Assembly (NCBI RefSeq): GCF_027942865.1
Contig: NC_134510.1
Location: 31,177,663-31,241,662 of the forward strand
Direction: 5' to 3'
Source: Odontesthes bonariensis
Taxonomy: Eukaryota; Chordata; Actinopteri; Atheriniformes; Atherinopsidae
DNA length: 64,000 nt
Below, piece after piece: positions 1 through 64,000 of the stretch. How positions within the stretch are numbered: position 1 is the first letter of the stretch; every line of letters starts with the position of its first letter. Made by a program: the position numbers and the translations under genes. The notes under the pieces were generated by a model. The model had not been told where the DNA came from, did no database searches, and saw nothing but the letters and a program-made list of their open reading frames with translations.

Positions 1-780
1 GAAAGTTTTTGGGGAGTCGAACTCGCAACAGACGCTCGCCATAAATTGGGATAAACCCGAATGAACAAAGAATCTTTCTGTTGGAGAAATGGGAGACTTA
101 CTATCTTATCTTCACCATAGATCGCAGTTGACACTTTAACACCCTTTCCCACCAGAGAAAGAGACCAGATGGCTACACACGAACTGGGAAGACTTCACTA
201 AGACTCACTTTTAGTCGAACCTTAAAACTATATTAAATGTGTTTGATAACCGTATACAATTTCTTTCAGGTTTCCAGCTTGATCACAAGACGCATATAGA
301 GACAATTTGTACGATTCTGGCTTAAATATTGATAAAGAACTGATCTTGGTGGAAAATGCCCAACCTGCCTGATGGAACCACATTGCCCCCTAGTGGTCTG
401 CAGTGTTGATTAGTTGAACATTTAAATCCCAGAGGACTCAGTAAAATGGACAAGATATATGCAACTATTAACTTTTAACGATGTCCCTTCGGTATCTATT
501 TGGTATTTGTTTGGTGTTCCCATTGTTAACACAGAAAATTAACATTGTGTGGTTCACTATTCATATGTCACGATTTCATAGATATTCATCTGAATTTGGA
601 AAGTCATAATCATCAATTACGTTGTGTGTTATTTTTGATGTCTTTATATTGCAAGTCTATGTTATATCTTTAATCTGCATATCTTAACAAGATGTAGTGT
701 TTTCAGAATCACCGAGACAAATGTTCTATGAGACGGAGTAATGGAGAAATAAGAGTTTCTTTGTCTCATCCAGAAATCCC
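1..780. other. No gene seen; contains a CTCF-like site
   Basis: AT-rich sequence in which I see no coding exon or clear repeat boundary. The only strong motif is the CTCF-like core listed separately. It may be intergenic DNA beyond the LSR 3' end, or the upstream part of whatever the promoter-like block at 0.78-0.9 kb belongs to. Confidence 0.4.
385..396 (-). promoter_or_regulatory. CTCF-binding-site-like core
   Basis: Read on the minus strand this is CCACTAGGGGGC, a full match to the vertebrate CTCF core (CCASYAGRGGGC). It sits about 2.8 kb beyond the LSR stop codon, a place where a domain boundary between LSR and its neighbour would be plausible. The match is seen; binding is inferred. Confidence 0.5.
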
Positions 781-782
781 CA

Positions 783-1465
783 TATAAAACAGATCATCTT
801 ACACAGACACCCAGGCAGACGTTCACCACAGTTCAGGCATATCATTGGCTGAAAGAGTAGTGTAAGCTTACGTCACGCCCCGCCTCCGAGAGTCAAAACC
901 CGAAGCCCGCGAAAAACACACGCCTCTTGTTCCAGAAGAGTTCCAACCCAGAGTTTCAGATTTGAGCAGAGAACAGTTGCTCAGAGAGATTTGGAGATGA
1001 TTTGAGAAGGAGAGAAGAGCTCACCAGAGTTTGGGAGTTTTCCCATAATCTCAGGAGAGAGCGGAAGGACGTGAGGATGAGCGATGCAGAGGACGACCGG
1101 AAGGAAGCCCTCCAGAACCCAGTGAGACCCCGGAGACGAGAAAGAAAGACCCGAACAAAGATAAGAACAGAATGAAGTTTCCTACCCAGAAAGCCAACTC
1201 AAGCAACCTGTTATTAATCTTCTGTGAACTTAAGTTCACTTCATCAGAGAAGCAACGGACCCACTGACACTCGGAAGATTTGATCATCTAACCACAGCCC
1301 TCGGCACCATCGTTCCCGTTTCCCAGTGAAAGAAGCAACTGAGAAGTCCGCTAAAGTCAGCCACCACAACCAGGAAGGCCCAGAGAGCGGAAGAGAAACC
1401 CCCTCGGACCCCGCGTGGCCGCTGCCGTGTTCCGAGCTGACTAAGCAGAACTTCAGCACAGTAAG
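783..1465 (+). promoter_or_regulatory. Promoter-like block with candidate first exon or LTR
   Basis: A TATA element (TATAAA, 783-788) is followed by an inverted CCAAT box (ATTGGC, 844-849), a CRE-like TTACGTCACG (868-877) and a GC box (GCCCCGCCTCC). Next come about 550 bp of purine-rich, relatively GC-rich DNA ending at a good donor, CACA|GTAAGA near 1460. Reading frames inside are short (one of 32 codons from 1077), so any transcript would begin non-coding or nearly so. It may be the first exon of a plus-strand gene running towards LSR, or a solitary LTR of an endogenous retroelement. I could not find matching LTR ends or a primer-binding site. Confidence 0.3.
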
Positions 1466-1479
1466 ACCGACCCGTTTTC

Positions 1480-2450
1480 ACCTTAAAGTGGGTTTGATGG
1501 ATGTCTCGAGGCTTTCACAGAATGATAAATTAATCCAAAATGTCAGTATTTAGCGTCAAATAGTCAGCCAACCTGTTTGAATACATCCAGTATCTCTCCA
1601 TTCCCCATATTTTATTTTCCATTCACTAAGTGTTTTATATAATCACCCATATTCAATGCATCTCCTGTTTGTTTTAAAGGTTCATGTTTTGGTCATATCA
1701 TTTTAAAAAATAGTTCATATATCTATATAATTATGTTATAATCACAGATTGTGTCGTATGCTTTCTTTACGTAATGTCTGTCCAACCAAACGAGAACTTC
1801 ACGAAAGTAGCGAGATATGAGACTGATTATTAATTGATTATTAATTTAATATACCAGGATCGTAAGATTTTAAAAGTTTTCCTCCCTGACTGTGACTTAA
1901 AGCAAGTTAAAATAATGGTAGGTGGTGCCCTTAATTCGAGGTTTAAGGTTTATTTGAGACAGTGAGAACGTCTTATAAATCCTTATATTTGATGCATATA
2001 TAAATGCCCAATAACGCTACACAGGAAACCTAAATTGCATAAGTTGAGCAACAAGGTGGCAAAAACAAAAACAAAAAAAAAGTGGTTTTACCTGAAAGTG
2101 GATCTTTGTCCAAAATGTGACAGCTAATGCACAACAATTTTACACTTTACACTTAGCAGAGACTAATGCCGTTGTAATATTTGAAGTTGTACTTTTTGAT
2201 TCTTTAATTTAAAGGCCCTTGTATGAGGGCATAGTCTTGAACCAATACAACATTTTTTATTTAAAGATAGTTGGTGTCACACTGTACATTTGTTCCGGTC
2301 TTTGTGTCCATTCTTTAAGTGTCAAATCTGATGGACAGACTAGAAAATGTTTGACTTCAAGGAGAGCTGAAGAACAGAAGTCCTTATCCTGTTGTTCCAA
2401 AAATCCTGATTTATCACTAAGCAATGTTGTCTTTGGTTTTAAAATTTCAA
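1480..2450. other. Gene-free interval beyond the LSR 3' end
   Basis: Low-complexity AT-rich DNA with no coding signal I can support. Short open frames here show no recognisable protein. Confidence 0.4.
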
Positions 2451-2580
2451 AATCTAAGAGAATGTTTTCAACAGTAGCACCATCACTGTCTGTAACATCC
2501 GAGAAGATAAAAAACTAACAAGATGGTGGCATCCAGTGGTGAAACACTCCCAATCCAGTAAATTGCCTGGCAATGAGACC

Positions 2581-2586
2581 TTTATT
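2581..2586 (-). terminator. Candidate LSR polyadenylation signal
   Basis: AATAAA on the minus strand about 640 nt past the LSR stop codon; a second AATAAA lies at 2256-2261. Either could end the LSR 3' UTR. Motif only; transcript data would decide. Confidence 0.3.
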
Positions 2587-3224
2587 GTAAAATCATAATC
2601 ATAAACATTTGCATTTTCAAAGCATATAACTGGGCAGCTGTACAGCATAATGGAAATTAAAAGCTCCAAGCTTCTGTAAAAAAAAACAAAAAAAACAATA
2701 AAATCTATCCGAGTAGTTTGTTGACAATGTCTATAAAGTGAGCATACGAACATGATTAAAAACGAGATAAAATAGATTCATTTAAATGTACATAGTTTAA
2801 AAAACAAAAAATATTAGTTTTTCACAAGTACAAAAACAAAACACTGAAGACCCCCATAAAACTACATCAGTACCTTTATCAGCTCACTGAAACTACATAA
2901 AAGTGAAAAACATTCAAACCCAATTCAACTTCTCAAGAAACCAGAGAAAGTTACCAGAGAAGTACTTATTAACCTGACTTTTACATCTACAAACAAAACG
3001 CTGTACACTCTAAGGCACTTGTGGCAGCCACAAATTTTTATCGAAGGAAAGGCACACAAACTTTGCAGCTCTCACTTGTTAGTAGTTTACAACATGTGCA
3101 GCAACAATTTGAGTTCATCATCAAATAGAAAATCTAATTAGTAGTATGCGTAATATTTACAGTCTTGAAAAACCAACTGTCTTTTGTATGACATCAGAGC
3201 TGCGTCCAACATCATTGGGACTTT

Positions 3225-3260
3225 TTACACAACCAGGCTCTCTCGGCTCACAGCTCCATT
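3225..3260 (-). CDS. lsr: lsr coding exon 11 (C-terminus and stop)
   Basis: Acceptor CTTGCAG then codons for [11 protein letters not shown] and TAA (3225-3227). The last seven residues are identical to the LSR C-terminus I recall from mammals, which fixes this as the true last exon. It joins exon 10 in phase 0 through a GC-AG intron. A 3' UTR continues to lower coordinates. Confidence 0.88.
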   Translation of the reverse strand, partial: NGAVSRESLVV

Positions 3261-6200
3261 CTGCAAGAAAGCAAAAGACATGTTCACGTAATCAATAAAC
3301 CAGAGGAAAGATTTTATTTGACAACATTTCAGGCTTCTGTAATACTTTTGGTGACAGTGAAAATAAGGCCTGCTCCCAATCTTTCAAGAACCCCCTGCTT
3401 AATATGTGGCACGATGATGCATTTATATTCTAAATATAAATCATGAAAATAATCAAAAATATTATTCAATTCTTCAAGAAAGTTTTATTCATATAATAAA
3501 TTATTTATTTAGACTATGGTTAAATATCAAAAGCAGGAGGATAGTGGAGCTGGAAGTGATCATGATGCTGCTGACTTCTCACTTGTGCCGCGGAGCTGCA
3601 TCAGCTCTGCTAAGACTATTTTTACTGACACTCATTATCATAAAATTATTTTTGCTTTCTTTGAATTAACACTGACAGAAACTTGAAACTCCTACTTGAG
3701 GTCAGTCTGAAACATCAGTTACACGTTTGCACATATTTCATTTGAACTTGCCTTGCGGAGGTTGCTTTTCTTTGAAGAGGACACACTTTCATTGTCACTG
3801 TACGATGGTGGTGGAGGAGGTGGGTAGTCATCGCGGCGACCCGGGTATCCAGAGGGCGGGCTCACAGGAAGAGGCGGGGGTCCACGCGGCACCCTCCCCC
3901 GATCTGAACGATCGCTCTCACTGTCCAGTCGCTCCCGGCTGCGTGCCCTCTGCTGCTCGCCCATCTTCTTCTTCTCCATGGCTTCTCGCAGGAAACTGTC
4001 ATCATAATCCACTCGGCCACCCCTGGCACCACCTCCATGCTGGCGGTCCCTCTCCAGGTCCATCAGATCGTCACGACTACGGCTGCGCCGGCCTGCAAGG
4101 CTGCTATTGGCCCCTCCTTCTCTTCTCCCACGATCATCAGGGGAGTAGTCCCGACGTCTGCGGTCGTCATAGTTTCGATCGTAGCCGCTGCGAGCGCTGC
4201 TGCTCCACTCATCATCTGAGCTGAAGGGCCACAAAAAAAACATCCCATAGATGTCTATCATTAGCACTGATTGCACTAATGTTCATGCCAAAATAAAGTT
4301 GGGCTTTAAAAATTGTCTCATGTCCCCAGCTCTTCTTTATCCTGCAGAACCAGAAACTACTTTTAGCGTTTTAGAAATGAGATGATTAATGAGGAGTTTC
4401 TTGTAGTTTAACACTTTCGAAGATTGCGAGCATAGATCAAATTAGTAAAAACTGTATCAAAATGTAAGCTCGTGGGGAAGTTCCACCAGGTTAGACATTA
4501 GTTTAAATATCATATTGGGAAATCAATCTTCAAACTGTCAAAGCAAAGTGGAATTTCTTTATAAAACAATGTGGCATCAGATAGAAAAAAAAAAACAAAA
4601 AAAAACAGAAGATGGATATTTGTCTCTTTGGTATTAAGATGATACGAAACTGTCTTGCTCTCCTGAGATGATTTGCATTCCAGAAATACATTTTGATGTC
4701 TTTCTTGTCTCTCTTACGTGGGTAAGTTTGTCAGTAAAATAGGTGGGTGTTCTGGTAAGCTCCATTTTACCAACCAAAGCACGAACAACTGAAACTATCA
4801 TTATGGAACATGTGTCATTCAGAGAAACCTCATCGCTTTGAAGTGGAAAGGCACTGAGCAAGAGGCTTCTGAGAAAGCTGAACTGTCAACCCATGCCACT
4901 GTTGCAGTGCCATGGGTTGAAATCGCTGCCCTCACAGTTCGCCGATTCGTCACGTTCCTTTTTCACCTGACAGCAAACATCAGCAAAGATTTTTACCAGA
5001 ACATCTCTTTTTACACATTTCGTATTCGTTTTCTGAAACTCTCACCCGGAGGTCTTCGATAGAATCACTTCTGCATAACCACATGACATAATGCCATTTG
5101 TTTTATATTTTAAACGGGAGGATACTTTAACTAAAATTGCACACGTTATCTAGTGGTAGTGAGTAGAAACTAGATACGTTGTGCTACTCAGGACTTTCAT
5201 CTTATTTTCCTTTTTTTTTTTTTTTTTTTAAATGTGGTTGCTTGGCACAATTCAGCGATGTTGGTACTTAAATGGCTAAAAGGTGTGTTTTGTATTGCAG
5301 CTTATGATATACCCAAAATAAATTAAAATTCTATTCATCTCTTTTCTCCCTTTCCATTACTTTTTACCATTTGTTTGTATATGTATTTATTTATTTATAT
5401 AATAACATATATTAGAGCCGTAATATTATAATCACAGTAGAGACCAGACAGAGAAGTGCGGTTCTGAGCATTTGTGTGAATGACACTTGGTAAGTATTTA
5501 CTATTGAAAAATAAGAATAAAGCAATTAACTGCTATGCTATACTGTTATGTTAAACAACTTATGTCCACAGAAAAACAGTTTTCTGAATTAATAATGAAC
5601 ACACCATGAAGTCTGCAGGTTTTGATGCATCAATGCAAATCAATGCAGCTTAAACCTTAAACACACCATGGAACCCATGTAGTGTGTCCTTTAAAAAAAA
5701 AAATAGAGAAAACTTCTACTGTCGATGACCAATATCTGAAAATGATGTCCTTAGGTAAAGACCCGACACAGGACCAAAGAGATGCATGTAAACCTTCAGT
5801 TGATCCATCTACTGTTCAAAGAAGCCTCATCAGAAATGGTCTTCATGGAAGGGTGTTTTTTAAGAAGTCATTCTTAACCCTCTGAGGTCTATGATCACGC
5901 CGGCGTGATCAGATCGCGTTACGGCTCAGACCCCAGAGGGTTAAGGAAGGGAAACGGGGGAAAAAAAAATGTCTGTCGCATGCCAAATGACATAAACTAG
6001 ACTGAAAATCTGTGGCAACAGGTCTTATGCAGGGATGAATCCTCCCAAAAGCCCGGACCAAAACATTATTGAAACAGTGTGGGATCATCTTGACAGAGAA
6101 CTGAACAAAAGGCAGCCCAAATTCAAAGAAGAGCTTCGGAATGTCACATAAGAAATCTGGGGAACTATTCCTTTAGACGACTTAAAAAGAAATTACAAGA

Positions 6201-9200
6201 AAGCTTGTTGAAGAGGGTTCGGGCTGTGGCGATCAAAGTAAATGTTGACTTTCAAGCTCATTAGAATTTTGCAAGCTTGGTTTTTCTACGCATACTTGGA
6301 CACGTTCCAGTAAATTTTCTGGCAATATGTAAAGAATGAGAGGTGGCTCGTGATATTTTCACAGCACTGTAACCGTTACAAGGTTCAACCTTATAAGACG
6401 GTAGTCTCGAGTTTTTGCAGAGTAAAAACTTCAAATCATTCAGTTGTCAGCAGATCAATGGAAAGGTGTGGGTGTCTGAAAGGGGCTTACGCTGAAAAAA
6501 AAAAAAAAAAAGTAATGATGACAATACGATGGTTTTGCTTATGGAAGTGAGACTCACCCTCTCCTGCCTCTGGGCACATCTGGACGGCGGTTTGGTGGGT
6601 AGTCGTCTCTGGGGTGTCTCTGCCCGATGTCGTCGAGGTTATCCATGGAACGGGCACGGACGCGATCTCCCATGTAACCTCCACCACGGCGTGGATAGTC
6701 ATCACGGCGGTGGCCTTGCTGGGAGACACTACTGATGGTGCTCATGGCTTCATCTCGATCATAGACTGTGGCCAGAGGTGGAGGCTGGGAACGACCCCCA
6801 CGACCTCGAGGCTCCAAGCCATCGTGCAAGGAACTGACTTCAGTCATATTGTCCACTGAAGAAAAACCAAACGACAAGAGATTAAGCACAAGAGAAAATA
6901 AAATGGTGTCCAGTTTGAGTACAAATGAAGGGAGTCTGAAACATTTGGAGCTTATTGAAGCCATTTCCAAGTCTGCTCTTATACTAAGTTAACAGCCCAG
7001 TGATGAACAAGTCTTTTCACTTAAGGGAAGTGTGAGTCTTCCTAACATGCGGTGGCGAGTGGTTCCGTAATTTACAGTTTACGACTGTAAAGACCCAGTC
7101 TCATCTGTGTGACGGACATGTTTGTAGTTCTCTAGCACCGGAAATGCTGCTAGGTGTATTGCATTTCCGGTGCGAGAGAACTACAAACATGTCCGCTATC
7201 GACGAACATCCAGTCTTCAATACAACTCAATGGGATTTACAAAATGTCAAATAAAACACGACAGAAGCAACTTTTCGCTACGAAATTTGATATGGATTAC
7301 CAGTGCACACCAGTAACCACTCCGGTGAGTTGATGATTTTGAAAACGGACGTTTATTGTGCTTTTACGGACCTTTTAAGACAGGCACATGACTAGCCGTT
7401 CTGAAGCAGGTTGAGAAGAATCAAAATTAGGCAAATACCAGAGACAGCAGTAAACATCAAAAAAGCGGTGAGGGGGGTTCTAAAACATTGCAGACGACTC
7501 AGAAAAGAGGCTTAATGTTGAAAATACAGGAATTCCCCTTTAAGGTCAGTCTGAGACATCAGTTTCAGACTTACCCTCACAGGAGAGCCTGTGAGGGGAT
7601 GGAAGTATTGGGGAGATGACACAGGCTGTGGTTAAGGACACAGGATGTGGTTAAGTGACTCTTGACAGAAAATGATTTATTTTCAACCACTGTGGTCCAC
7701 ACAGACTCAACACTCAAGTAGCACAGAGCAGCAGGAAGTGTTAATTCACTTACAGCGGGAGTAGTTGGCAGGTCTGGATGGGTCTAATGTCGCAAGCTCC
7801 TTTTCCAAATAGTAAATGGCACGTGTGGCGTTCCCATCAGGGTCCACCTGAATACGATACCCACTGCGAGCTGGGGCGAGGAAAAGAGGAAGTGCAAACA
7901 CAGTCAATAGGACCATCTTTATCATAAAAATGCTGGATTTTTTCTTATAGTTTCAGGATATAAATGTTTGAAGTTGAATTTGTTGATCTAACAGTGCAAA
8001 AACTCATTGTTTGCTTGTTTTCAAAACTTAATCCACACAAATGTCACAAAAGAGCACAATAAAAACAGAAACAAACGCTGTCGGAGTCAGAAATCAGCAC
8101 AAAAAAAAAAAAAAAAAAATCAGAAATAATAATTCTGTCATTATGACGGTGACATCCCAGCTCTCCTTTAATGCTTGGGCAACGACTGTTTCCTATTTTC
8201 ATGCCGCCTCCTGGCCGGCTTATTCAGGAACATTTCAAGTACGTTGCATTTGTTGTAGTAATGTAGTAAACATGACGTTTTGATACCGGCTCCGGCACAA
8301 ACCCAAACCCAACTTTCATCCACAGGCACACCGAGGTTACTGCAACCGTCGAATACTCCTCTAAAACTTTCCACTTTCTTAAAGCCTTCGGCCATGTCTG
8401 TACATTTTTGCGCTTTTGTGAATATTAATTTGACCTTCTTGTCTTATTTGTTATGTGAAGCACCCTAAAACATTTTTTTGGGAATAGTGTTAAGATGATT
8501 ACAATTAGGGGCAAAGGAGAGTTTTGAAAAAGAAAACACAAGCTGTATATAACCGCGCCATACATCAAACGTGATCACATTGTTTCATTTTCATTTCATG
8601 CTTTTGTACTGATATAACACCCCATTTCACATTTTCACTGTTGAGAAAGGCAAGGCAAGGCATCTTTATTTATATAGCGCATTTCATACCACAGGCAACT
8701 CAATGTGCTTTACATAAAGACAAGGCATTTAAAAGAACAACATAAAGCAGCAATTTAAAGAGAAAAAAAAAATTGAATAAAATTTAAAAACACAGTTAAA
8801 AGCAATCAAAGAAGAGGGGAAAAAGAAAAATACAAACTCAACCATAAGCACACCAAAAGAGAAATGTTTTTAACCTGGATTTAAAAGTGCTTACAGTTGG
8901 GGCTGATTTCAGTTCTGCTGGTAGTTTGTTCCAGTTGTGTGCAGCATAACAGCTAAAAGCTGCTTCACCGTGTCTAGTTTGAACTCTGGGCTCCACTATC
9001 TGACCTGAGTCAGCAGATCTCAGAGCTCTGCTGGGTTTATACTCAGCTAGCATGTCATTCATGTATTCTGGACCTAAACCATTCTGTGATTTGTAGACGA
9101 GTAGCAGAACTTTAAAATCTATTCTGTATCTGACCGGGAGCCAATGTAAAGACTTGAGAACTGGGGTGATGTGATCTGATCTCTTTGTTCTGGTTAAAAC

Positions 9201-9608
9201 TCGGCTGAGCTGCAGCTGTTTGAGACTCCTTTGGGGGAGTCCAGTCAGAAGACCGTTACAGTAGTCAAGTCTGCTGGAGATGAAAGCATGAATCAGCTTC
9301 TCCTGATCTGTTTGGGACATGTAACCCTTCATTCTGGATCTGTTCTTAAGTTGATAAAAGGCTGATTTGGTGACTGATTTGATATGATTGTTGATGGTCA
9401 GGTCTGAGTCTATCAGCACGCCGAGGTTCCGGACTTTAATCTTTAGTTTCTAGAGACAGTGACTCAAGATGTTTACTGACAGCAAACCTCTTCTCTTTGT
9501 TGCCAAGCACAATGACCTCAGTTTTTTCTTGATTTAACTGAAAGGACACTAATAACACTACAGAGAGGAGATTCGTCTGCTAAAATGGATGATGTGGTTC
9601 AGGAAGAC

Positions 9609-9641
<33 letters not shown>

Positions 9642-12600
9642 CAGCTGCAGTGTTGTACTTTATGAAGAAGAAATTTACTCACTGTGGTCTCCTCCTCCTT
9701 CTGGATCGTGCAGCAAAGGCACTTGTGATCCCTGCCCCACTGCCAAGTCAACAACAAAGCAAATTTGAAAGGGTTTCCACAGAGTTCAACATCAAAGAAA
9801 CAGTGAGTTTACTATGACAAGTCACACTTTCAGGTATGTGACACGGACTGCTTTGCCTCTGTTAAGCACATTATGGAAACTACAGAAAATACTCAAATTT
9901 CAGGGTAAGAACCACAAAAAAATTATAATTTCTTATTTATTTTTTGAACTATTACCTACCCGAGCTTGCACCATCATAGTCGCGACCGTAACCATTGTGG
10001 GGAGGGGCATGTCCAACTCCATTGGGAAGAGGAAGCATGGGCATGCCAGGCTGGTGAGATTGTGGGCCACCATACACTGGCTGAGCATAAATACTGGGAG
10101 CAAAGTAGCTGGCGGCATACTGACCAGGCATACCTTTCTTCACCGCTTTCCCTGCCTCATACACTGCAAAATCATAAAAAAAATGTAAAGAAGCATGATG
10201 GTCTCAAACAATTTTAAAGCCACAAAATAAAAAACACCGACGAGTGAATAGAATAACATCCAGTATCTAATTACAATGCAATGTTCTTCTGGGAAACTTT
10301 GGACACAGGTGTTACGCGTTTGCTACTTCTACACGTGCCACCCACTTAACCACCGGGTCTGCAGCATTTATATGCCAGCACCAGGAACGGGACATCAAGC
10401 AGGCAGAATCTGCACACCATTCAAATGGAGGATCAGCCAGCACATATCATAAAGCTGACACAAACACAGCCCGGTGATCAAGTATCAAATGGATAAAGAA
10501 AAGTAACTGATTCTGCTGAATACTCACACATTATTGCTGATAATGTCTTTTCTTCTGTGACATATTTATCTTACTTTACTTCAGTCGTTACTGGTAAAAC
10601 TAAATTCTATTTTTGATACTAAGATCTACAGACATTATTTTTATTTATTTTTTGTAGAAAAGAGTATTTCAGTAAGACACCCGGTTCTAGATTACAATTA
10701 AAAGCTTGAGAAATGTCACTAGCTCCTTTATGAAATACTTACACGCTCGTGGACAGCAGCACTTCTCAGGACAGCAGGGGCAACTGACGAAGCAGCAGCA
10801 GGTGTGCGGACAACACTGACACCAACAGATCCCAATCAGGAGCAGCAGCAACAGGAATCCCAAAACCACCAGGACAACCAGGAGCCAGTCTGTGTGGACC
10901 AGAAGGGGGCGCTTTGAACACATTTTCCTTAAAGGTTCGCTTTACTTACGCACAAAATTTGGTTTCACACAATTCCAAATACATCATAATGATAAAAGGG
11001 TCACACACACACACACACACCAAGCTTATGTTACTTGTCAGCCCTAATTAAAGTGAGCTAAATGTGTGATTGGTTTGTGTAGTAAATCATTAGGGACAAA
11101 AGATCGAGACAGACATTCTCTTTTGGTTTCATTTCACTCAAACATAACGATTTGAAGATGCTGTATGTAAACTGGTCTCTGGAGAATAGTTTAAAAAAAA
11201 AAAAAAAAGAGAGAAAGAAAGAAAAGAAAAAAAAGAGGCAGAAGTCTTAGTCAATCCCTCAAGTCAGAGCCACAAAGTAACCCATGGACTATATTGTTAT
11301 ACAGTGGAAACCGCTTATAGTGGTCACGGATATAGTAATCAACCGCTTATATAGATCAAAAGGCTTGGGACAGAATCATTTCTATACAAATGCTGTTTAA
11401 ATAATTTGTTTATAGTAATCAAGAAATCCGCTTATAATGTTCATTTTTGGCCATTTTATGAATGTAAACATGTGCAAAAATAATTTTAAAACTACGTGTA
11501 GCTATTTTATTTTTTACTCCCTTGATTCCTTTCTGGACGTCTGCTTCTGCCTCGCTAGCTAACGTAACGAGTTGACACCGGGCAGCAAGCGCGCGAATCA
11601 TGGCTGGAAAAAGGAAGTCATTTTCTCTGAATGAAAAACATAGTCTCCTCGAGGCGTATGACAAATTACCAAAAACAAGCCAACGAGATGCTGCGGCGAA
11701 GCTTGGCATTCCTCAGGCTACCTTGTGTAGTCTAATTAAGCAACGAGAGCACCTGCGGTTGAGGCCGCCCTGGTGAAGTGGATTGATAATGCCCGGTCTC
11801 GCAACGCCCCGCTGAGCGGACCCTTGGTCAGGGAGAAGGCCGAGGCAGAGGATGGTTTCAAAGTTTCTGTCGGCTGGTTTGAGCGATTTAAAAAGAGGGA
11901 GAACATTAGCCGCTTTCGGACAGACCGTTCTAAGAAAGTAGTTATCAGAACTACCCTCCTCGAATTTCGTTCTGATAACTGTCCTTCCCCAGCGGAACTG
12001 TTTCAGTCTGCATTCGCACATGAGTCGGGACCAGGTCGGGACTGATGCGTCGCGCGCAGCCGTCTGCTTCAGTGACGTGTTAGCCGTTAGCCGTTTAGCG
12101 CTACATTCAAACACAAAACAAAACGGTAAAAGTAAGGAGAGTAGAAAAAACACCACCAAGAAGCTAATATGGAGAGCGGGGAGGCCACCGTGTTTATGGT
12201 CTGCATGATGGTGATATTAATCATGGACAATCACATCAGGCGTCTAATATCGAGGCTGGAAAAGAGAGAGTCAGGAGACGATACTTTTTCATTTCATGAA
12301 GGAAGAAAGGAGAGCAGAGCGCTGCAGACAAATGAGACCAGTGTAAGTTTAACTTATTAAACACCCGCCGGTTGTGTCTGTGTCTATGAGGAAACATTTC
12401 AGCCGTGATAGCATGACATGGGGCGTAGCTACCGACCACCACACACCTCCGTTAGATTCGTTCTATAAGAACTATGAAAAGACCCGACCTCGGAGAAGGA
12501 GCTAAATAGTTATAGGAACTGAGGGAGATAGCCCCGAGTTCCTGTATGTCCGAACACGGGAGAAAACGGCCCCGCGGATTAAAAGGTTATTAGAACTGCC

Positions 12601-15600
12601 AAAGCTTCCTACAGTCCGAAAGCGGCTATAGTGTTTAAGAAGCTGCACGAGGGAGGCTGCTGAGGCTGACACTGTGTCACGCGATGAGTGGCTCGAGCAA
12701 CAATGGGTCAGGATGAGACAGGAGTACAGTGAGGAAAGCATCTGGAATGCTTATGAAACCGGGATTTATTTAATTCGGTTATAGTAATCAACCGCTTATA
12801 GTGTTCAAATTGGCTCTGGACCAATGTGATCACTATAAGCGGTTTCCACTGTATTCTATGTTCACAGAAACCAAACAAAACATGTTTGTTGCACTGGGAA
12901 TGCGTTTTTTTTTTTTTTTTTTTTTTCAACGTTTTGTCAAACTGGAAGAACAGGTTCACTCTTCAAGTCAGTTCATGCCACAGAGAGAGAGGGGACACAC
13001 CGTATTTCCTTTTTCAGTTCTTCTGTTTTATGAGTTATTTTATCAGCATGCTTTTCTTTTTTTTTAACACCGTATATTATTAAAGAAATAAACATTTGAA
13101 ACTTGGCATTTATGCTTGTGTGCATAGATATGGAAATACTTAGTTGTGCCGTGTGAATAGTGTCAGTGGTAGGATAAAAAGCAGAACGGTGTATGGACTT
13201 GCATTTACCCAAACCATTTTAAACCTAAACTCTTTTTTCAGGGTGGTTGAAGCTTCTAAAGAGCACACACCAGCTGAGTGGCCTCCAGTAAAATAACTGT
13301 GCTGCTTCATTCAAAGCTAAACTTGACAGACCCCCTTTGCCTTTAACACGGGACTGAAACATTGCTCGACTAAATTAAGGGGCATGTACTACCTTCCATA
13401 ACCAGTAAGTCAATGCCAGGCAGGAGGTCAGTAGTATTTGACTTTCTCTCTGTGAAAGAAAGATAAAGCCACAATTACTTTAAAGTGTTATCCGTCTAGC
13501 TTCGCTGCCTAAAACTTTTGACTCAACATACTTTCGAGAACCCCCCAACACATAGTCATCAGCTACTTCCAAAACAAGCCACCGCAAGGATTTTTGGTAC
13601 ATTCTCCCTCACATATTTGCATAATTGCTTCTGAGAATAGGGGACAGAATGGGAGGGAAAAAAAGGGCAGAAAACTGAAAAAAGAAAACAGAGTGTGTAA
13701 AGAGCAACAAAAAAGGAAACTCACCAAGTACAATTAGCTCTGTGTAGTCTTCGCCATTCCCTGAAAGATCCTGGGACGAGATGACGGAGCAGACGTAAAC
13801 GCCGCTGTCTCCCCATGCTGTCTGTGCTATATTCAGGTCTGCATCTGTAAGGAAAACATTTTTTGTTGTTGTTATTTACGATCATTCTAATTTTACTAGA
13901 GTAAGACTTTATGATAACAGCTAAGTGCAGTTTTTTTTTTACTAGAAAATGCCTGTACCTCAGTGTGTGGATGCTACACCCACACCGGGGCATCTTTGCA
14001 TCATTTTGGTTTTGGTTTTCTTTCTCTTGATGTGGTCAGTAAAGTGAACAATGATGAATAATCGGCAGATACTGCAATAATTGATCTAGTTGTGGGTTGT
14101 GTATTCACTGTTTTTTTTTTTTTAACAAAAACAGAGTTTCTAAGAGACCATCTATGCTTAATGATTTAAAAACAGAACATTCATATGATCTTATACACCA
14201 GTGCACTGCCCACTCAGATTGGGGGAAACACAGGTTATTTTTTTAATCACATGCATGGTTGAGAAAGAGCCAAAGCCTGAGAATCGCTCAAAGTGCTCTG
14301 CGCTGCACTTTTTTTAAACTTTGCAAATGCCATCCTAAGTGGGAGTGATTGTGGTGGAAAAGATTATCTTTAAAAAATGCAACAGATGTTAAAAAGATGA
14401 CTCACAGGAACTTGACCTACATCCCTGTCACAATTCAACCTGGATCTAATGAAGAATAATTCGAACAATCTTGATACTTTTATTCTAATTGAAGACAAAT
14501 TGTTAAACAAAGAGCCCAGACAAACTGTCTTTTCTGTGCCTACGTAGATACACTCTGCACCCTCTTATGTATCTGCTCTGTATCAACAGTGTAGGGTTGG
14601 CCTCTGAAAAGCTATACAAAAGGTGATGGTGGATGGACAAAAAAATGTATCTTGGAGGCCCAATATCTACTTAAGAATAGTATTATTTTGGTCTTGACAA
14701 TATATTGTTTAAGCAGAAATCTTGCGTTGGGAGCACGTAAAAATAGGAACATCGCAGGGTATTAAGATTGGCAAATAAAATCACACTTGTGATGCTTCAA
14801 CTTGCTTTTGTTGCACAATCCAAACAGGTAATCCAAACTGTTCTCACTTCCCATAGCTGTAGTCTGATGAAACACTAGTTTTTCATGACATTTAGAATTT
14901 TTTCTGTGTGCTGCTTTGATCATCACTGCATGCACGCTGACATGAGCAAGGGACAGAAGAAGAATGCTCTAAAAGAATATTTTGTAGCAATAAGAAACAA
15001 CATCCTGGCTATCCCGATCTGTGTATCACAGACTGCCGCAGCTACAGCCATGATGTATTCTCCAGTGAACAACGTTTAAGATACCTCTTCTAACTTTCTC
15101 TGTGGGAGATCATCATACATGCAAGCATAGACAAATTCATTGCACAGATGTTTTCAAATGTTTATGCATTTAGCAGACGCTTTTATCCAAAGTGACTTAC
15201 AAATGAGGATATAACATCAAAGCTAACAATAAGCTACTGAGGTGTATAGGGGATGGTCGGCTTCAAACAGCCGGTGTGTAGATGGTACAGGAGGAACTCT
15301 GCTGACACAGACTCGGGTTGAACACAAAAGTATTTTATTGGCCACCAGGTCCGTCAACAGGCACACTATTTAGTATACAATCTATACATATCTTGTGACC
15401 CTGTCCATGAAGCACATAATCAAGGAATATGTTATGGTCCAAATGTTTACATATGTCACCATTGTTCCTTTCCTATCTGGAGCCACTGACCCTCTGTTGA
15501 GTAGAGTCAGATGAGTCAAATTAATCAGACACCACACTACGTAGAAGGACACCACTGGTCAGACTCTGTCAGAGGTGACAGTGTAGAGGTAGAGTGCAGG

Positions 15601-18208
15601 CATAGAGGGAGGTACAGAAAGAGAAAGTGCAGTACAGGGGGTAGGGAAGTATGGGGTAAGTGCTAGGATAGGAGATGCTCTCTGAAGAGCTGGGTCTTCA
15701 AGAGTTTCTTGAAGATATTCGGGGATGCCCCTGTTCTGGTAGGGCTCGGTAGGTCATTCCACCATCGTGGAACGACACATGAAAAGAGTTTGGATAGCCT
15801 TAAGCCTTAAGCTTAAGTAGACGACAACCCTTTGACGACCGGACTGACCAAGTCATGACAGACAGAAATAGTCTCAAATGACTCAATTGGTTGTACAATC
15901 AGGATTTTACCATAGCAACAGTCTGGAAATGTGTTATGAAACTATGAGCATACCCATGGACTGAATGAGATGACTTTCAGACTCCGTTTCTGACGTGTTA
16001 AACCGTTTGTCAAAAGAAAAGGTGCAAATAAGAGGTGCTTTCTTGGGAATTCAGCTTTTTCAATACACATTTACATTTCTGTTTATAGCATAAAGATGAA
16101 ACTTTGGAGAACCATTTGGTTGTAGCTGAGTGGAGGAGTGATTTTCTAGGTGAGTTAGTCTGGTGTCGGTCTGACAAACACTTCCAAGCACTTTAAAAGT
16201 TCAGTTTGGTTGGGCTGACCCAAAAGTTAGTTTTTGAACTGTCATGTCCAACATGATTACTGTGATTTGATATTTAGCATTTATCTTATACTTTACTTTA
16301 ATTTTTTTATGTATAAATTTACATGACTATTTAAGTATAACCTTAGGATGTTAGCTCATACAAACCTCAATTATTATTTCCCTTGATTCAGTCTATTTCT
16401 GCTTTAAAATAAAGGATATAAATGATTTTATATCCTGAAGCTAAACTTCAGCAATAGTCCGATTCTCATTTGACTTATTTCTCTATGAAAATCTTTCTTG
16501 CAAACATGGACATAATGCAAAACAATTTCAGTTTGAAAAGCAGATCTACACAGAAGCTACAGATTTTTGATAATAAATCTATGTAAAATATACATTTATG
16601 TTTACCTCATACTTGTCTCTTTTTAAATCCAATTTGTCCGTCAAGTCAAAACATCACACTTAGTTGTATTACACCTCTAAATGGAGGTCTTATAGAATAG
16701 GCTTTAATAAACTCACTGTTTATGATGCTGATCTTGCGACCCTGATATTCTTTGCCGAGGGTAACGGCGCTGGCCTGTTTGGAAGCCACTATGCGGACAG
16801 TCCTTTGGCTGTCAGCGCACTCGATGTTAGGGTCATAGTTGGGGTTGTTTTGAGCCAAGGCGTTCTCTGCGCTGCTAGGATTGAGCGCAGCCTGGATTGG
16901 GTCCCGGCAGTATGATTTGTACTTCCAGGTGATGACAGGAGGCTGAGAGGCAGTCGTCTGGAAGTCACAACTGAGGGTGACGGGCTGGAAGAGGATGACA
17001 ATGTACCTCCTGGTTTGGCTCTGGACTGAAATGGCCAGGGTGGACTCTAGAAAGTATCAGAAAAATAGTGAGAATAAAATGTATATTAGTAGGACCAACA
17101 GATTATCTAAATTTAGAAACATTTTGTAACACTAGCTAAAGATTTCTCAGTCGCCTGCAATATTTAAGGTGTGGCACATGATAAACAATGTTTCTTCACT
17201 GTAAGTATCACTGAGAGTGGGTGAGATGAGTCACTTCAAATTTGGTCCATGCTCTCAGCCTGATCGTTACAGACATGAAGACAATAATATCTATGATCTG
17301 AAAACAGAGGAATGAACAACATTTTCATTTGGATATATATGACTTTCAGTCATTTTAGGAGATTTGACATTAAGAAAAATATAACTTCTTTCCAGTTATA
17401 AGAAGGAACATTGTATGCCCTGATGTAACCTACTTCCACCTATATTTTCAATATATCACAACACATAGCAGACCAAACATGCACATTTGGCATTTAGTCA
17501 GCTGGTTTGAGTGAGTTGAAATGGAAGATATTTATTATTTATTTGTAAACCTCCTACCAGATCTGACTCATACTTCCTCTAGTCCAGTTTCTGTCTCCCT
17601 ACTGTTCATATCTGTCGCAAAGGCACCATAAAGGGGGGGTTCCACCTGGCACAGTTAATAAAACAGCATTTTTCTTGATGCATGAGTAAAGCCTGTAACA
17701 AGTTAAACATAATAATAGTAACGTTAAAATAACTGATGTCTGTTTTGCATCGTAATTTGAAGGCCGTTCTTTTTAACCCTTTTTATCGCCCATTTTCTTT
17801 CAGTGTTTCAGAGATATTTTCTGCCGAAAAAAAAAAATACATGTTTCGTTGCTACGAACAACAAAACAATAAATAAATAAAAAAGTCTGATTACAACAAA
17901 TGAACCATCAAGCGGACACCTATCAAACTGATGAAAATAGATTTCTTTGTTATGCCTCAAAAATATTGTTTGTTGATAAAATATAAACTTCATTCTAAAT
18001 AAACCTTGGGGGAAAAAAAGCATACATTGAGAACGATGACTGCATAGGACAAAATAAAACATGTCAAATAAATGCGTTACAAACATGCCCAGAAGCGCTC
18101 AACACAGATGCCGTTTTCACGGAAGAGGCCCACCCTGTTACCGCCTGGTGAAAAACAGGCCAACTTACCTGTTGCCAAAAAAGCAGCGATGATTACCGTC
18201 CAAAACAT
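3225..18208 (-). CDS. lsr: Lipolysis-stimulated lipoprotein receptor (LSR, angulin-1), 11 coding exons
   Basis: Single-pass type I membrane protein of the LSR/ILDR (angulin) family. In vertebrates it binds apoB/apoE lipoproteins and recruits tricellulin to tricellular tight junctions. The 11 exons join in phase to 1875 nt, about 624 residues against about 649 in human. Order: signal peptide (1-13 in exon 1), Ig-V domain (about 14-163, with Cys in TLSC and VYVC), short stalk with a dileucine (164-182), membrane segment (about 185-204), dense cysteine cluster (about 204-229, [10 protein letters not shown]), then a long cytoplasmic tail rich in R, D, S and P with [11 protein letters not shown] and [12 protein letters not shown] motifs. 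It ends in SRESLVV, the ending I recall for mammalian LSR. This C-terminus and the exon sizes favour LSR over ILDR1/ILDR2. Three introns carry large transposon remains. Confidence 0.95.
3752..4220 (-). CDS. lsr: lsr coding exon 10 (RS/RD-rich tail)
   Basis: 469 nt, starts after CTTCAG and completes a Gly codon from exon 9. Encodes [14 protein letters not shown], then [25 protein letters not shown], and [13 protein letters not shown] near the end, all matching the LSR/ILDR tail. It ends CGCAAG|GCAAGT, a non-canonical GC donor. Reading through the donor would add only [10 protein letters not shown] before a stop, unlike the family ending. Confidence 0.92.
4886..4920. repeat. 35-nt near-perfect hairpin in lsr intron 9
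   Basis: Arms of 16 nt (TCAACCCATGCCACTG and CAGTGCCATGGGTTGA) with one mismatch around a 3-nt loop. Too short for a typical pre-miRNA; could be the collapsed core of a MITE. Confidence 0.5.
5690..6330 (+). mobile_element. Decayed Tc1-like DNA transposon remnant
   Basis: Frames here give Tc1 transposase pieces: [19 protein letters not shown] (DNA-binding to catalytic border) near 5820-5870, and, after a large deletion, [18 protein letters not shown] with [10 protein letters not shown] near 6050-6140, the region around the last catalytic aspartate/glutamate. Stops, frameshifts and a nested MITE show it is dead. Sits in lsr intron 9. Confidence 0.75.
5874..5944. mobile_element. 63-bp palindromic MITE with TTAA duplications, nested in the Tc1 remnant
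   Basis: TTAA at 5874-5877 and 5941-5944 flank a core that starts CCCTCTGAGGTC and ends GACCCCAGAGGG, imperfect inverted repeats. Inside is a perfect 20-bp palindrome (5892-5911). The TTAA duplication is the piggyBac-type target. It interrupts the Tc1 reading frame, so it inserted later. Confidence 0.65.
6558..6855 (-). CDS. lsr: lsr coding exon 9 (cytoplasmic tail)
   Basis: 298 nt between TTCTTCAG and GG|GTGAGT. Encodes [17 protein letters not shown], then [15 protein letters not shown], and [13 protein letters not shown], which match the MSEVTSLHE and RARSVDALDDL blocks of mammalian LSR. Phase 1 in, phase 2 out. Confidence 0.92.
7114..7194. repeat. 81-nt long inverted repeat (hairpin) in lsr intron 8
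   Basis: Two 34-nt arms (7114-7147 and 7161-7194) with a single mismatch around a 13-nt loop. It directly abuts the left side of a truncated TTAA MITE copy. Size and pairing are pre-miRNA-like, but a young transposon-derived inverted repeat is the simpler reading. Confidence 0.8.
7201..7543. mobile_element. Truncated copy of the 479-bp TTAA MITE
   Basis: Nearly identical over about 320 bp to the complete element at 28.85-29.33 kb, including TGGATTACCAGTGCACACC and the right terminal repeat ending before TTAA (7540-7543). The left terminal repeat is missing and replaced by the hairpin sequence. Located in lsr intron 8. Confidence 0.75.
7754..7870 (-). CDS. lsr: lsr coding exon 8
   Basis: 117 nt, CCCCAG acceptor and CGCT|GTAAGT donor. 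Encodes [13 protein letters not shown] and [15 protein letters not shown], aligning with the RSGYRIQ and YYMEKELANFDPSRP blocks of mammalian LSR. Symmetric phase 1-1. Confidence 0.92.
8168..8395 (-). other. 75-codon open frame of unknown origin
   Basis: An ATG-led frame ([17 protein letters not shown]...) in lsr intron 7, higher in GC than its surroundings and followed on its 3' side by TTAAAGGAGAGCTGGG, similar to MITE ends in this window. It looks like a transposon-borne or retrocopy fragment rather than a host gene; I do not recognise the protein. Confidence 0.25.
8649..9545 (-). mobile_element. 3' part of an L2-type LINE (non-LTR retrotransposon)
   Basis: A 193-codon frame (9419-8838) encodes the C-terminal part of a CR1/L2-clade reverse transcriptase: [41 protein letters not shown] and a final [20 protein letters not shown] block. 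Upstream, frameshifted codons for a KTEVIV-like motif reach about 9545, where the copy is 5'-truncated. Downstream lies the typical 3' tail TTTATTTATATAGCGC (8665-8685). Long open frame suggests fairly recent insertion. In lsr intron 7. Confidence 0.85.
9609..9637 (+). repeat. Poly(A) run of 29
   Basis: Uninterrupted adenines between the L2 LINE and lsr exon 7; length likely polymorphic. Confidence 0.9.
9683..9739 (-). CDS. lsr: lsr coding exon 7 (57-nt cassette)
   Basis: 57 nt between CTTGGCAG and CACA|GTGAGT, encoding [19 protein letters not shown], matching the GGQGSYVPLLRDTD block of mammalian LSR. Symmetric 1-1 phase, so skipping would keep the frame. Confidence 0.88.
9960..10163 (-). 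CDS. lsr: lsr coding exon 6
   Basis: 204 nt, TTTTGCAG acceptor and TCGG|GTAGGT donor. Encodes [28 protein letters not shown] and a G/P/Y-rich stretch with [10 protein letters not shown]. Matches LYAAGKA and YNGYPGG of mammalian LSR. Juxtamembrane cytoplasmic region. Confidence 0.92.
10743..10889 (-). CDS. lsr: lsr coding exon 5 (membrane segment and Cys cluster)
   Basis: 147 nt, CCACACAG acceptor and GCGT|GTAAGT donor. Encodes [20 protein letters not shown], a membrane helix, followed by about 13 cysteines in 25 residues ([12 protein letters not shown]...), the hallmark of LSR/ILDR proteins and likely palmitoylated. Symmetric phase 1-1. Confidence 0.95.
11003..11022 (+). repeat. (CA)n microsatellite
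   Basis: About ten CA repeats in lsr intron 4. Confidence 0.8.
11302..12851 (+). mobile_element. pogo/Tigger-like DNA transposon, 1.55 kb, internally deleted
   Basis: Terminal inverted repeats CAGTGGAAACCGCTTATAGT at both ends, flanked by TA (11300-11301 and 12852-12853), the Tc1/mariner-superfamily target. The GTAATCAACCGCTTATA motif recurs near both ends. Inside, a 58-codon frame (11600-11776) encodes a pogo/CENP-B N-terminal helix-turn-helix ([18 protein letters not shown]), and a second frame (11773-12045) the next HTH domain ([18 protein letters not shown]). A frame change separates them and no DDE catalytic domain follows, so the copy cannot move itself. The stretch from about 12.05 to 12.75 kb matches nothing I recognise in pogo elements. 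In lsr intron 4. Confidence 0.85.
11600..12045 (+). pseudogene. Broken pogo-type transposase DNA-binding region
   Basis: ATG at 11600 opens the first HTH; the frame stops at 11774-11776. The downstream CENP-B-type HTH runs in the next frame from about 11761 to 12045. Family assignment rests on the two ordered HTH blocks and the TIR/TA ends; the catalytic domain is missing. Confidence 0.7.
13393..13449 (-). CDS. lsr: lsr coding exon 4 (57-nt stalk cassette)
   Basis: 57 nt between TTTCACAG and GAAG|GTAGTA. Encodes [19 protein letters not shown], aligning to the AELLPGFQAG stalk of mammalian LSR and carrying two LL pairs. Symmetric 1-1 phase. It equals the 19 residues absent from the rodent alpha' isoform. 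Confidence 0.85.
13725..13844 (-). CDS. lsr: lsr coding exon 3 (end of Ig-V domain)
   Basis: 120 nt, CTTACAG acceptor and CTTG|GTGAGT donor. Encodes [20 protein letters not shown] then [25 protein letters not shown] is the canonical F-strand motif of an Ig-V fold with the second disulfide cysteine. Confidence 0.95.
15160..15800 (-). mobile_element. LINE 3' end (RT C-terminus plus fish-type tail)
   Basis: On the minus strand, 15790-15665 encodes [20 protein letters not shown] and [20 protein letters not shown] sequence, a clean 40-residue C-terminal block of a non-LTR reverse transcriptase. The tail TTTAGCAGACGCTTTTATCC (15170-15190) is a widespread fish repeat end. The part between about 15.24 and 15.6 kb is not obviously LINE and may be a nested insertion. 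In lsr intron 2. Confidence 0.65.
16717..17046 (-). CDS. lsr: lsr coding exon 2 (Ig-V domain)
   Basis: 330 nt, CTTTCTAG acceptor and AACA|GTGAGT donor. Encodes [15 protein letters not shown] (B strand and first disulfide cysteine), [13 protein letters not shown] (core tryptophan), [19 protein letters not shown] and [15 protein letters not shown]. These match LSR blocks such as [21 protein letters not shown] and ECQDSVRTVRVV. Confidence 0.97.
18169..18208 (-). CDS. lsr: lsr coding exon 1 (start and signal peptide)
   Basis: ATG at 18208-18206 followed by [12 protein letters not shown] and donor ACAG|GTAAGT; 40 nt, phase 1 out, which fits exon 2. Short hydrophobic leader for secretion. No other in-frame ATG with a compatible donor is seen close by. 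Confidence 0.85.
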
Positions 18209-19439
18209 TTTTAATCCTGTTTCCTCGTTTTCACAGTCGACCTAACTGTTAAGAATAAAACAATCCCTGACGCAAAAAACTTGTACAACACTGAGCGCAG
18301 CGATACTTTTCCTCAGCCGGGCATTGCCAGCTCCATTTTGAGTATTTAGCTGGAGGACAGGAGAAACACCTCAACAGGTGAACTCCTAGAGACGGGTTGC
18401 GAAACAGGGGGGGGTGTTAAATTTTTTTGAGGTTGTTTTTGTTCCAGGTGAGGCTCGTTTCACAATCAAAACCTAGTGCTGACAGCAGAAAAGAAGGTTT
18501 TTAAACAAAAAAAAAAGTTTTTTTTGTCCACATACATTCGCTAAAGTGGGAATTTGGCTTTATATTCTAATGTTTCTCCTAGTGCTAGTTGGTACGATCC
18601 AGACCATTGCGCTATCAAAGCACTGTTTGTTAATGTTTAACTCGGTGGTATGAGTCTCGGTAACGGACTCATTTCCGGGGTGAAAATTTCGCTTTTAAGT
18701 TTTGCCCAAAAGTGCTTTACTATATTATGATGATTGTGATGTGCTATTAGCCTTTTTAATAGCACCCCTTTAAGTGCATTTTGAAAGCAAAGCCTTACTA
18801 GTAGCTCTGCCTCACTGAAAGTGAACACTTTGCTCTTGACTTGTGTGTGTTTATGTGTGGGAGCCATGCAGCTGCCAGTTTAAAAAGGGCTTTTTGGTCT
18901 CGAAAGTCCCTCAGCCAAGCATGTTGGAGGCCCTGACTGTGATCCTTTGTTATTGCCTCCACTCACCTGCTCAATGCTTTTAGTTCACTACTGCTCTCTA
19001 AAAATGAATTAATTCCAAACAGTATTAGATTTTGATGTGAATTGATCAAAAACATCCTAGAGCTACCCAGAGGATATCGAATAGCCTAATTAATTTGAAT
19101 GTGAGTTAATTAACAAATAATTCAGTAATGTCTATTATAGAATTGGCCATTCTGCATAACAATTATCAATATTTTTTTAGTTATTTGACTAAACAGCTAT
19201 TTGACATTATACACTATTATAACACTGAGATATGATCTATGGCTTGAATCGGTCTGTTTTATAAAGAATGACATGAATCATATGGTGTTAAAAACATTTT
19301 TTATTATTTAGACTTGTGAAATATTCATTTAAACTATATTTACTAACCCAGTTATATAAAGCTGTAAGCTGTTGAGTAAAATTAGCATTTTTTTAATCAA
19401 TAGAATAGAAAGCAATCATTGCAGTAATAGAATATATTT

Positions 19440-19998
19440 ATGTTGTGGTGTAGTGGTGCCTGGAGAGGTGGGTATACCTGTAATTTTTGGACATTTTCTT
19501 TTTTCATTTAGTATTTGCTACGACAAGGATTGCAATCGTGTCCTCGGGGTAATCTGTGGGGTTGCTGTGGGAGCTGGGTCAGTTCATTACTGTGAACAGG
19601 GAGCTGAGATATAAGGTGAAGCTTTTGCTATATTGATCCATCCTCATTCCAGCCCTCCCTTATGGTCATGAAATCTGGGCTGTGACCGAATTCAAGCGGA
19701 TGAAATGAGTTTTCTTCGGAGGGCGGCTGAGCTCGGCCTTAGAGATAGGGTGAGGAGCATGCCCATCTGGAGGGAGTTCGGAGTTGAGTCGCTGCTCATC
19801 CAGATCAGAAGAGGTCAGCTGAGGTGGTTTGGGCATCAAGCTGCCTCCTGCTGGCTTTCCTTTAGAGGCCTCTGGGCGGACTTAGAACATGCTAGATAGA
19901 TTACATATCCCATTATATCATGCCTTGGACCACCTCAGGATCCCCCAGGTGCAGCTGGAGAGTTGGATCCTGGACCTCGGATAATGGATGGATGGATA
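19440..19998 (+). mobile_element. RTE/Rex-type LINE 3' fragment
   Basis: Codons from 19705 give MSFLRRAAELGLRDRVRSM, then EFGVESLLIQI and GQLRWFGHQ, the C-terminal signature of a common fish LINE (typically RDRVRSS...QLRWFGH). It ends with the tandem GGATGGATGGATA tail (19986-19998) typical of RTE/Rex3 elements. Frames are broken. Lies between lsr and the unknown gene. Confidence 0.7.
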
Positions 19999-20284
19999 TT
20001 ATGAATTGATTTTGAAGTGGGTATGCTCTATGATGACTAAAAGATATACCCTTATACCCTGCACTACACCACTGTACATATGACACCTAAACACAAAGTT
20101 TGCAGCAAAAAGAAAGCTTATAATTCCATTAGCAAATAAAAAGAAGAATCTTGATTTGATAGGTGAGCAGTGTTGACTTTGCAGTATTCCTTGTTGCCAT
20201 CCTTTTTTAATCCTATTACAAAATTGGGAAAAATTAGGTGTAAGTACATGTAATTAAAGAGTCACAGTGTATTTGTAGGTCTCA

Positions 20285-20290
20285 TTTATT
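20285..20290 (-). terminator. Candidate polyadenylation signal of the unknown gene
   Basis: AATAAA on the minus strand about 110 nt past the stop codon proposed at 20400-20402. Fits a short 3' UTR if the last exon is read correctly. Confidence 0.3.
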
Positions 20291-20399
20291 TTTGGAATAT
20301 TTGGATCTTGTATATTACAGCAATTTATATTCAATTGTAGAGTATTTTTTTAAAGTTAATTATTTGAATAAACAACCGAAATAATGAGAATTTCGATCC

Positions 20400-20432
20400 T
20401 TAAAGAAATTTACCTACCTGCTGCAAAAAGAG
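20400..20432 (-). CDS. Unknown gene, candidate last exon
   Basis: Acceptor TTCTTCTAG then codons LFLQQVGKFL and TAA, in phase 0 with the previous exon. A strong donor (CAG|GTAGGT, after 20418) lies inside, so this could instead be a 15-nt microexon splicing on to a tail I cannot find. Confidence 0.35.
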   Translation of the reverse strand, partial: LFLQQVGKFL

Positions 20433-22234
20433 CTAGAAGAAAAGAATGTTCAAAAAATAAAATCACTGAAATGTAAATCCAAATATTCAATATTATTACA
20501 TTGTTTTTAAATTTATGAAGACATGAAATGGAATCACTTCATACAACAATGCAGACAATATAAGATAGATCTGCTGGTCAATTGAATATGTTGAAAGTTG
20601 CGTTTCATATCTAGTCATACTTACAATCGAGATCAGCAGTGCTACGACCATCACCAAAAAGAGACCTGCAAAATGAAACCATACTGTTCTCATATTGTCA
20701 CATATTCTCATCTTTACACATAACCACGCTCGACTCGTTCAACATGCTTGGGTGGCTGGTGCCTGGCGAGGTCGGTCATTCTGCTTGCCATCTATATCTC
20801 TATCTATATAGATATAGATTTTCACAAAGGCAAACTGAAGATGCATGCTGACTAAAATGCAGATATCATAACAGACATATCAGAATCCTATAGCCCTGTT
20901 AATAGATGGAGCTAAAAGTAGTAACATACAAAGCTGCATAGCAAGCCCACAGAGATATGTCTATATGCTGAGACTTTTATGTTAAATAAACCAGCTACTT
21001 GTAGCTCATGTTTTTAGCTTCAAACACACACTGAATAAATAATTTCACTGTTTAGATATCAAAATAAATTAGAACTATGTTGGGAAGAAGAAAACAGACT
21101 GAATCTGGATCCATGTCCCAGGCAGTCTCCGTTAATTTCAGGGTGATTACTGCAGACACCGTCAACCTGTTTTGTGAACTGTCACCCAATGACTAATACA
21201 GTGTCCAGGACAATGCATTGAAATAAAGAGAAAAACAAAAGAGTTTAATTTTCTTGTTCTTTAGATACCTGTCTCCCTGTCTTTGACACTGCCTCATACC
21301 AGAATAACTGTGTCTGGCCCAAGAGTATTTGCCCGGGGCTCTAAAACTGAGGGAGCCCTGATCAAGTCAGCTTAAGCCCTGGAAGTGACAAAGCGAATGG
21401 CCCTAGCACACACTCACTTACTTTCTTTTGACCTAATAGTATAAACATGGCTAGTTTTCTAAAACTAAATATCTTATAACTTGATAACATGATTAAAGCT
21501 GGCATGACCCAGATATATTAACTCAGATAAACCCTCTTTGTTTATGCTGAGCAGAGAAGTATCTCAGAATGCAAATCACATTAAACCTTGAGGTAGATGG
21601 GTTACAACAGCATCCTGTCTGCTCCTGTCTCATGGGAACTAAAATCTGAGGACAGCTGTGGTTTTAAAACTCGTTATTTATAATTTAAATGTCTCAGTTT
21701 ACATATTTTTCACATTTTCCTATTTTCAAATGATTACTTCAAGCATGATGAAGTACCAGTTAACAAAGAAAACATCTGACAAATCTGTCAACATGAACTA
21801 AAGTCTCAAAGGTAGAACTGAGATTATTTTGAAGGTTAAGAGGGGCTCCACTCAGAATGTGTACTGTACTGCTAACTAAATGCAGAGAATACTTACTGCC
21901 GCCCGTAGTTGCTCCATAATTTCCTGGGTAAGAGATCTGCCGGCATTTACCTAAAGCCGACGAGAGAAATCAAAAGTCCATCAGGGACCTGCAATAACAT
22001 ATAGTGAACCTTTCTGATTTAGAGAATCAAAACAATGATCAACACGCTGGCACAAGCTATGAGCAAAAGTTGGAGGTACATATACAATGTAGATTAATAA
22101 TACCATAAAAACCATTCTGAAAATGTACGAGCATTTATGTTGAAAAATAATTATCTTGGTAAGTCTTTGAATTTTCAGAAGTCTCACCTGCTGCTTAGAG
22201 CTTTGCGATTTTGGTTTATGTTGCTATATATTGA

Positions 22235-22303
<69 letters not shown>

Positions 22304-25254
22304 ATTGCCTGCCAGTCTTTTAACTAAAGATTTTAATATAATCTAGTGTCCTAAATGTACAGTATATACAATTTAAACAGCTTTCTGAGACCTGAAATTT
22401 GAAATGAATTAAGTAACAAAATAAAAATTTAAGAATGAATGACCAGCTCAAAAACAAAACGTTACATCTTTAAAGGAAAGCATGACTGTAGCCTGGAAGA
22501 TATAATATGAACGATAATGAGCAATTGAAAGATTAATTAAGACCAGAGCACATGATTCAAATACAGTAAAATGCACTTGAAATTGTTACTATGGTGAAAG
22601 TTGTTGTTTGCTTAATTAGAGGTAACAGGCAAGATGCGAACATCACGTCCATTTCTTGAAAAGCTTCATCTAAACAGCATCATGCTGAAGACTCTGTTCT
22701 GTTTAGTCACATTTTTTAGAAATAAAACATTGATATTTAAACAAATGAAAAAACAAAAGATATATCAGTAAAGCCAGCATATGACCAAAACCTAGAAGAG
22801 ATTGATGTTTAACACATACTCTTCAAGAGGTCCAGCGGTTTAGATGTATTATCCTCTGCATCGATTTTGCTGATGTCATCTGGGCAGGAGATCTCCACAT
22901 TGGACTGGTCCAGGCACACAGTGCAGTTCTTAGTGGGCGGATGGGTCTCAGAACATGCTTCAAATGAATCTTTGAGGCCTCTCTCGTAACGTAGATTGTC
23001 ATCACTAAATATTTTTATGAGATTTTGGCATCTTTTATCCGAGCAGGTAAAACAATTACCAGCTGGCAGTACTGGTACCAGGGCAGAGAAAAACATAAAT
23101 GAGAAGCTTAACAGAGGTAAACAACTGAATTAATCTTGGGTGTAAACACATTTCATATGGCTGCAAGTACCAACAGAAGGAAAATATGAAGTCAAATCTA
23201 TATTAAAAAAATCATGTTATTCACAATTCAGTTTAGTTCCCAGTGAAAAAAATCTATCGTACATATTAACTAGCTTTTAATATAAAACATACCAGCAGAT
23301 GCAGAAGAGACGTCCACCAGGCTAGTTGCCACTAACAAGCCAAGGCACACTGGAAAAGCAGAAAGGAAAAACAGGTCCATGAGATGGTTATTAATTCTTG
23401 CAGGTCTGACCTGATATGGAGATATCCTGAGAAATACATGAACAGTAATCACTTTACAGTTCTGCTGATGGGAAAATAACAGAATCTGATGACTAATCTA
23501 TCTTGACTATCGTGATAAGTTTTGATATCAATAATAATTACTAATGTTATAATAATAAAGTTAATGACAACGATAACTATTATCATTACTATTGTTCTTA
23601 ATATTATTATCATTTCCTTCTTTCTGGGCATTGATTCCATACAATATTTGAACTGTGAAGTTATATTGACAGTGTCGTAATAAACTACTTTATATTAACA
23701 AGTCTATCTAATATTCTTCCTCCTTATTTATGTAAATGTAAAAATTAAAAAAATGTGTCAATATAATTTAGTCAGCTCAACACCATCATTAGAATTGCCT
23801 GGGTAAATGACTATATAATCCAATTTAAATATTTCTAATGTTAAAAAAAACGGTCAATTTGCATTAAAAGTTTATCGCGGACATAGAGTGTATATAATGT
23901 GAATTTAACTATTTATATATTTAAGACTAAAAGCAAAGAAAATATGAAATGTTTTCTAAATGTATTTGTATATACAATTTTTAATTCATACGGAAATTAT
24001 CTTAGTAATATCATTTGTTATTACCGGCAGCAGCTCCATAACTGTAGTTTTTTCTCCTCTTTCTTTGTCCTTGAGCATTTGCTGGTTCCTTTAGTGATTC
24101 CATCTTAGAGTCCACGATGCAGTGATCTCTTCCTGCCTTCTCTTCATCTGCCTCTGTAATGGCTGCTGTTTCAGATAAAGGCATAGCTGCTTCTTCTTTG
24201 CTTTTTTTTACTGGTGGCATCAGTGGAGGCTTTGGTGGAGGGTTGTTTTCTTGTGCCTTCGCTAAACCGTCTGGTCTAAAAGACACTTTTCCAGCAAACA
24301 CACTCTGTGTCTCAGACATTTTCTCCTCCGATGGCTCATAGATGTCTTGTTCAACCTTTGGAATGGGCCTCACACAAAATCCTGTCTCTGCTACTGGCAG
24401 AGCCGGTTCAGCCATTACCTCGTAGGTATTACTGATCTTGTGCCTCATGTTGGTAGAGAGACCTTCATCACTGTAACATCAAAAAGTGAGGCTTTCTTTA
24501 CAAAATGCAAATCCCATTTTTTTTGTTTTACAAAGGATTTTAATAACTGCTGGTAATTCAAACTAAATAAATGTAAAATCATTTAAAACAGATTATCAAA
24601 TCTGACTGTAAACAAGTGCAATGAACAAAGATCCAAAAGGTTTCAGGCATCAGTGGTTGAGAGTAACGTTACACAACATTCAGATCATTTTGACTAATAT
24701 GTTTAAAAATAGCTTTACAACAGAAATGGGAGTACGTACCCGCTCTCCTGTGGGCATTCGCCACCTTCAAGATTGAAACAAAGTTAACGATAGTTTTCAT
24801 GGACAGGCACATGATTGTGTAATTTCTAAGATTTATCTATGTCACAAAGCCATTTTAGTCAAATGTTACTTTGTTGATGCCTGCATCTTGGAAGAAATGC
24901 AGGAGTTAGATAAGAGCTTTGCAACAGGAACACGACAAGTCGTTGTGAATGCCATTGCATCAGCAACACGTGTTAATCATATTTAATAGTGCGGCGCAAT
25001 ATCTGCTGCAAAAATCTTAATAAAACAATTTATTTGGCTAAAAGGCTTTCCAAAGTGGACGTAATGTTTGGTTAAGCCGAATGAGTTCAAACCTCAGACA
25101 CATCCTGTCAAAGCCGGTTTTTTTAGGCTTGAAATGAATGAAAGAGTATCACATCATAAAACGTTCTTATTGCACACAATTAAACCGTGAAATCTAAACG
25201 AACAAACTTACTTTGAGACTGAGAATCGGCAAAATCTTCAGGTATGAAAGCCAT
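20400..25254 (-). CDS. Unrecognised membrane protein gene, about 8 exons
   Basis: Eight pieces with good splice sites join without frame conflict to 951 nt (about 316 residues). Residues 1-171 look cytosolic: Y39 in NTYEVM, Y67 in DIYEPS, a PPPKPPLMPP proline run and a basic KRRK at about 160. Then a hydrophobic stretch (about 172-185), a Cys-rich part with eight cysteines (197, 200, 205, 230, 240, 243, 253, 277) and two N-glycosylation sequons (N239, N265), and a second hydrophobic stretch (about 294-310) close to the C-terminus. Read as one protein it is two-pass with both ends inside. Alternatively the part from 23380 down is its own signal-peptide-led type I protein. I do not recognise the family; a leukocyte receptor or adaptor is only a guess from the tyrosine and Cys features. 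Confidence 0.5.
20625..20665 (-). CDS. Unknown gene, exon 7 (hydrophobic segment)
   Basis: 41 nt between TTTTGCAG and GATT|GTAAGT. Encodes SLFLVMVVALLISI, a likely membrane segment. Phase 1 in, phase 0 out. Confidence 0.5.
21897..21950 (-). CDS. Unknown gene, exon 6 (stalk)
   Basis: 54 nt between GGCTTTAG and GGCA|GTAAGT. Encodes SKCRQISYPGNYGATTGG, a short G/Y-rich stalk with the eighth cysteine, right before the hydrophobic exon. Symmetric phase 1-1. Confidence 0.5.
22232..22302. repeat. (TA)n microsatellite with TATACA interruptions
   Basis: About 70 bp of near-pure TA in an intron of the unknown gene; self-complementary and likely length-variable. Confidence 0.9.
22820..23071 (-). CDS. 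Unknown gene, exon 5 (Cys-rich ectodomain)
   Basis: 252 nt between TGGTACCAG and AAGA|GTATGT, an open frame throughout. Encodes VLPAGNCFTCSDKRCQNL, then SFEACSETHPPTKNCTVCLD, VEISCPDD and DNTSKPLDLLK. Seven cysteines, two sequons (NCT, NTS). The CxxC-x4-C pattern does not match any fold I can name with confidence. Symmetric phase 1-1. Confidence 0.6.
23293..23349 (-). CDS. Unknown gene, exon 4 (hydrophobic / signal-like)
   Basis: 57 nt between CTTTTCCAG and GCTG|GTATGT, encoding VCLGLLVATSLVDVSSASA. If the frame is followed upstream through the acceptor to an ATG at 23380, it begins MDLFFLSAFP and the whole reads as a classical signal peptide ending in an AxA-type cleavage site. Either exon 4 of a long gene or exon 1 of a shorter one. 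Confidence 0.5.
24025..24470 (-). CDS. Unknown gene, exon 3 (Tyr- and Pro-containing cytosolic part)
   Basis: 446 nt, GTTACAG acceptor and GCCG|GTAATA donor. Encodes DEGLSTNMRHKISNTYEVM, FCVRPIPKVEQDIYEPSEE, PPPKPPLMPPVKKSKEE and QRKRRKNYSYGAAA. Two tyrosines in acidic/hydrophobic settings and a polyproline run suggest SH2/SH3 ligands. Open throughout; reading past the donor meets a stop after three codons (NNK). Confidence 0.6.
24740..24764 (-). CDS. Unknown gene, exon 2 (25-nt microexon)
   Basis: Between CTTGAAG and GCGG|GTACGT, giving SGECPQESG in frame with the exons either side (phase 1 in, phase 2 out). Very short, so supported mainly by phase and splice sites. Confidence 0.4.
25212..25254 (-). 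CDS. Unknown gene, exon 1 (start)
   Basis: ATG at 25254-25252 in an AGCAATGG context, codons MAFIPEDFADSQSQ, donor CAAA|GTAAGT. Phase 1 out, fitting exon 2. An alternative first exon near 26.67 kb has the same phase. Confidence 0.5.
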
Positions 25255-27150
25255 TGCTGTTAGAGTAAACTGCTGCTGCTGTTGAAAATCTGATCTCATA
25301 GCCTACCAGGAAATGTGTTCAACTTCCTCTACAATCTAGACTGTATCAGTGTTAGACCTCCACCTGGTGGACAAAGCTTTTCAAACTTTTCCCTAAGAGT
25401 TTATAATATTTCTATAGACAAATGCAAACAACATGGGATACCGCATGTTTAATCTGTTTCTTTCATCTTTACTCAACCAAAAGAAAGATATTATCAATCT
25501 GATTTCATTTCTCCAGAGGTCAAAGGAATGCTGCAAATTATCACATGCTGCTATTAAAATGTGTCTTGTTTATCATTACTGTAAATACACAACATGAATT
25601 GAACTTTTTTTTTTAACTGTCTCCCTAGTTCTTCTGAGAAAGTGACCAGCGAAGCATGGTGAACGCTGAACTTCCTGATTCTTCATTTTATGACGCTGTC
25701 CTGACCGCTTCCATTTTCCATGCTCAGCTGCAGCTCTCTAATCTGTTACATCTTTCAGTTACCTGCTCTTTTTTTGTTTCTTAATGGCTCAGTTGTTTTT
25801 CTCTTTCCTCTCTCATCTCATACGGCTACCCGCAATGAATGTAGTGTTGTTGTAGGTTTCCCTCTTTGTTGTCGACAATCCTTCTCAAAGAGAATACGGG
25901 TTTTACTTTATAATACTGTAAGGTTTTGACCTTAGTATGTAAAGTACCTTGTTAGATATTATCTAACACAATATTAATAAAATTCAGTATGACTGAATGA
26001 AGTAGTGAATCAATTAAATCAAGTAGTAAATCAATCATAAACAGCTATAATTAGTGCATAAAGCTCTACAAAAGGCAGTAAATCGAACAGCCAAAACGTT
26101 AAGGCATTAATGAATCCGTAATAATGATCCAGAGGCATATTTCATTCCAAAATTTAGCTTAATAATTACTTACATGTCTCTTTTGACAGTCAATCCACTG
26201 ATTAGTTGAACTGTTTCTTTTTATACATTTTGGATTTTTTAGCATTCCCAATTTTGTCTATGAATAATATTTTGACAGCCACAGATTTCTCACAAAAAAT
26301 ATGCAGTCATGTTACAACATCTGTTAATAGTGACAAGATGTAATAAAAATGTAATTAAACATCATTATTGGCCATATGATCCTTATTTCTTGAAGTTAAA
26401 CATCAGCAACAGTGTGCTAAAAGTGAAAGAATTCCCACAGAAGGACAGTGTTCCTGTTCATTCATTTTTTTAATCTGACATTTGGCACAGGACTGCTTAT
26501 CACGTTCGACATTTGGCAAAGTCAAGTTTGGTGGTCCAAGGGGTTTGATTATGTAGCTGAGTATTCCCATCCAAACTAATGATGTTTTAAAATACTTTAC
26601 TTTTAATCTTATGCTTCATATTAAGGTCGATTCAGTCAGATTTTTAAAATAAATCTAGTTTTACCTTCAGTGTGCATTTTGGGTCCTCTCTCCTCGCCGC
26701 CGCCTCCACTTGTTCAACTCTTCAAGACTTCAACCTTGCAAACCTTATTATCGAACTAAAAAATTTACTAGTAGACCGATAACTTTACATACTGGTGACC
26801 TGCCCTGGGTTTGCCCTGCTTCTATGGCAATGACTCATGGAAACGGCTCTAGCCCCCATCACCATCACTAAAGAGACCTAGAAAAAAAGCACTGTCTTGT
26901 TGAGTCAAAAGAATTCTGCCTGCTGTCAATTTCAGTATTATAATGACAACCAGTCAAATACATATAATGAGAGGAAAATGAAGGGAAATCCTCTTGCAAA
27001 ATCCATTTTCAGTTTAAATATTGTGCTGGTTTCATGACACAACCTGCTTAAACAAGACAAACATTTGCAGAAACACATATTCTGTGCATATGAAAGTCTC
27101 TTGTAATCACCCACTTTCTTACAGCTCAGATAAGACAAAAAATATTTCAC
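25255..27150. other. Intergenic, no gene body seen
   Basis: AT-rich unique sequence. The only gene-like signals are a possible upstream first exon at 26.66-26.76 kb and a CCACCTGGTGGA palindrome near 25.36 kb. Other open frames lack codon or similarity support. Confidence 0.4.
26665..26760 (-). promoter_or_regulatory. Candidate alternative first exon / promoter of the unknown gene
   Basis: A small GC-rich block (GGCGGCGGCGAGGAGAG on the minus strand) leads to ATG at 26677 in a CAAAATGC context, codons MHTE and donor GAAG|GTAAAA. It leaves phase 1, compatible with exon 2 at 24.76 kb. No transcript evidence. Confidence 0.3.
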
Positions 27151-27152
27151 AA

Positions 27153-27490
27153 AGGGATAGTTCACCTCTTTTGACATGAAGCTGTATGACACCTCATATT
27201 ATCAATATCGTGCATGTACATTTTCTTACCCCCTGCTGCGTCCTGTGAGCCGAATTCCAGCCTCGTTTTGGTGTTGACGAAGGTAGTCCGGCTAGTTGGC
27301 CGGGGGAACAAAAAAAAAAGCGCGTTTTGCTTCAGAACTCACAATCGCTTGGCGCTATTTTCTCTCCCTTCGTATCACTGCGTGCTGCCACCTGCCAACA
27401 GCCGCGCCTGTTACGGTGTTTGCTGCTCGGAAGCAGGGGACTGCTCGGTCTGCACCCTAAAACAGGCGCGGCTGTCGGCGCAATGACTGA
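27153..27490. mobile_element. Probable MITE (GGGATAGTTCACC-type)
   Basis: Begins AAAGGGATAGTTCACC, a common fish MITE terminus, continues with sequence of repeat character and is much more GC-rich than its flanks. A 15-bp inverted repeat (ACAGCCGCGCCTGTT near 27.40 kb and its complement near 27.46 kb) lies at the right side. The matching right terminus is not clear. Confidence 0.4.
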
Positions 27491-28846
27491 GATTCATAAA
27501 AGAAAACCATAGATACTTGTCTCTTTATTAATCAGCTGAAAACACTGACTAAGTACATTTCTGGCTTTGTATGTACACATAGTTTCAGTCATGAAACTAC
27601 ACACAGTTTTATGCATTTTTGCTCTGCATCTGAGTCCATTAGAACACTTTTGATACAGAGGCCATGCTCAATAGGAGTATTCCTACTAAAATGCTCATCG
27701 ACAATACTTACTACTACCAGTAGTAAAAATCAGCTGCTGTTCCCCTCAAGATGATGAAAGAAATTAAATGTATTAGGGACTAAATCAATTAGCCAATCCT
27801 GTTTAGAGCAATTGAGAAAATGAAATTTTACAAGGCCTTATATATATATACATCATGTATATATATATGATGCAAGTTACTTAAAGTACAGACAAATGCC
27901 GCCATAGTACTGTACTTTTACAGAGTACAGAGAACAGACATCTATTGTGTCATTTTCTGTTAAAACCTTTGTGAGCAGCCATGATCAGTTTGGAGGCCAA
28001 AGTTTTTGGTGCTGCTGGTCTGTGGTCCGTTAATCAGAGGTAAAATCTTTTTTAATGACTAGATTAAGCTTTTTTTTAAGCACTAAAGCTTTCTAGCCAT
28101 TTTTGTTGAAAAAGTGTTCATTTCTTGTGGTTTGTGGTGCCTGACCCTAAACTACTTGCGCGACTATCATTTATTGTTTTCTTTTATATTTAGTTTCAAA
28201 GCTACAAATACAATTCCAAATCTTACCACATAAGCAGCCTAAATACAAATTCAAAATTATAAATAGATTACCACTCAAGCAAATGTGTTGTGTTTGCACC
28301 TTCTCCATCCTGTCCACCACCACCGAAACAACCAGCAACATACTGGGCTGCAATGTTCCATCCTCAAATATACGATGAATATGGCCAACATGAAATGCCC
28401 TAAAGCCCGCCTTTTCTCTTTATTTCACCCTGATGTATGTCTCTTTTCCTTTATTTTATATTGTGTTTGCACCTGTTTCTGAGGATGGTGACTGCTGGCT
28501 TAAACTGACTGTGTTTCTTTCGAATAGTCTGTTCCAAATTTCTAACATCAGTAGCTGTTCTAATGCAAATATCTTGCTGGCTGTATGCATAATACAGGAT
28601 ATATAATTTTTATTGTGCATTGGAAGGTTACCATAAGGCAGAAGGTTAAAATAGACTCTGCGAACGACCTGTAAAATATAACCACGTTTTTTGTCAACAA
28701 TAAAAGCTCTTGGAATACCCGAGTGGGAGCAGATCTTGAGTTGCTTGACTTGATTGGCAAAGACAGAAAAGCCTCCTACTTGGGACTTTCCTCTGATATC
28801 AACATTTCTGTAACCGAGCCTCAGGTCTCAGTGATGCAATTTTCTC
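27491..28846. other. Intergenic AT-rich DNA
   Basis: No supported gene. Holds a short (TA)n tract near 27.84-27.87 kb and otherwise unique sequence. Confidence 0.4.
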
Positions 28847-29333
28847 TTAAAGGAGAACTGCGGTATTTTCAACATTAAGCCTCTTTACTGAGTCGTCTGC
28901 AATGTTTTAGAACCCCCCTTATCAAATTTTGTTGCGAAAAGTTGCTTCTGTCGTGTTTTATTTGGCAGCTTGTTCATGCTCGAACTATTTTCTTAGCAGT
29001 GGCGGAGTAATATCAATGAACATCCAGTACAAAATGTCAAATAAAACACGACAGAAGCAAATTTTCGCAACGAAATTTGATATGGATTACCAGTGCACAC
29101 CAGTAACCACTCCGGTGAGTTGATGATTTTGAAAACGGACGTTTATGGTGCTTTTACGGACCTTTTTGGACATGCACCATACTTGCCATTCTGAAGCAGG
29201 TTGAGAAGAATCAAAATTAGGCAAATACCGGAGACAGCGGTAAACATCAAAAAAGCGGCGAGGGGGGTTCTAAAACATTGCAGACGACTCAGAAAAGAGG
29301 CTTAATGTTGAAAATACCGCAGTTTTCCTTTAA
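28847..29333. mobile_element. Complete 479-bp TTAA-flanked MITE with about 70-bp inverted repeats
   Basis: TTAA duplications at 28847-28850 and 29330-29333. The left end starts AGGAGAACTGCGGTATTTTC and the right end is its complement with few mismatches, continuing for about 70 bp to the AACCCCCC stretch. The interior has no transposase frame. A truncated relative sits at 7.2-7.54 kb. TTAA targets point to a piggyBac-type or related transposase in trans. Confidence 0.85.
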
Positions 29334-29659
29334 GTTCTTCAGCCGAATGGCGTCAGCCTGGATCTTGTCGGTCTTGTTTCGTTTCACATCATGACAGAAG
29401 ATGTTTGCTTACGAATCAGTCTTCTGTGAAAAATTCCGAATGTGACGGGGAAACTCCCCGTTGCCACAGATCAATTTGTACACAGATTTTAAGTAACCCA
29501 CTCAGAGAGACCCTCAAAAGTCCCACCGCAATCTGGTGTTCATGTCAAAATGAAAGCCTCTAAATATTGTCTAATTTGACAAACATCTTTTCTATTTTCA
29601 GATTCATATTAGTAAAATAAATAAACAGTTTCCACAGAGCAATTTCACTACAGATTTAA

Positions 29660-29860
29660 AGCAGAACTGAACGCTGACAACTGTTGGTGGAGGAAGCAGC
29701 CAGGTGTGCCACAGCAATCTTGCAAGCCCAGCAAGGCCACTGGATGAAGTGGTATGGCGTGGAACAACGGGAGATCACATGGAGTGACCTGTTGAGCATG
29801 GAAGCAAACAGAATAAGCTTCATCATCAGAGCCATCTGTGTCTTCATCGTTTAGCTGACG
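29660..29860 (+). mobile_element. LINE-like reverse transcriptase fragment
   Basis: A frame reads CATAILQAQQGHWMKWYGVE followed by QREITWSDLLSMEANRISF and IIRA, a conserved C-terminal block found in many fish retroelement RT proteins (QGxWMxWxGVExRxITWxxLWxMExxRISFLIRA as I recall it). A stop follows soon after. Only this block is preserved. Confidence 0.5.
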
Positions 29861-32000
29861 ATGAGGCATTTGAAAGGAAGAAACTGCGGTACGCTGGCAG
29901 CAGAGGCAGATCAGCAAGGTTGAAAGGTGGGAGTGGGTCCAGTGGAAGTGGGTTGCAGGGGCTTTGTGGCTTTCTCCACCATAAGGCTGCCAAAGGACAT
30001 GGGCATCAGAGGGCATGCGCAGCAGAAATTAATCAAAGAACTCTCCACTGTGGCTTAACGAAGCAGTCACTGGTTGTGGCTGAAACGAAAAGACACAGTA
30101 GCCCATTGGCTGTCTTATGGGCTCTCTTATGTATAAGGCTCTATTATTTGTTTGATATTGGATCTATCTCAATAAGAAACCTCCTGTGTCCCTTTAAGAT
30201 CCCAGACTCAGGAATTTGGCCTATTATACACAATTTACGTAGATATATTTCAAGAACAACTTAACACCTCCACTTGAATATGTCTGTTATTTTTTTCTAA
30301 TGTGCCACTGTTGTGTCTTGTTTCGTGACCACTTTTGTGTGCACATGAAATCTAAACCTAAATCATAACAGTTCAAAGGCCATTTGCCTTTATTATGGTT
30401 TTTGCTCTTGAAACCCACAATAACTGTTCAAGATGGTATAATTTAAATGGAGGATCTTTTGCAGCAATAATACATTGCTACTGAAGAAAAATAAATGTAC
30501 TCATAACTGAATATTTATTTTAAAGTTTATCATCCAAAGGGAAGAATCAAATGTGATCAGGAAGTAAACCAAATTTGTGACAGAATAACTCAGGAGGTTG
30601 TGAAACTGCTTGAAGTTTCAAAACTTCTGGGTTCAATTCCCAGTTAGTATCATTGACCTGTATTTGTCAAAAGTCATTAATGCAAGGTGATGCTTTTATT
30701 TGTTTTATAGGTCAAAAATCAAAGTACAGAGGGAAAAGCTTTTGGATTGCACATCCACATATCTGGAAGAATAGCTTAGGCTGTTTGGGGAATGTTTTCA
30801 AGTTCAGAGGTCGTAGGATCAAAGCTTATGTTGCAATGAATTTTCAGGTCCAAAACTGAAAATGCAGATTAAGTGCTCCAAAAACATCTCCAAGTGTGAA
30901 GGGGACGTGATGGCCATAAACCAGCAAATAAAAAGTGTTGCTCGTTCCTCATGATGCATCTGAGCCGCATCACTTCTCGTTACTAAGCCTGATCTTAAAC
31001 ATATATAAAATAAAACATAAGCTGGATTTCTCAATTTTTTAGAATTTGTATCCCCTTACTATAAAGCACAGATGATATCCCACTACAAAGTATTTTCTTT
31101 TGCACGTACTTCTCGTCATGCTTAATTATTTTTTGGTGAATATGGAACACCTTATTTTATCTATAGGCTACTCAAGTTATGGGGGACACAATTTTTGGCC
31201 TTATTCTAATGAAAGCTTGTCCAACACGTGTAAATTTTATACATTCTGTTTTATTGCAAACTGTACAGCCAAGGCCATCATAATTAGCATTCCTGTTTAA
31301 CCTTTGTGAAAAAAAAAGACCATACCTCTCTGTATCCACAAGTGATGAAGCATGATCTTACATACCTGTAAAATAAAAGACTTCATGTTTTAACACACAC
31401 TGTCTTATAGAAAGGTGATACTTTATTTTCTGACAAAGGAAACATAGCCTACAGCTAGAAACGTCTACTACAGTCATCTGAGTAATGTGCAAGATGAAAC
31501 ATGTGATGTTTGAAAACAGTGTGCATCATAGAGAAGAGATACAAATGATGTCAGACTGTTCAAGGAGGTGGAAATTTATATCAGGACTAGAATTTAAAAG
31601 TGTGTTTGTGTGGAAGTGTGGAAACGTGGACTGTATGAAATACTGTGGGCAGTTCTGTCTTGTGTATTTGATATCAAGTGACGCTGAGCCAACCAAAGTC
31701 TCATTATTATTGTATTATGTTATATTGACACACTCCAAGACCGTAGGACTCCTTGTTCCGGACTGACTAGAGTGATTTACTCAACCTACACGATTTTACA
31801 GTCACAATTGTACACGGGTGCGTCACATTCAAAGGTCCGTGTCGAAACAAAAACACGGGTGAACAACTTTATCCTAGACATAACATATTCAGAAAATAAA
31901 AGCATGTATATTACTTGGAGCGTCAAATAATATTTTAAAATATCACAGATGGAACAAGAAACCCTAAACAATCAATTAAAAGGTCGACATTAGCCATTTT
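29861..32000. other. Intergenic, tRNA-like SINE remains
   Basis: No gene supported. Two tRNA-like stretches with box B-like sequence occur at about 30.58-30.65 and 30.77-30.83 kb; the rest is AT-rich. Confidence 0.35.
30584..30650 (+). repeat. tRNA-like sequence, probable SINE head
   Basis: An A-box-like AATAACTCAGGAGGTTG and a box B within CTGGGTTCAATTCCCAG (30627-30643), spaced as in a tRNA. The acceptor stem does not pair well, so it looks SINE-derived rather than a functional tRNA gene. Confidence 0.35.
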
Positions 32001-32138
32001 TTCGGTTTACGTGGGGAAAACGAACCGTAATGTAGCGTATCCACGTCCGTGAGGGACTGCGCGTTCCCGCGGATAGGGGAAACAATTTCTCGCGGGGATA
32101 ACTGCCTTGACACAACACCGGCTTCTTCGGTGAGCGTC

Positions 32139-32152
32139 AGTGCCATGACAAC
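32139..32152 (+). promoter_or_regulatory. RFX X-box-like site at the BBS9 5' end
   Basis: AGTGCCATGACAAC matches 11 of 14 positions of the symmetric X-box GTTGCCATGGCAAC, keeping the inner half-sites. RFX factors control BBSome and other ciliary genes through X-boxes close to the start site. It lies about 90 bp before the donor of the putative first exon. Confidence 0.5.
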
Positions 32153-32159
32153 AGGACGA

Positions 32160-32238
32160 TGGCTCCAAGCAAGAGAATGAGAAATGTGATGTCTGTGTGA
32201 ACGAGGAGTAACAAACGAGGAGCAACGTTTTTGTGACG
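32160..32238 (+). other. bbs9: bbs9 putative non-coding first exon
   Basis: Sequence after the X-box-like site runs to a consensus donor GACG|GTAAGA (exon end 32238). It has no in-frame start leading to the BBS9 protein, which begins in the next exon. The transcription start is not defined; 32160 is nominal. Confidence 0.4.
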
Positions 32239-33924
32239 GTAAGAAAACTTGAAAACAACGCTCAGCGGTCTTTGTCATTCACGAAAAAACTGTTGATTTG
32301 CAGCGGGACTGTTTCTGACCTATTAGCTAGTACCTGGATAAGTTGGAAAGCTAGCTAACTATCCACGGCGAAGCTAAAGTTGAAGCAGCCAGCTTGACAT
32401 TAGCTGCAATGTAATTTACCTTTGCAGGGATCTTTGAGTCATTGCAGATATGAAAGCTCCTGAGTGTGTGTCCCCAACTATTTCTATTGTTATAACATGG
32501 AGGAGGACGGTGTTTTCCAAACATGATCTCTTCTTGGTATGAAGAGAAATAATCAGCTGTGTGGTTATGTACTACTGTACCCCCACAGTATTCAAAGTAG
32601 TGTCCACCTTAGCTCTTGGCTGAAGTAAAACGCTAATTGCTCTCAGTACTGTGGGGTGTTATGGAGACAAGGCAGCACAGACACAAAAATATACACTGAG
32701 TTATTTAACATCCCAGAAGAAATGTTCACTTGAGTTTCAGTCCCCATTCCAATGTTATGATTTTCAGGTTACTTTTTGCCCTGCTAAAGCTAACTGTGCT
32801 TGTGTAAACCATGGTGAACTGTATCACATTAAAAACACTTGATTTTTTTTTAAATCTGAGCTTTTGAAACACTTTGCAATAAAATGGTGCTTGCGTGCAT
32901 AGCCAGACTTGAGTTCATTGTCTTTTTAACTTGTTTTAGTGCACTATAGCATGATGCTTCTTAGAAGGACACAGAGAGTTGGTCCTTATCCTATCGTTGT
33001 CAGTTCTTAGTGTTCAGATAAAGACAACGGAGAGTTGATGAAATGTTGTACCAGCTTAATTCTTACTTGAGAAATAGTAGGAGAAAATCCAAAAGACATT
33101 CAAAGCCAATTTACTTTAACCCAAGCCCAGATCCATAAGACAGTGTGCTGTGGATAACAGGGATTCTCTAGGTCTGGATTAACTCCTATTCCACCTGCTC
33201 AGCATTTAGCAAGAAGAAAAGCTGCTTGCCCCCACCTACACCCTCCCTCCCACCTCTCATTCTCCTTCTCAATCACACACACAATCCGTAGGTCATGTGA
33301 CTAACTCCCTTCTCGGCATTTGGCTGTCAGTGTAATGCACAGAGCACTAAAGCTTACTGGTCTAGGTGACAGTGTGGCCATTGCAATGGCTCGACCGCTA
33401 CCTTTCTTGGCAGACTGATTCGAGAGAGTGCTTTTGTAAAAATCGGAGAGAGTGTGGTTTGATTTGTAGCCAGTGGTATACATTTTTAGAAAGGATATGA
33501 ATAAATAGTCTGTACACCTTTGTTACCCATTGTGCTGTTCTTGAACAAAGCACTACCCTCCTACTTCTCCTGCTGAAGCTTCTCAGTAAATTGTGTTTAG
33601 TACTGCAAATAGTTAATGCTTTAAAAAAATGAATGCCTGTTGTTCTTTTTTTGAGTCTGACTATTTCTTTGTGTGTCTCTTTGTTCACCTGTCTGTTGAC
33701 CTATGCTTAAAGTCCTAAATGTCCTCTAATCTACATGACAATAAATCTGATCTTAAAGGTATTGCTACATCTTATCATACATGAGGAGGATTTAATTGAA
33801 GATAACATTTTTGCACCACTGAGTACAAAGAAAAGCACGAACGGGACATTTTACGCATAAATCTAATTCACGACATTCAATACCTCCCCCTTTTTGTTTT
33901 TCTTTCTGTCCAATTAGAGGCAAC

Positions 33925-34036
33925 ATGTCTTTGTTCAAAGCTCGTGACTGGTGGTCAGCAGCTCTTGGGGAGGGTGAGGAGTTTGACCAGGGATGCCTGT
34001 GTGTTGGAGACGTGGACAACAGTGGCACAGGACATG
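33925..34036 (+). CDS. bbs9: bbs9 coding exon 1 (start)
   Basis: Acceptor CAATTAG (exon from 33918), ATG at 33925 in a CAACATGT context, then SLFKARDWWSAALGEGEEF and VGDVDNSGTGH, donor CATG|GTCAGT. The start matches the human protein N-terminus. Phase 1 out. Confidence 0.96.
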
Positions 34037-37000
34037 GTCAGTTTGTGAAGAGGAAATGATCTTCACACAAACCTCCACAGATCTTACAGACTGGAAGACT
34101 TAGCCTGAAATATGTTTATGTACTGTGCTTGTATTGGCCTCTCTATGTAACATTTTCCTTCTTACTTGATATGAAAATCATCTGCTTCTATAATTTTATT
34201 ATCCAGCTGAAGTTAATACAAACATACTGTCAATAGCCAAAACGTAAATAAAGAAAAAAATCAAGTTTGGTTGATGATGGTGAGTGATGACTTCCATCTT
34301 AACTATGACTGTCCTCTTGTCATTTAAACATTTGCAGACAAGATTGTGGCGGGCAGCTACATGGGGATGCTGCGAATCTTCGCCCCACATACCATTAAAT
34401 CAAAGGAAGGGGGCCTGGCCGATTCCCAGCTTCTAGAAGTTCAGCTCCAAAATGCCATCATCCAAGTTGAAGTGGGCAAGTTTGTCTCGTGAGTACATTA
34501 CACAAACATGGGACCAGGTCTGCCACAGCTCTGCTAGCTCACCTGGTTGAGTGTGCTACACGTGCACAGAGAAGGCCCAGGTTCGGGTTAAGCCTCGGGC
34601 CAAATTCTTAATGTCATTTTTCTTTCTTTGACCTTGGTTTCGCTTTTTAAAATTCACTGTATTTGACCAGTAAAGGCGTTCTAAGGCTTGTCAGTAATTA
34701 AATGTTTTATCTCTATATTAAGTTCTTTACCCTGTTAAAATATAATTACTTAAATAACATTTATAAAACATTTTATTATAAACAGAGTGTATATTCCACA
34801 TGATAGATTTAACAATCTGTTTTTAAAAATTAGGCAGATTAAACATTTTGTTATTTTTTCTGTTTTTAGATGATCTGAAGATAGGTTTTTTTTTTTTAAA
34901 CAAATTTTCTATTAAAATCTTACATTCACATTTTATTTGTAATTCAGACACACATCTCAGATTGAGTGGTGTGGTTTTTGTCGTTCGAACGAGAGTGGGA
35001 AATTTGTTAAGTGGGGTTTCATGCCCATATGTTTTTTTAAATTATTTATTTTCAGGAGCACCAAAATCTGTGCAAAGACCAATTGTTTCCCTGGTTTCTG
35101 TTATATTGTTATTTTATTTTTGTGTTAAAAATGTTATTTTGCTACAATGATTCATATTAGCCTTATTGTCTTAACGTTGTCTGCGTGTTGAAGCTTGTGA
35201 AAAGTTGTTCTATAAGGAACTCTGACTGGCTTTTTTAAGCACTGTGGAAAAAAACAATTCAACTTTCTGCACCAAATACTGAAAAACAGCAGCAGCAAAG
35301 TTTGGACGAAGCCATTTATTTATTTCATTATGTTGGATTCCTCTGTGTTTGTTTATCCTTTAATGACGCTGCTGCAGTTTAGATTTTTCCCGTGTTGGAA
35401 ATTTAAGAGTGAATGTTGAGCCTGATTATGTAGGACTGTTATTGGAAATTGAGAAGCACCAGAGTGCTTATTCAGACATAAGGCCAATGCCTTCGGTTGA
35501 TGTTAGATCAGTGGAAAGACATGCGACTCTGAAAAGGGCTTACTGTGTCCAGTAAAATGACAGCTTTTTAGCTGATGCTTATGTTTTAAGTGTATTTTGC
35601 CTGGTTAGCAGGCGAGTGGTCATTAGTGGAGAGGACTGTACTGGTATGAACTGGCTATGTACCATTTATGCAAATCATAGTCTATTAGACTTTGGTTTGC
35701 TTCAGGAGTTGGACCTGATAACTGTCAGTGTGGCAAGAGCACACAATGTAAATTTTCCTGTTATTGAAAGCTGAGCTTCAACGTAACTGTAGATATATAT
35801 ATATATACTGTAAGTGAGCATTTGAATGGCTGTGGTCTAAGTTTATAGACCATATCTTGAGATTATGTGATAAACATGTAACTAAATACAAAGTGTTTAT
35901 GCTGGGTTATCATAATCATGCAAATATAGAAATAGAAAATATATTTACTCTGTCCGTGGCTGCATGCTGCGTGGTGCTGCCCCTTTACCATCGACCTCAA
36001 CACTTATGTGTTACGTTGCCTTACCGTGGTTGCACAGGAACCTCCTGGAAAGCAAGGTTTCTGGGAAAAGCTGTGGTTTATCTCAATGACATCCCACGTC
36101 ATTACACTGGGAGCACAATCCAACTAAACCAGCTTGTTTGGAAGACGTTTTGTTTCGTTACCTGTGGTTTTTCAGCACAACATTCTTCAGGGACTGGTGG
36201 GCATTTTGGAAGTTGGCCTTGACAGTGAAGCATGTTGTCGAAGGCAGGCTGAGGTTTGCAGACGGTGAAAAATTAGTACGGTTTTCCGAGGAAGAAAGAA
36301 AACACGTGGGATCCACTTTCTTCCTTGTTGTCCTTTCTCGCTAAAAAAGATTTTTGGTCTGGTTCCAGAAAGTGGACACAGCCCTTTTCAGTGGTTTTGT
36401 GGTGAAGTAGCTAAGTAACAAATCTAGGATCAACATCGCTGGAACGTCACCTACCACTCCACCATAACCATCATTTAAAACAAAATGCACCAGCTGTTAC
36501 AGTAATTATGTTAGAAGTGTGGGTTAAAATGAGAGTGGATTCCACCCTGTAGCTGAGAACATGGCTTAAGCCACGGTGAGGAAGCATCTGCCCTGCTGGA
36601 ATGTCTGAGGAAAAAAACTTTTCCAGCTGCGGCTCTGGGCCCATTGTCAGAGACCTGTTATCCAGCTCACATCTGGCCGATTTGATTCAAAGTTCTTGGC
36701 ACACTATCGGACATTTTTATCCAGGCAAACTAGCTGACATGACATTTAAATTGGGGCTCTGGCAGTCCCAAAATTAATTAATTACATTTTCTTCCCATCA
36801 TTATTGACCTTCTGCTTTAGTGTTTTTCCAGGATGGTTCCAGCTGTGGATGGAATGGCTGAAAAAAAGTGTATTTTTTGCCATCTCGACAGGTGTTCAGA
36901 GCTTCTTCACCTGGCTGTTCTTCACCCCAGAAAGCTGTCGGTTTATTCTATTTCAGGTAACAAGCATACGAAGTGTACAAATGTGTGTACAAACCATTAA

Positions 37001-40000
37001 ATGTTTTTAATAGTAATTCCATCACACGTGTTCAGTGCAAACTTTAATTTTGAAAAGCTTCTCACACTTATTTTTCTCTGACATTTGTGTATGAAGGCAC
37101 TGCAGGGAATGTGGAACATGGAGACCAGTACCAGATGAAGTTGGTTTATGAGCATAACCTGCAAAGAACTGCCTGCAACATGACTTATGGCACGTTTGGA
37201 GGAGTCACAGGTACTCACTTAAATTCTCTACTTTGTGTTTATGCTAAAGCTGACATGCTGCGGAAATGCCAGCTGGCTTGACTTAAATTTATCTCATTTT
37301 TTAGTTTCAGGTTAGACTTGATGTTATTTACTGTATGTTTATCCAAATTTGAACTCCCTGATGGAAAAAAAAAACTGAGAACAGGTCAAATATGTAGCCT
37401 ATCTCTGACGATCAAAAGAATGATTGAAATCCTGGGATCACACAGACATTTTTGTACCACATGTACCATCTCCATCATCGAAAAATAGGGTAAAAATGGG
37501 TGACAGTTTTCCTACATTTAGCTTTGAAGACCAATTTGAATTTTTAAACTATCGGGGAGAGTATGGTTTTTCCTCTTGACTGTTTGTACATAGTGTTGAT
37601 TTAAGATTTAGACTTAGAACTGTGTTTAGGCTTAGGGCTCGGGCTAGACATTTAGTAGTGATGGGTTAGTGGCCCTGGGGTGCATTATTCCAGGGAGAGT
37701 CCTCACAAATACATGCACAAAAGGTATGTGTGCACAGGAGGACATTTGGGCATGTTTCTTGGCAAAGGGGTATGGCAGCCAATGTGTAAAAGTTCTGTAA
37801 GAAGAGCAAAGGATGGAAAAAGAGAAGGGTCATGTAGCTGCTCCCTCTTTAGTCATTTGGGCTCTCGGAAAAACCAAGTAGGGGAAAGCCCTTGAGTCGG
37901 CCGCATCCAAGAAAAACCCACAGACACACACGTGCACACAGACACGCGGGGAACCCCCTTTAAAGTAAAGAAAATGGCCTTTCCAAATAAAGAGTGTTTT
38001 GTCAAGGTGTGTGTGTGTGTGTGAAGAGGGTACTTGCCAGACTCTGTGGCCTGGCGTGATGAACCTGTCATTCACTCCATATTTAGAGAGTCTGTGTGTG
38101 TGTGTATGTGTGTGTGTAATTGATTGATAGAATAGTCTGGGCTAATTAAAGCCAGTACCTCAGCCTGTACTCAATGCACGTGTATGATGCATACAACAAA
38201 CCACTGAGTGTGGCTTTGTTTCCACGTGCTTTCTGTTTATTACAGTGTTTTACATTTTTTTTTTTTTTTTTTTGTCACTTCCTTACTCTAAAGTCTGAGT
38301 CTACAATTAAAAATGAGCACTAACGTCATTCACATTAATTATCACTCATGGCAACACATACACACACACACACGTTACAAATGGAACGAGCCACACTCCT
38401 GTCCTGTTCACTGTTTCTCCACTAGATGGTGGTGCAGGTGCTAGAATTGCACTCATTAGACCTGCTGGATGTCCTGAATGAAGGGGATTTTGTATTCCTT
38501 CTTGAGGGGGAATTCCCTTTTCCCTTCCGCTCCGCGGGGAGGTCATAGTTCAGCTAAAGAGTGGAGTCTGGAAGTGTTGAACTGATGGAAGTTCAGTGTC
38601 CTGCTTAGGAACCGTTTCAGAAGAACCTATCCAAGGTACCAAGTATCGCTGTTGCTACTTGGCAAATCCTCGCTTTTGATTGATTTTTTTCTTTTTTTTC
38701 TTTTGACGGTTCACATTTCTTTTCCAAATCCTGATTGTTTAATTTGCACTCATTTAAATTATTTATTTATTCTAAACTATACGTTATGTGGAAATATTGG
38801 GGTATTTCATGAGAAAGAAGGGTACAATTAGAGAAAAAACAAGTTTCAGGAGTTCCTGGTATCAGTTTGTATTTCTTATCCTAACATGGTAATGATTGTG
38901 TATTTCTGCTTGATAAAATTTTGGAAGGCATGATCTGCCATTTATTTAATGGGATACAATAAAAACTGACAGAAATCATGACAAGATCGAGGGGGAATGC
39001 ATGCAAAGTGAGTTTCCCAGCTGTAATCAAACCAAAGATGTTGTGATGACATGCGGTTACTGGTGTGAAACCACGAGGGCTCCAGGTTGGGCCTGCGTTT
39101 AATTAACCAAAAGAGCTTTTTTTTATTCATTGGCTGCTTGTGTTTCATCATTTACCTTATTTTGCACTCTTCTCTATAATTTGTGTCTTGCCTGTTTACT
39201 GTTGCAGCGGTTCGTTTCCAAAACCCAAATTACAGCAATAAAACATCCCTGCCTCACTCCAAACTGCAGATAGGTGTGTTGTGTTAAAGTGCACGATAAA
39301 GTCAGATGACTTGTTTGATCTGCGAGTGTTTTTATTTGAGGAAGTTGCTCCCTGTTTGCCCTGCTGTTTCACATGGTTTACAAGAAAATGAGCCGGCCTC
39401 TCAGTTGATTGGCTAAAACACAAATGCACAAATATACACTTAGCGATTAACACACATATGTGCACCAACCTGAGGGTGTTTTCTTTGTTTGTTTCCTGAA
39501 TATGCAAAGATAGTAACAGCTCAAAGGTCAGAGCAGTTGGAAGAATGAAAATGTAAGTTGTTTGACAGCACGTTCAGAGTGTGTGTTTAAATACGACGAG
39601 CCTCCACAGAGAGTGTGTGTGTGTGCGTGGGAGTGTTTTTACAAGTCATGTCTGCTCCTACACGTGAGTGTGCTTTGTGTGTATGTGGTGGTCTATAATA
39701 GCAGCCATTTAGCAGTGCTGTAGGCGCAGTAATAGCAGCTCTGTACTAATACTGCTCTAATAGCTGAGCTGCCTTTGGGTTTGGGTCACATTCAGGCCAC
39801 ACACACTCACACCAAGACTTTGGACTGCGTCTTTGCAAGCGTAGGCCAGACACATGTGACTTGCAAAGACGCTCGCAAACCAGAGAAAAAGCTGGCCAAC
39901 ATTCTCTGGACCCTGCAGGGATACACTCTTTCACATGTACCGGCAGTCTGTTTCTCGCACACTCTCACGCTCTCGCACACTGAGGCGAGGTGCTGCCCAC

Positions 40001-43000
40001 TGCACTGTGCGGCCAGCCTTTGTGCTTTGTTGGCTGCTCCGGTGTGCTTGTTCAACATGTCTTCCTAATGACACTGATACAGGCCCGTTTCCTCCTCTGT
40101 GTCTGGGCCGTGGTGCTCTCATACTGGGCTCTTTGACATGTTATACCTGGGCATGTGAGGTTATATATTCACAGTTGCTATTATTGAACACATTTTGAGT
40201 ACGTAGCACTTTACTTTTCGTTGATGATACTGAGCTGTGTCAACTGTCTGTGTGTGTTTATTTTGACCCTTACACTGACCACCAGACACCTGATAAATCG
40301 GTTAAGTGCTTGTCTTGGAGTGATATCCATTTCTCTGGTATTCATTGGGTTTTAGAGTTGTGTTTATAATAGAACGACCGGTGAACATAAAATTGACTGT
40401 AATGTTTTGGTTTTTCTCTGTTTTTTTTCAGCCCAGGTTCTTGTTACTTATTTGATTTTCTGTTCACATCTGGTATATCTTAAAGGGTCCAAGACACAGT
40501 GCTGAAACACCTTTGCAACACTCCAACACTTGATTTTATACTTTTGTTCCTCCCTATTATTTTTTGCAAAGGCTGTCAAGAGCATTTTTCTGGATACATT
40601 ATTATGTTGAACATAGTTATAGAGAAAATTGAGACAAAACTCTTAAGGCAAAATAATTACTTTGATTGGGGGTATAATTTGAATAATTATTCTATATAGA
40701 AATGTCTTGTTGAATTTCATATTTTATATTTAGTGTGTCGAGTTTGCCTGATCCTCGTGGACCAATATACTTTGAGGTCTACAAACACTGACTCCATTTA
40801 ATCTGCAAAACTATGAGTTACTTTAGTTCTTTCCACAGAAAGTACCAAAGCATTAACAGACATTTCCCAAACCAACCTTTTGAACCAGTTTAGTACAGTT
40901 CTGGAGAGACTATAAAAAATATAGTGAAAAATATTCAAACATATCCTGTTCAAAACATTACGTCTCTTTATAAAGATAAAATGTAAGTATCGAATGTAAA
41001 CAGTACATGCAAGAGAAAGCTGTCTTCCATGACATATCATGTAGCGAAATGTGGCATTTTTTTATTTAACCAGATATTAGATTTAGGAAATGAGCTGACA
41101 AGCAAATCTATCTGCCCATAAAGTAAAAAACTTAAAACTTGTTGTAGCTTTTATTGGACTGTTTAGATTGCATCGAATCATGGATTAATTTAAATGAACC
41201 GAGAGAAAAAACACACTCAACCAGATCAGCTCAGTTATCAGCACAGGCTTTTTTTAGTTTTGACTTTTAGCCAACAGGTAAAGCCAGAGATTCTGAAAAC
41301 CTCACTCATTTTTTCAATTCCTCTTGGCTGGATTATTGCAATTCCTTTAACGTGGGTATGAATCAGTCTTCTCTTCATTGTTTGCAGCTGGTACCAAATG
41401 CAGCTGCATGAAGAAAGAACTCCATTTGCTTTATGTTTGTTACACGATTGATTGAAAGATTTTATTGATGGTTTCTAAATGGTTTGACTCCACCCTATCT
41501 TGAAAAACTTTAACATCATTGTAATGTAGCGAGAACACTTAGGCTGACCCATTGATGCTTTTTAGTTGCTCCTGGTTTCAGACACAAAAGAAGAAGGTGG
41601 GCGTGTTTCTGCAGTGGCTGCGCCTAATCTGTGGGGCAACAAAACTATTCATATAAGAGCTGCTCAAATCTGACAAGACTTTCAAGATCCTATTAAAAGA
41701 CCCATTTCTTCCCATTGTCATTTGATTTGGAGTTAGCTTGGCACTTTGATCTTACCCACTGTGTTTTACTGTGTTTTTATCGATTGCATTTTGGTCTGAC
41801 TCGTATTGTTTTGAGTATACTTTTTAAATAAATTTAACATGGACAATCACATACTCATGATATGTCATAGACCCCGTGAATAAGTAAATGTGTTAAAAAA
41901 AAAAGGAGAGGAAATAAATGCACAAATCAACCTTTGCATGACATGGTAGATCAAACATTTAGTTTTGATTTTCTGAAAGCAAAGAAGGCTTCAGCTTTAA
42001 TTTAGTAAAAGTTGAATAAATGAGAATACATGAGAAAATTCTAACCGGGGTATGTTGAGAAATAATACACAACACACAAAGTGTTGAAGAGGGACTTTCA
42101 GCACCATAGCTGACGAGAGTTGGTGCATTTCCACAAATTTTCCTCACTGAAGACCCAACATTCAACACTGCATTTAATCTCCAGAAGATGCTACCTGCCC
42201 TTCAGAAAGGTTTTTTTTTTTTTATCATGGAAAAAAACAGCAAGCAATAAAATACACATGCATGCCAAAATCTAAATCCACCAATCTGCAGATAGCTACA
42301 GTCACCTTCACTATTTGCTGTGGCTCGTTATCAAACACTATGTTTAACTCTTGTTTTCATGAGGTGTGGTTGCAGTATGCAAGACCTTGTCCTTGTGTGT
42401 GTTAACGGCCACCCTGAACGACCGCTCATCACTCCAACACGCACGCTCGCGTGTTTACAGAGAATAGGTGTGTAGGAGTGTGCAGCTTTTCTGTCTAAAT
42501 CCTCGGTGAATGATGTAAAGTGTGTGTATGTTGCGCTGTAGGTGGCTGTCTTCCTGACCTCTAGTTGATGGCAGTGTGAGTTTTAATAGCGCATTGAGGC
42601 CTAATTATAGTTCTCTGGTCACAAAGCCCCACTGCTTTATGGCCATGTGTGTAGCAGTGTGTAGCAGTGTGTAGCAGTGTGTCGGGGCTTTGTATTTCCT
42701 ACATGAGACCTTTCCCAAGAAGCACACACTCTTATGCACATTCATACTCGGACTCAGGTGTGTGTGTGTGTGTGTGTGTGTGGAGGTGTTAATGGAGATA
42801 TCAGATTCAGTAAGAGGGAGAGTTCCACGTCACAGCACAACACGACATCCTGGCTGAAATAAAACAGAAGCCATCCTGTAAGTCATCTGGGATTGTTGGT
42901 GCTTGGGTCAGAATGTAATTTATTTTCTAAACAAAGTTACAGCTATCATAAAACAGGATATGTAACTTAAAACTAAATTTCTTTTTCTTTTTACCTGGCA

Positions 43001-46000
43001 GTTCCGTTGGCTCTTGTTTGTATGAAACGCACACACACACACGTGTAGAAAGGCTGCACACGCTGGTGTCCGATCATTTATGAGGTGCACAGGTCCATCC
43101 TCTCCAGAGTGACCGATGCACCTGCTAAGCAACATCATTAGGATGAGATGCAAATAACTGAATCCCAGAGAAGAACACTGTCAGCTGCTGTTGAGATGTG
43201 ACGTGCACTTCCATGGGCCTCCACTCCTCTTTTCTCTAACTGCTTGATCCGATGGGTGCAGACTGGTGTCTCCCTGGCTCGGGTCTCCTCCAGTTTTCTG
43301 CTTCATGGTCCATGACGGCAGTTACCATGACATCATGTCACTGTGCATAGCCTGCTCTCTGCCTGTGAATTTGATTCTTACATGTAAAATGGCACACATC
43401 CCCCCCGTTTCAGTCACACTGTGCACAATCATCTTGAATTTTTTACATCCTTTTTAACATCAGAGGACTTATTTATTTATTTCTTGTGTAAATGCTAGGA
43501 TTTCCACAATGATACTGCCACTTCATAATTTTCCATTTGTTACTTATTCAGAAGACAAACCCCTAAATAATCATTTTTCCTGGCTTCCTCCTCTGTGATC
43601 AGCACTTCAGTCTCACCTTCCTTGAAGCGCCTTTTCTCCTTTGAAGCTGGATTTACAATAGTTGATTGGACAACATGTGACAGTAGGAGTGTGTTGTTGC
43701 ACTTTGCATGTTCGTTTTTGGGAGGAGATGAGATGGGGTATGTGGCATGTGCACTCCTAAAGATTTATAATGGAAAGATGTGCAGGATCAAGAGAGTGCG
43801 GACTTATTTTACATGTGACTGCTTCTGTGCCTACATACTTTTCAGAATTTTTGACTACGCCCTCCTTCGGTATTAAAGCTGCACAGTGTTTTATACTTGA
43901 GGCCCCAGGATATTTGTTGAATTAAATGTTTCACTAACTAAAAAATGATGTTCTACTAAAGCTGATTATTAACTTCGTATTTAACCCAAGTTTTTATGAA
44001 TGTGGATATATGCACACTTTGGTGTTGCTATGAGAAGATGGATCACAAACATGTTTCTTCCAACTATTTTTTAAAACCACAATAAAAAATCTAAATATTT
44101 ATAGCCTGGTAAAGTCTGAATGTTACTAAACTGCAACCAAAGCTATGCAGGAGCGCTGAATAAGTTTGGTTCTGACTGCACCATCACAAAGACACTGGTA
44201 CATCTGACCATGTTGTAACAAAACTGTATGTAGCGTGTGTTTTCTTGTGAATTATGCAACATCATCAGCCTTCTGAGACGTTCCCTGACATTTTTAAAAG
44301 TTCTTTGAACTAATTAAAGAAAACCAGTATAAGCAATTCAGATCAGGAGGCTTATTTCAAAAGTCCAAGCAAATTTGTCCTTGTGAAAAAGTTTTTAAAT
44401 TGCTCAGTGATTTCGATTCCTTTTTTAAAAAAAAAAAAAAAAAAAAAAATTTTCTAATCAGTATCTTAGTAAAAACATGCACAGAGCCATGTTCGTATTT
44501 TACAAATGCATGTACATGCATGCGTTGTATTAGAAAAAAGCGAGGGAATCCATCATCATTCAATGGTTTTATTTTTTAAATGTATTTAAATGCTATAATT
44601 AAACGAGAAAAAGCTTGGTTTTATTTATTTATTTTTATTACTTTTTATATCCCCCCCCCATGTAAGTTGACTGGTTCGTGGTGCTTTATCTTTTGTATCA
44701 TACATAGGTTTTTCAGAGCAATTAAGGTTTGTAGCACAAGTTTCCATATTCATAGACTCCAGGAACAAGTGAACCGCATCTACAACACCGATAACCCAGG
44801 GGTGAACTTGAAGTTACCTTACACAGCTACTAATCCAGCATCTTAGTTTAGGCGCCTGCTCTAAAGCCAAAGTGTGTATACCTGTTGTGTGTGGTGGAGC
44901 TAATTCCTCCTGTCACAGAGAACAACAACGTTTGACGAATTATTCATATGTAAACAACGGAGAACACTTTGAGAGATAATCGCTCTTCAAAGACGTTCAT
45001 GGTGTTGAACTATGTTGTTTAGAAAGTGAGGGAGGAAGATGATGAAAAGGTCTGGGGAGAAGGTCAAATATTGTTCACTGCCACCCCGCCACCCCCCAAA
45101 CCTGGCCAATTTAGCATGACATTGAAGCGATTGTCAAGCCATATAAAACTTGCTTTTCCTGATCCAGTTTAAGATTTTAAAGTTTTTTAGTACTGATTAA
45201 TCAGACAAGCCAGTTAAACCAGAGTTCAAGGCAACATTGCATTTGAGAAGACCACAGCAATAAATGAATTACTCTAGCATGAAATTCACTTGTTTTTATC
45301 TCCAAAGAAGCAATTACTCAAAGAACTCAGTTGTTAATTTTTGTTTAGATTTCTTGCTTTAGAAGACTTTAACCAACAAACCACTTCACACAGGAAATTC
45401 AATATTTAACAGTTTCAGTGCTTCCCAAGTGATTTTGTTCCTGATTAAGTAAGTGTTAACCATCTCCTTTGCTGCTCCCCATCTTTGTTAGGCCACCACT
45501 CCCTGTGCATTCAGTCTATGGACGGGATGCTGATGTTCTTCGAGCAGGACAGCTACTCTTTTGGTCGGTTCCTCCCTGGTTTTCTGCTGCCCGGCCCACT
45601 GGCTTACAACTCCAGAACAGACAGCTTCCTCACTGTGTCCGCAGCTCGCCAGCTGGAGAGCTACAAGTAGGTTTCCGTTTTAAAACAAATCATGGTGATA
45701 TATAATGAGTAACAATGGAATTTGAATTCGATGAAAGGAAAATAAAAAATGCATTTATGCTATTACTTTGATACTCCAGTAAAGTAGAGCAGATTTGTAT
45801 ACACTACATTTTGGATATTTTCTGAGATAATTCAGAATGATCATAACTGTTCTTAGAATATTAACTTGTAACATCCTTGGAAATTAGATTAATTAGAATA
45901 ATGTGGTGTCTTGGAAACTTGGAAAGTTCTTCATTTAGGCCTTTATGGAGACACTACTTGTGTTGTCATGATTCCCCACCAAAAGGCTAAGGAGAATCAA

Positions 46001-47888
46001 ATGATTACTTGGATATTCCCAAATAAGAAAATCATGCTAGAAGTAGCTTGCAAGTATTAATCTGCAGGTTATAGCAGTATGAAGCTTCACCAACCCGAAA
46101 GCATCCGTTCTCACTGTAGAGCTGGCGATAATGGACCAAAACAAACAGATACAATCTCGTGCACACATGGTTTGATCAGGATTTAACTCGCTATAATGTA
46201 AGCACGTGCATGTCTGTCATGTCCTTCTGGCTTGGCCATATCTCTCAGTCAGAATGCTTTGTCTTTGTGAGTGTACACTGAGCACATGTTTAGTTTTCTC
46301 TTCCAGCTGTTTGGTATCTGTGTGCCCCCTCTATCATCAAGAAACTCTCCAGACTAGATATCTCAGTGAAAACATCGACTGCACTGCTCTCTGTAAACAC
46401 AAACACAGCCCTGCAATGCATCTGCCATAGTAAATTACACAGACCTTTGAGAAACTTCACATAAATGAAGACACTACATCCCTAATTAAAGCACCAAGCT
46501 TAGTATTTCTGTACAGTGCAGTATTTACAGTACAAATGACTTCATTCAGTAAATTCACTATTTCCTGCACCTTTTTGTTTACATTGTAAATAGTAGTTGC
46601 TCTCATGACACCTGAGATGCACTGTTTTAAAATGACATGCATGTATACACGTGTGTACCAATGCAGCAGCAGTCGTGATAACAAAGAAATGTTCATGGCA
46701 AGAAAAAAAAGGCAAAAATAAACAAGTTCACATATGCAAAAGTGTGTAACATGAGCAGTGTTTGAGTTGATAAATGACTTTATGGTCTGTTTAGGCATCT
46801 CTGTTCAGCATGGCAGTGGTGACACTCCAGCCCTGGTAGGGATGTAGTTCCTAATCAGTTGAGGAGAGGATCAAAACACATTGATGGACTTGATTTGGGA
46901 TCTACCTCAGATCTCAGAGGACCTCAGTGGAGATGATTAAAAAAAAAAAAGACTGAAATGGTCTTTTGCCTCCAGGCCGTTTAATTTCTGGATGCTGCTT
47001 TTTTTTTTTTTTTAAATCCACCTCTTGGAATAGGTTACAACTTCCCACACCGCCTGTCTACATTTTATAGGCTGGTGTCCAGCTTTCTCCAAACACAGAT
47101 TACCTCTGCTTTAAAAAGATTCATTCAAAGTTGTGCTAAAAAAAGGAATCCTTGTGTATATTAAATCATAGCAAATGAAACCAGAGATGCATGACATTGG
47201 TATTTCCATTAAGAGACTGCATTTCCTGCAGCTGAAATGAATGAAAAGCTTCTCATACACAGCGACTGAAGCAGCAGATGCTTTCAATGTGCAGTGGTTC
47301 AAGGAGTAAATAATCAAATCATATTTCAGCTAAAATGCTTTATTATGAACAGTTTAACTGAGATCAGAGGCTTGATGCCCACTGAGAGAAATAGTCACGA
47401 ATGAACAAACATACATTTATAAAAATGACTGCAGGACTGTGGACCGATTATTCTCAGGTTGAAAGCTCTGATATGTAAAAATGCTTTTTCTCACTCTCAG
47501 ATTTTCACTTGACTGTGAAGTAGTTGTTAAAGTTCACCTTTCAGAGGAGTCTGTTTTAGAAAATGAATTACAACACTCTCAATTAATCTGTATTCCGTAT
47601 CAGATTACAGGGGAAGGACTTTGCTGCTTTATATTTAACATCACAGGCCTTGTCAAACTGTTCTGTTTCATTGAGTTTATTTAGTTTATTGGACCCTCGC
47701 TTGCCTTGATGAATGAAAGCTTGATTTGGTTATTTTGTGTGTGTGTGTGTCACGCTGTGTGTATGCATATGCTTATATGACGTATATGTAGAAAGTCAAT
47801 TGGTGTGTTTGCTTGTGTTTTCAGAGAGATCCTCTTTCATATAAATGAGATGACTGTTTCCTAAACTCTGCTCGATGACAGACATAGC

Positions 47889-47938
<50 letters not shown>

Positions 47939-50900
47939 TCCTTTTTATGTGTAGTAGTGTCATTGGTGTTTGTCTTTGTCTGTCCACTCCTCTCTTATAT
48001 ACAACGCCAAATCAGAAAAAGTTGGGCTGGTATTGAAAATGGGGGGGCGAACCCAAAAATTACTTTTGTTTCATACAATATAAACCCAAGAAATTTCCTG
48101 TTATTTCCCCGCAGTTCAATTCAATTTGTTACTATACATCCATTTTTACATTTGAGTCCTGGAGCACATTCCAAAAGAAGTTGAGTCAGAGGCATTTAGG
48201 GGCTAGTCATGAGGTGGAATAATGATAATGAAACTCATTTTGTTTCAAAGAAAATGTTGTGATTAGAATTAGGATTTGGTGTAAAAAATAAAAATAAAAA
48301 ATAGCATCCATGTAAGGCTCTGAGGAGCAGACTGGGCAGAGGATCTCCAGTTTGTCAACAAATGCATGAAAAAAAGAAGAATTGAATTGTTTGAAAACGA
48401 TGTCCCACAAAGAAAGAGGAGAAGGGATTTGCATATTTCACCCTTTACAGTGCAGAATAGCATCAAGCTATTGAAGCAATCTGAAGTGTAAAGGACAAAG
48501 GTGCAAGCCTAAGTTGGACACCTGTGATCTCCAGTCCTCCTCTGCATCAAGAACCATTCATGAATAGCCGCTGCAACGACATCGGTAAAGGATTGCTGGG
48601 GGAAGTCTGTGTGAAGCCCTGCGATGCATAGTTAGAAAGTTAGAAAGAAGAAGCCTTACATTGACTGACGCCAGAATTTTCTTTAGGTGTTGCGAGAAGG
48701 AATGGCAACATTATAAAGTAGTGGAAGTTTTACTGTCACACCGTCTTTGGAAAATATTACAGACCTAAAATGCAAAAATGGATGTATATTAACACATTTC
48801 TCAAGAAAGAACACAAAATATCTTTGGCTCATAGTGTCTGCAGTCTTCCTACAATTTTGATATCATGCTAATTCATATTCCATCTTTAGTAAAATAGTTT
48901 AGTGACAGGTGGAATTGACATATCAGAAAAGAGTGAAATAATGCAGATCTTTTATAGTGTTGTTCTTGCATTCTGCCGCTGAATTTAATTCATTCACTCA
49001 TGCAGGAGTCTGGTTGTCAATCCAGTCAGCGTTTCTCTTAAAGCTTAAAACAGCTGACATTTTTAATATATTTTTTAGTCAATTTCTATCCCCAGGAATT
49101 GGTTATGTATGATGAAAATGTTTCTTTACTGGCCGTCATCCATAAAGCTCATTAGTCTGCTGTCACCAGTTCTTATAGAGGCTCAGCGGGTGCTGCTACT
49201 GTACGGATGAGTTAAAACTATAAATCATGAGTTGCAATGCAGACTTTTACTATGTGAAATGTTATGAAGAATTAGTATCACTTTTTGGTTCCATATGGTT
49301 ATCAGCTTACAAAGGTATGAAACAAACTTACTTTTGGTTGTTTTCTATACCATGCAGTGAATAAAATTAAGATAGATAAATAAATTGAATAACTAAAAAA
49401 AAAGATGGATAACCTGATCAATATTCAATAAAACAAGAGTCTAATCCTGACTCACGTATATGTTAATTTAGGAACATTAAGAAGATAATGTTAAAGAAAT
49501 TAAAGAAGGTTTTTCGCACACTGAACAAATTCTCTTTAAATTCAGAAAGATCAACGATGCATAATCTTGTTTACTCAAGAAAGATGGTTGAAACCTCTAT
49601 CGAATTTAATTTAGAGGAAATGCTGAGGCGACAGTTATTTTGTTCTGTCTTTTTCCGATGATAACGACCTCACTGCATCACCTGGTGTGCGATATTTATT
49701 ATATTTAGTAGATGATGTGAATCGTCACCACCGTCTTAAATTGGTAGAAACGTATAATGCACCGCTGGCAATTTTCTTCTGAATAATTTATTTATTTTTA
49801 ATCTATTAAATCTGACCTTTCAATTCCAGTCTTGGCCATTTCTTTCCAAAACTCTTGTTGACTTTCTTTATAATGGCAATACTTGATATATATATATATT
49901 TCTTTTTCTTGAAGGAGCATTCATAATAAAACATTGACTATTAAGTAACTTTTATATTTGCTTTAAAACTGCATTAGAGGCTGCATTCTTCTCTACTCAA
50001 ACATATCACAAAACAGTGCTCCGGTTTACTGGACAGAGCCTTGGTCTACAAATAGAATTCAACTGAAAATGAACTGCTCTTTATCTCTTTATCTAACGTG
50101 AAAGATGGTTTTTGGTTGTTCCTCGTGTTTTTGTGGATGTTCATCCGTGGCTTATTTTGGCCACACAAATTGCTAACTTTATGTCCTCTTGCGTGGTGAA
50201 GAGCTTCCACACAGACAACACATATGACAGTAGTATGTCACTGTATGCATGAGCAAAGCCATGAGGTGGCTCCTACGTTTAAATGAGTGTATATGTATTG
50301 GTATATTATTATAGTATCCATTTTTGTCTGAGTGAAAGTATTCAACTAGCTGACGTTGTTCTTTAGAGCTGCATTAGTGGTTGAAGACCTTAATTAAAAA
50401 AAGAAGAAGAAAAAAGATGCAGTGCCAATAATGTGGCCATCATACTGGGATTATATGGAATTCAGACCTGCTTGCTTCAGTTTATAACAGTTATGCATTA
50501 CGGAAAGTGTGGAATTTGAGTGGATAAATCAGCTTTTATTTAAAGTTTGGTCTGTGGTTTGGTGTTGGGCTGGGTCAGGTTTAGAGCTCTCTGTCCATCC
50601 AGGTGTTTGTGAAGAAAGATAGATTTCTGCCAAGCTGCTTCATCTGCCAGCCTCTTACTGGAAAATGGCTGATGTTACAGATGCCAAAATCAACTGACCA
50701 CAGATCAGTCTGACCACTTTATTCTTTGCCAGTTGCCTACATATTGCTGATTAAAACTGGTAGACCGCAGTTCTGGGGAAACGTAGGTGTTGACTGATCT
50801 GACAGAAACTGTAACGAAGAAGGGGAATATAAGATGCTAGGGTTTTTTTTTTCCTGAACATGTTGAGCAGTGTTTGGATTTAATATCTGAATGTGAATCA

Positions 50901-53900
50901 ACATTCTGTGTACTACGGTTTCGTCTCTGACTTTATAGACTGACTTTTCTTGAGGAAAATAACAAGGATTATTGATATTTTTGGTTTCTAGTTTGACGTT
51001 TTTGGCTTGCAGGGGAATATTTGATGGGAATAGTTTGAGAGAAGCTCACTGAATAGAGCAAAAGGTCACTGAGAAGAACCTGTGCAGCTCTCAAACTGAC
51101 CTGAACTCCATGCTTGTTTATCCATCTAAAATGTCTGCTAAAGTAGTGAAAAAATGGTTGCCTTGAAAGCAAAAGTATACTTCTCAATATGGTGGGAAAT
51201 TAAAATGAAAGCTTATATTTTTATTCTCAAGATAAGATGAGTTATGAAATCACTTATAGTTGATTTCTGTGTGGGTTTGATAGCTCTGCATGTCTGAAAT
51301 TGCTCGGTATGCTCTGACAAGATCGCCTCAGCGGTTCACCTCAACAGTTTTCAAAGTATGGAACAGTGGCAAAAAACAACACTTATAATACTTTAACAGA
51401 AATTCAGAAGGGTTTCCACTGATTTGTTTGTGTCTCTGGTTTTCAGGTATGAGACTCTAGCTGTGGCTACAGATGCAGAGATTCGTCAGGATTCCGATTT
51501 GCCCCTTAAAACCGGGGGCAAGAGGCTGACGGTGAGCTCTAAATACACATCCAGATGGTCAGAAATCTTTTGTGTCTCTCAGCCAAATGCAAAAAATTTA
51601 GAGCGTAGGTTCTGTTAATGCTGTATGTGTGTCTATGTGTATATTTGTAAAACTCCAAAGTGTCCGTCAATATGGGAATGTGTGACAAGGAAAGGCTTGA
51701 GAGACTTTCAGCAGTAGTTTCTTAAATGATAATCAGACCTTCCTTGTTTGCATCATGCCTGTTATTTTGAAATGAAAGAAATAATATATCGTGCTGTTAA
51801 CTTTTTGGTGTGTGCGTTCTCCTCCAGCCTGACTGGACGCTGGTCCTCGGTGAACAGGCCCTGGACCTTTCGGTGCCCTCCTTCTCCCACTCCTCTTCCT
51901 CCATTCTTGTTCTGGGTGAGAGAAACCTCTTCTGTCTCCGTGACAATGGCCAGATCCGCTTCATGAAGAAGCTCGAATTCAACCCAAGCTGTTTTCTTCC
52001 CTACGCCTCAGGTAAACCTGAAACTGGACTTTTAACACGGAGCTTAAATAGTTGAATATTTCACTGTCACAGTTCTTCTGTTTTGTCCTGTGAGATGTTT
52101 TCAGCTCCGCAGCTGCACTTCTTATCCACTGAAGACTTGAATGGCTGAGTAGCAGAAACATCTACATCAAGGTGTTTAGCCCTTCATTGGGCCAGGTGTG
52201 TCAAAATAACGACACCACTTGGACATAGATACATAGAAAGGAATAGAAAATATTATTACTGATTTTTAAAAAGCTATATCATGTATCAATGCATGTGGTT
52301 GCCAGGTTATTACCTCTAAGTCCAAAGTAGATGATTTGTTATTACTTTGAGGGTTATTGTCCTTCAGAAACACCTTTTAGTGCCACAATCACGACTAAGA
52401 GCCTGAGTTCTATGGTCACAGGCCATGTTGAATTACTCCTATGTAGATTTGTAACACCCTGCAGCCTATAGCATTCTGCCACTCATAGAGAACATAAAAG
52501 GGATGTTTAGAAAAGCGTCTAACACACTTGTTGCTTTTGAAGAATTTGGATCATATTCCGAGGTTATGGAACTCAAAGTTTAGATCGGTTCTGCTTGGAC
52601 TCAAGCACTGGGTAGAATTGCAAAATTAAAGCATGCATCATTGCACCTGCCATAACCAAACATCTGAGAATAACTGAATAATATACATACAAATAAATCA
52701 TTTTGTGTTGTGGCACACTGCCACTTTACTCCAGGAAGCTGCTGTTGGCAGAACATGACGGAATAAATGAAGTAGCATTGCCACAAGCATTAAAACAAAC
52801 AAAAAAAGTTAACAGACTTCTTAACACTCTGAAGTTCATAAACAGTTGAGACAAGATGTATGGATTGCATAACACATGCATATACAAATATGTGGTATGG
52901 AAAATAATATTGTTCCAGTTGGATGGAGACTGTATGCATGTTCAAAATTGATGACTTTTGGAGGTTTTCAAAGAAACGGGAGAGCTTAAGGCTCCGTTCT
53001 GGGTGAGTTTTACCCAAGCTTACAACAAAACAGTTTCCCAAAAAAGCACTGTTATGAAACCTAAACCTGTAGAAATACAAGTTGTGAACATAGACGTATA
53101 ATTTACTAAACGCTGATTTGTTAAGTTTGTAAGCGGTTTCTGATCTGCACATCCTGCGCTTGAGGAGCAACGTTGTGACATATCAAAGGTTTCTTGGTAC
53201 ATTGGGAGTGCAAATCAAATATCTGTATTCTTTTCACCGCAGCTTTTTGTCTCCACGCGACCACCGAGTGAGGTACATGACTATATATGGTAAATGATCC
53301 ATAAAGCTCAGGGAAGTTGTGTTTTTAGATAGTTAATCATTCTTTCCACATTCATCACGACATCATAGCCACTTTAAAACGAATCATATTTATTTTGAAA
53401 GTAATATTTTTATTGATGAATATAATTCCTATTATTATGGGCTCAAATGAAGCTATACAGTGCAAAATTGTAAAACAAAGTGGGGAAATAACAGGTTTTG
53501 TTCGTAGCACAGAAAAGTCTAAATTGGATGAAATGTTGCTTCGTTGAAATTGTCAGTTAGATGCCATTTAAAAGAAAAAAATTCCACATTTCTTGAACTG
53601 ATCCTTTGCTTACACACTTAGGCTCGTATAAAGGAGAAGAGTGAGCCAAAAAACATAACAAGCTGGTCTTATTAATGCAGACTTTAGACACAAAGAAGCT
53701 TCCACCTGACTAAGTAAGAAGAGCCAAATATCTGCCTGGTCATACATCCATCATTCACTTCGCTTTGGCTGAGGTTGTGATTATCTACAAAATTTGTGGC
53801 TTAGAAAAAACTTTTCATTAAATCTGTCTGTATATAGAATGTTTTATGTTTTTTTTTTTTAAAACATGTGTTTCTGATAAATCTTGATAATTGGAAGTGT

Positions 53901-56900
53901 AGAAGTGCTTAGAACAGCATACAGCGTCACTCTCTTTGTTTCTGGCCATCTAATTACTGAGGGGAACATTTTTATTGTATAATTTTTGATACATATGTTA
54001 AATGTGAGAAAAGTTTTATGAAAGTGTAAAACAATACGGCTTCTTTGCCATAATTATTGACATTAGTCCGATTGGACCGTTAAGTATCCACATAAAGCTG
54101 GACCTCCAGAATGGTGCTTTTAAATATAGTAGAATTAAAGGTCTTTGTGCAGCACAGAGCATGAAGCAATAAACATCATTTTATGAGCATCCCTCACAGC
54201 AAAAAAAAAAGTGTTTCGGTCTGGCTGTGTTTACACAACATCACACTATGAACCCATTTCTTCAGAATAATCCTTTTGATTGCATCAGTGTGAGAGACTG
54301 AAAAAGAAATGGTACAAAGAAAATGGAAAAACAACATAAATCACTGAAAAATATGGATCCACAACGGAGAATTTATTGAGGCGGCAAAACGGCCCTTCAG
54401 TTTCGTTTCCTGCCGTTATTTAGATAATTTAAACGGCGATTGGATTTTATCAATAAATCCAATGCCTGATTTATCAGTGCAACAAAAGCAGCTTTTATTG
54501 GGACACGAGTTCTGTCTACAGTCGAAACTGAACAGAAATTCCCACATGGCTCAAAGATGACACCCAGGAGAAAACTGCAGCTGCAGCTTTAACCCTCAAC
54601 CAAAATCTGATTCCGCACTTGGGTTTATTGTTAACAGTCTGATATTAAGTGACACTGTGACTGCCACAGTGCCTTGAGCTGCCACCCAATGTTCCGTGTC
54701 AGCGCTTTTATCGTGTCAGGTTTTTTGAGGGATTTCTCATCCTATTAGAGTGTCGTGCAGCGGAGCACAGACAGCACTGATCTCTTGCAGGTTCCTTAAT
54801 TCATTCCCTCTGGTTTTCAGACTCGCAGCTGCCTCAGCTGGACGAGTGCCCTTACATATCCCTTCCCTCTGTGTGTTTGTCTATTCCTTTTGTTGTTATG
54901 ACTTTCTTGGCTCGACTTCTTGTTGAAAAACCTGCAATAAAAGTTCGAAATCTCCGTGCAAACCGTGACAAAATGTTATGATTATTATTCCCACCTCCAG
55001 AAATGTGATTTAACAGGTGAGATTGATTCAGATAGAGGCGTAATTAATTGATTCTTTTTATTAAAAGAAAACTGTTGCGAGACACATGCAACATCTCTCA
55101 TAATCACTATATCTGAACTAATCTGAACATGAAGGGGAAATTTGGACGGGATGTGTTTGGAACGGAAGGAGTTCGAGAGCAAAAAAACAAACTTTATGAC
55201 ATGAAATCAGAACTTGCAGCGCTAAAAATAACTCAAGAGTCAATTATCAATAGGAAGGTCTTAATTATAATCATCTAATAAACGAAAAATGGTTATATGG
55301 TATGCACATGTGAACCACCTGTCCTCCACGAATGAGTGTAAAGAAGAGGAGATGTGTGAGGAAAAGGCAGAAGGACGCGTGGAGAGAGATGAAGCAGGCA
55401 GATGGTCAAAAAATGTGAAAATAGAAAAAGTAATAAAACCTATACACTGTAAGGTCAGACCGGGAAAGAACAAAAAGTTTGAGGAGCAGCGGAAAAGGAA
55501 ACATACAGTCAGAGACAAGAAGACAAGTCAGATGAGAAGGGAAAGAATGGAGGGCTGAAAAATGAGAGAGGAAAGATGTTCTACTTGAAAATGAGAGAAG
55601 AACATACATTAGACCTTTTTATAGTCGCATTGTAATTATAAGGCTGATGCTGAGATATAAGGTGTATATGTGCTTTGATGTGGCACCAACACACACTCTG
55701 TCATTTTGACCCCTGCACCGTACCACCCTGCTGACCACTGTTCCTATATTATAACTTGTGTATTCAACTGTGTGTGAGTGAGGCGTGTTTGTTTTGCGTG
55801 TGGCCTCAGATCTCTCTAGGTGGCAACTGCCCTATTGGTGGGTTGACTGGACATTTCTGAGTGAGAGTGAGAAACATAAGTAGTATTTATATTTTATGTT
55901 TCTAGCCTTGGGTTGCAGGAGAAAGTGTACTTGAAACTTCAGTTGTATTTACAGCAGACCAGTAAGAGCACACCTTGTCTAAGAATGAAGGATCCAGATG
56001 ATGTCTTTATACAAACCAGATGTGAAATTTAAAGAGATGAATTTTCTTTACAGGAGAGTACAAGTTGCACTCATTTTAGAAGGCAGTGCCACCCACCACA
56101 GGAATTCGTTATTTCTGTGCTTGGTTGTTAAATTTGTGAATATGCGCCACTGTTTTCTATAACTAAAAATGAGAGACCGAAACCTCACATTTGTACTGCT
56201 ATGAAACCGAGGCTGACTTTCAAGCCACAAGACAGAAACCTGAATAAATACAGCAAAGTGATATTGGTGGAGAATTGACAAAAAAACATGTATTTAATTG
56301 AGTTAAAACCTTACACCACTTTTCCTGTCTTATTAAAAATGTCTCTTTTTTCTCTGTGATTTTAGCCAAGTTTTTAGGCTAAAGGCACAATGCAAGCTTT
56401 TTGTATCCCTTCACTCAGTGTAGAGTACTTTGCTTGAATGTGTAAGAAGTGTAATCACATCTCATCTAAGTTTTTTTTTTTTCTTAAGTTCCTTTTTTTC
56501 TGGTCTTTTTTTAGTGGCAGATGGCACCACAAACCTGCTGCTAGGTAACCACACCAACATGCTGCTGGTTTACCAGGATGTGACTCTGAAGTGGGCAGCT
56601 CAGCTTTCCTTTGTGCCTGTGGCTGTTCGCGTTGCCAACTTCCCGTGAGTACAACCTCCAGCAAAGCAAAGATACCTGGGATGGAGCAATGATGTGTGCA
56701 CACAAAACCCACGAGAATCTAATCATGTTGTCGCCTTGTAGACACCGTATGTGCATTTACAGTGTGGAGAGGTGAATGTGCAGCACGTATGTTGACTTGT
56801 TTTATCAGCTTATGAAAACCAGTGTGAGACGTTCAACAGGAAATTACCCGACAGTGTATTCCAGCAGGCCAATCAGAGCACACCAAGGAGGGGCCAGCTA

Positions 56901-59900
56901 AAGCTAACCCTTTGTTTTTCTCCAATAGACTACAATCAAACTGCAATTTGATACAATTACAACGCAAAACACAAACACAGTTGAGAAATGATGTGGTCCC
57001 TGATCCTGTGTGCGCATGTGTGGTTTAGATGCAGGAGATAGAGTGTCTGGGTAGCTGTTTGGTTTAGTTTGAGGCTGTGTTGTTCTTCAGCATTTGATAG
57101 TCATCGGGTTGTTCAGTGTGTCGGTGGGATACTGCAGAGTGCGGGAGAGGAACACACCTACACACCAATACTCACAAAGCAAACACACAATCACTTCAGC
57201 TGCTTTCTTTTGATATCTGTCATTTGCAGCAGTGCTCCAGGAGTTGTGGCTTTTTGCTTTTGGAGGCATTATATTGAATATTTTAGCACAATTCTTCCAA
57301 CCCCGAATTAATTAATCAGGCTCTTTTTAGCCCTCTAAACTGTCCTCGGTACGCAAATTCTCTGAAAAATGAGAGCTTGACCTGAAAATGTTTGTTAAAG
57401 CATTAGCTGAGAGGACCTATAAGGAGCATGGGACCCAGTCAAACAAGTCGCCTCATACAGAGGGAGAATGCTGGCTCAGTCCTTAGGTTTAATCAAAACG
57501 TTTCACACATGGGATATAGTGTTCATGGCCCTCTAATAATGTTGAAAAAGCCAGTATGATTTTGACAAACTTTGTGATGAAAGTTAAAATTATATATTTT
57601 TTTTTGTGCACCCCAATTTGTTAAATGAGGTCTGATAACACAAAGCATGTTCAAAGAGGGACTTTTGTGTGCCATTCTTTGTTCAACCTAATGATACAGA
57701 ACGGAGTGAAGTTGTGGTTGCACCTCTGAGCAGAAGTCGTCAAAGAGCCAAATCATCGTACATTTGTGTGAATGGGAGAGCCGGCAGGGCACAACGTGCA
57801 CGTGCTGGCTTGTAGCACATGCGAGCTCCATACTTTGGTATCGCAAATTATTCATTGTAAACTAGCAGCACAATGATGGGCTCTTCTTAGAGGCAACATA
57901 GCACAATCTGTGAAAATTTCTATACTTTTATAGTCCTAACTGATAAATTGTGCTCCATCTGCAGCTTAGATCTCTGCTACTCGCTGTTGTGTCTTTCTTG
58001 CTGTCAAATTGTTTTTTTAATGCGTGATTTGTGTAAGCAGATTTTAGTGTGTGTGTGCGCTGGCTATGTGAATGCAGTTTGTCATGTCTCTCTGAATGTG
58101 AATTTATCACTGTGTTTGTGTGTGGGGGGGGGGTTTCCGCTGTTTCAGTTGAAGTGAGAGTTTTATGCCTCCTCAGACACCCTCCAGTGCAGGTGTGGAG
58201 CTGGCTGCTGCTCTCAACCTGAACCCCATCATGTGTGTGTCTGTGTGAGGATGTGTGTGTTACTGCCTCGCTGGACTGGAACAGAAACCCCTCGCACACA
58301 AACACACATCTGCAACCCGTTACCACACAGTTGAAATGTTATTGCATCACTCAGTGTTTCTCCATCGTTTCCCTCTTATCATCTATTTCCATATCAAAAG
58401 ACAGTATCCTATCCCACTTCACTCTCTGTTTCCTTAAGTACAAATGCCAAGCTACAGAGGGAATTTCTAGCGCAGATTCCTAAAAGATGGCAAATATGAT
58501 CTAGTTAATCCTCTCCTCTCTTTTCCTCAGGGACCTAAAGGGAGTTGTGGTCAGTCTGAGCTCAGATGGTCACCTCTTGTGCTCGTACATGGGCACAGAC
58601 CCTTCCTTCTTCTCAACCCCCAAAGTAGATGCCAGGGAGGCTGACTATGAGCAGGTGGATGCTGAGATGAAGAAACTGCAAAAGTTTATCAGAGAAGCCA
58701 CCAGGACTCAAGGTAGGAGACTGCTTGAACTCTAAAAGAGGCTCTTAATGCTCCGAATGTGAAAGATGTACTTGAGAGAAAACCAAAATCTTTCTTTTAT
58801 TCTCGTACGACAGTCCTAGGCAATTGAATTATATATTTGAACTGTCTGAAAGCGTTCCCACTAAAGGGGCTGCGTGATGATCTGCAGAGATTTTAGCAAT
58901 TTCACGTTTATTTATGCGACTAATTGATTAGTTCTTCCGTGGAGAAAATTTCCAACTGATGATGAATGTCTATCACAGGATACTGGAACGTAAATGCTGG
59001 AAAATACTTAGATAAATGTTTTTAGGTCAGAGAGAATTCACACATGTTAAAGTTCTTCTGTTCATCCATACGTCCATTTTCTGCCGCTTATCAAGGACTG
59101 GGTCACAGGGGAAACAGTTTAAGCAGACATCCCCAGTGTTCCATGACCAGGTTGGAAACGGCATTGCTCCTCCTTAATCGGAGGCTCGACTGTCTGCTTG
59201 ACTCTTCTCTCCAGCACCTCAGCATAAACTTTCTCAGGGATGCGATCAATTAGTTTGAGGGTTACGCAATTATCGAGGCGATTAGTTACCCTGCTTTTAT
59301 TGTGGAAGGATACCGTTTAGGTTGAAAGGATCTGTAAAATTTTCCTTCCACCGCCGGACTATATCAGCTGTCATGGTCAGCAGCATTTCATCCCCATTGT
59401 AAACGGCCACAGTTTCATACAGTAATGGAGGCCTTGGAGACAGCTGGGATTACAGGACCAGTTACTCAGGTCAAACTGGCCCCAACAATTTAGCTCCTGG
59501 GATCCCTGGGTCACTCAAACCCCTCCACCTCGAATACATTGTAATTCACAGAGGAGTTTTAGACTATTTCTAGTGTTCAAACAGTGTTGGATAAATAACT
59601 AGTATGGCCGTTTTCATTTATTTGCCATCTCTATTGGCTAGTTGATTTATATTTGGGAGCAAGTTAGAAACCATTTAAAAATGGAAAAGTTTCCAGGAAA
59701 ACTCAAACTTTTTTTGTTGATCTAATCACATGCATTTGTGAAATATTGATTGAAGAACATCATTAGTTTATCATTGTATGATTTCTTTTCAGACATCCTG
59801 CCCAAAACCGACGCTGTGGACCTGTTTGTCACGGCTACTGTGTCCTCCAGCATGGATAAACCATCGGTAAACAAACATAGAACAAACACAAAAGATGCAC

Positions 59901-60271
59901 AGTTATGCGGTCTTTATTTGCACAATGCTAACCACACACACACACACACACAAACTAATCATTTCCTTAATGTCTTTCTCCAGCAAGCTCTGATCCAAGA
60001 TATCGATGGTCTGCCTGTCCCTTCAGTGACCATACAGGTGAGTCATTAACCCCCCCTTTTCTTTTTCTCTGTTGCATTTGTTACTGAAATTTTATCAACC
60101 TTCAACTAGTTTTTCTCTTCCCTACCCTCTCCTCTCCTCGTCTCATTTCATTATTGTCCTCTCTCCAGGTCAAAGTGAAGGCCAATTCTGCTTTGCAGTC
60201 CTCAAAGCTGTCCATTTGTGTCCAGCCTCCTCTGGCTGTCACTCAAGACCAATTTGTCCTGGAGCCCATGG
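33925..60271 (+). CDS. bbs9: BBS9 (PTHB1), BBSome subunit, 5' part: 12 coding exons, continues past the window
   Basis: BBS9 is a core subunit of the BBSome, the coat-like complex that moves membrane proteins in and out of cilia; loss causes Bardet-Biedl syndrome 9 in people. The exons join in phase to 1429 nt, about 476 of roughly 880 residues. This covers the N-terminal beta-propeller and the start of the following beta-sandwich region. Landmark matches to human BBS9: MSLFKARDWWS, EEFDQGCLC, MKLVYEHNLQRTACNMTYG, FGRFLPGFLLPGPLAY, LGERNLFCLRDNGQIRFMKK, VYQDVTLKWAAQL, SICVQPPLAVTQDQF. The next expected block is not found between 60.3 kb and the right edge. Divergent from lsr and the unknown gene. 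Confidence 0.97.
34338..34488 (+). CDS. bbs9: bbs9 coding exon 2
   Basis: TTTGCAG acceptor, TCTC|GTGAGT donor, 151 nt. Encodes DKIVAGSYMGMLRIFAPH and ADSQLLEVQLQNAIIQVEVG then KFV, propeller strands that match human DKIIVGSFMGYLRIFSPH and VLQVEVGKFVS. Phase 2 out. Confidence 0.96.
34530..34605 (+). repeat. tRNA-derived SINE fragment
   Basis: Box A-like TAGCTCACCTGG (34535-34546) and box B GGTTCGGGTT (34580-34589) at tRNA-like spacing in bbs9 intron. No paired acceptor stem, so a SINE remnant rather than a tRNA gene. Confidence 0.5.
36892..36956 (+). CDS. bbs9: bbs9 coding exon 3 (65 nt)
   Basis: Between CTCGACAG and TCAG|GTAACA. In the phase set by its neighbours it encodes CSELLHLAVLHPRKLSVYSI followed by S, matching human GTEMLHLAVLHSRKLCVYSVS. 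The frame is open only over this exon, so open-frame scans pick other frames here. Fills what would otherwise be a gap between the flanking exons. Confidence 0.93.
37097..37210 (+). CDS. bbs9: bbs9 coding exon 4
   Basis: 114 nt from an AAG acceptor to ACAG|GTACTC. Encodes TAGNVEHGDQYQMKLVYEH and NLQRTACNMTYGTFGGV, near-identical to human. The acceptor has a weak pyrimidine tract (TTTGTGTATGAAG); the alternative TGCAG four codons later would lose TAG. Confidence 0.94.
37920..38125 (+). repeat. Cluster of CA/TG microsatellites
   Basis: CACA-rich run near 37.92 kb, (GT)n at about 38.006-38.023 kb and TGTG tracts at about 38.09-38.12 kb, in a bbs9 intron. Confidence 0.7.
38420..38433 (+). promoter_or_regulatory. 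Second CTCF-like motif
   Basis: CCACTAGATGGTGG resembles the CTCF core variant CCACTAGATGGCAG. Located in a bbs9 intron; weaker than the site at 385-396. Confidence 0.35.
41270..41745 (+). mobile_element. Old L2-type LINE remnant
   Basis: Frame-broken codons give SSWLDYCNSF, LQLVPNAAA, and VAAPNLWGNK near the end, the order of the L2/CR1 reverse transcriptase C-terminus (SRLDYCN, LQLVQNAAAR, APKLWNSLP). Many stops. In a bbs9 intron. Confidence 0.6.
42649..42682 (+). repeat. 10-bp tandem repeat (GTAGCAGTGT)n
   Basis: Three and a half copies of GTAGCAGTGT in a bbs9 intron, perfect between units. Confidence 0.85.
42758..42782 (+). repeat. (TG)n microsatellite
   Basis: About twelve TG units in a bbs9 intron. 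Confidence 0.85.
45492..45666 (+). CDS. bbs9: bbs9 coding exon 5
   Basis: 175 nt, TTTGTTAG acceptor and TACAA|GTAGGT donor. Encodes HHSLCIQSMDGMLMFFEQDS, FGRFLPGFLLPGPLAYNSRT and DSFLTVSAARQLESY, close to human ICIQSMDGMLMVFEQES and FLTVSSCQQVESYK. Phase 2 out. Confidence 0.97.
47891..47935 (+). repeat. (AC)22 microsatellite
   Basis: Uninterrupted AC repeat of about 45 bp in a bbs9 intron; likely polymorphic. Confidence 0.95.
47995..48850 (+). mobile_element. Internally deleted Tc1-like transposon
   Basis: Starts ACGCCAAATCAGAAAAAGTT and includes codons for GRGSPVCQQMHEKKK, then PQRKRRRDLHISPFTVQNS and a KDKGASLSWTP block, the N-terminal DNA-binding half of a common fish Tc1 transposase. 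The catalytic middle is gone; sequence resumes with the 3' part (GAAGGAATGGCAACATTATA and TGGATGTATATTAACA). Broken by stops. In a bbs9 intron. Confidence 0.65.
48851..51446 (+). other. bbs9 intron sequence without a gene
   Basis: Unique AT-rich intron DNA; I see no exon, RNA gene or clear transposon. The 49.4-49.9 kb stretch has homeodomain-type TTTAAT/ATTTA motifs but nothing specific. Confidence 0.35.
51447..51531 (+). CDS. bbs9: bbs9 coding exon 6
   Basis: 85 nt, TTTTCAG acceptor and GACG|GTGAGC donor. Encodes YETLAVATDAEIRQDSDL and GGKRLT, aligned to human YQVLAFATDADKRQE and GSGKRLV. Phase 0 out. Confidence 0.95.
51828..52011 (+). CDS. bbs9: bbs9 coding exon 7
   Basis: 184 nt, CCTCCAG acceptor and CTCAG|GTAAAC donor. 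Encodes PDWTLVLGEQALDLSVPS, SILVLGERNLFCLRDNG and QIRFMKKLEFNPSCFLPYAS. Near-identical to the human propeller segment. Confidence 0.97.
52012..56514 (+). other. bbs9 intron, no gene seen
   Basis: 4.5-kb intron. Contains poly-A/poly-T runs and AT-rich unique DNA. The stretch 54.85-55.25 kb carries TAATTAATTGATT and other homeodomain-like sites and could be a conserved non-coding element, but conservation cannot be judged here. Confidence 0.35.
56515..56644 (+). CDS. bbs9: bbs9 coding exon 8
   Basis: 130 nt after a long pyrimidine tract (TTTTTTTAG), donor TCCC|GTGAGT. Encodes VADGTTNLLLGNHTNMLLVY, QDVTLKWAAQLSFVPVAVRV and ANF; human has SEGTINTLIGNHNNMLHIYQDVTLKWATQ in two stretches. Phase 2 out. 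Confidence 0.97.
58531..58712 (+). CDS. bbs9: bbs9 coding exon 9
   Basis: 182 nt, TTCCTCAG acceptor and CAAG|GTAGGA donor. Encodes DLKGVVVSLSSDGHLLCSYM, GTDPSFFSTPKVDAREADY and EQVDAEMKKLQKFIREA, aligned to human DLKGVIVTLSDDGHLQCSYL and MKELQKIIKDV. Confidence 0.97.
59050..59540 (-). mobile_element. RTE/Rex-type LINE fragment
   Basis: Starts near TCCATACGTCCATTTTCTGC then CGCTTATCAAGGACTGGGTC, the reverse complement of a common fish LINE 3' region (tail of GGATGGA repeats). Strongly diverged. In a bbs9 intron. Confidence 0.45.
59793..59866 (+). CDS. bbs9: bbs9 coding exon 10
   Basis: 74 nt, TTTTCAG acceptor and ATCG|GTAAAC donor. Encodes DILPKTDAVDLFVTATVSSS and MDKPS, less conserved linker between propeller and the next domain (human WPMTEREDDLNVSVVVSP). 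Phase 0 out. Confidence 0.92.
59934..59951 (+). repeat. (CA)n in a 117-nt intron
   Basis: Nine CA units within the very short bbs9 intron 59867-59983, about 32 nt before the acceptor. Confidence 0.85.
59984..60037 (+). CDS. bbs9: bbs9 coding exon 11
   Basis: 54 nt, CTCCAG acceptor and ACAG|GTGAGT donor, encoding QALIQDIDGLPVPSVTIQ, matching the human DLVPSVTVKV region. Phase 0-0, so skippable in frame. Confidence 0.93.
60169..60271 (+). CDS. bbs9: bbs9 coding exon 12 (last in window)
   Basis: 103 nt, CTCTCCAG acceptor and ATGG|GTGAGT donor. Encodes VKVKANSALQSSKLSICVQP and PLAVTQDQFVLEPM; human has LSVYVQPPLELTCDQFTFEFM. Phase 1 out; the next exon lies beyond 64 kb. Confidence 0.96.
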
Positions 60272-63200
60272 GTGAGTCCATAGCAGCTGTGTGTTGTGTG
60301 CGGTATGGTTATGTGTTTCTGTGTGTAGTCCTTGAATCTGTTTTTTACTCTGTATTTTCTCTGTGACTTTTTTGTCCACTTTTGTTTGGCGACTTTCTCA
60401 AACAGACATGCAATTGATGTCTGATTAATTGACAAATTTCATCCAAGTTTACGTAAAATATTTTCTTTGTTTGCTCAAGATGGCATCTGTTGTGTTTGCT
60501 TAGTTTCTGATATATCTGTCCTCAGTTTTCTGCCTCTGCTTATGTTCCCACAACACGAAGGCATAATGAACTATTGGAAAATGAATGAAGGAGAAGGTTT
60601 GGACCTTCTGGAAGGTCTGGTTTAAACCCAATCTGACACGAAAATGTCCTCAATAGTCAACATTTCTTGTTGCTAAGAGTGGAGCTGTAGTATGAATTCA
60701 AAAATCCATCAAAGAATACATGGAGAACAATTCACAGGGGTATGGAGGAAAATCTTGCATGGCTCTATACATCTGGTTCTGAGTGAGATCTTTCATTGTC
60801 TGTCGTCAATCACTTTAGTTCTTTCTCAGGCCCACTGATGCTCTGAATCATATGCACACACACCCACGCACATCTTGTGTGTTGAACATCTTCTCCTACT
60901 TTCACGCGTTCCTTTTTCCACAGTCTGAAAGGACACGTGCATATACATGCAATGGCAGTGCCTGACTGAGTGAGTGAGAAGTGTGTGTTCAGCTCTTATC
61001 AGTCTTTACACTATGTGTTCTGTTGGCCACCAAAACCAACTTTGAACTGAATCAGCCAGACAGTTCGTACACACGACCTTCTAACCCCAGACACTAGTAT
61101 TCTGTCAGCTCATTAAAAGAACATCAAGCATCCTGTTTGCCATCTGCTTTGAACTGTTGCAGAAAAACAAAAAAGGTTTGTTTTTGTGTGTGTGTTTATG
61201 TGTAATTGTGAACCTTATATTTACAATGTGTATAATGTAAACCAGTTGGGGGAGACTTTAATCAGAGACTGCTCATAGTACTATGAAAACATGCAGTTTA
61301 AAATGTGTGTGGCCCCACAAGGGGTTAAACCTCTAACCCTAATGGTGTTGGTGCCTTGCTCTGCCCGTTTGTGTACATATGGAGTCGTTCTCCAAATTCT
61401 GGCAGTTTTTGATCACACCCACATCGTTTTTTATGCAGTATGACCTGGACTGGAAAACTTGTATTTGTTGCAGTCTTTCATTTGGTTAATCTTCCTTTGA
61501 GATGCCACATTAGAAACAAATCAAGATTTTGACAGAACAATCATGGTACTTTGGAAGTTTGGTAGAAATCCAGCCTTGCTCTAGTAGCTAAAGAGCCTTT
61601 TCCTCCAAAGCAGTTCCATTTCTGGTTTGGAGGTAGTTCCTAACTTAGAATCAGTTAATTTGGCTTTGATTGCCAAAACACTGGCTCTTTTTTTTCTGGT
61701 CCAGAGCACAAACAATGAGAAAAAGACTGTTTTTGAAAAGAAAAATTGTAAACTAGATTAATGTTAAAGTAACACTAGAGACTCTGGCTTTTTTGTACTC
61801 TTTTGTCTCCCCATACAGTCGTGGGATGTAACAATACGGTCATAAAAACACATTTCCTTGTGAGCCCTGCACATGTACAGCCATACACACAGATCTACAA
61901 AGATGGCATGAAAAAAAAAAAAAAAGAAGTAAAGCGACCATGAAACAAAATGGTGTGGTCTGGGGCTGCTGTCTCTAAACTGCAGTATCTCAGTCTTCAG
62001 GTGCTCCAGGGCAGTTTCAGCCCCAAGAATGTGTGTAACCAAAGTCAGTGTACTTCAAAGAAGGTCAGAGGCACATAGTTTCAAGGTTCACAATCTTCTC
62101 TACAGTTGCTTCAAGATATCCGTTTGCAGGGAATATGTTACAAACACTGTAATCTGTGTCAATAAACTGTCTCCCTGTACTGTGGCTCTCTACAGAAATT
62201 CCGAATACACTTGATGAAGTGTGAAAAATCTTACCAATCTAACCAAAATGTTCACAGCAGTTGCCCTAAAATTTAAATGTTATGAAAGTCCAGGATTGTT
62301 GTTGTTTCACCTCAAGTAAGCACCTTTCAGTACTCAATGCAGTTTGTTTACCACCCTGGAGTTGGGAAAAAATACATTATTATCTACCTCCTTCAGTGAG
62401 ACAGAGAAGGTAGCACCATGAGAATCAATGCATTTTTCCCCTGTGGTTTTAACACAATTCAGCCTGCACTGCCATTTGAGATGCTCTGAAATACACAGTT
62501 AAATGCCTCCACAACCACCGGGATTATTGACTGCCTGAGGCACAAACGAGGGGTTGTGTGATTAAGGACTTTTGTCTGAGCAGGTGTTCAGCAGCTAACC
62601 TTTGCATGATGTTTTCGTGTTAATGTTTCTGCGGTAAACATTGATACTGTTGTTGTTGAAACAAAATTTTGTTGTTTTTCTTTTTTTTTTCTCTCTCAAA
62701 AAACTGTATTTTTTTCACGTAATAATTAAAACAATTCTACACTAATGCGATATCAAATCAAAGTATCAGTGAAGAACAGGATAAGGAGTATAAGGATAAG
62801 GTGAAATGCTAATAATACCCACAGCTGGCCAGTACCCACACCCTGTCTAGGGGAAAAAACCCAAACCACTTCACTTCTGCAACATCAACACATAAACCCT
62901 CCAGAAAGTTAGGGGGAAACCCTGTAGATGTGCTTTTTTTCTGGGTCCTGATGCATTGTGTCAGTTATGTTTCAGGTCTGAAGAAGTGTTCGTGACAATT
63001 TGTGTTGTAGTGGAACCCGAGTAACAATGTTAAATAATGAAAACCATCTGCCTTGCCTACAAATGCCACGTGTCTTAGCTATGACGTACAAGCAGTCTGC
63101 GTGTGAGAAGATTTGTTGTATGTAAAAAGAAATTCTCCTTATGAATCATGAATCAAATGTAAGAACACCCTAAATTTGGAAGAATTCAGCCAAGGATGAA

Positions 63201-64000
63201 TAAGCTGCTCCAAACATGGTTTGTGGAAGCACAGCTCTACCATAGAAATTTTAGCTCAACCCTAGAATGGGAGTGGTGCCTTGTCACATTGTAATCTCCA
63301 GCCTTGTCGCTATGAGGGTGTAAATCTCACTAGAGATTATTCATCAGAGGCTCCTATATCAAATGAAAGGACACAGGTTATACTAACACAGTGTGCATGA
63401 TGCTGGAAACCATGCACTCAGACGTAGAAGCTGGATTACTTACAGAATATTGCCCTTTTTACTGTAATTTCAAAACTGCTCCTGACATTTGCTGAAACCG
63501 TCATCCATCACAGAGGAGTAGACACCAAGTTCTTTGAGAAGGACGAGAGTGGATCGTGAATTTATGATTTCAAGATGTGAGAAGCGTTCTCAGGCTGTTG
63601 GAGCCCCATCCATTTATTCTGAGCCCTGTCTCAAACTGACCACTGCTTTCCCATGATTCATGATCCGTCTACGTGGAAATGTAATACGTTTTACCACAGT
63701 GCATTCTTATCTGTGCATATACCATACATGACCCCTGCAACTGTTAATACAAGCATGATGCACTTTTTGTAGAACTCAGTACTTTTCCTCTAAGTTCTTG
63801 TCAATTTCCATTTAACATGATCCCTTTTATGTCATTCTTTTTTCACACCGCACATTTTTTTGAAGAATCTTTAATGTGTGTATTGCTGTCTTCCCCTTTC
63901 ACCATTGAATGTTTCTGAAGACTTAATTACTCATTTTAGTTCATATATTTGACCTATAATGTTGAAACTAAGCAAACTGAGTAAATTCTGTACTGGCATT
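60272..64000 (+). other. bbs9 intron running off the right edge
   Basis: At least 3.7 kb of intron. I searched it by eye for the next expected BBS9 block (PDLTRTVSFSVYLK-like) and found none. No transposon or RNA gene recognised; a short GT tract lies near 61.18 kb. Confidence 0.5.

Follow-up and report, generated by a model that had tools for sequence, protein, structure and literature searches.

A candidate eight-exon membrane-protein gene between lsr and bbs9 in the fish Odontesthes bonariensis

Tails with tyrosine and proline motifs are found in transmembrane adaptors and type II receptors of the LAT, PAG and CD72 types. A different architecture is described for the IST superfamily (IZUMO1, SPACA6, TMEM95), which combines a double CXXC motif with a distorted four-helix bundle between the two motifs (PMC9482655). 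In SPACA6, by the numbering given there, the CXXC motifs are 108 residues apart, the arrangement is C128-x10-CXXC-x10-C153, and further hinge cysteines are at positions 124 and 147. Orphan and lineage-restricted genes are already known as a class. In zebrafish, 135 conserved teleost-specific and 66 orphan genes were reported, with immunity proteins enriched among the conserved teleost-specific set and fewer exons in the lineage-specific genes (PMC3599513).

The locus considered here lies in a stretch of 64,000 nt (hereafter the window) of Odontesthes bonariensis contig NC_134510.1, positions 31,177,663-31,241,662 (C6:31177663-31241662 in the 945-Mb genome), with a GC content of 39%. The window carries lsr on the minus strand, where a Pfam LSR match was found at 10690-10941 (E 1.8e-23), and bbs9 on the plus strand, where three frames within 33.8-58.7 kb matched the PTHB1 N-terminal domain (PF14727), one of them scoring slightly under the cut-off and the other two over it. 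A human BBS9 protein sequence aligned to the window in ten blocks running from 33925 to 60270. The candidate gene lies between these two genes, in the orientation of lsr (minus strand). FAM187B and FXYD are neighbours of LSR in mammals; both were set aside as identities of the candidate on their architecture. A possible first coding exon of lsr, chosen by our gene finder, is located at 18169-18208 (minus strand), about 2 kb downstream of the candidate.

Scripted splicing of eight minus-strand pieces gave a frame of 316 codons when started at ATG 25254; from ATG 25299, which is in the same frame, it is 332 codons long. This reproduced the initial annotation, which had proposed eight pieces with agreeing phases and about 316 codons. 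All seven introns are of the GT..AG type, phases match at each junction and no piece contains a stop codon. Exon 1 (25212..25299, or 25254-25212 when read from ATG 25254) is the first coding exon as modelled and has a donor of 7.8 bits. It is followed by a 25-nt exon 2 (24740..24764, phases 1 to 2) and by the 446-nt exon 3 (24025..24470), which encodes the presumed cytosolic tail with the motifs YEVM (24424-24413), YEPS (24340-24329), PPPKPPLMPP (24241-24212) and RKRRK (24064-24050). Exon 4 (23293..23349), with an acceptor of 13.5 bits, encodes the first hydrophobic stretch (VCLGLLVATSLVDVSSASA), and the 252-nt exon 5 (22820..23071, phases 1-1) encodes a cysteine-rich segment with the motifs CFTC and CTVC and two sequons. 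Exons 3 and 5 are open over their whole length, as had been claimed. The eighth cysteine and a short stalk come from exon 6 (21897..21950), and the first part of the second hydrophobic stretch from exon 7 (20625..20665). Exon 8 (20400..20432) ends the frame with LFLQQVGKFL and a stop codon; other in-frame acceptors are present at 20420 and 20417. An AATAAA hexamer lies on the same strand at 20285..20290, about 110 nt past the stop. The intron between exons 5 and 6 holds an AT dinucleotide array of 33.5 copies (22235-22301).

The encoded 316-residue protein contains eight cysteines, all after residue 190, and no tryptophan. Hydropathy peaks at 1.85 (residues 168-186) and 2.70 (residues 291-309), and the first of these stretches is short and, in our own reading, signal-peptide-like. 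The order previously described, a tyrosine- and proline-containing N-terminal part, a hydrophobic stretch, an eight-cysteine part with two sequons (at 239 and 265) and a second hydrophobic stretch, was confirmed, with one additional sequon at 164 ahead of the first hydrophobic stretch. The two CXXC motifs, CFTC (197-200) and CTVC (240-243), are separated by 39 residues. A single-sequence structure model of exon 5, weak with a mean pLDDT of 65.7, contains two helices and a beta-hairpin that begins at the second CXXC.

Splice sites were ranked against all 7452 GT and 8044 AG dinucleotides scored on both strands of the window. Among all AG, the exon 4 acceptor ranks in the top 0.04%, and among all GT the exon 2 donor ranks in the top 0.8%; the other sites range from 1.5% to 13.6%. 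The sites had been described as consensus; this holds for the GT..AG ends, but strength is uneven and the donors of exon 3 (top 7.4%) and exon 5 (top 13.6%) are mediocre. No other open AG..GT interval on either strand of the window reaches 446 nt with sites as good as those of exon 3, and among 200 single-strand Markov sequences of order 4, each 16.5 kb long, one contained such an interval. Intervals like exon 5 were found 27 times in the window, all inside exon 3, exon 5, lsr frames or two transposon-like stretches; since 36 of 200 Markov sequences also contain one, exon 5 by itself is weak evidence. A continuation from exon 6 into a 19-residue stretch of mean hydropathy of at least 2.2 was found in 9 of 200 random sequences, and of at least 2.6 in one, the real value being 2.70; with stricter sites, these counts were one and zero out of 200.

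Gene structure was also predicted with a home-made gene finder blind to the claimed exons, run over five regions covering them with four intron penalties each (20 runs). Exons 3 and 4 were recovered in all runs, some of which started exon 3 from ATG 24448. Exons 2 and 5 were each recovered in 16 runs (in two of them exon 5 was the last exon, ending at 22809), exon 6 in 14, and exon 1 from ATG 25254 in 11. Exon 7 was chosen in none of the 20 runs and was used only at the lowest penalty in a separate run. Exon 8 was never the terminal exon (0/20), although nine runs used its acceptor to open an internal piece. Predicted exons in the 27.0-27.75 kb patch and at 19871-19666 were set aside, the latter being antisense to a LINE-like frame. 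The multi-exon membrane-protein gene initially annotated upstream of lsr is supported, most firmly from exon 2 to exon 6, with an uncertain start codon and uncertain 3' exons, the last two of which are small. The CpG-rich patch at 27.0-27.75 kb was considered as a promoter, but its segment 27151-27455 matches two of 15 random genome blocks at 84-97% and is a dispersed repeat; therefore, no promoter was assigned to the candidate.

None of the 200 Markov sequences generated for each of eight settings (intron penalties of 14, 16, 18 and 20, Markov orders 2 and 4) reached the highest score that the gene finder gave for 19801-27500. Real DNA gave a different picture. Both strands of 15 random 10-kb segments drawn from this genome gave 30 strand-blocks. 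The candidate's score was equalled or exceeded by 14 of them at penalty 18 and by 11 at penalty 16; six held an interval like exon 3. The score therefore excludes random sequence of such composition, but not all biased real DNA. In our own reading, several of the top blocks may be real genes, LINE frames, gene antisense or low-complexity sequence. The absence of a second copy is what separates the candidate from repeats. Across the 945-Mb genome, the 83-residue exon 5 query found itself and one weak place (C14, E 0.586), rejected as a paralogue on account of its cysteines, lost except for one CXXC, and of a stretch unused by the gene finder. With exon 3 as the query, two further places came up besides the exon itself, with E of 5.0 and 6.8, and both were rejected as paralogues; none of the candidate exons had a match in the 15 random 10-kb blocks.

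Codon usage was evaluated with a local model trained on the lsr and bbs9 exons of the window, 13 of 16 of which scored positive on leave-one-out. Exon 3 scored -0.086 bits per codon, below the median (-0.066) of 87 open 148-codon windows in non-coding sequence. Exon 5 scored -0.006, above the median (-0.230) of 1125 open 83-codon non-coding windows but below their 90% point (0.050). Local codon usage of the candidate is weak, and the local model does not favour a gene. With a human codon table, the claimed frame was the best of six for exon 3 (14.1 bits) and narrowly the best of six for exon 5 (3.7 vs 2.9), and exons 1 and 8 were negative.

The profile search and structure prediction of the cysteine-rich exon 22820-23071, both proposed with the initial annotation, were carried out. 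In Pfam, at E values up to 10, no family was found for exon 5 or for the whole 316-residue protein, and exon 3 matched a single lipoprotein model, unrelated and weak, whose E of 0.087 did not reach the cut-off. Neither a TNF receptor nor a Ly6/uPAR domain was matched in the cysteine-rich loop at E up to 10, although HMMER filters can drop diverged small cysteine-rich domains. Sequence searches of the PDB returned nothing for the whole chain, with a slightly misjoined query, and unrelated molecules for the loop (best E 0.36). Comparison of the weak exon 5 model with PDB folds gave nothing above noise. The earlier statement that the protein belongs to no known family thus stands within Pfam, PDB sequences, one weak fold model of exon 5 and the fish's own genome, and no wider.

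Searches were extended to viral and microbial contigs. Exon 5 aligned with one viral contig at 30% identity, the shared part being NCFTCSDK in a frame resembling a primase zinc finger. Its 29.6 bits exceeded those of all 50 shuffled exon 5 queries (best 25.4). We regard this match as chance, as one of the patterns used to select the contig was NCFTCSDK itself, which favours the score. In microbial genome contigs, 51 pattern matches to exon 5 were obtained, none of them confirmed, and the six pattern matches to exon 3 in viral contigs were not confirmed either. The literature searched yielded no paper joining bbs9, lsr, synteny and teleost and nothing on the candidate itself, which does not show that the gene is unpublished. 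Public annotations may well include it by now as a predicted gene without a name.

How does the candidate compare with the described systems? Like proteins of the LAT, PAG and CD72 types, it has a long, predicted cytosolic tail with a YxxM motif and a proline stretch before the span, but it differs from them by its eight-cysteine outer loop and second span, with no Pfam match and no tryptophan. A C-type lectin-like receptor was considered and rejected, since the whole protein lacks tryptophan and matched no Pfam family with an E of 10 or less. With IST proteins the candidate shares two CXXC motifs, at 197-200 and 240-243, with putative disulfides. The second is flanked by a cysteine on each side, C230-x9-CTVC-x9-C253, compared with C128-x10-CXXC-x10-C153 in SPACA6 (PMC9482655). 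The differences are 39 instead of 108 residues between the motifs, two modelled helices instead of a four-helix bundle, two hydrophobic stretches without a sure signal peptide, and no clear counterpart of the SPACA6 hinge cysteines 124 and 147. We do not claim IST membership, given the 39-residue gap and the two-helix model in place of a four-helix bundle. As for the lineage-specific zebrafish genes, no relatives of the candidate were detectable in the libraries searched, but it has eight exons whereas such genes are reported to have fewer (PMC3599513). The earlier suggestion that the protein is perhaps immune fits, by analogy, the base rate among teleost-specific genes given there.

On balance, we favour a real, single-copy minus-strand gene between lsr and bbs9, whose product would be a small membrane protein some 316 residues long. 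Judged from its sequence, it is probably an uncharacterised two-pass surface glycoprotein with a tyrosine/proline tail. Residues 1-168, in which RKRRK comes close to the end, would form a cytosolic tail, and the positive residues before the first span suggest this location. The first hydrophobic stretch would then cross the membrane. Some 100 residues would follow as an outer loop with eight cysteines (presumably in four disulfides) and two sequons as putative glycosylation sites, and the second hydrophobic stretch would return the chain, leaving a very short C-terminus inside. YxxM is the binding pattern of p85 and YxxPhi that of AP-2, and YEVM fits both. The tail tyrosine in YEVM and the proline stretch could dock cytosolic adaptors or drive internalisation, and the disulfide-bonded loop may meet a partner. 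A much bolder reading, which we consider very improbable, is that this undescribed vertebrate gene encodes a disulfide module of a new kind on a receptor-like protein with a signalling tail. The module would be a small double-CXXC fold made of a hairpin and two helices, possibly a reduced relative of the IST domain involved in gamete fusion. If true, such a reduced fold would bear on the origin of surface proteins of gametes or immune cells. Should the gene be expressed and conserved, it would add one more uncharacterised surface protein at a locus recognisable by its neighbours lsr and bbs9, which would allow orthologues to be sought by synteny and lineage range and selection to be measured.

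Three other readings of the locus were weighed. The core may be right and the ends wrong, with exons 2-6 real and another start or end (the stop at 22809 after exon 5, read-through after exon 6 or 7, or other exons), in which case the C-terminal span may be absent or different. At high intron penalty over 20200-25600 the gene finder does end at 22809, and elsewhere at other exons, and the codon scores of exons 1 and 8 are negative; against this, the second hydrophobic stretch is unlikely by chance (9/200 and 1/200) and an AATAAA is in place at 20290. We hold this reading to be possible, if somewhat unlikely. It is unlikely, in our view, that the locus contains two transcripts or genes, exons 4-8 encoding a small type I (or GPI-anchored) protein from the in-frame ATG at 23380, with a signal-peptide-like MDLFFLSAFPVCLGLLVATSLVDVSSASA followed by the CXXC loop, and exons 1-3 belonging to an alternative or separate transcript. 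Exon 4 (hydropathy 1.85) resembles, in our own reading, a cleavable signal peptide as much as a membrane span, and the CXXC would start at the seventh residue past the likely cleavage site. The ATG at 23380 carries no weight by itself, because 171 of the 597 frames in the window with a strong acceptor likewise have an upstream in-frame ATG before any stop. Moreover, the codons it adds are mostly the pyrimidine tract of the 13.5-bit acceptor, which argues for splicing into exon 4.

That there is no gene at all, only chance open frames or a decayed gene, seems quite unlikely to us. The weak local codon usage, the lack of a homologue in the sets searched and the equal scores that random genome blocks can reach all speak for it. 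However, no Markov sequence (0/200) reached the score at any setting, exon 3 is unique in the window and no piece contains a stop; and several of the high-scoring random blocks look, in our own reading, like genes or repeats, whereas the genome search showed no second copy of exons 3 and 5.

Other elements were observed in the window. A CpG-rich segment at 31751-32500 (observed/expected 1.0-1.3), about 1.4 kb ahead of the bbs9 start codon, is a possible bbs9 promoter. Frames at 8841-9449 (minus strand) and 19672-19896 (plus strand) presumably represent LINE reverse-transcriptase remains, and the Pfam search gave no reverse-transcriptase match for them. Within lsr, a plus-strand frame at 11740-12042 encodes a Tc5-type transposase DNA-binding domain (PF03221, E 5e-14). 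Nested inverted repeats at 28846-29334, with 74-nt arms 97% complementary and 57-nt arms 89% complementary, are probably a small transposon copy.
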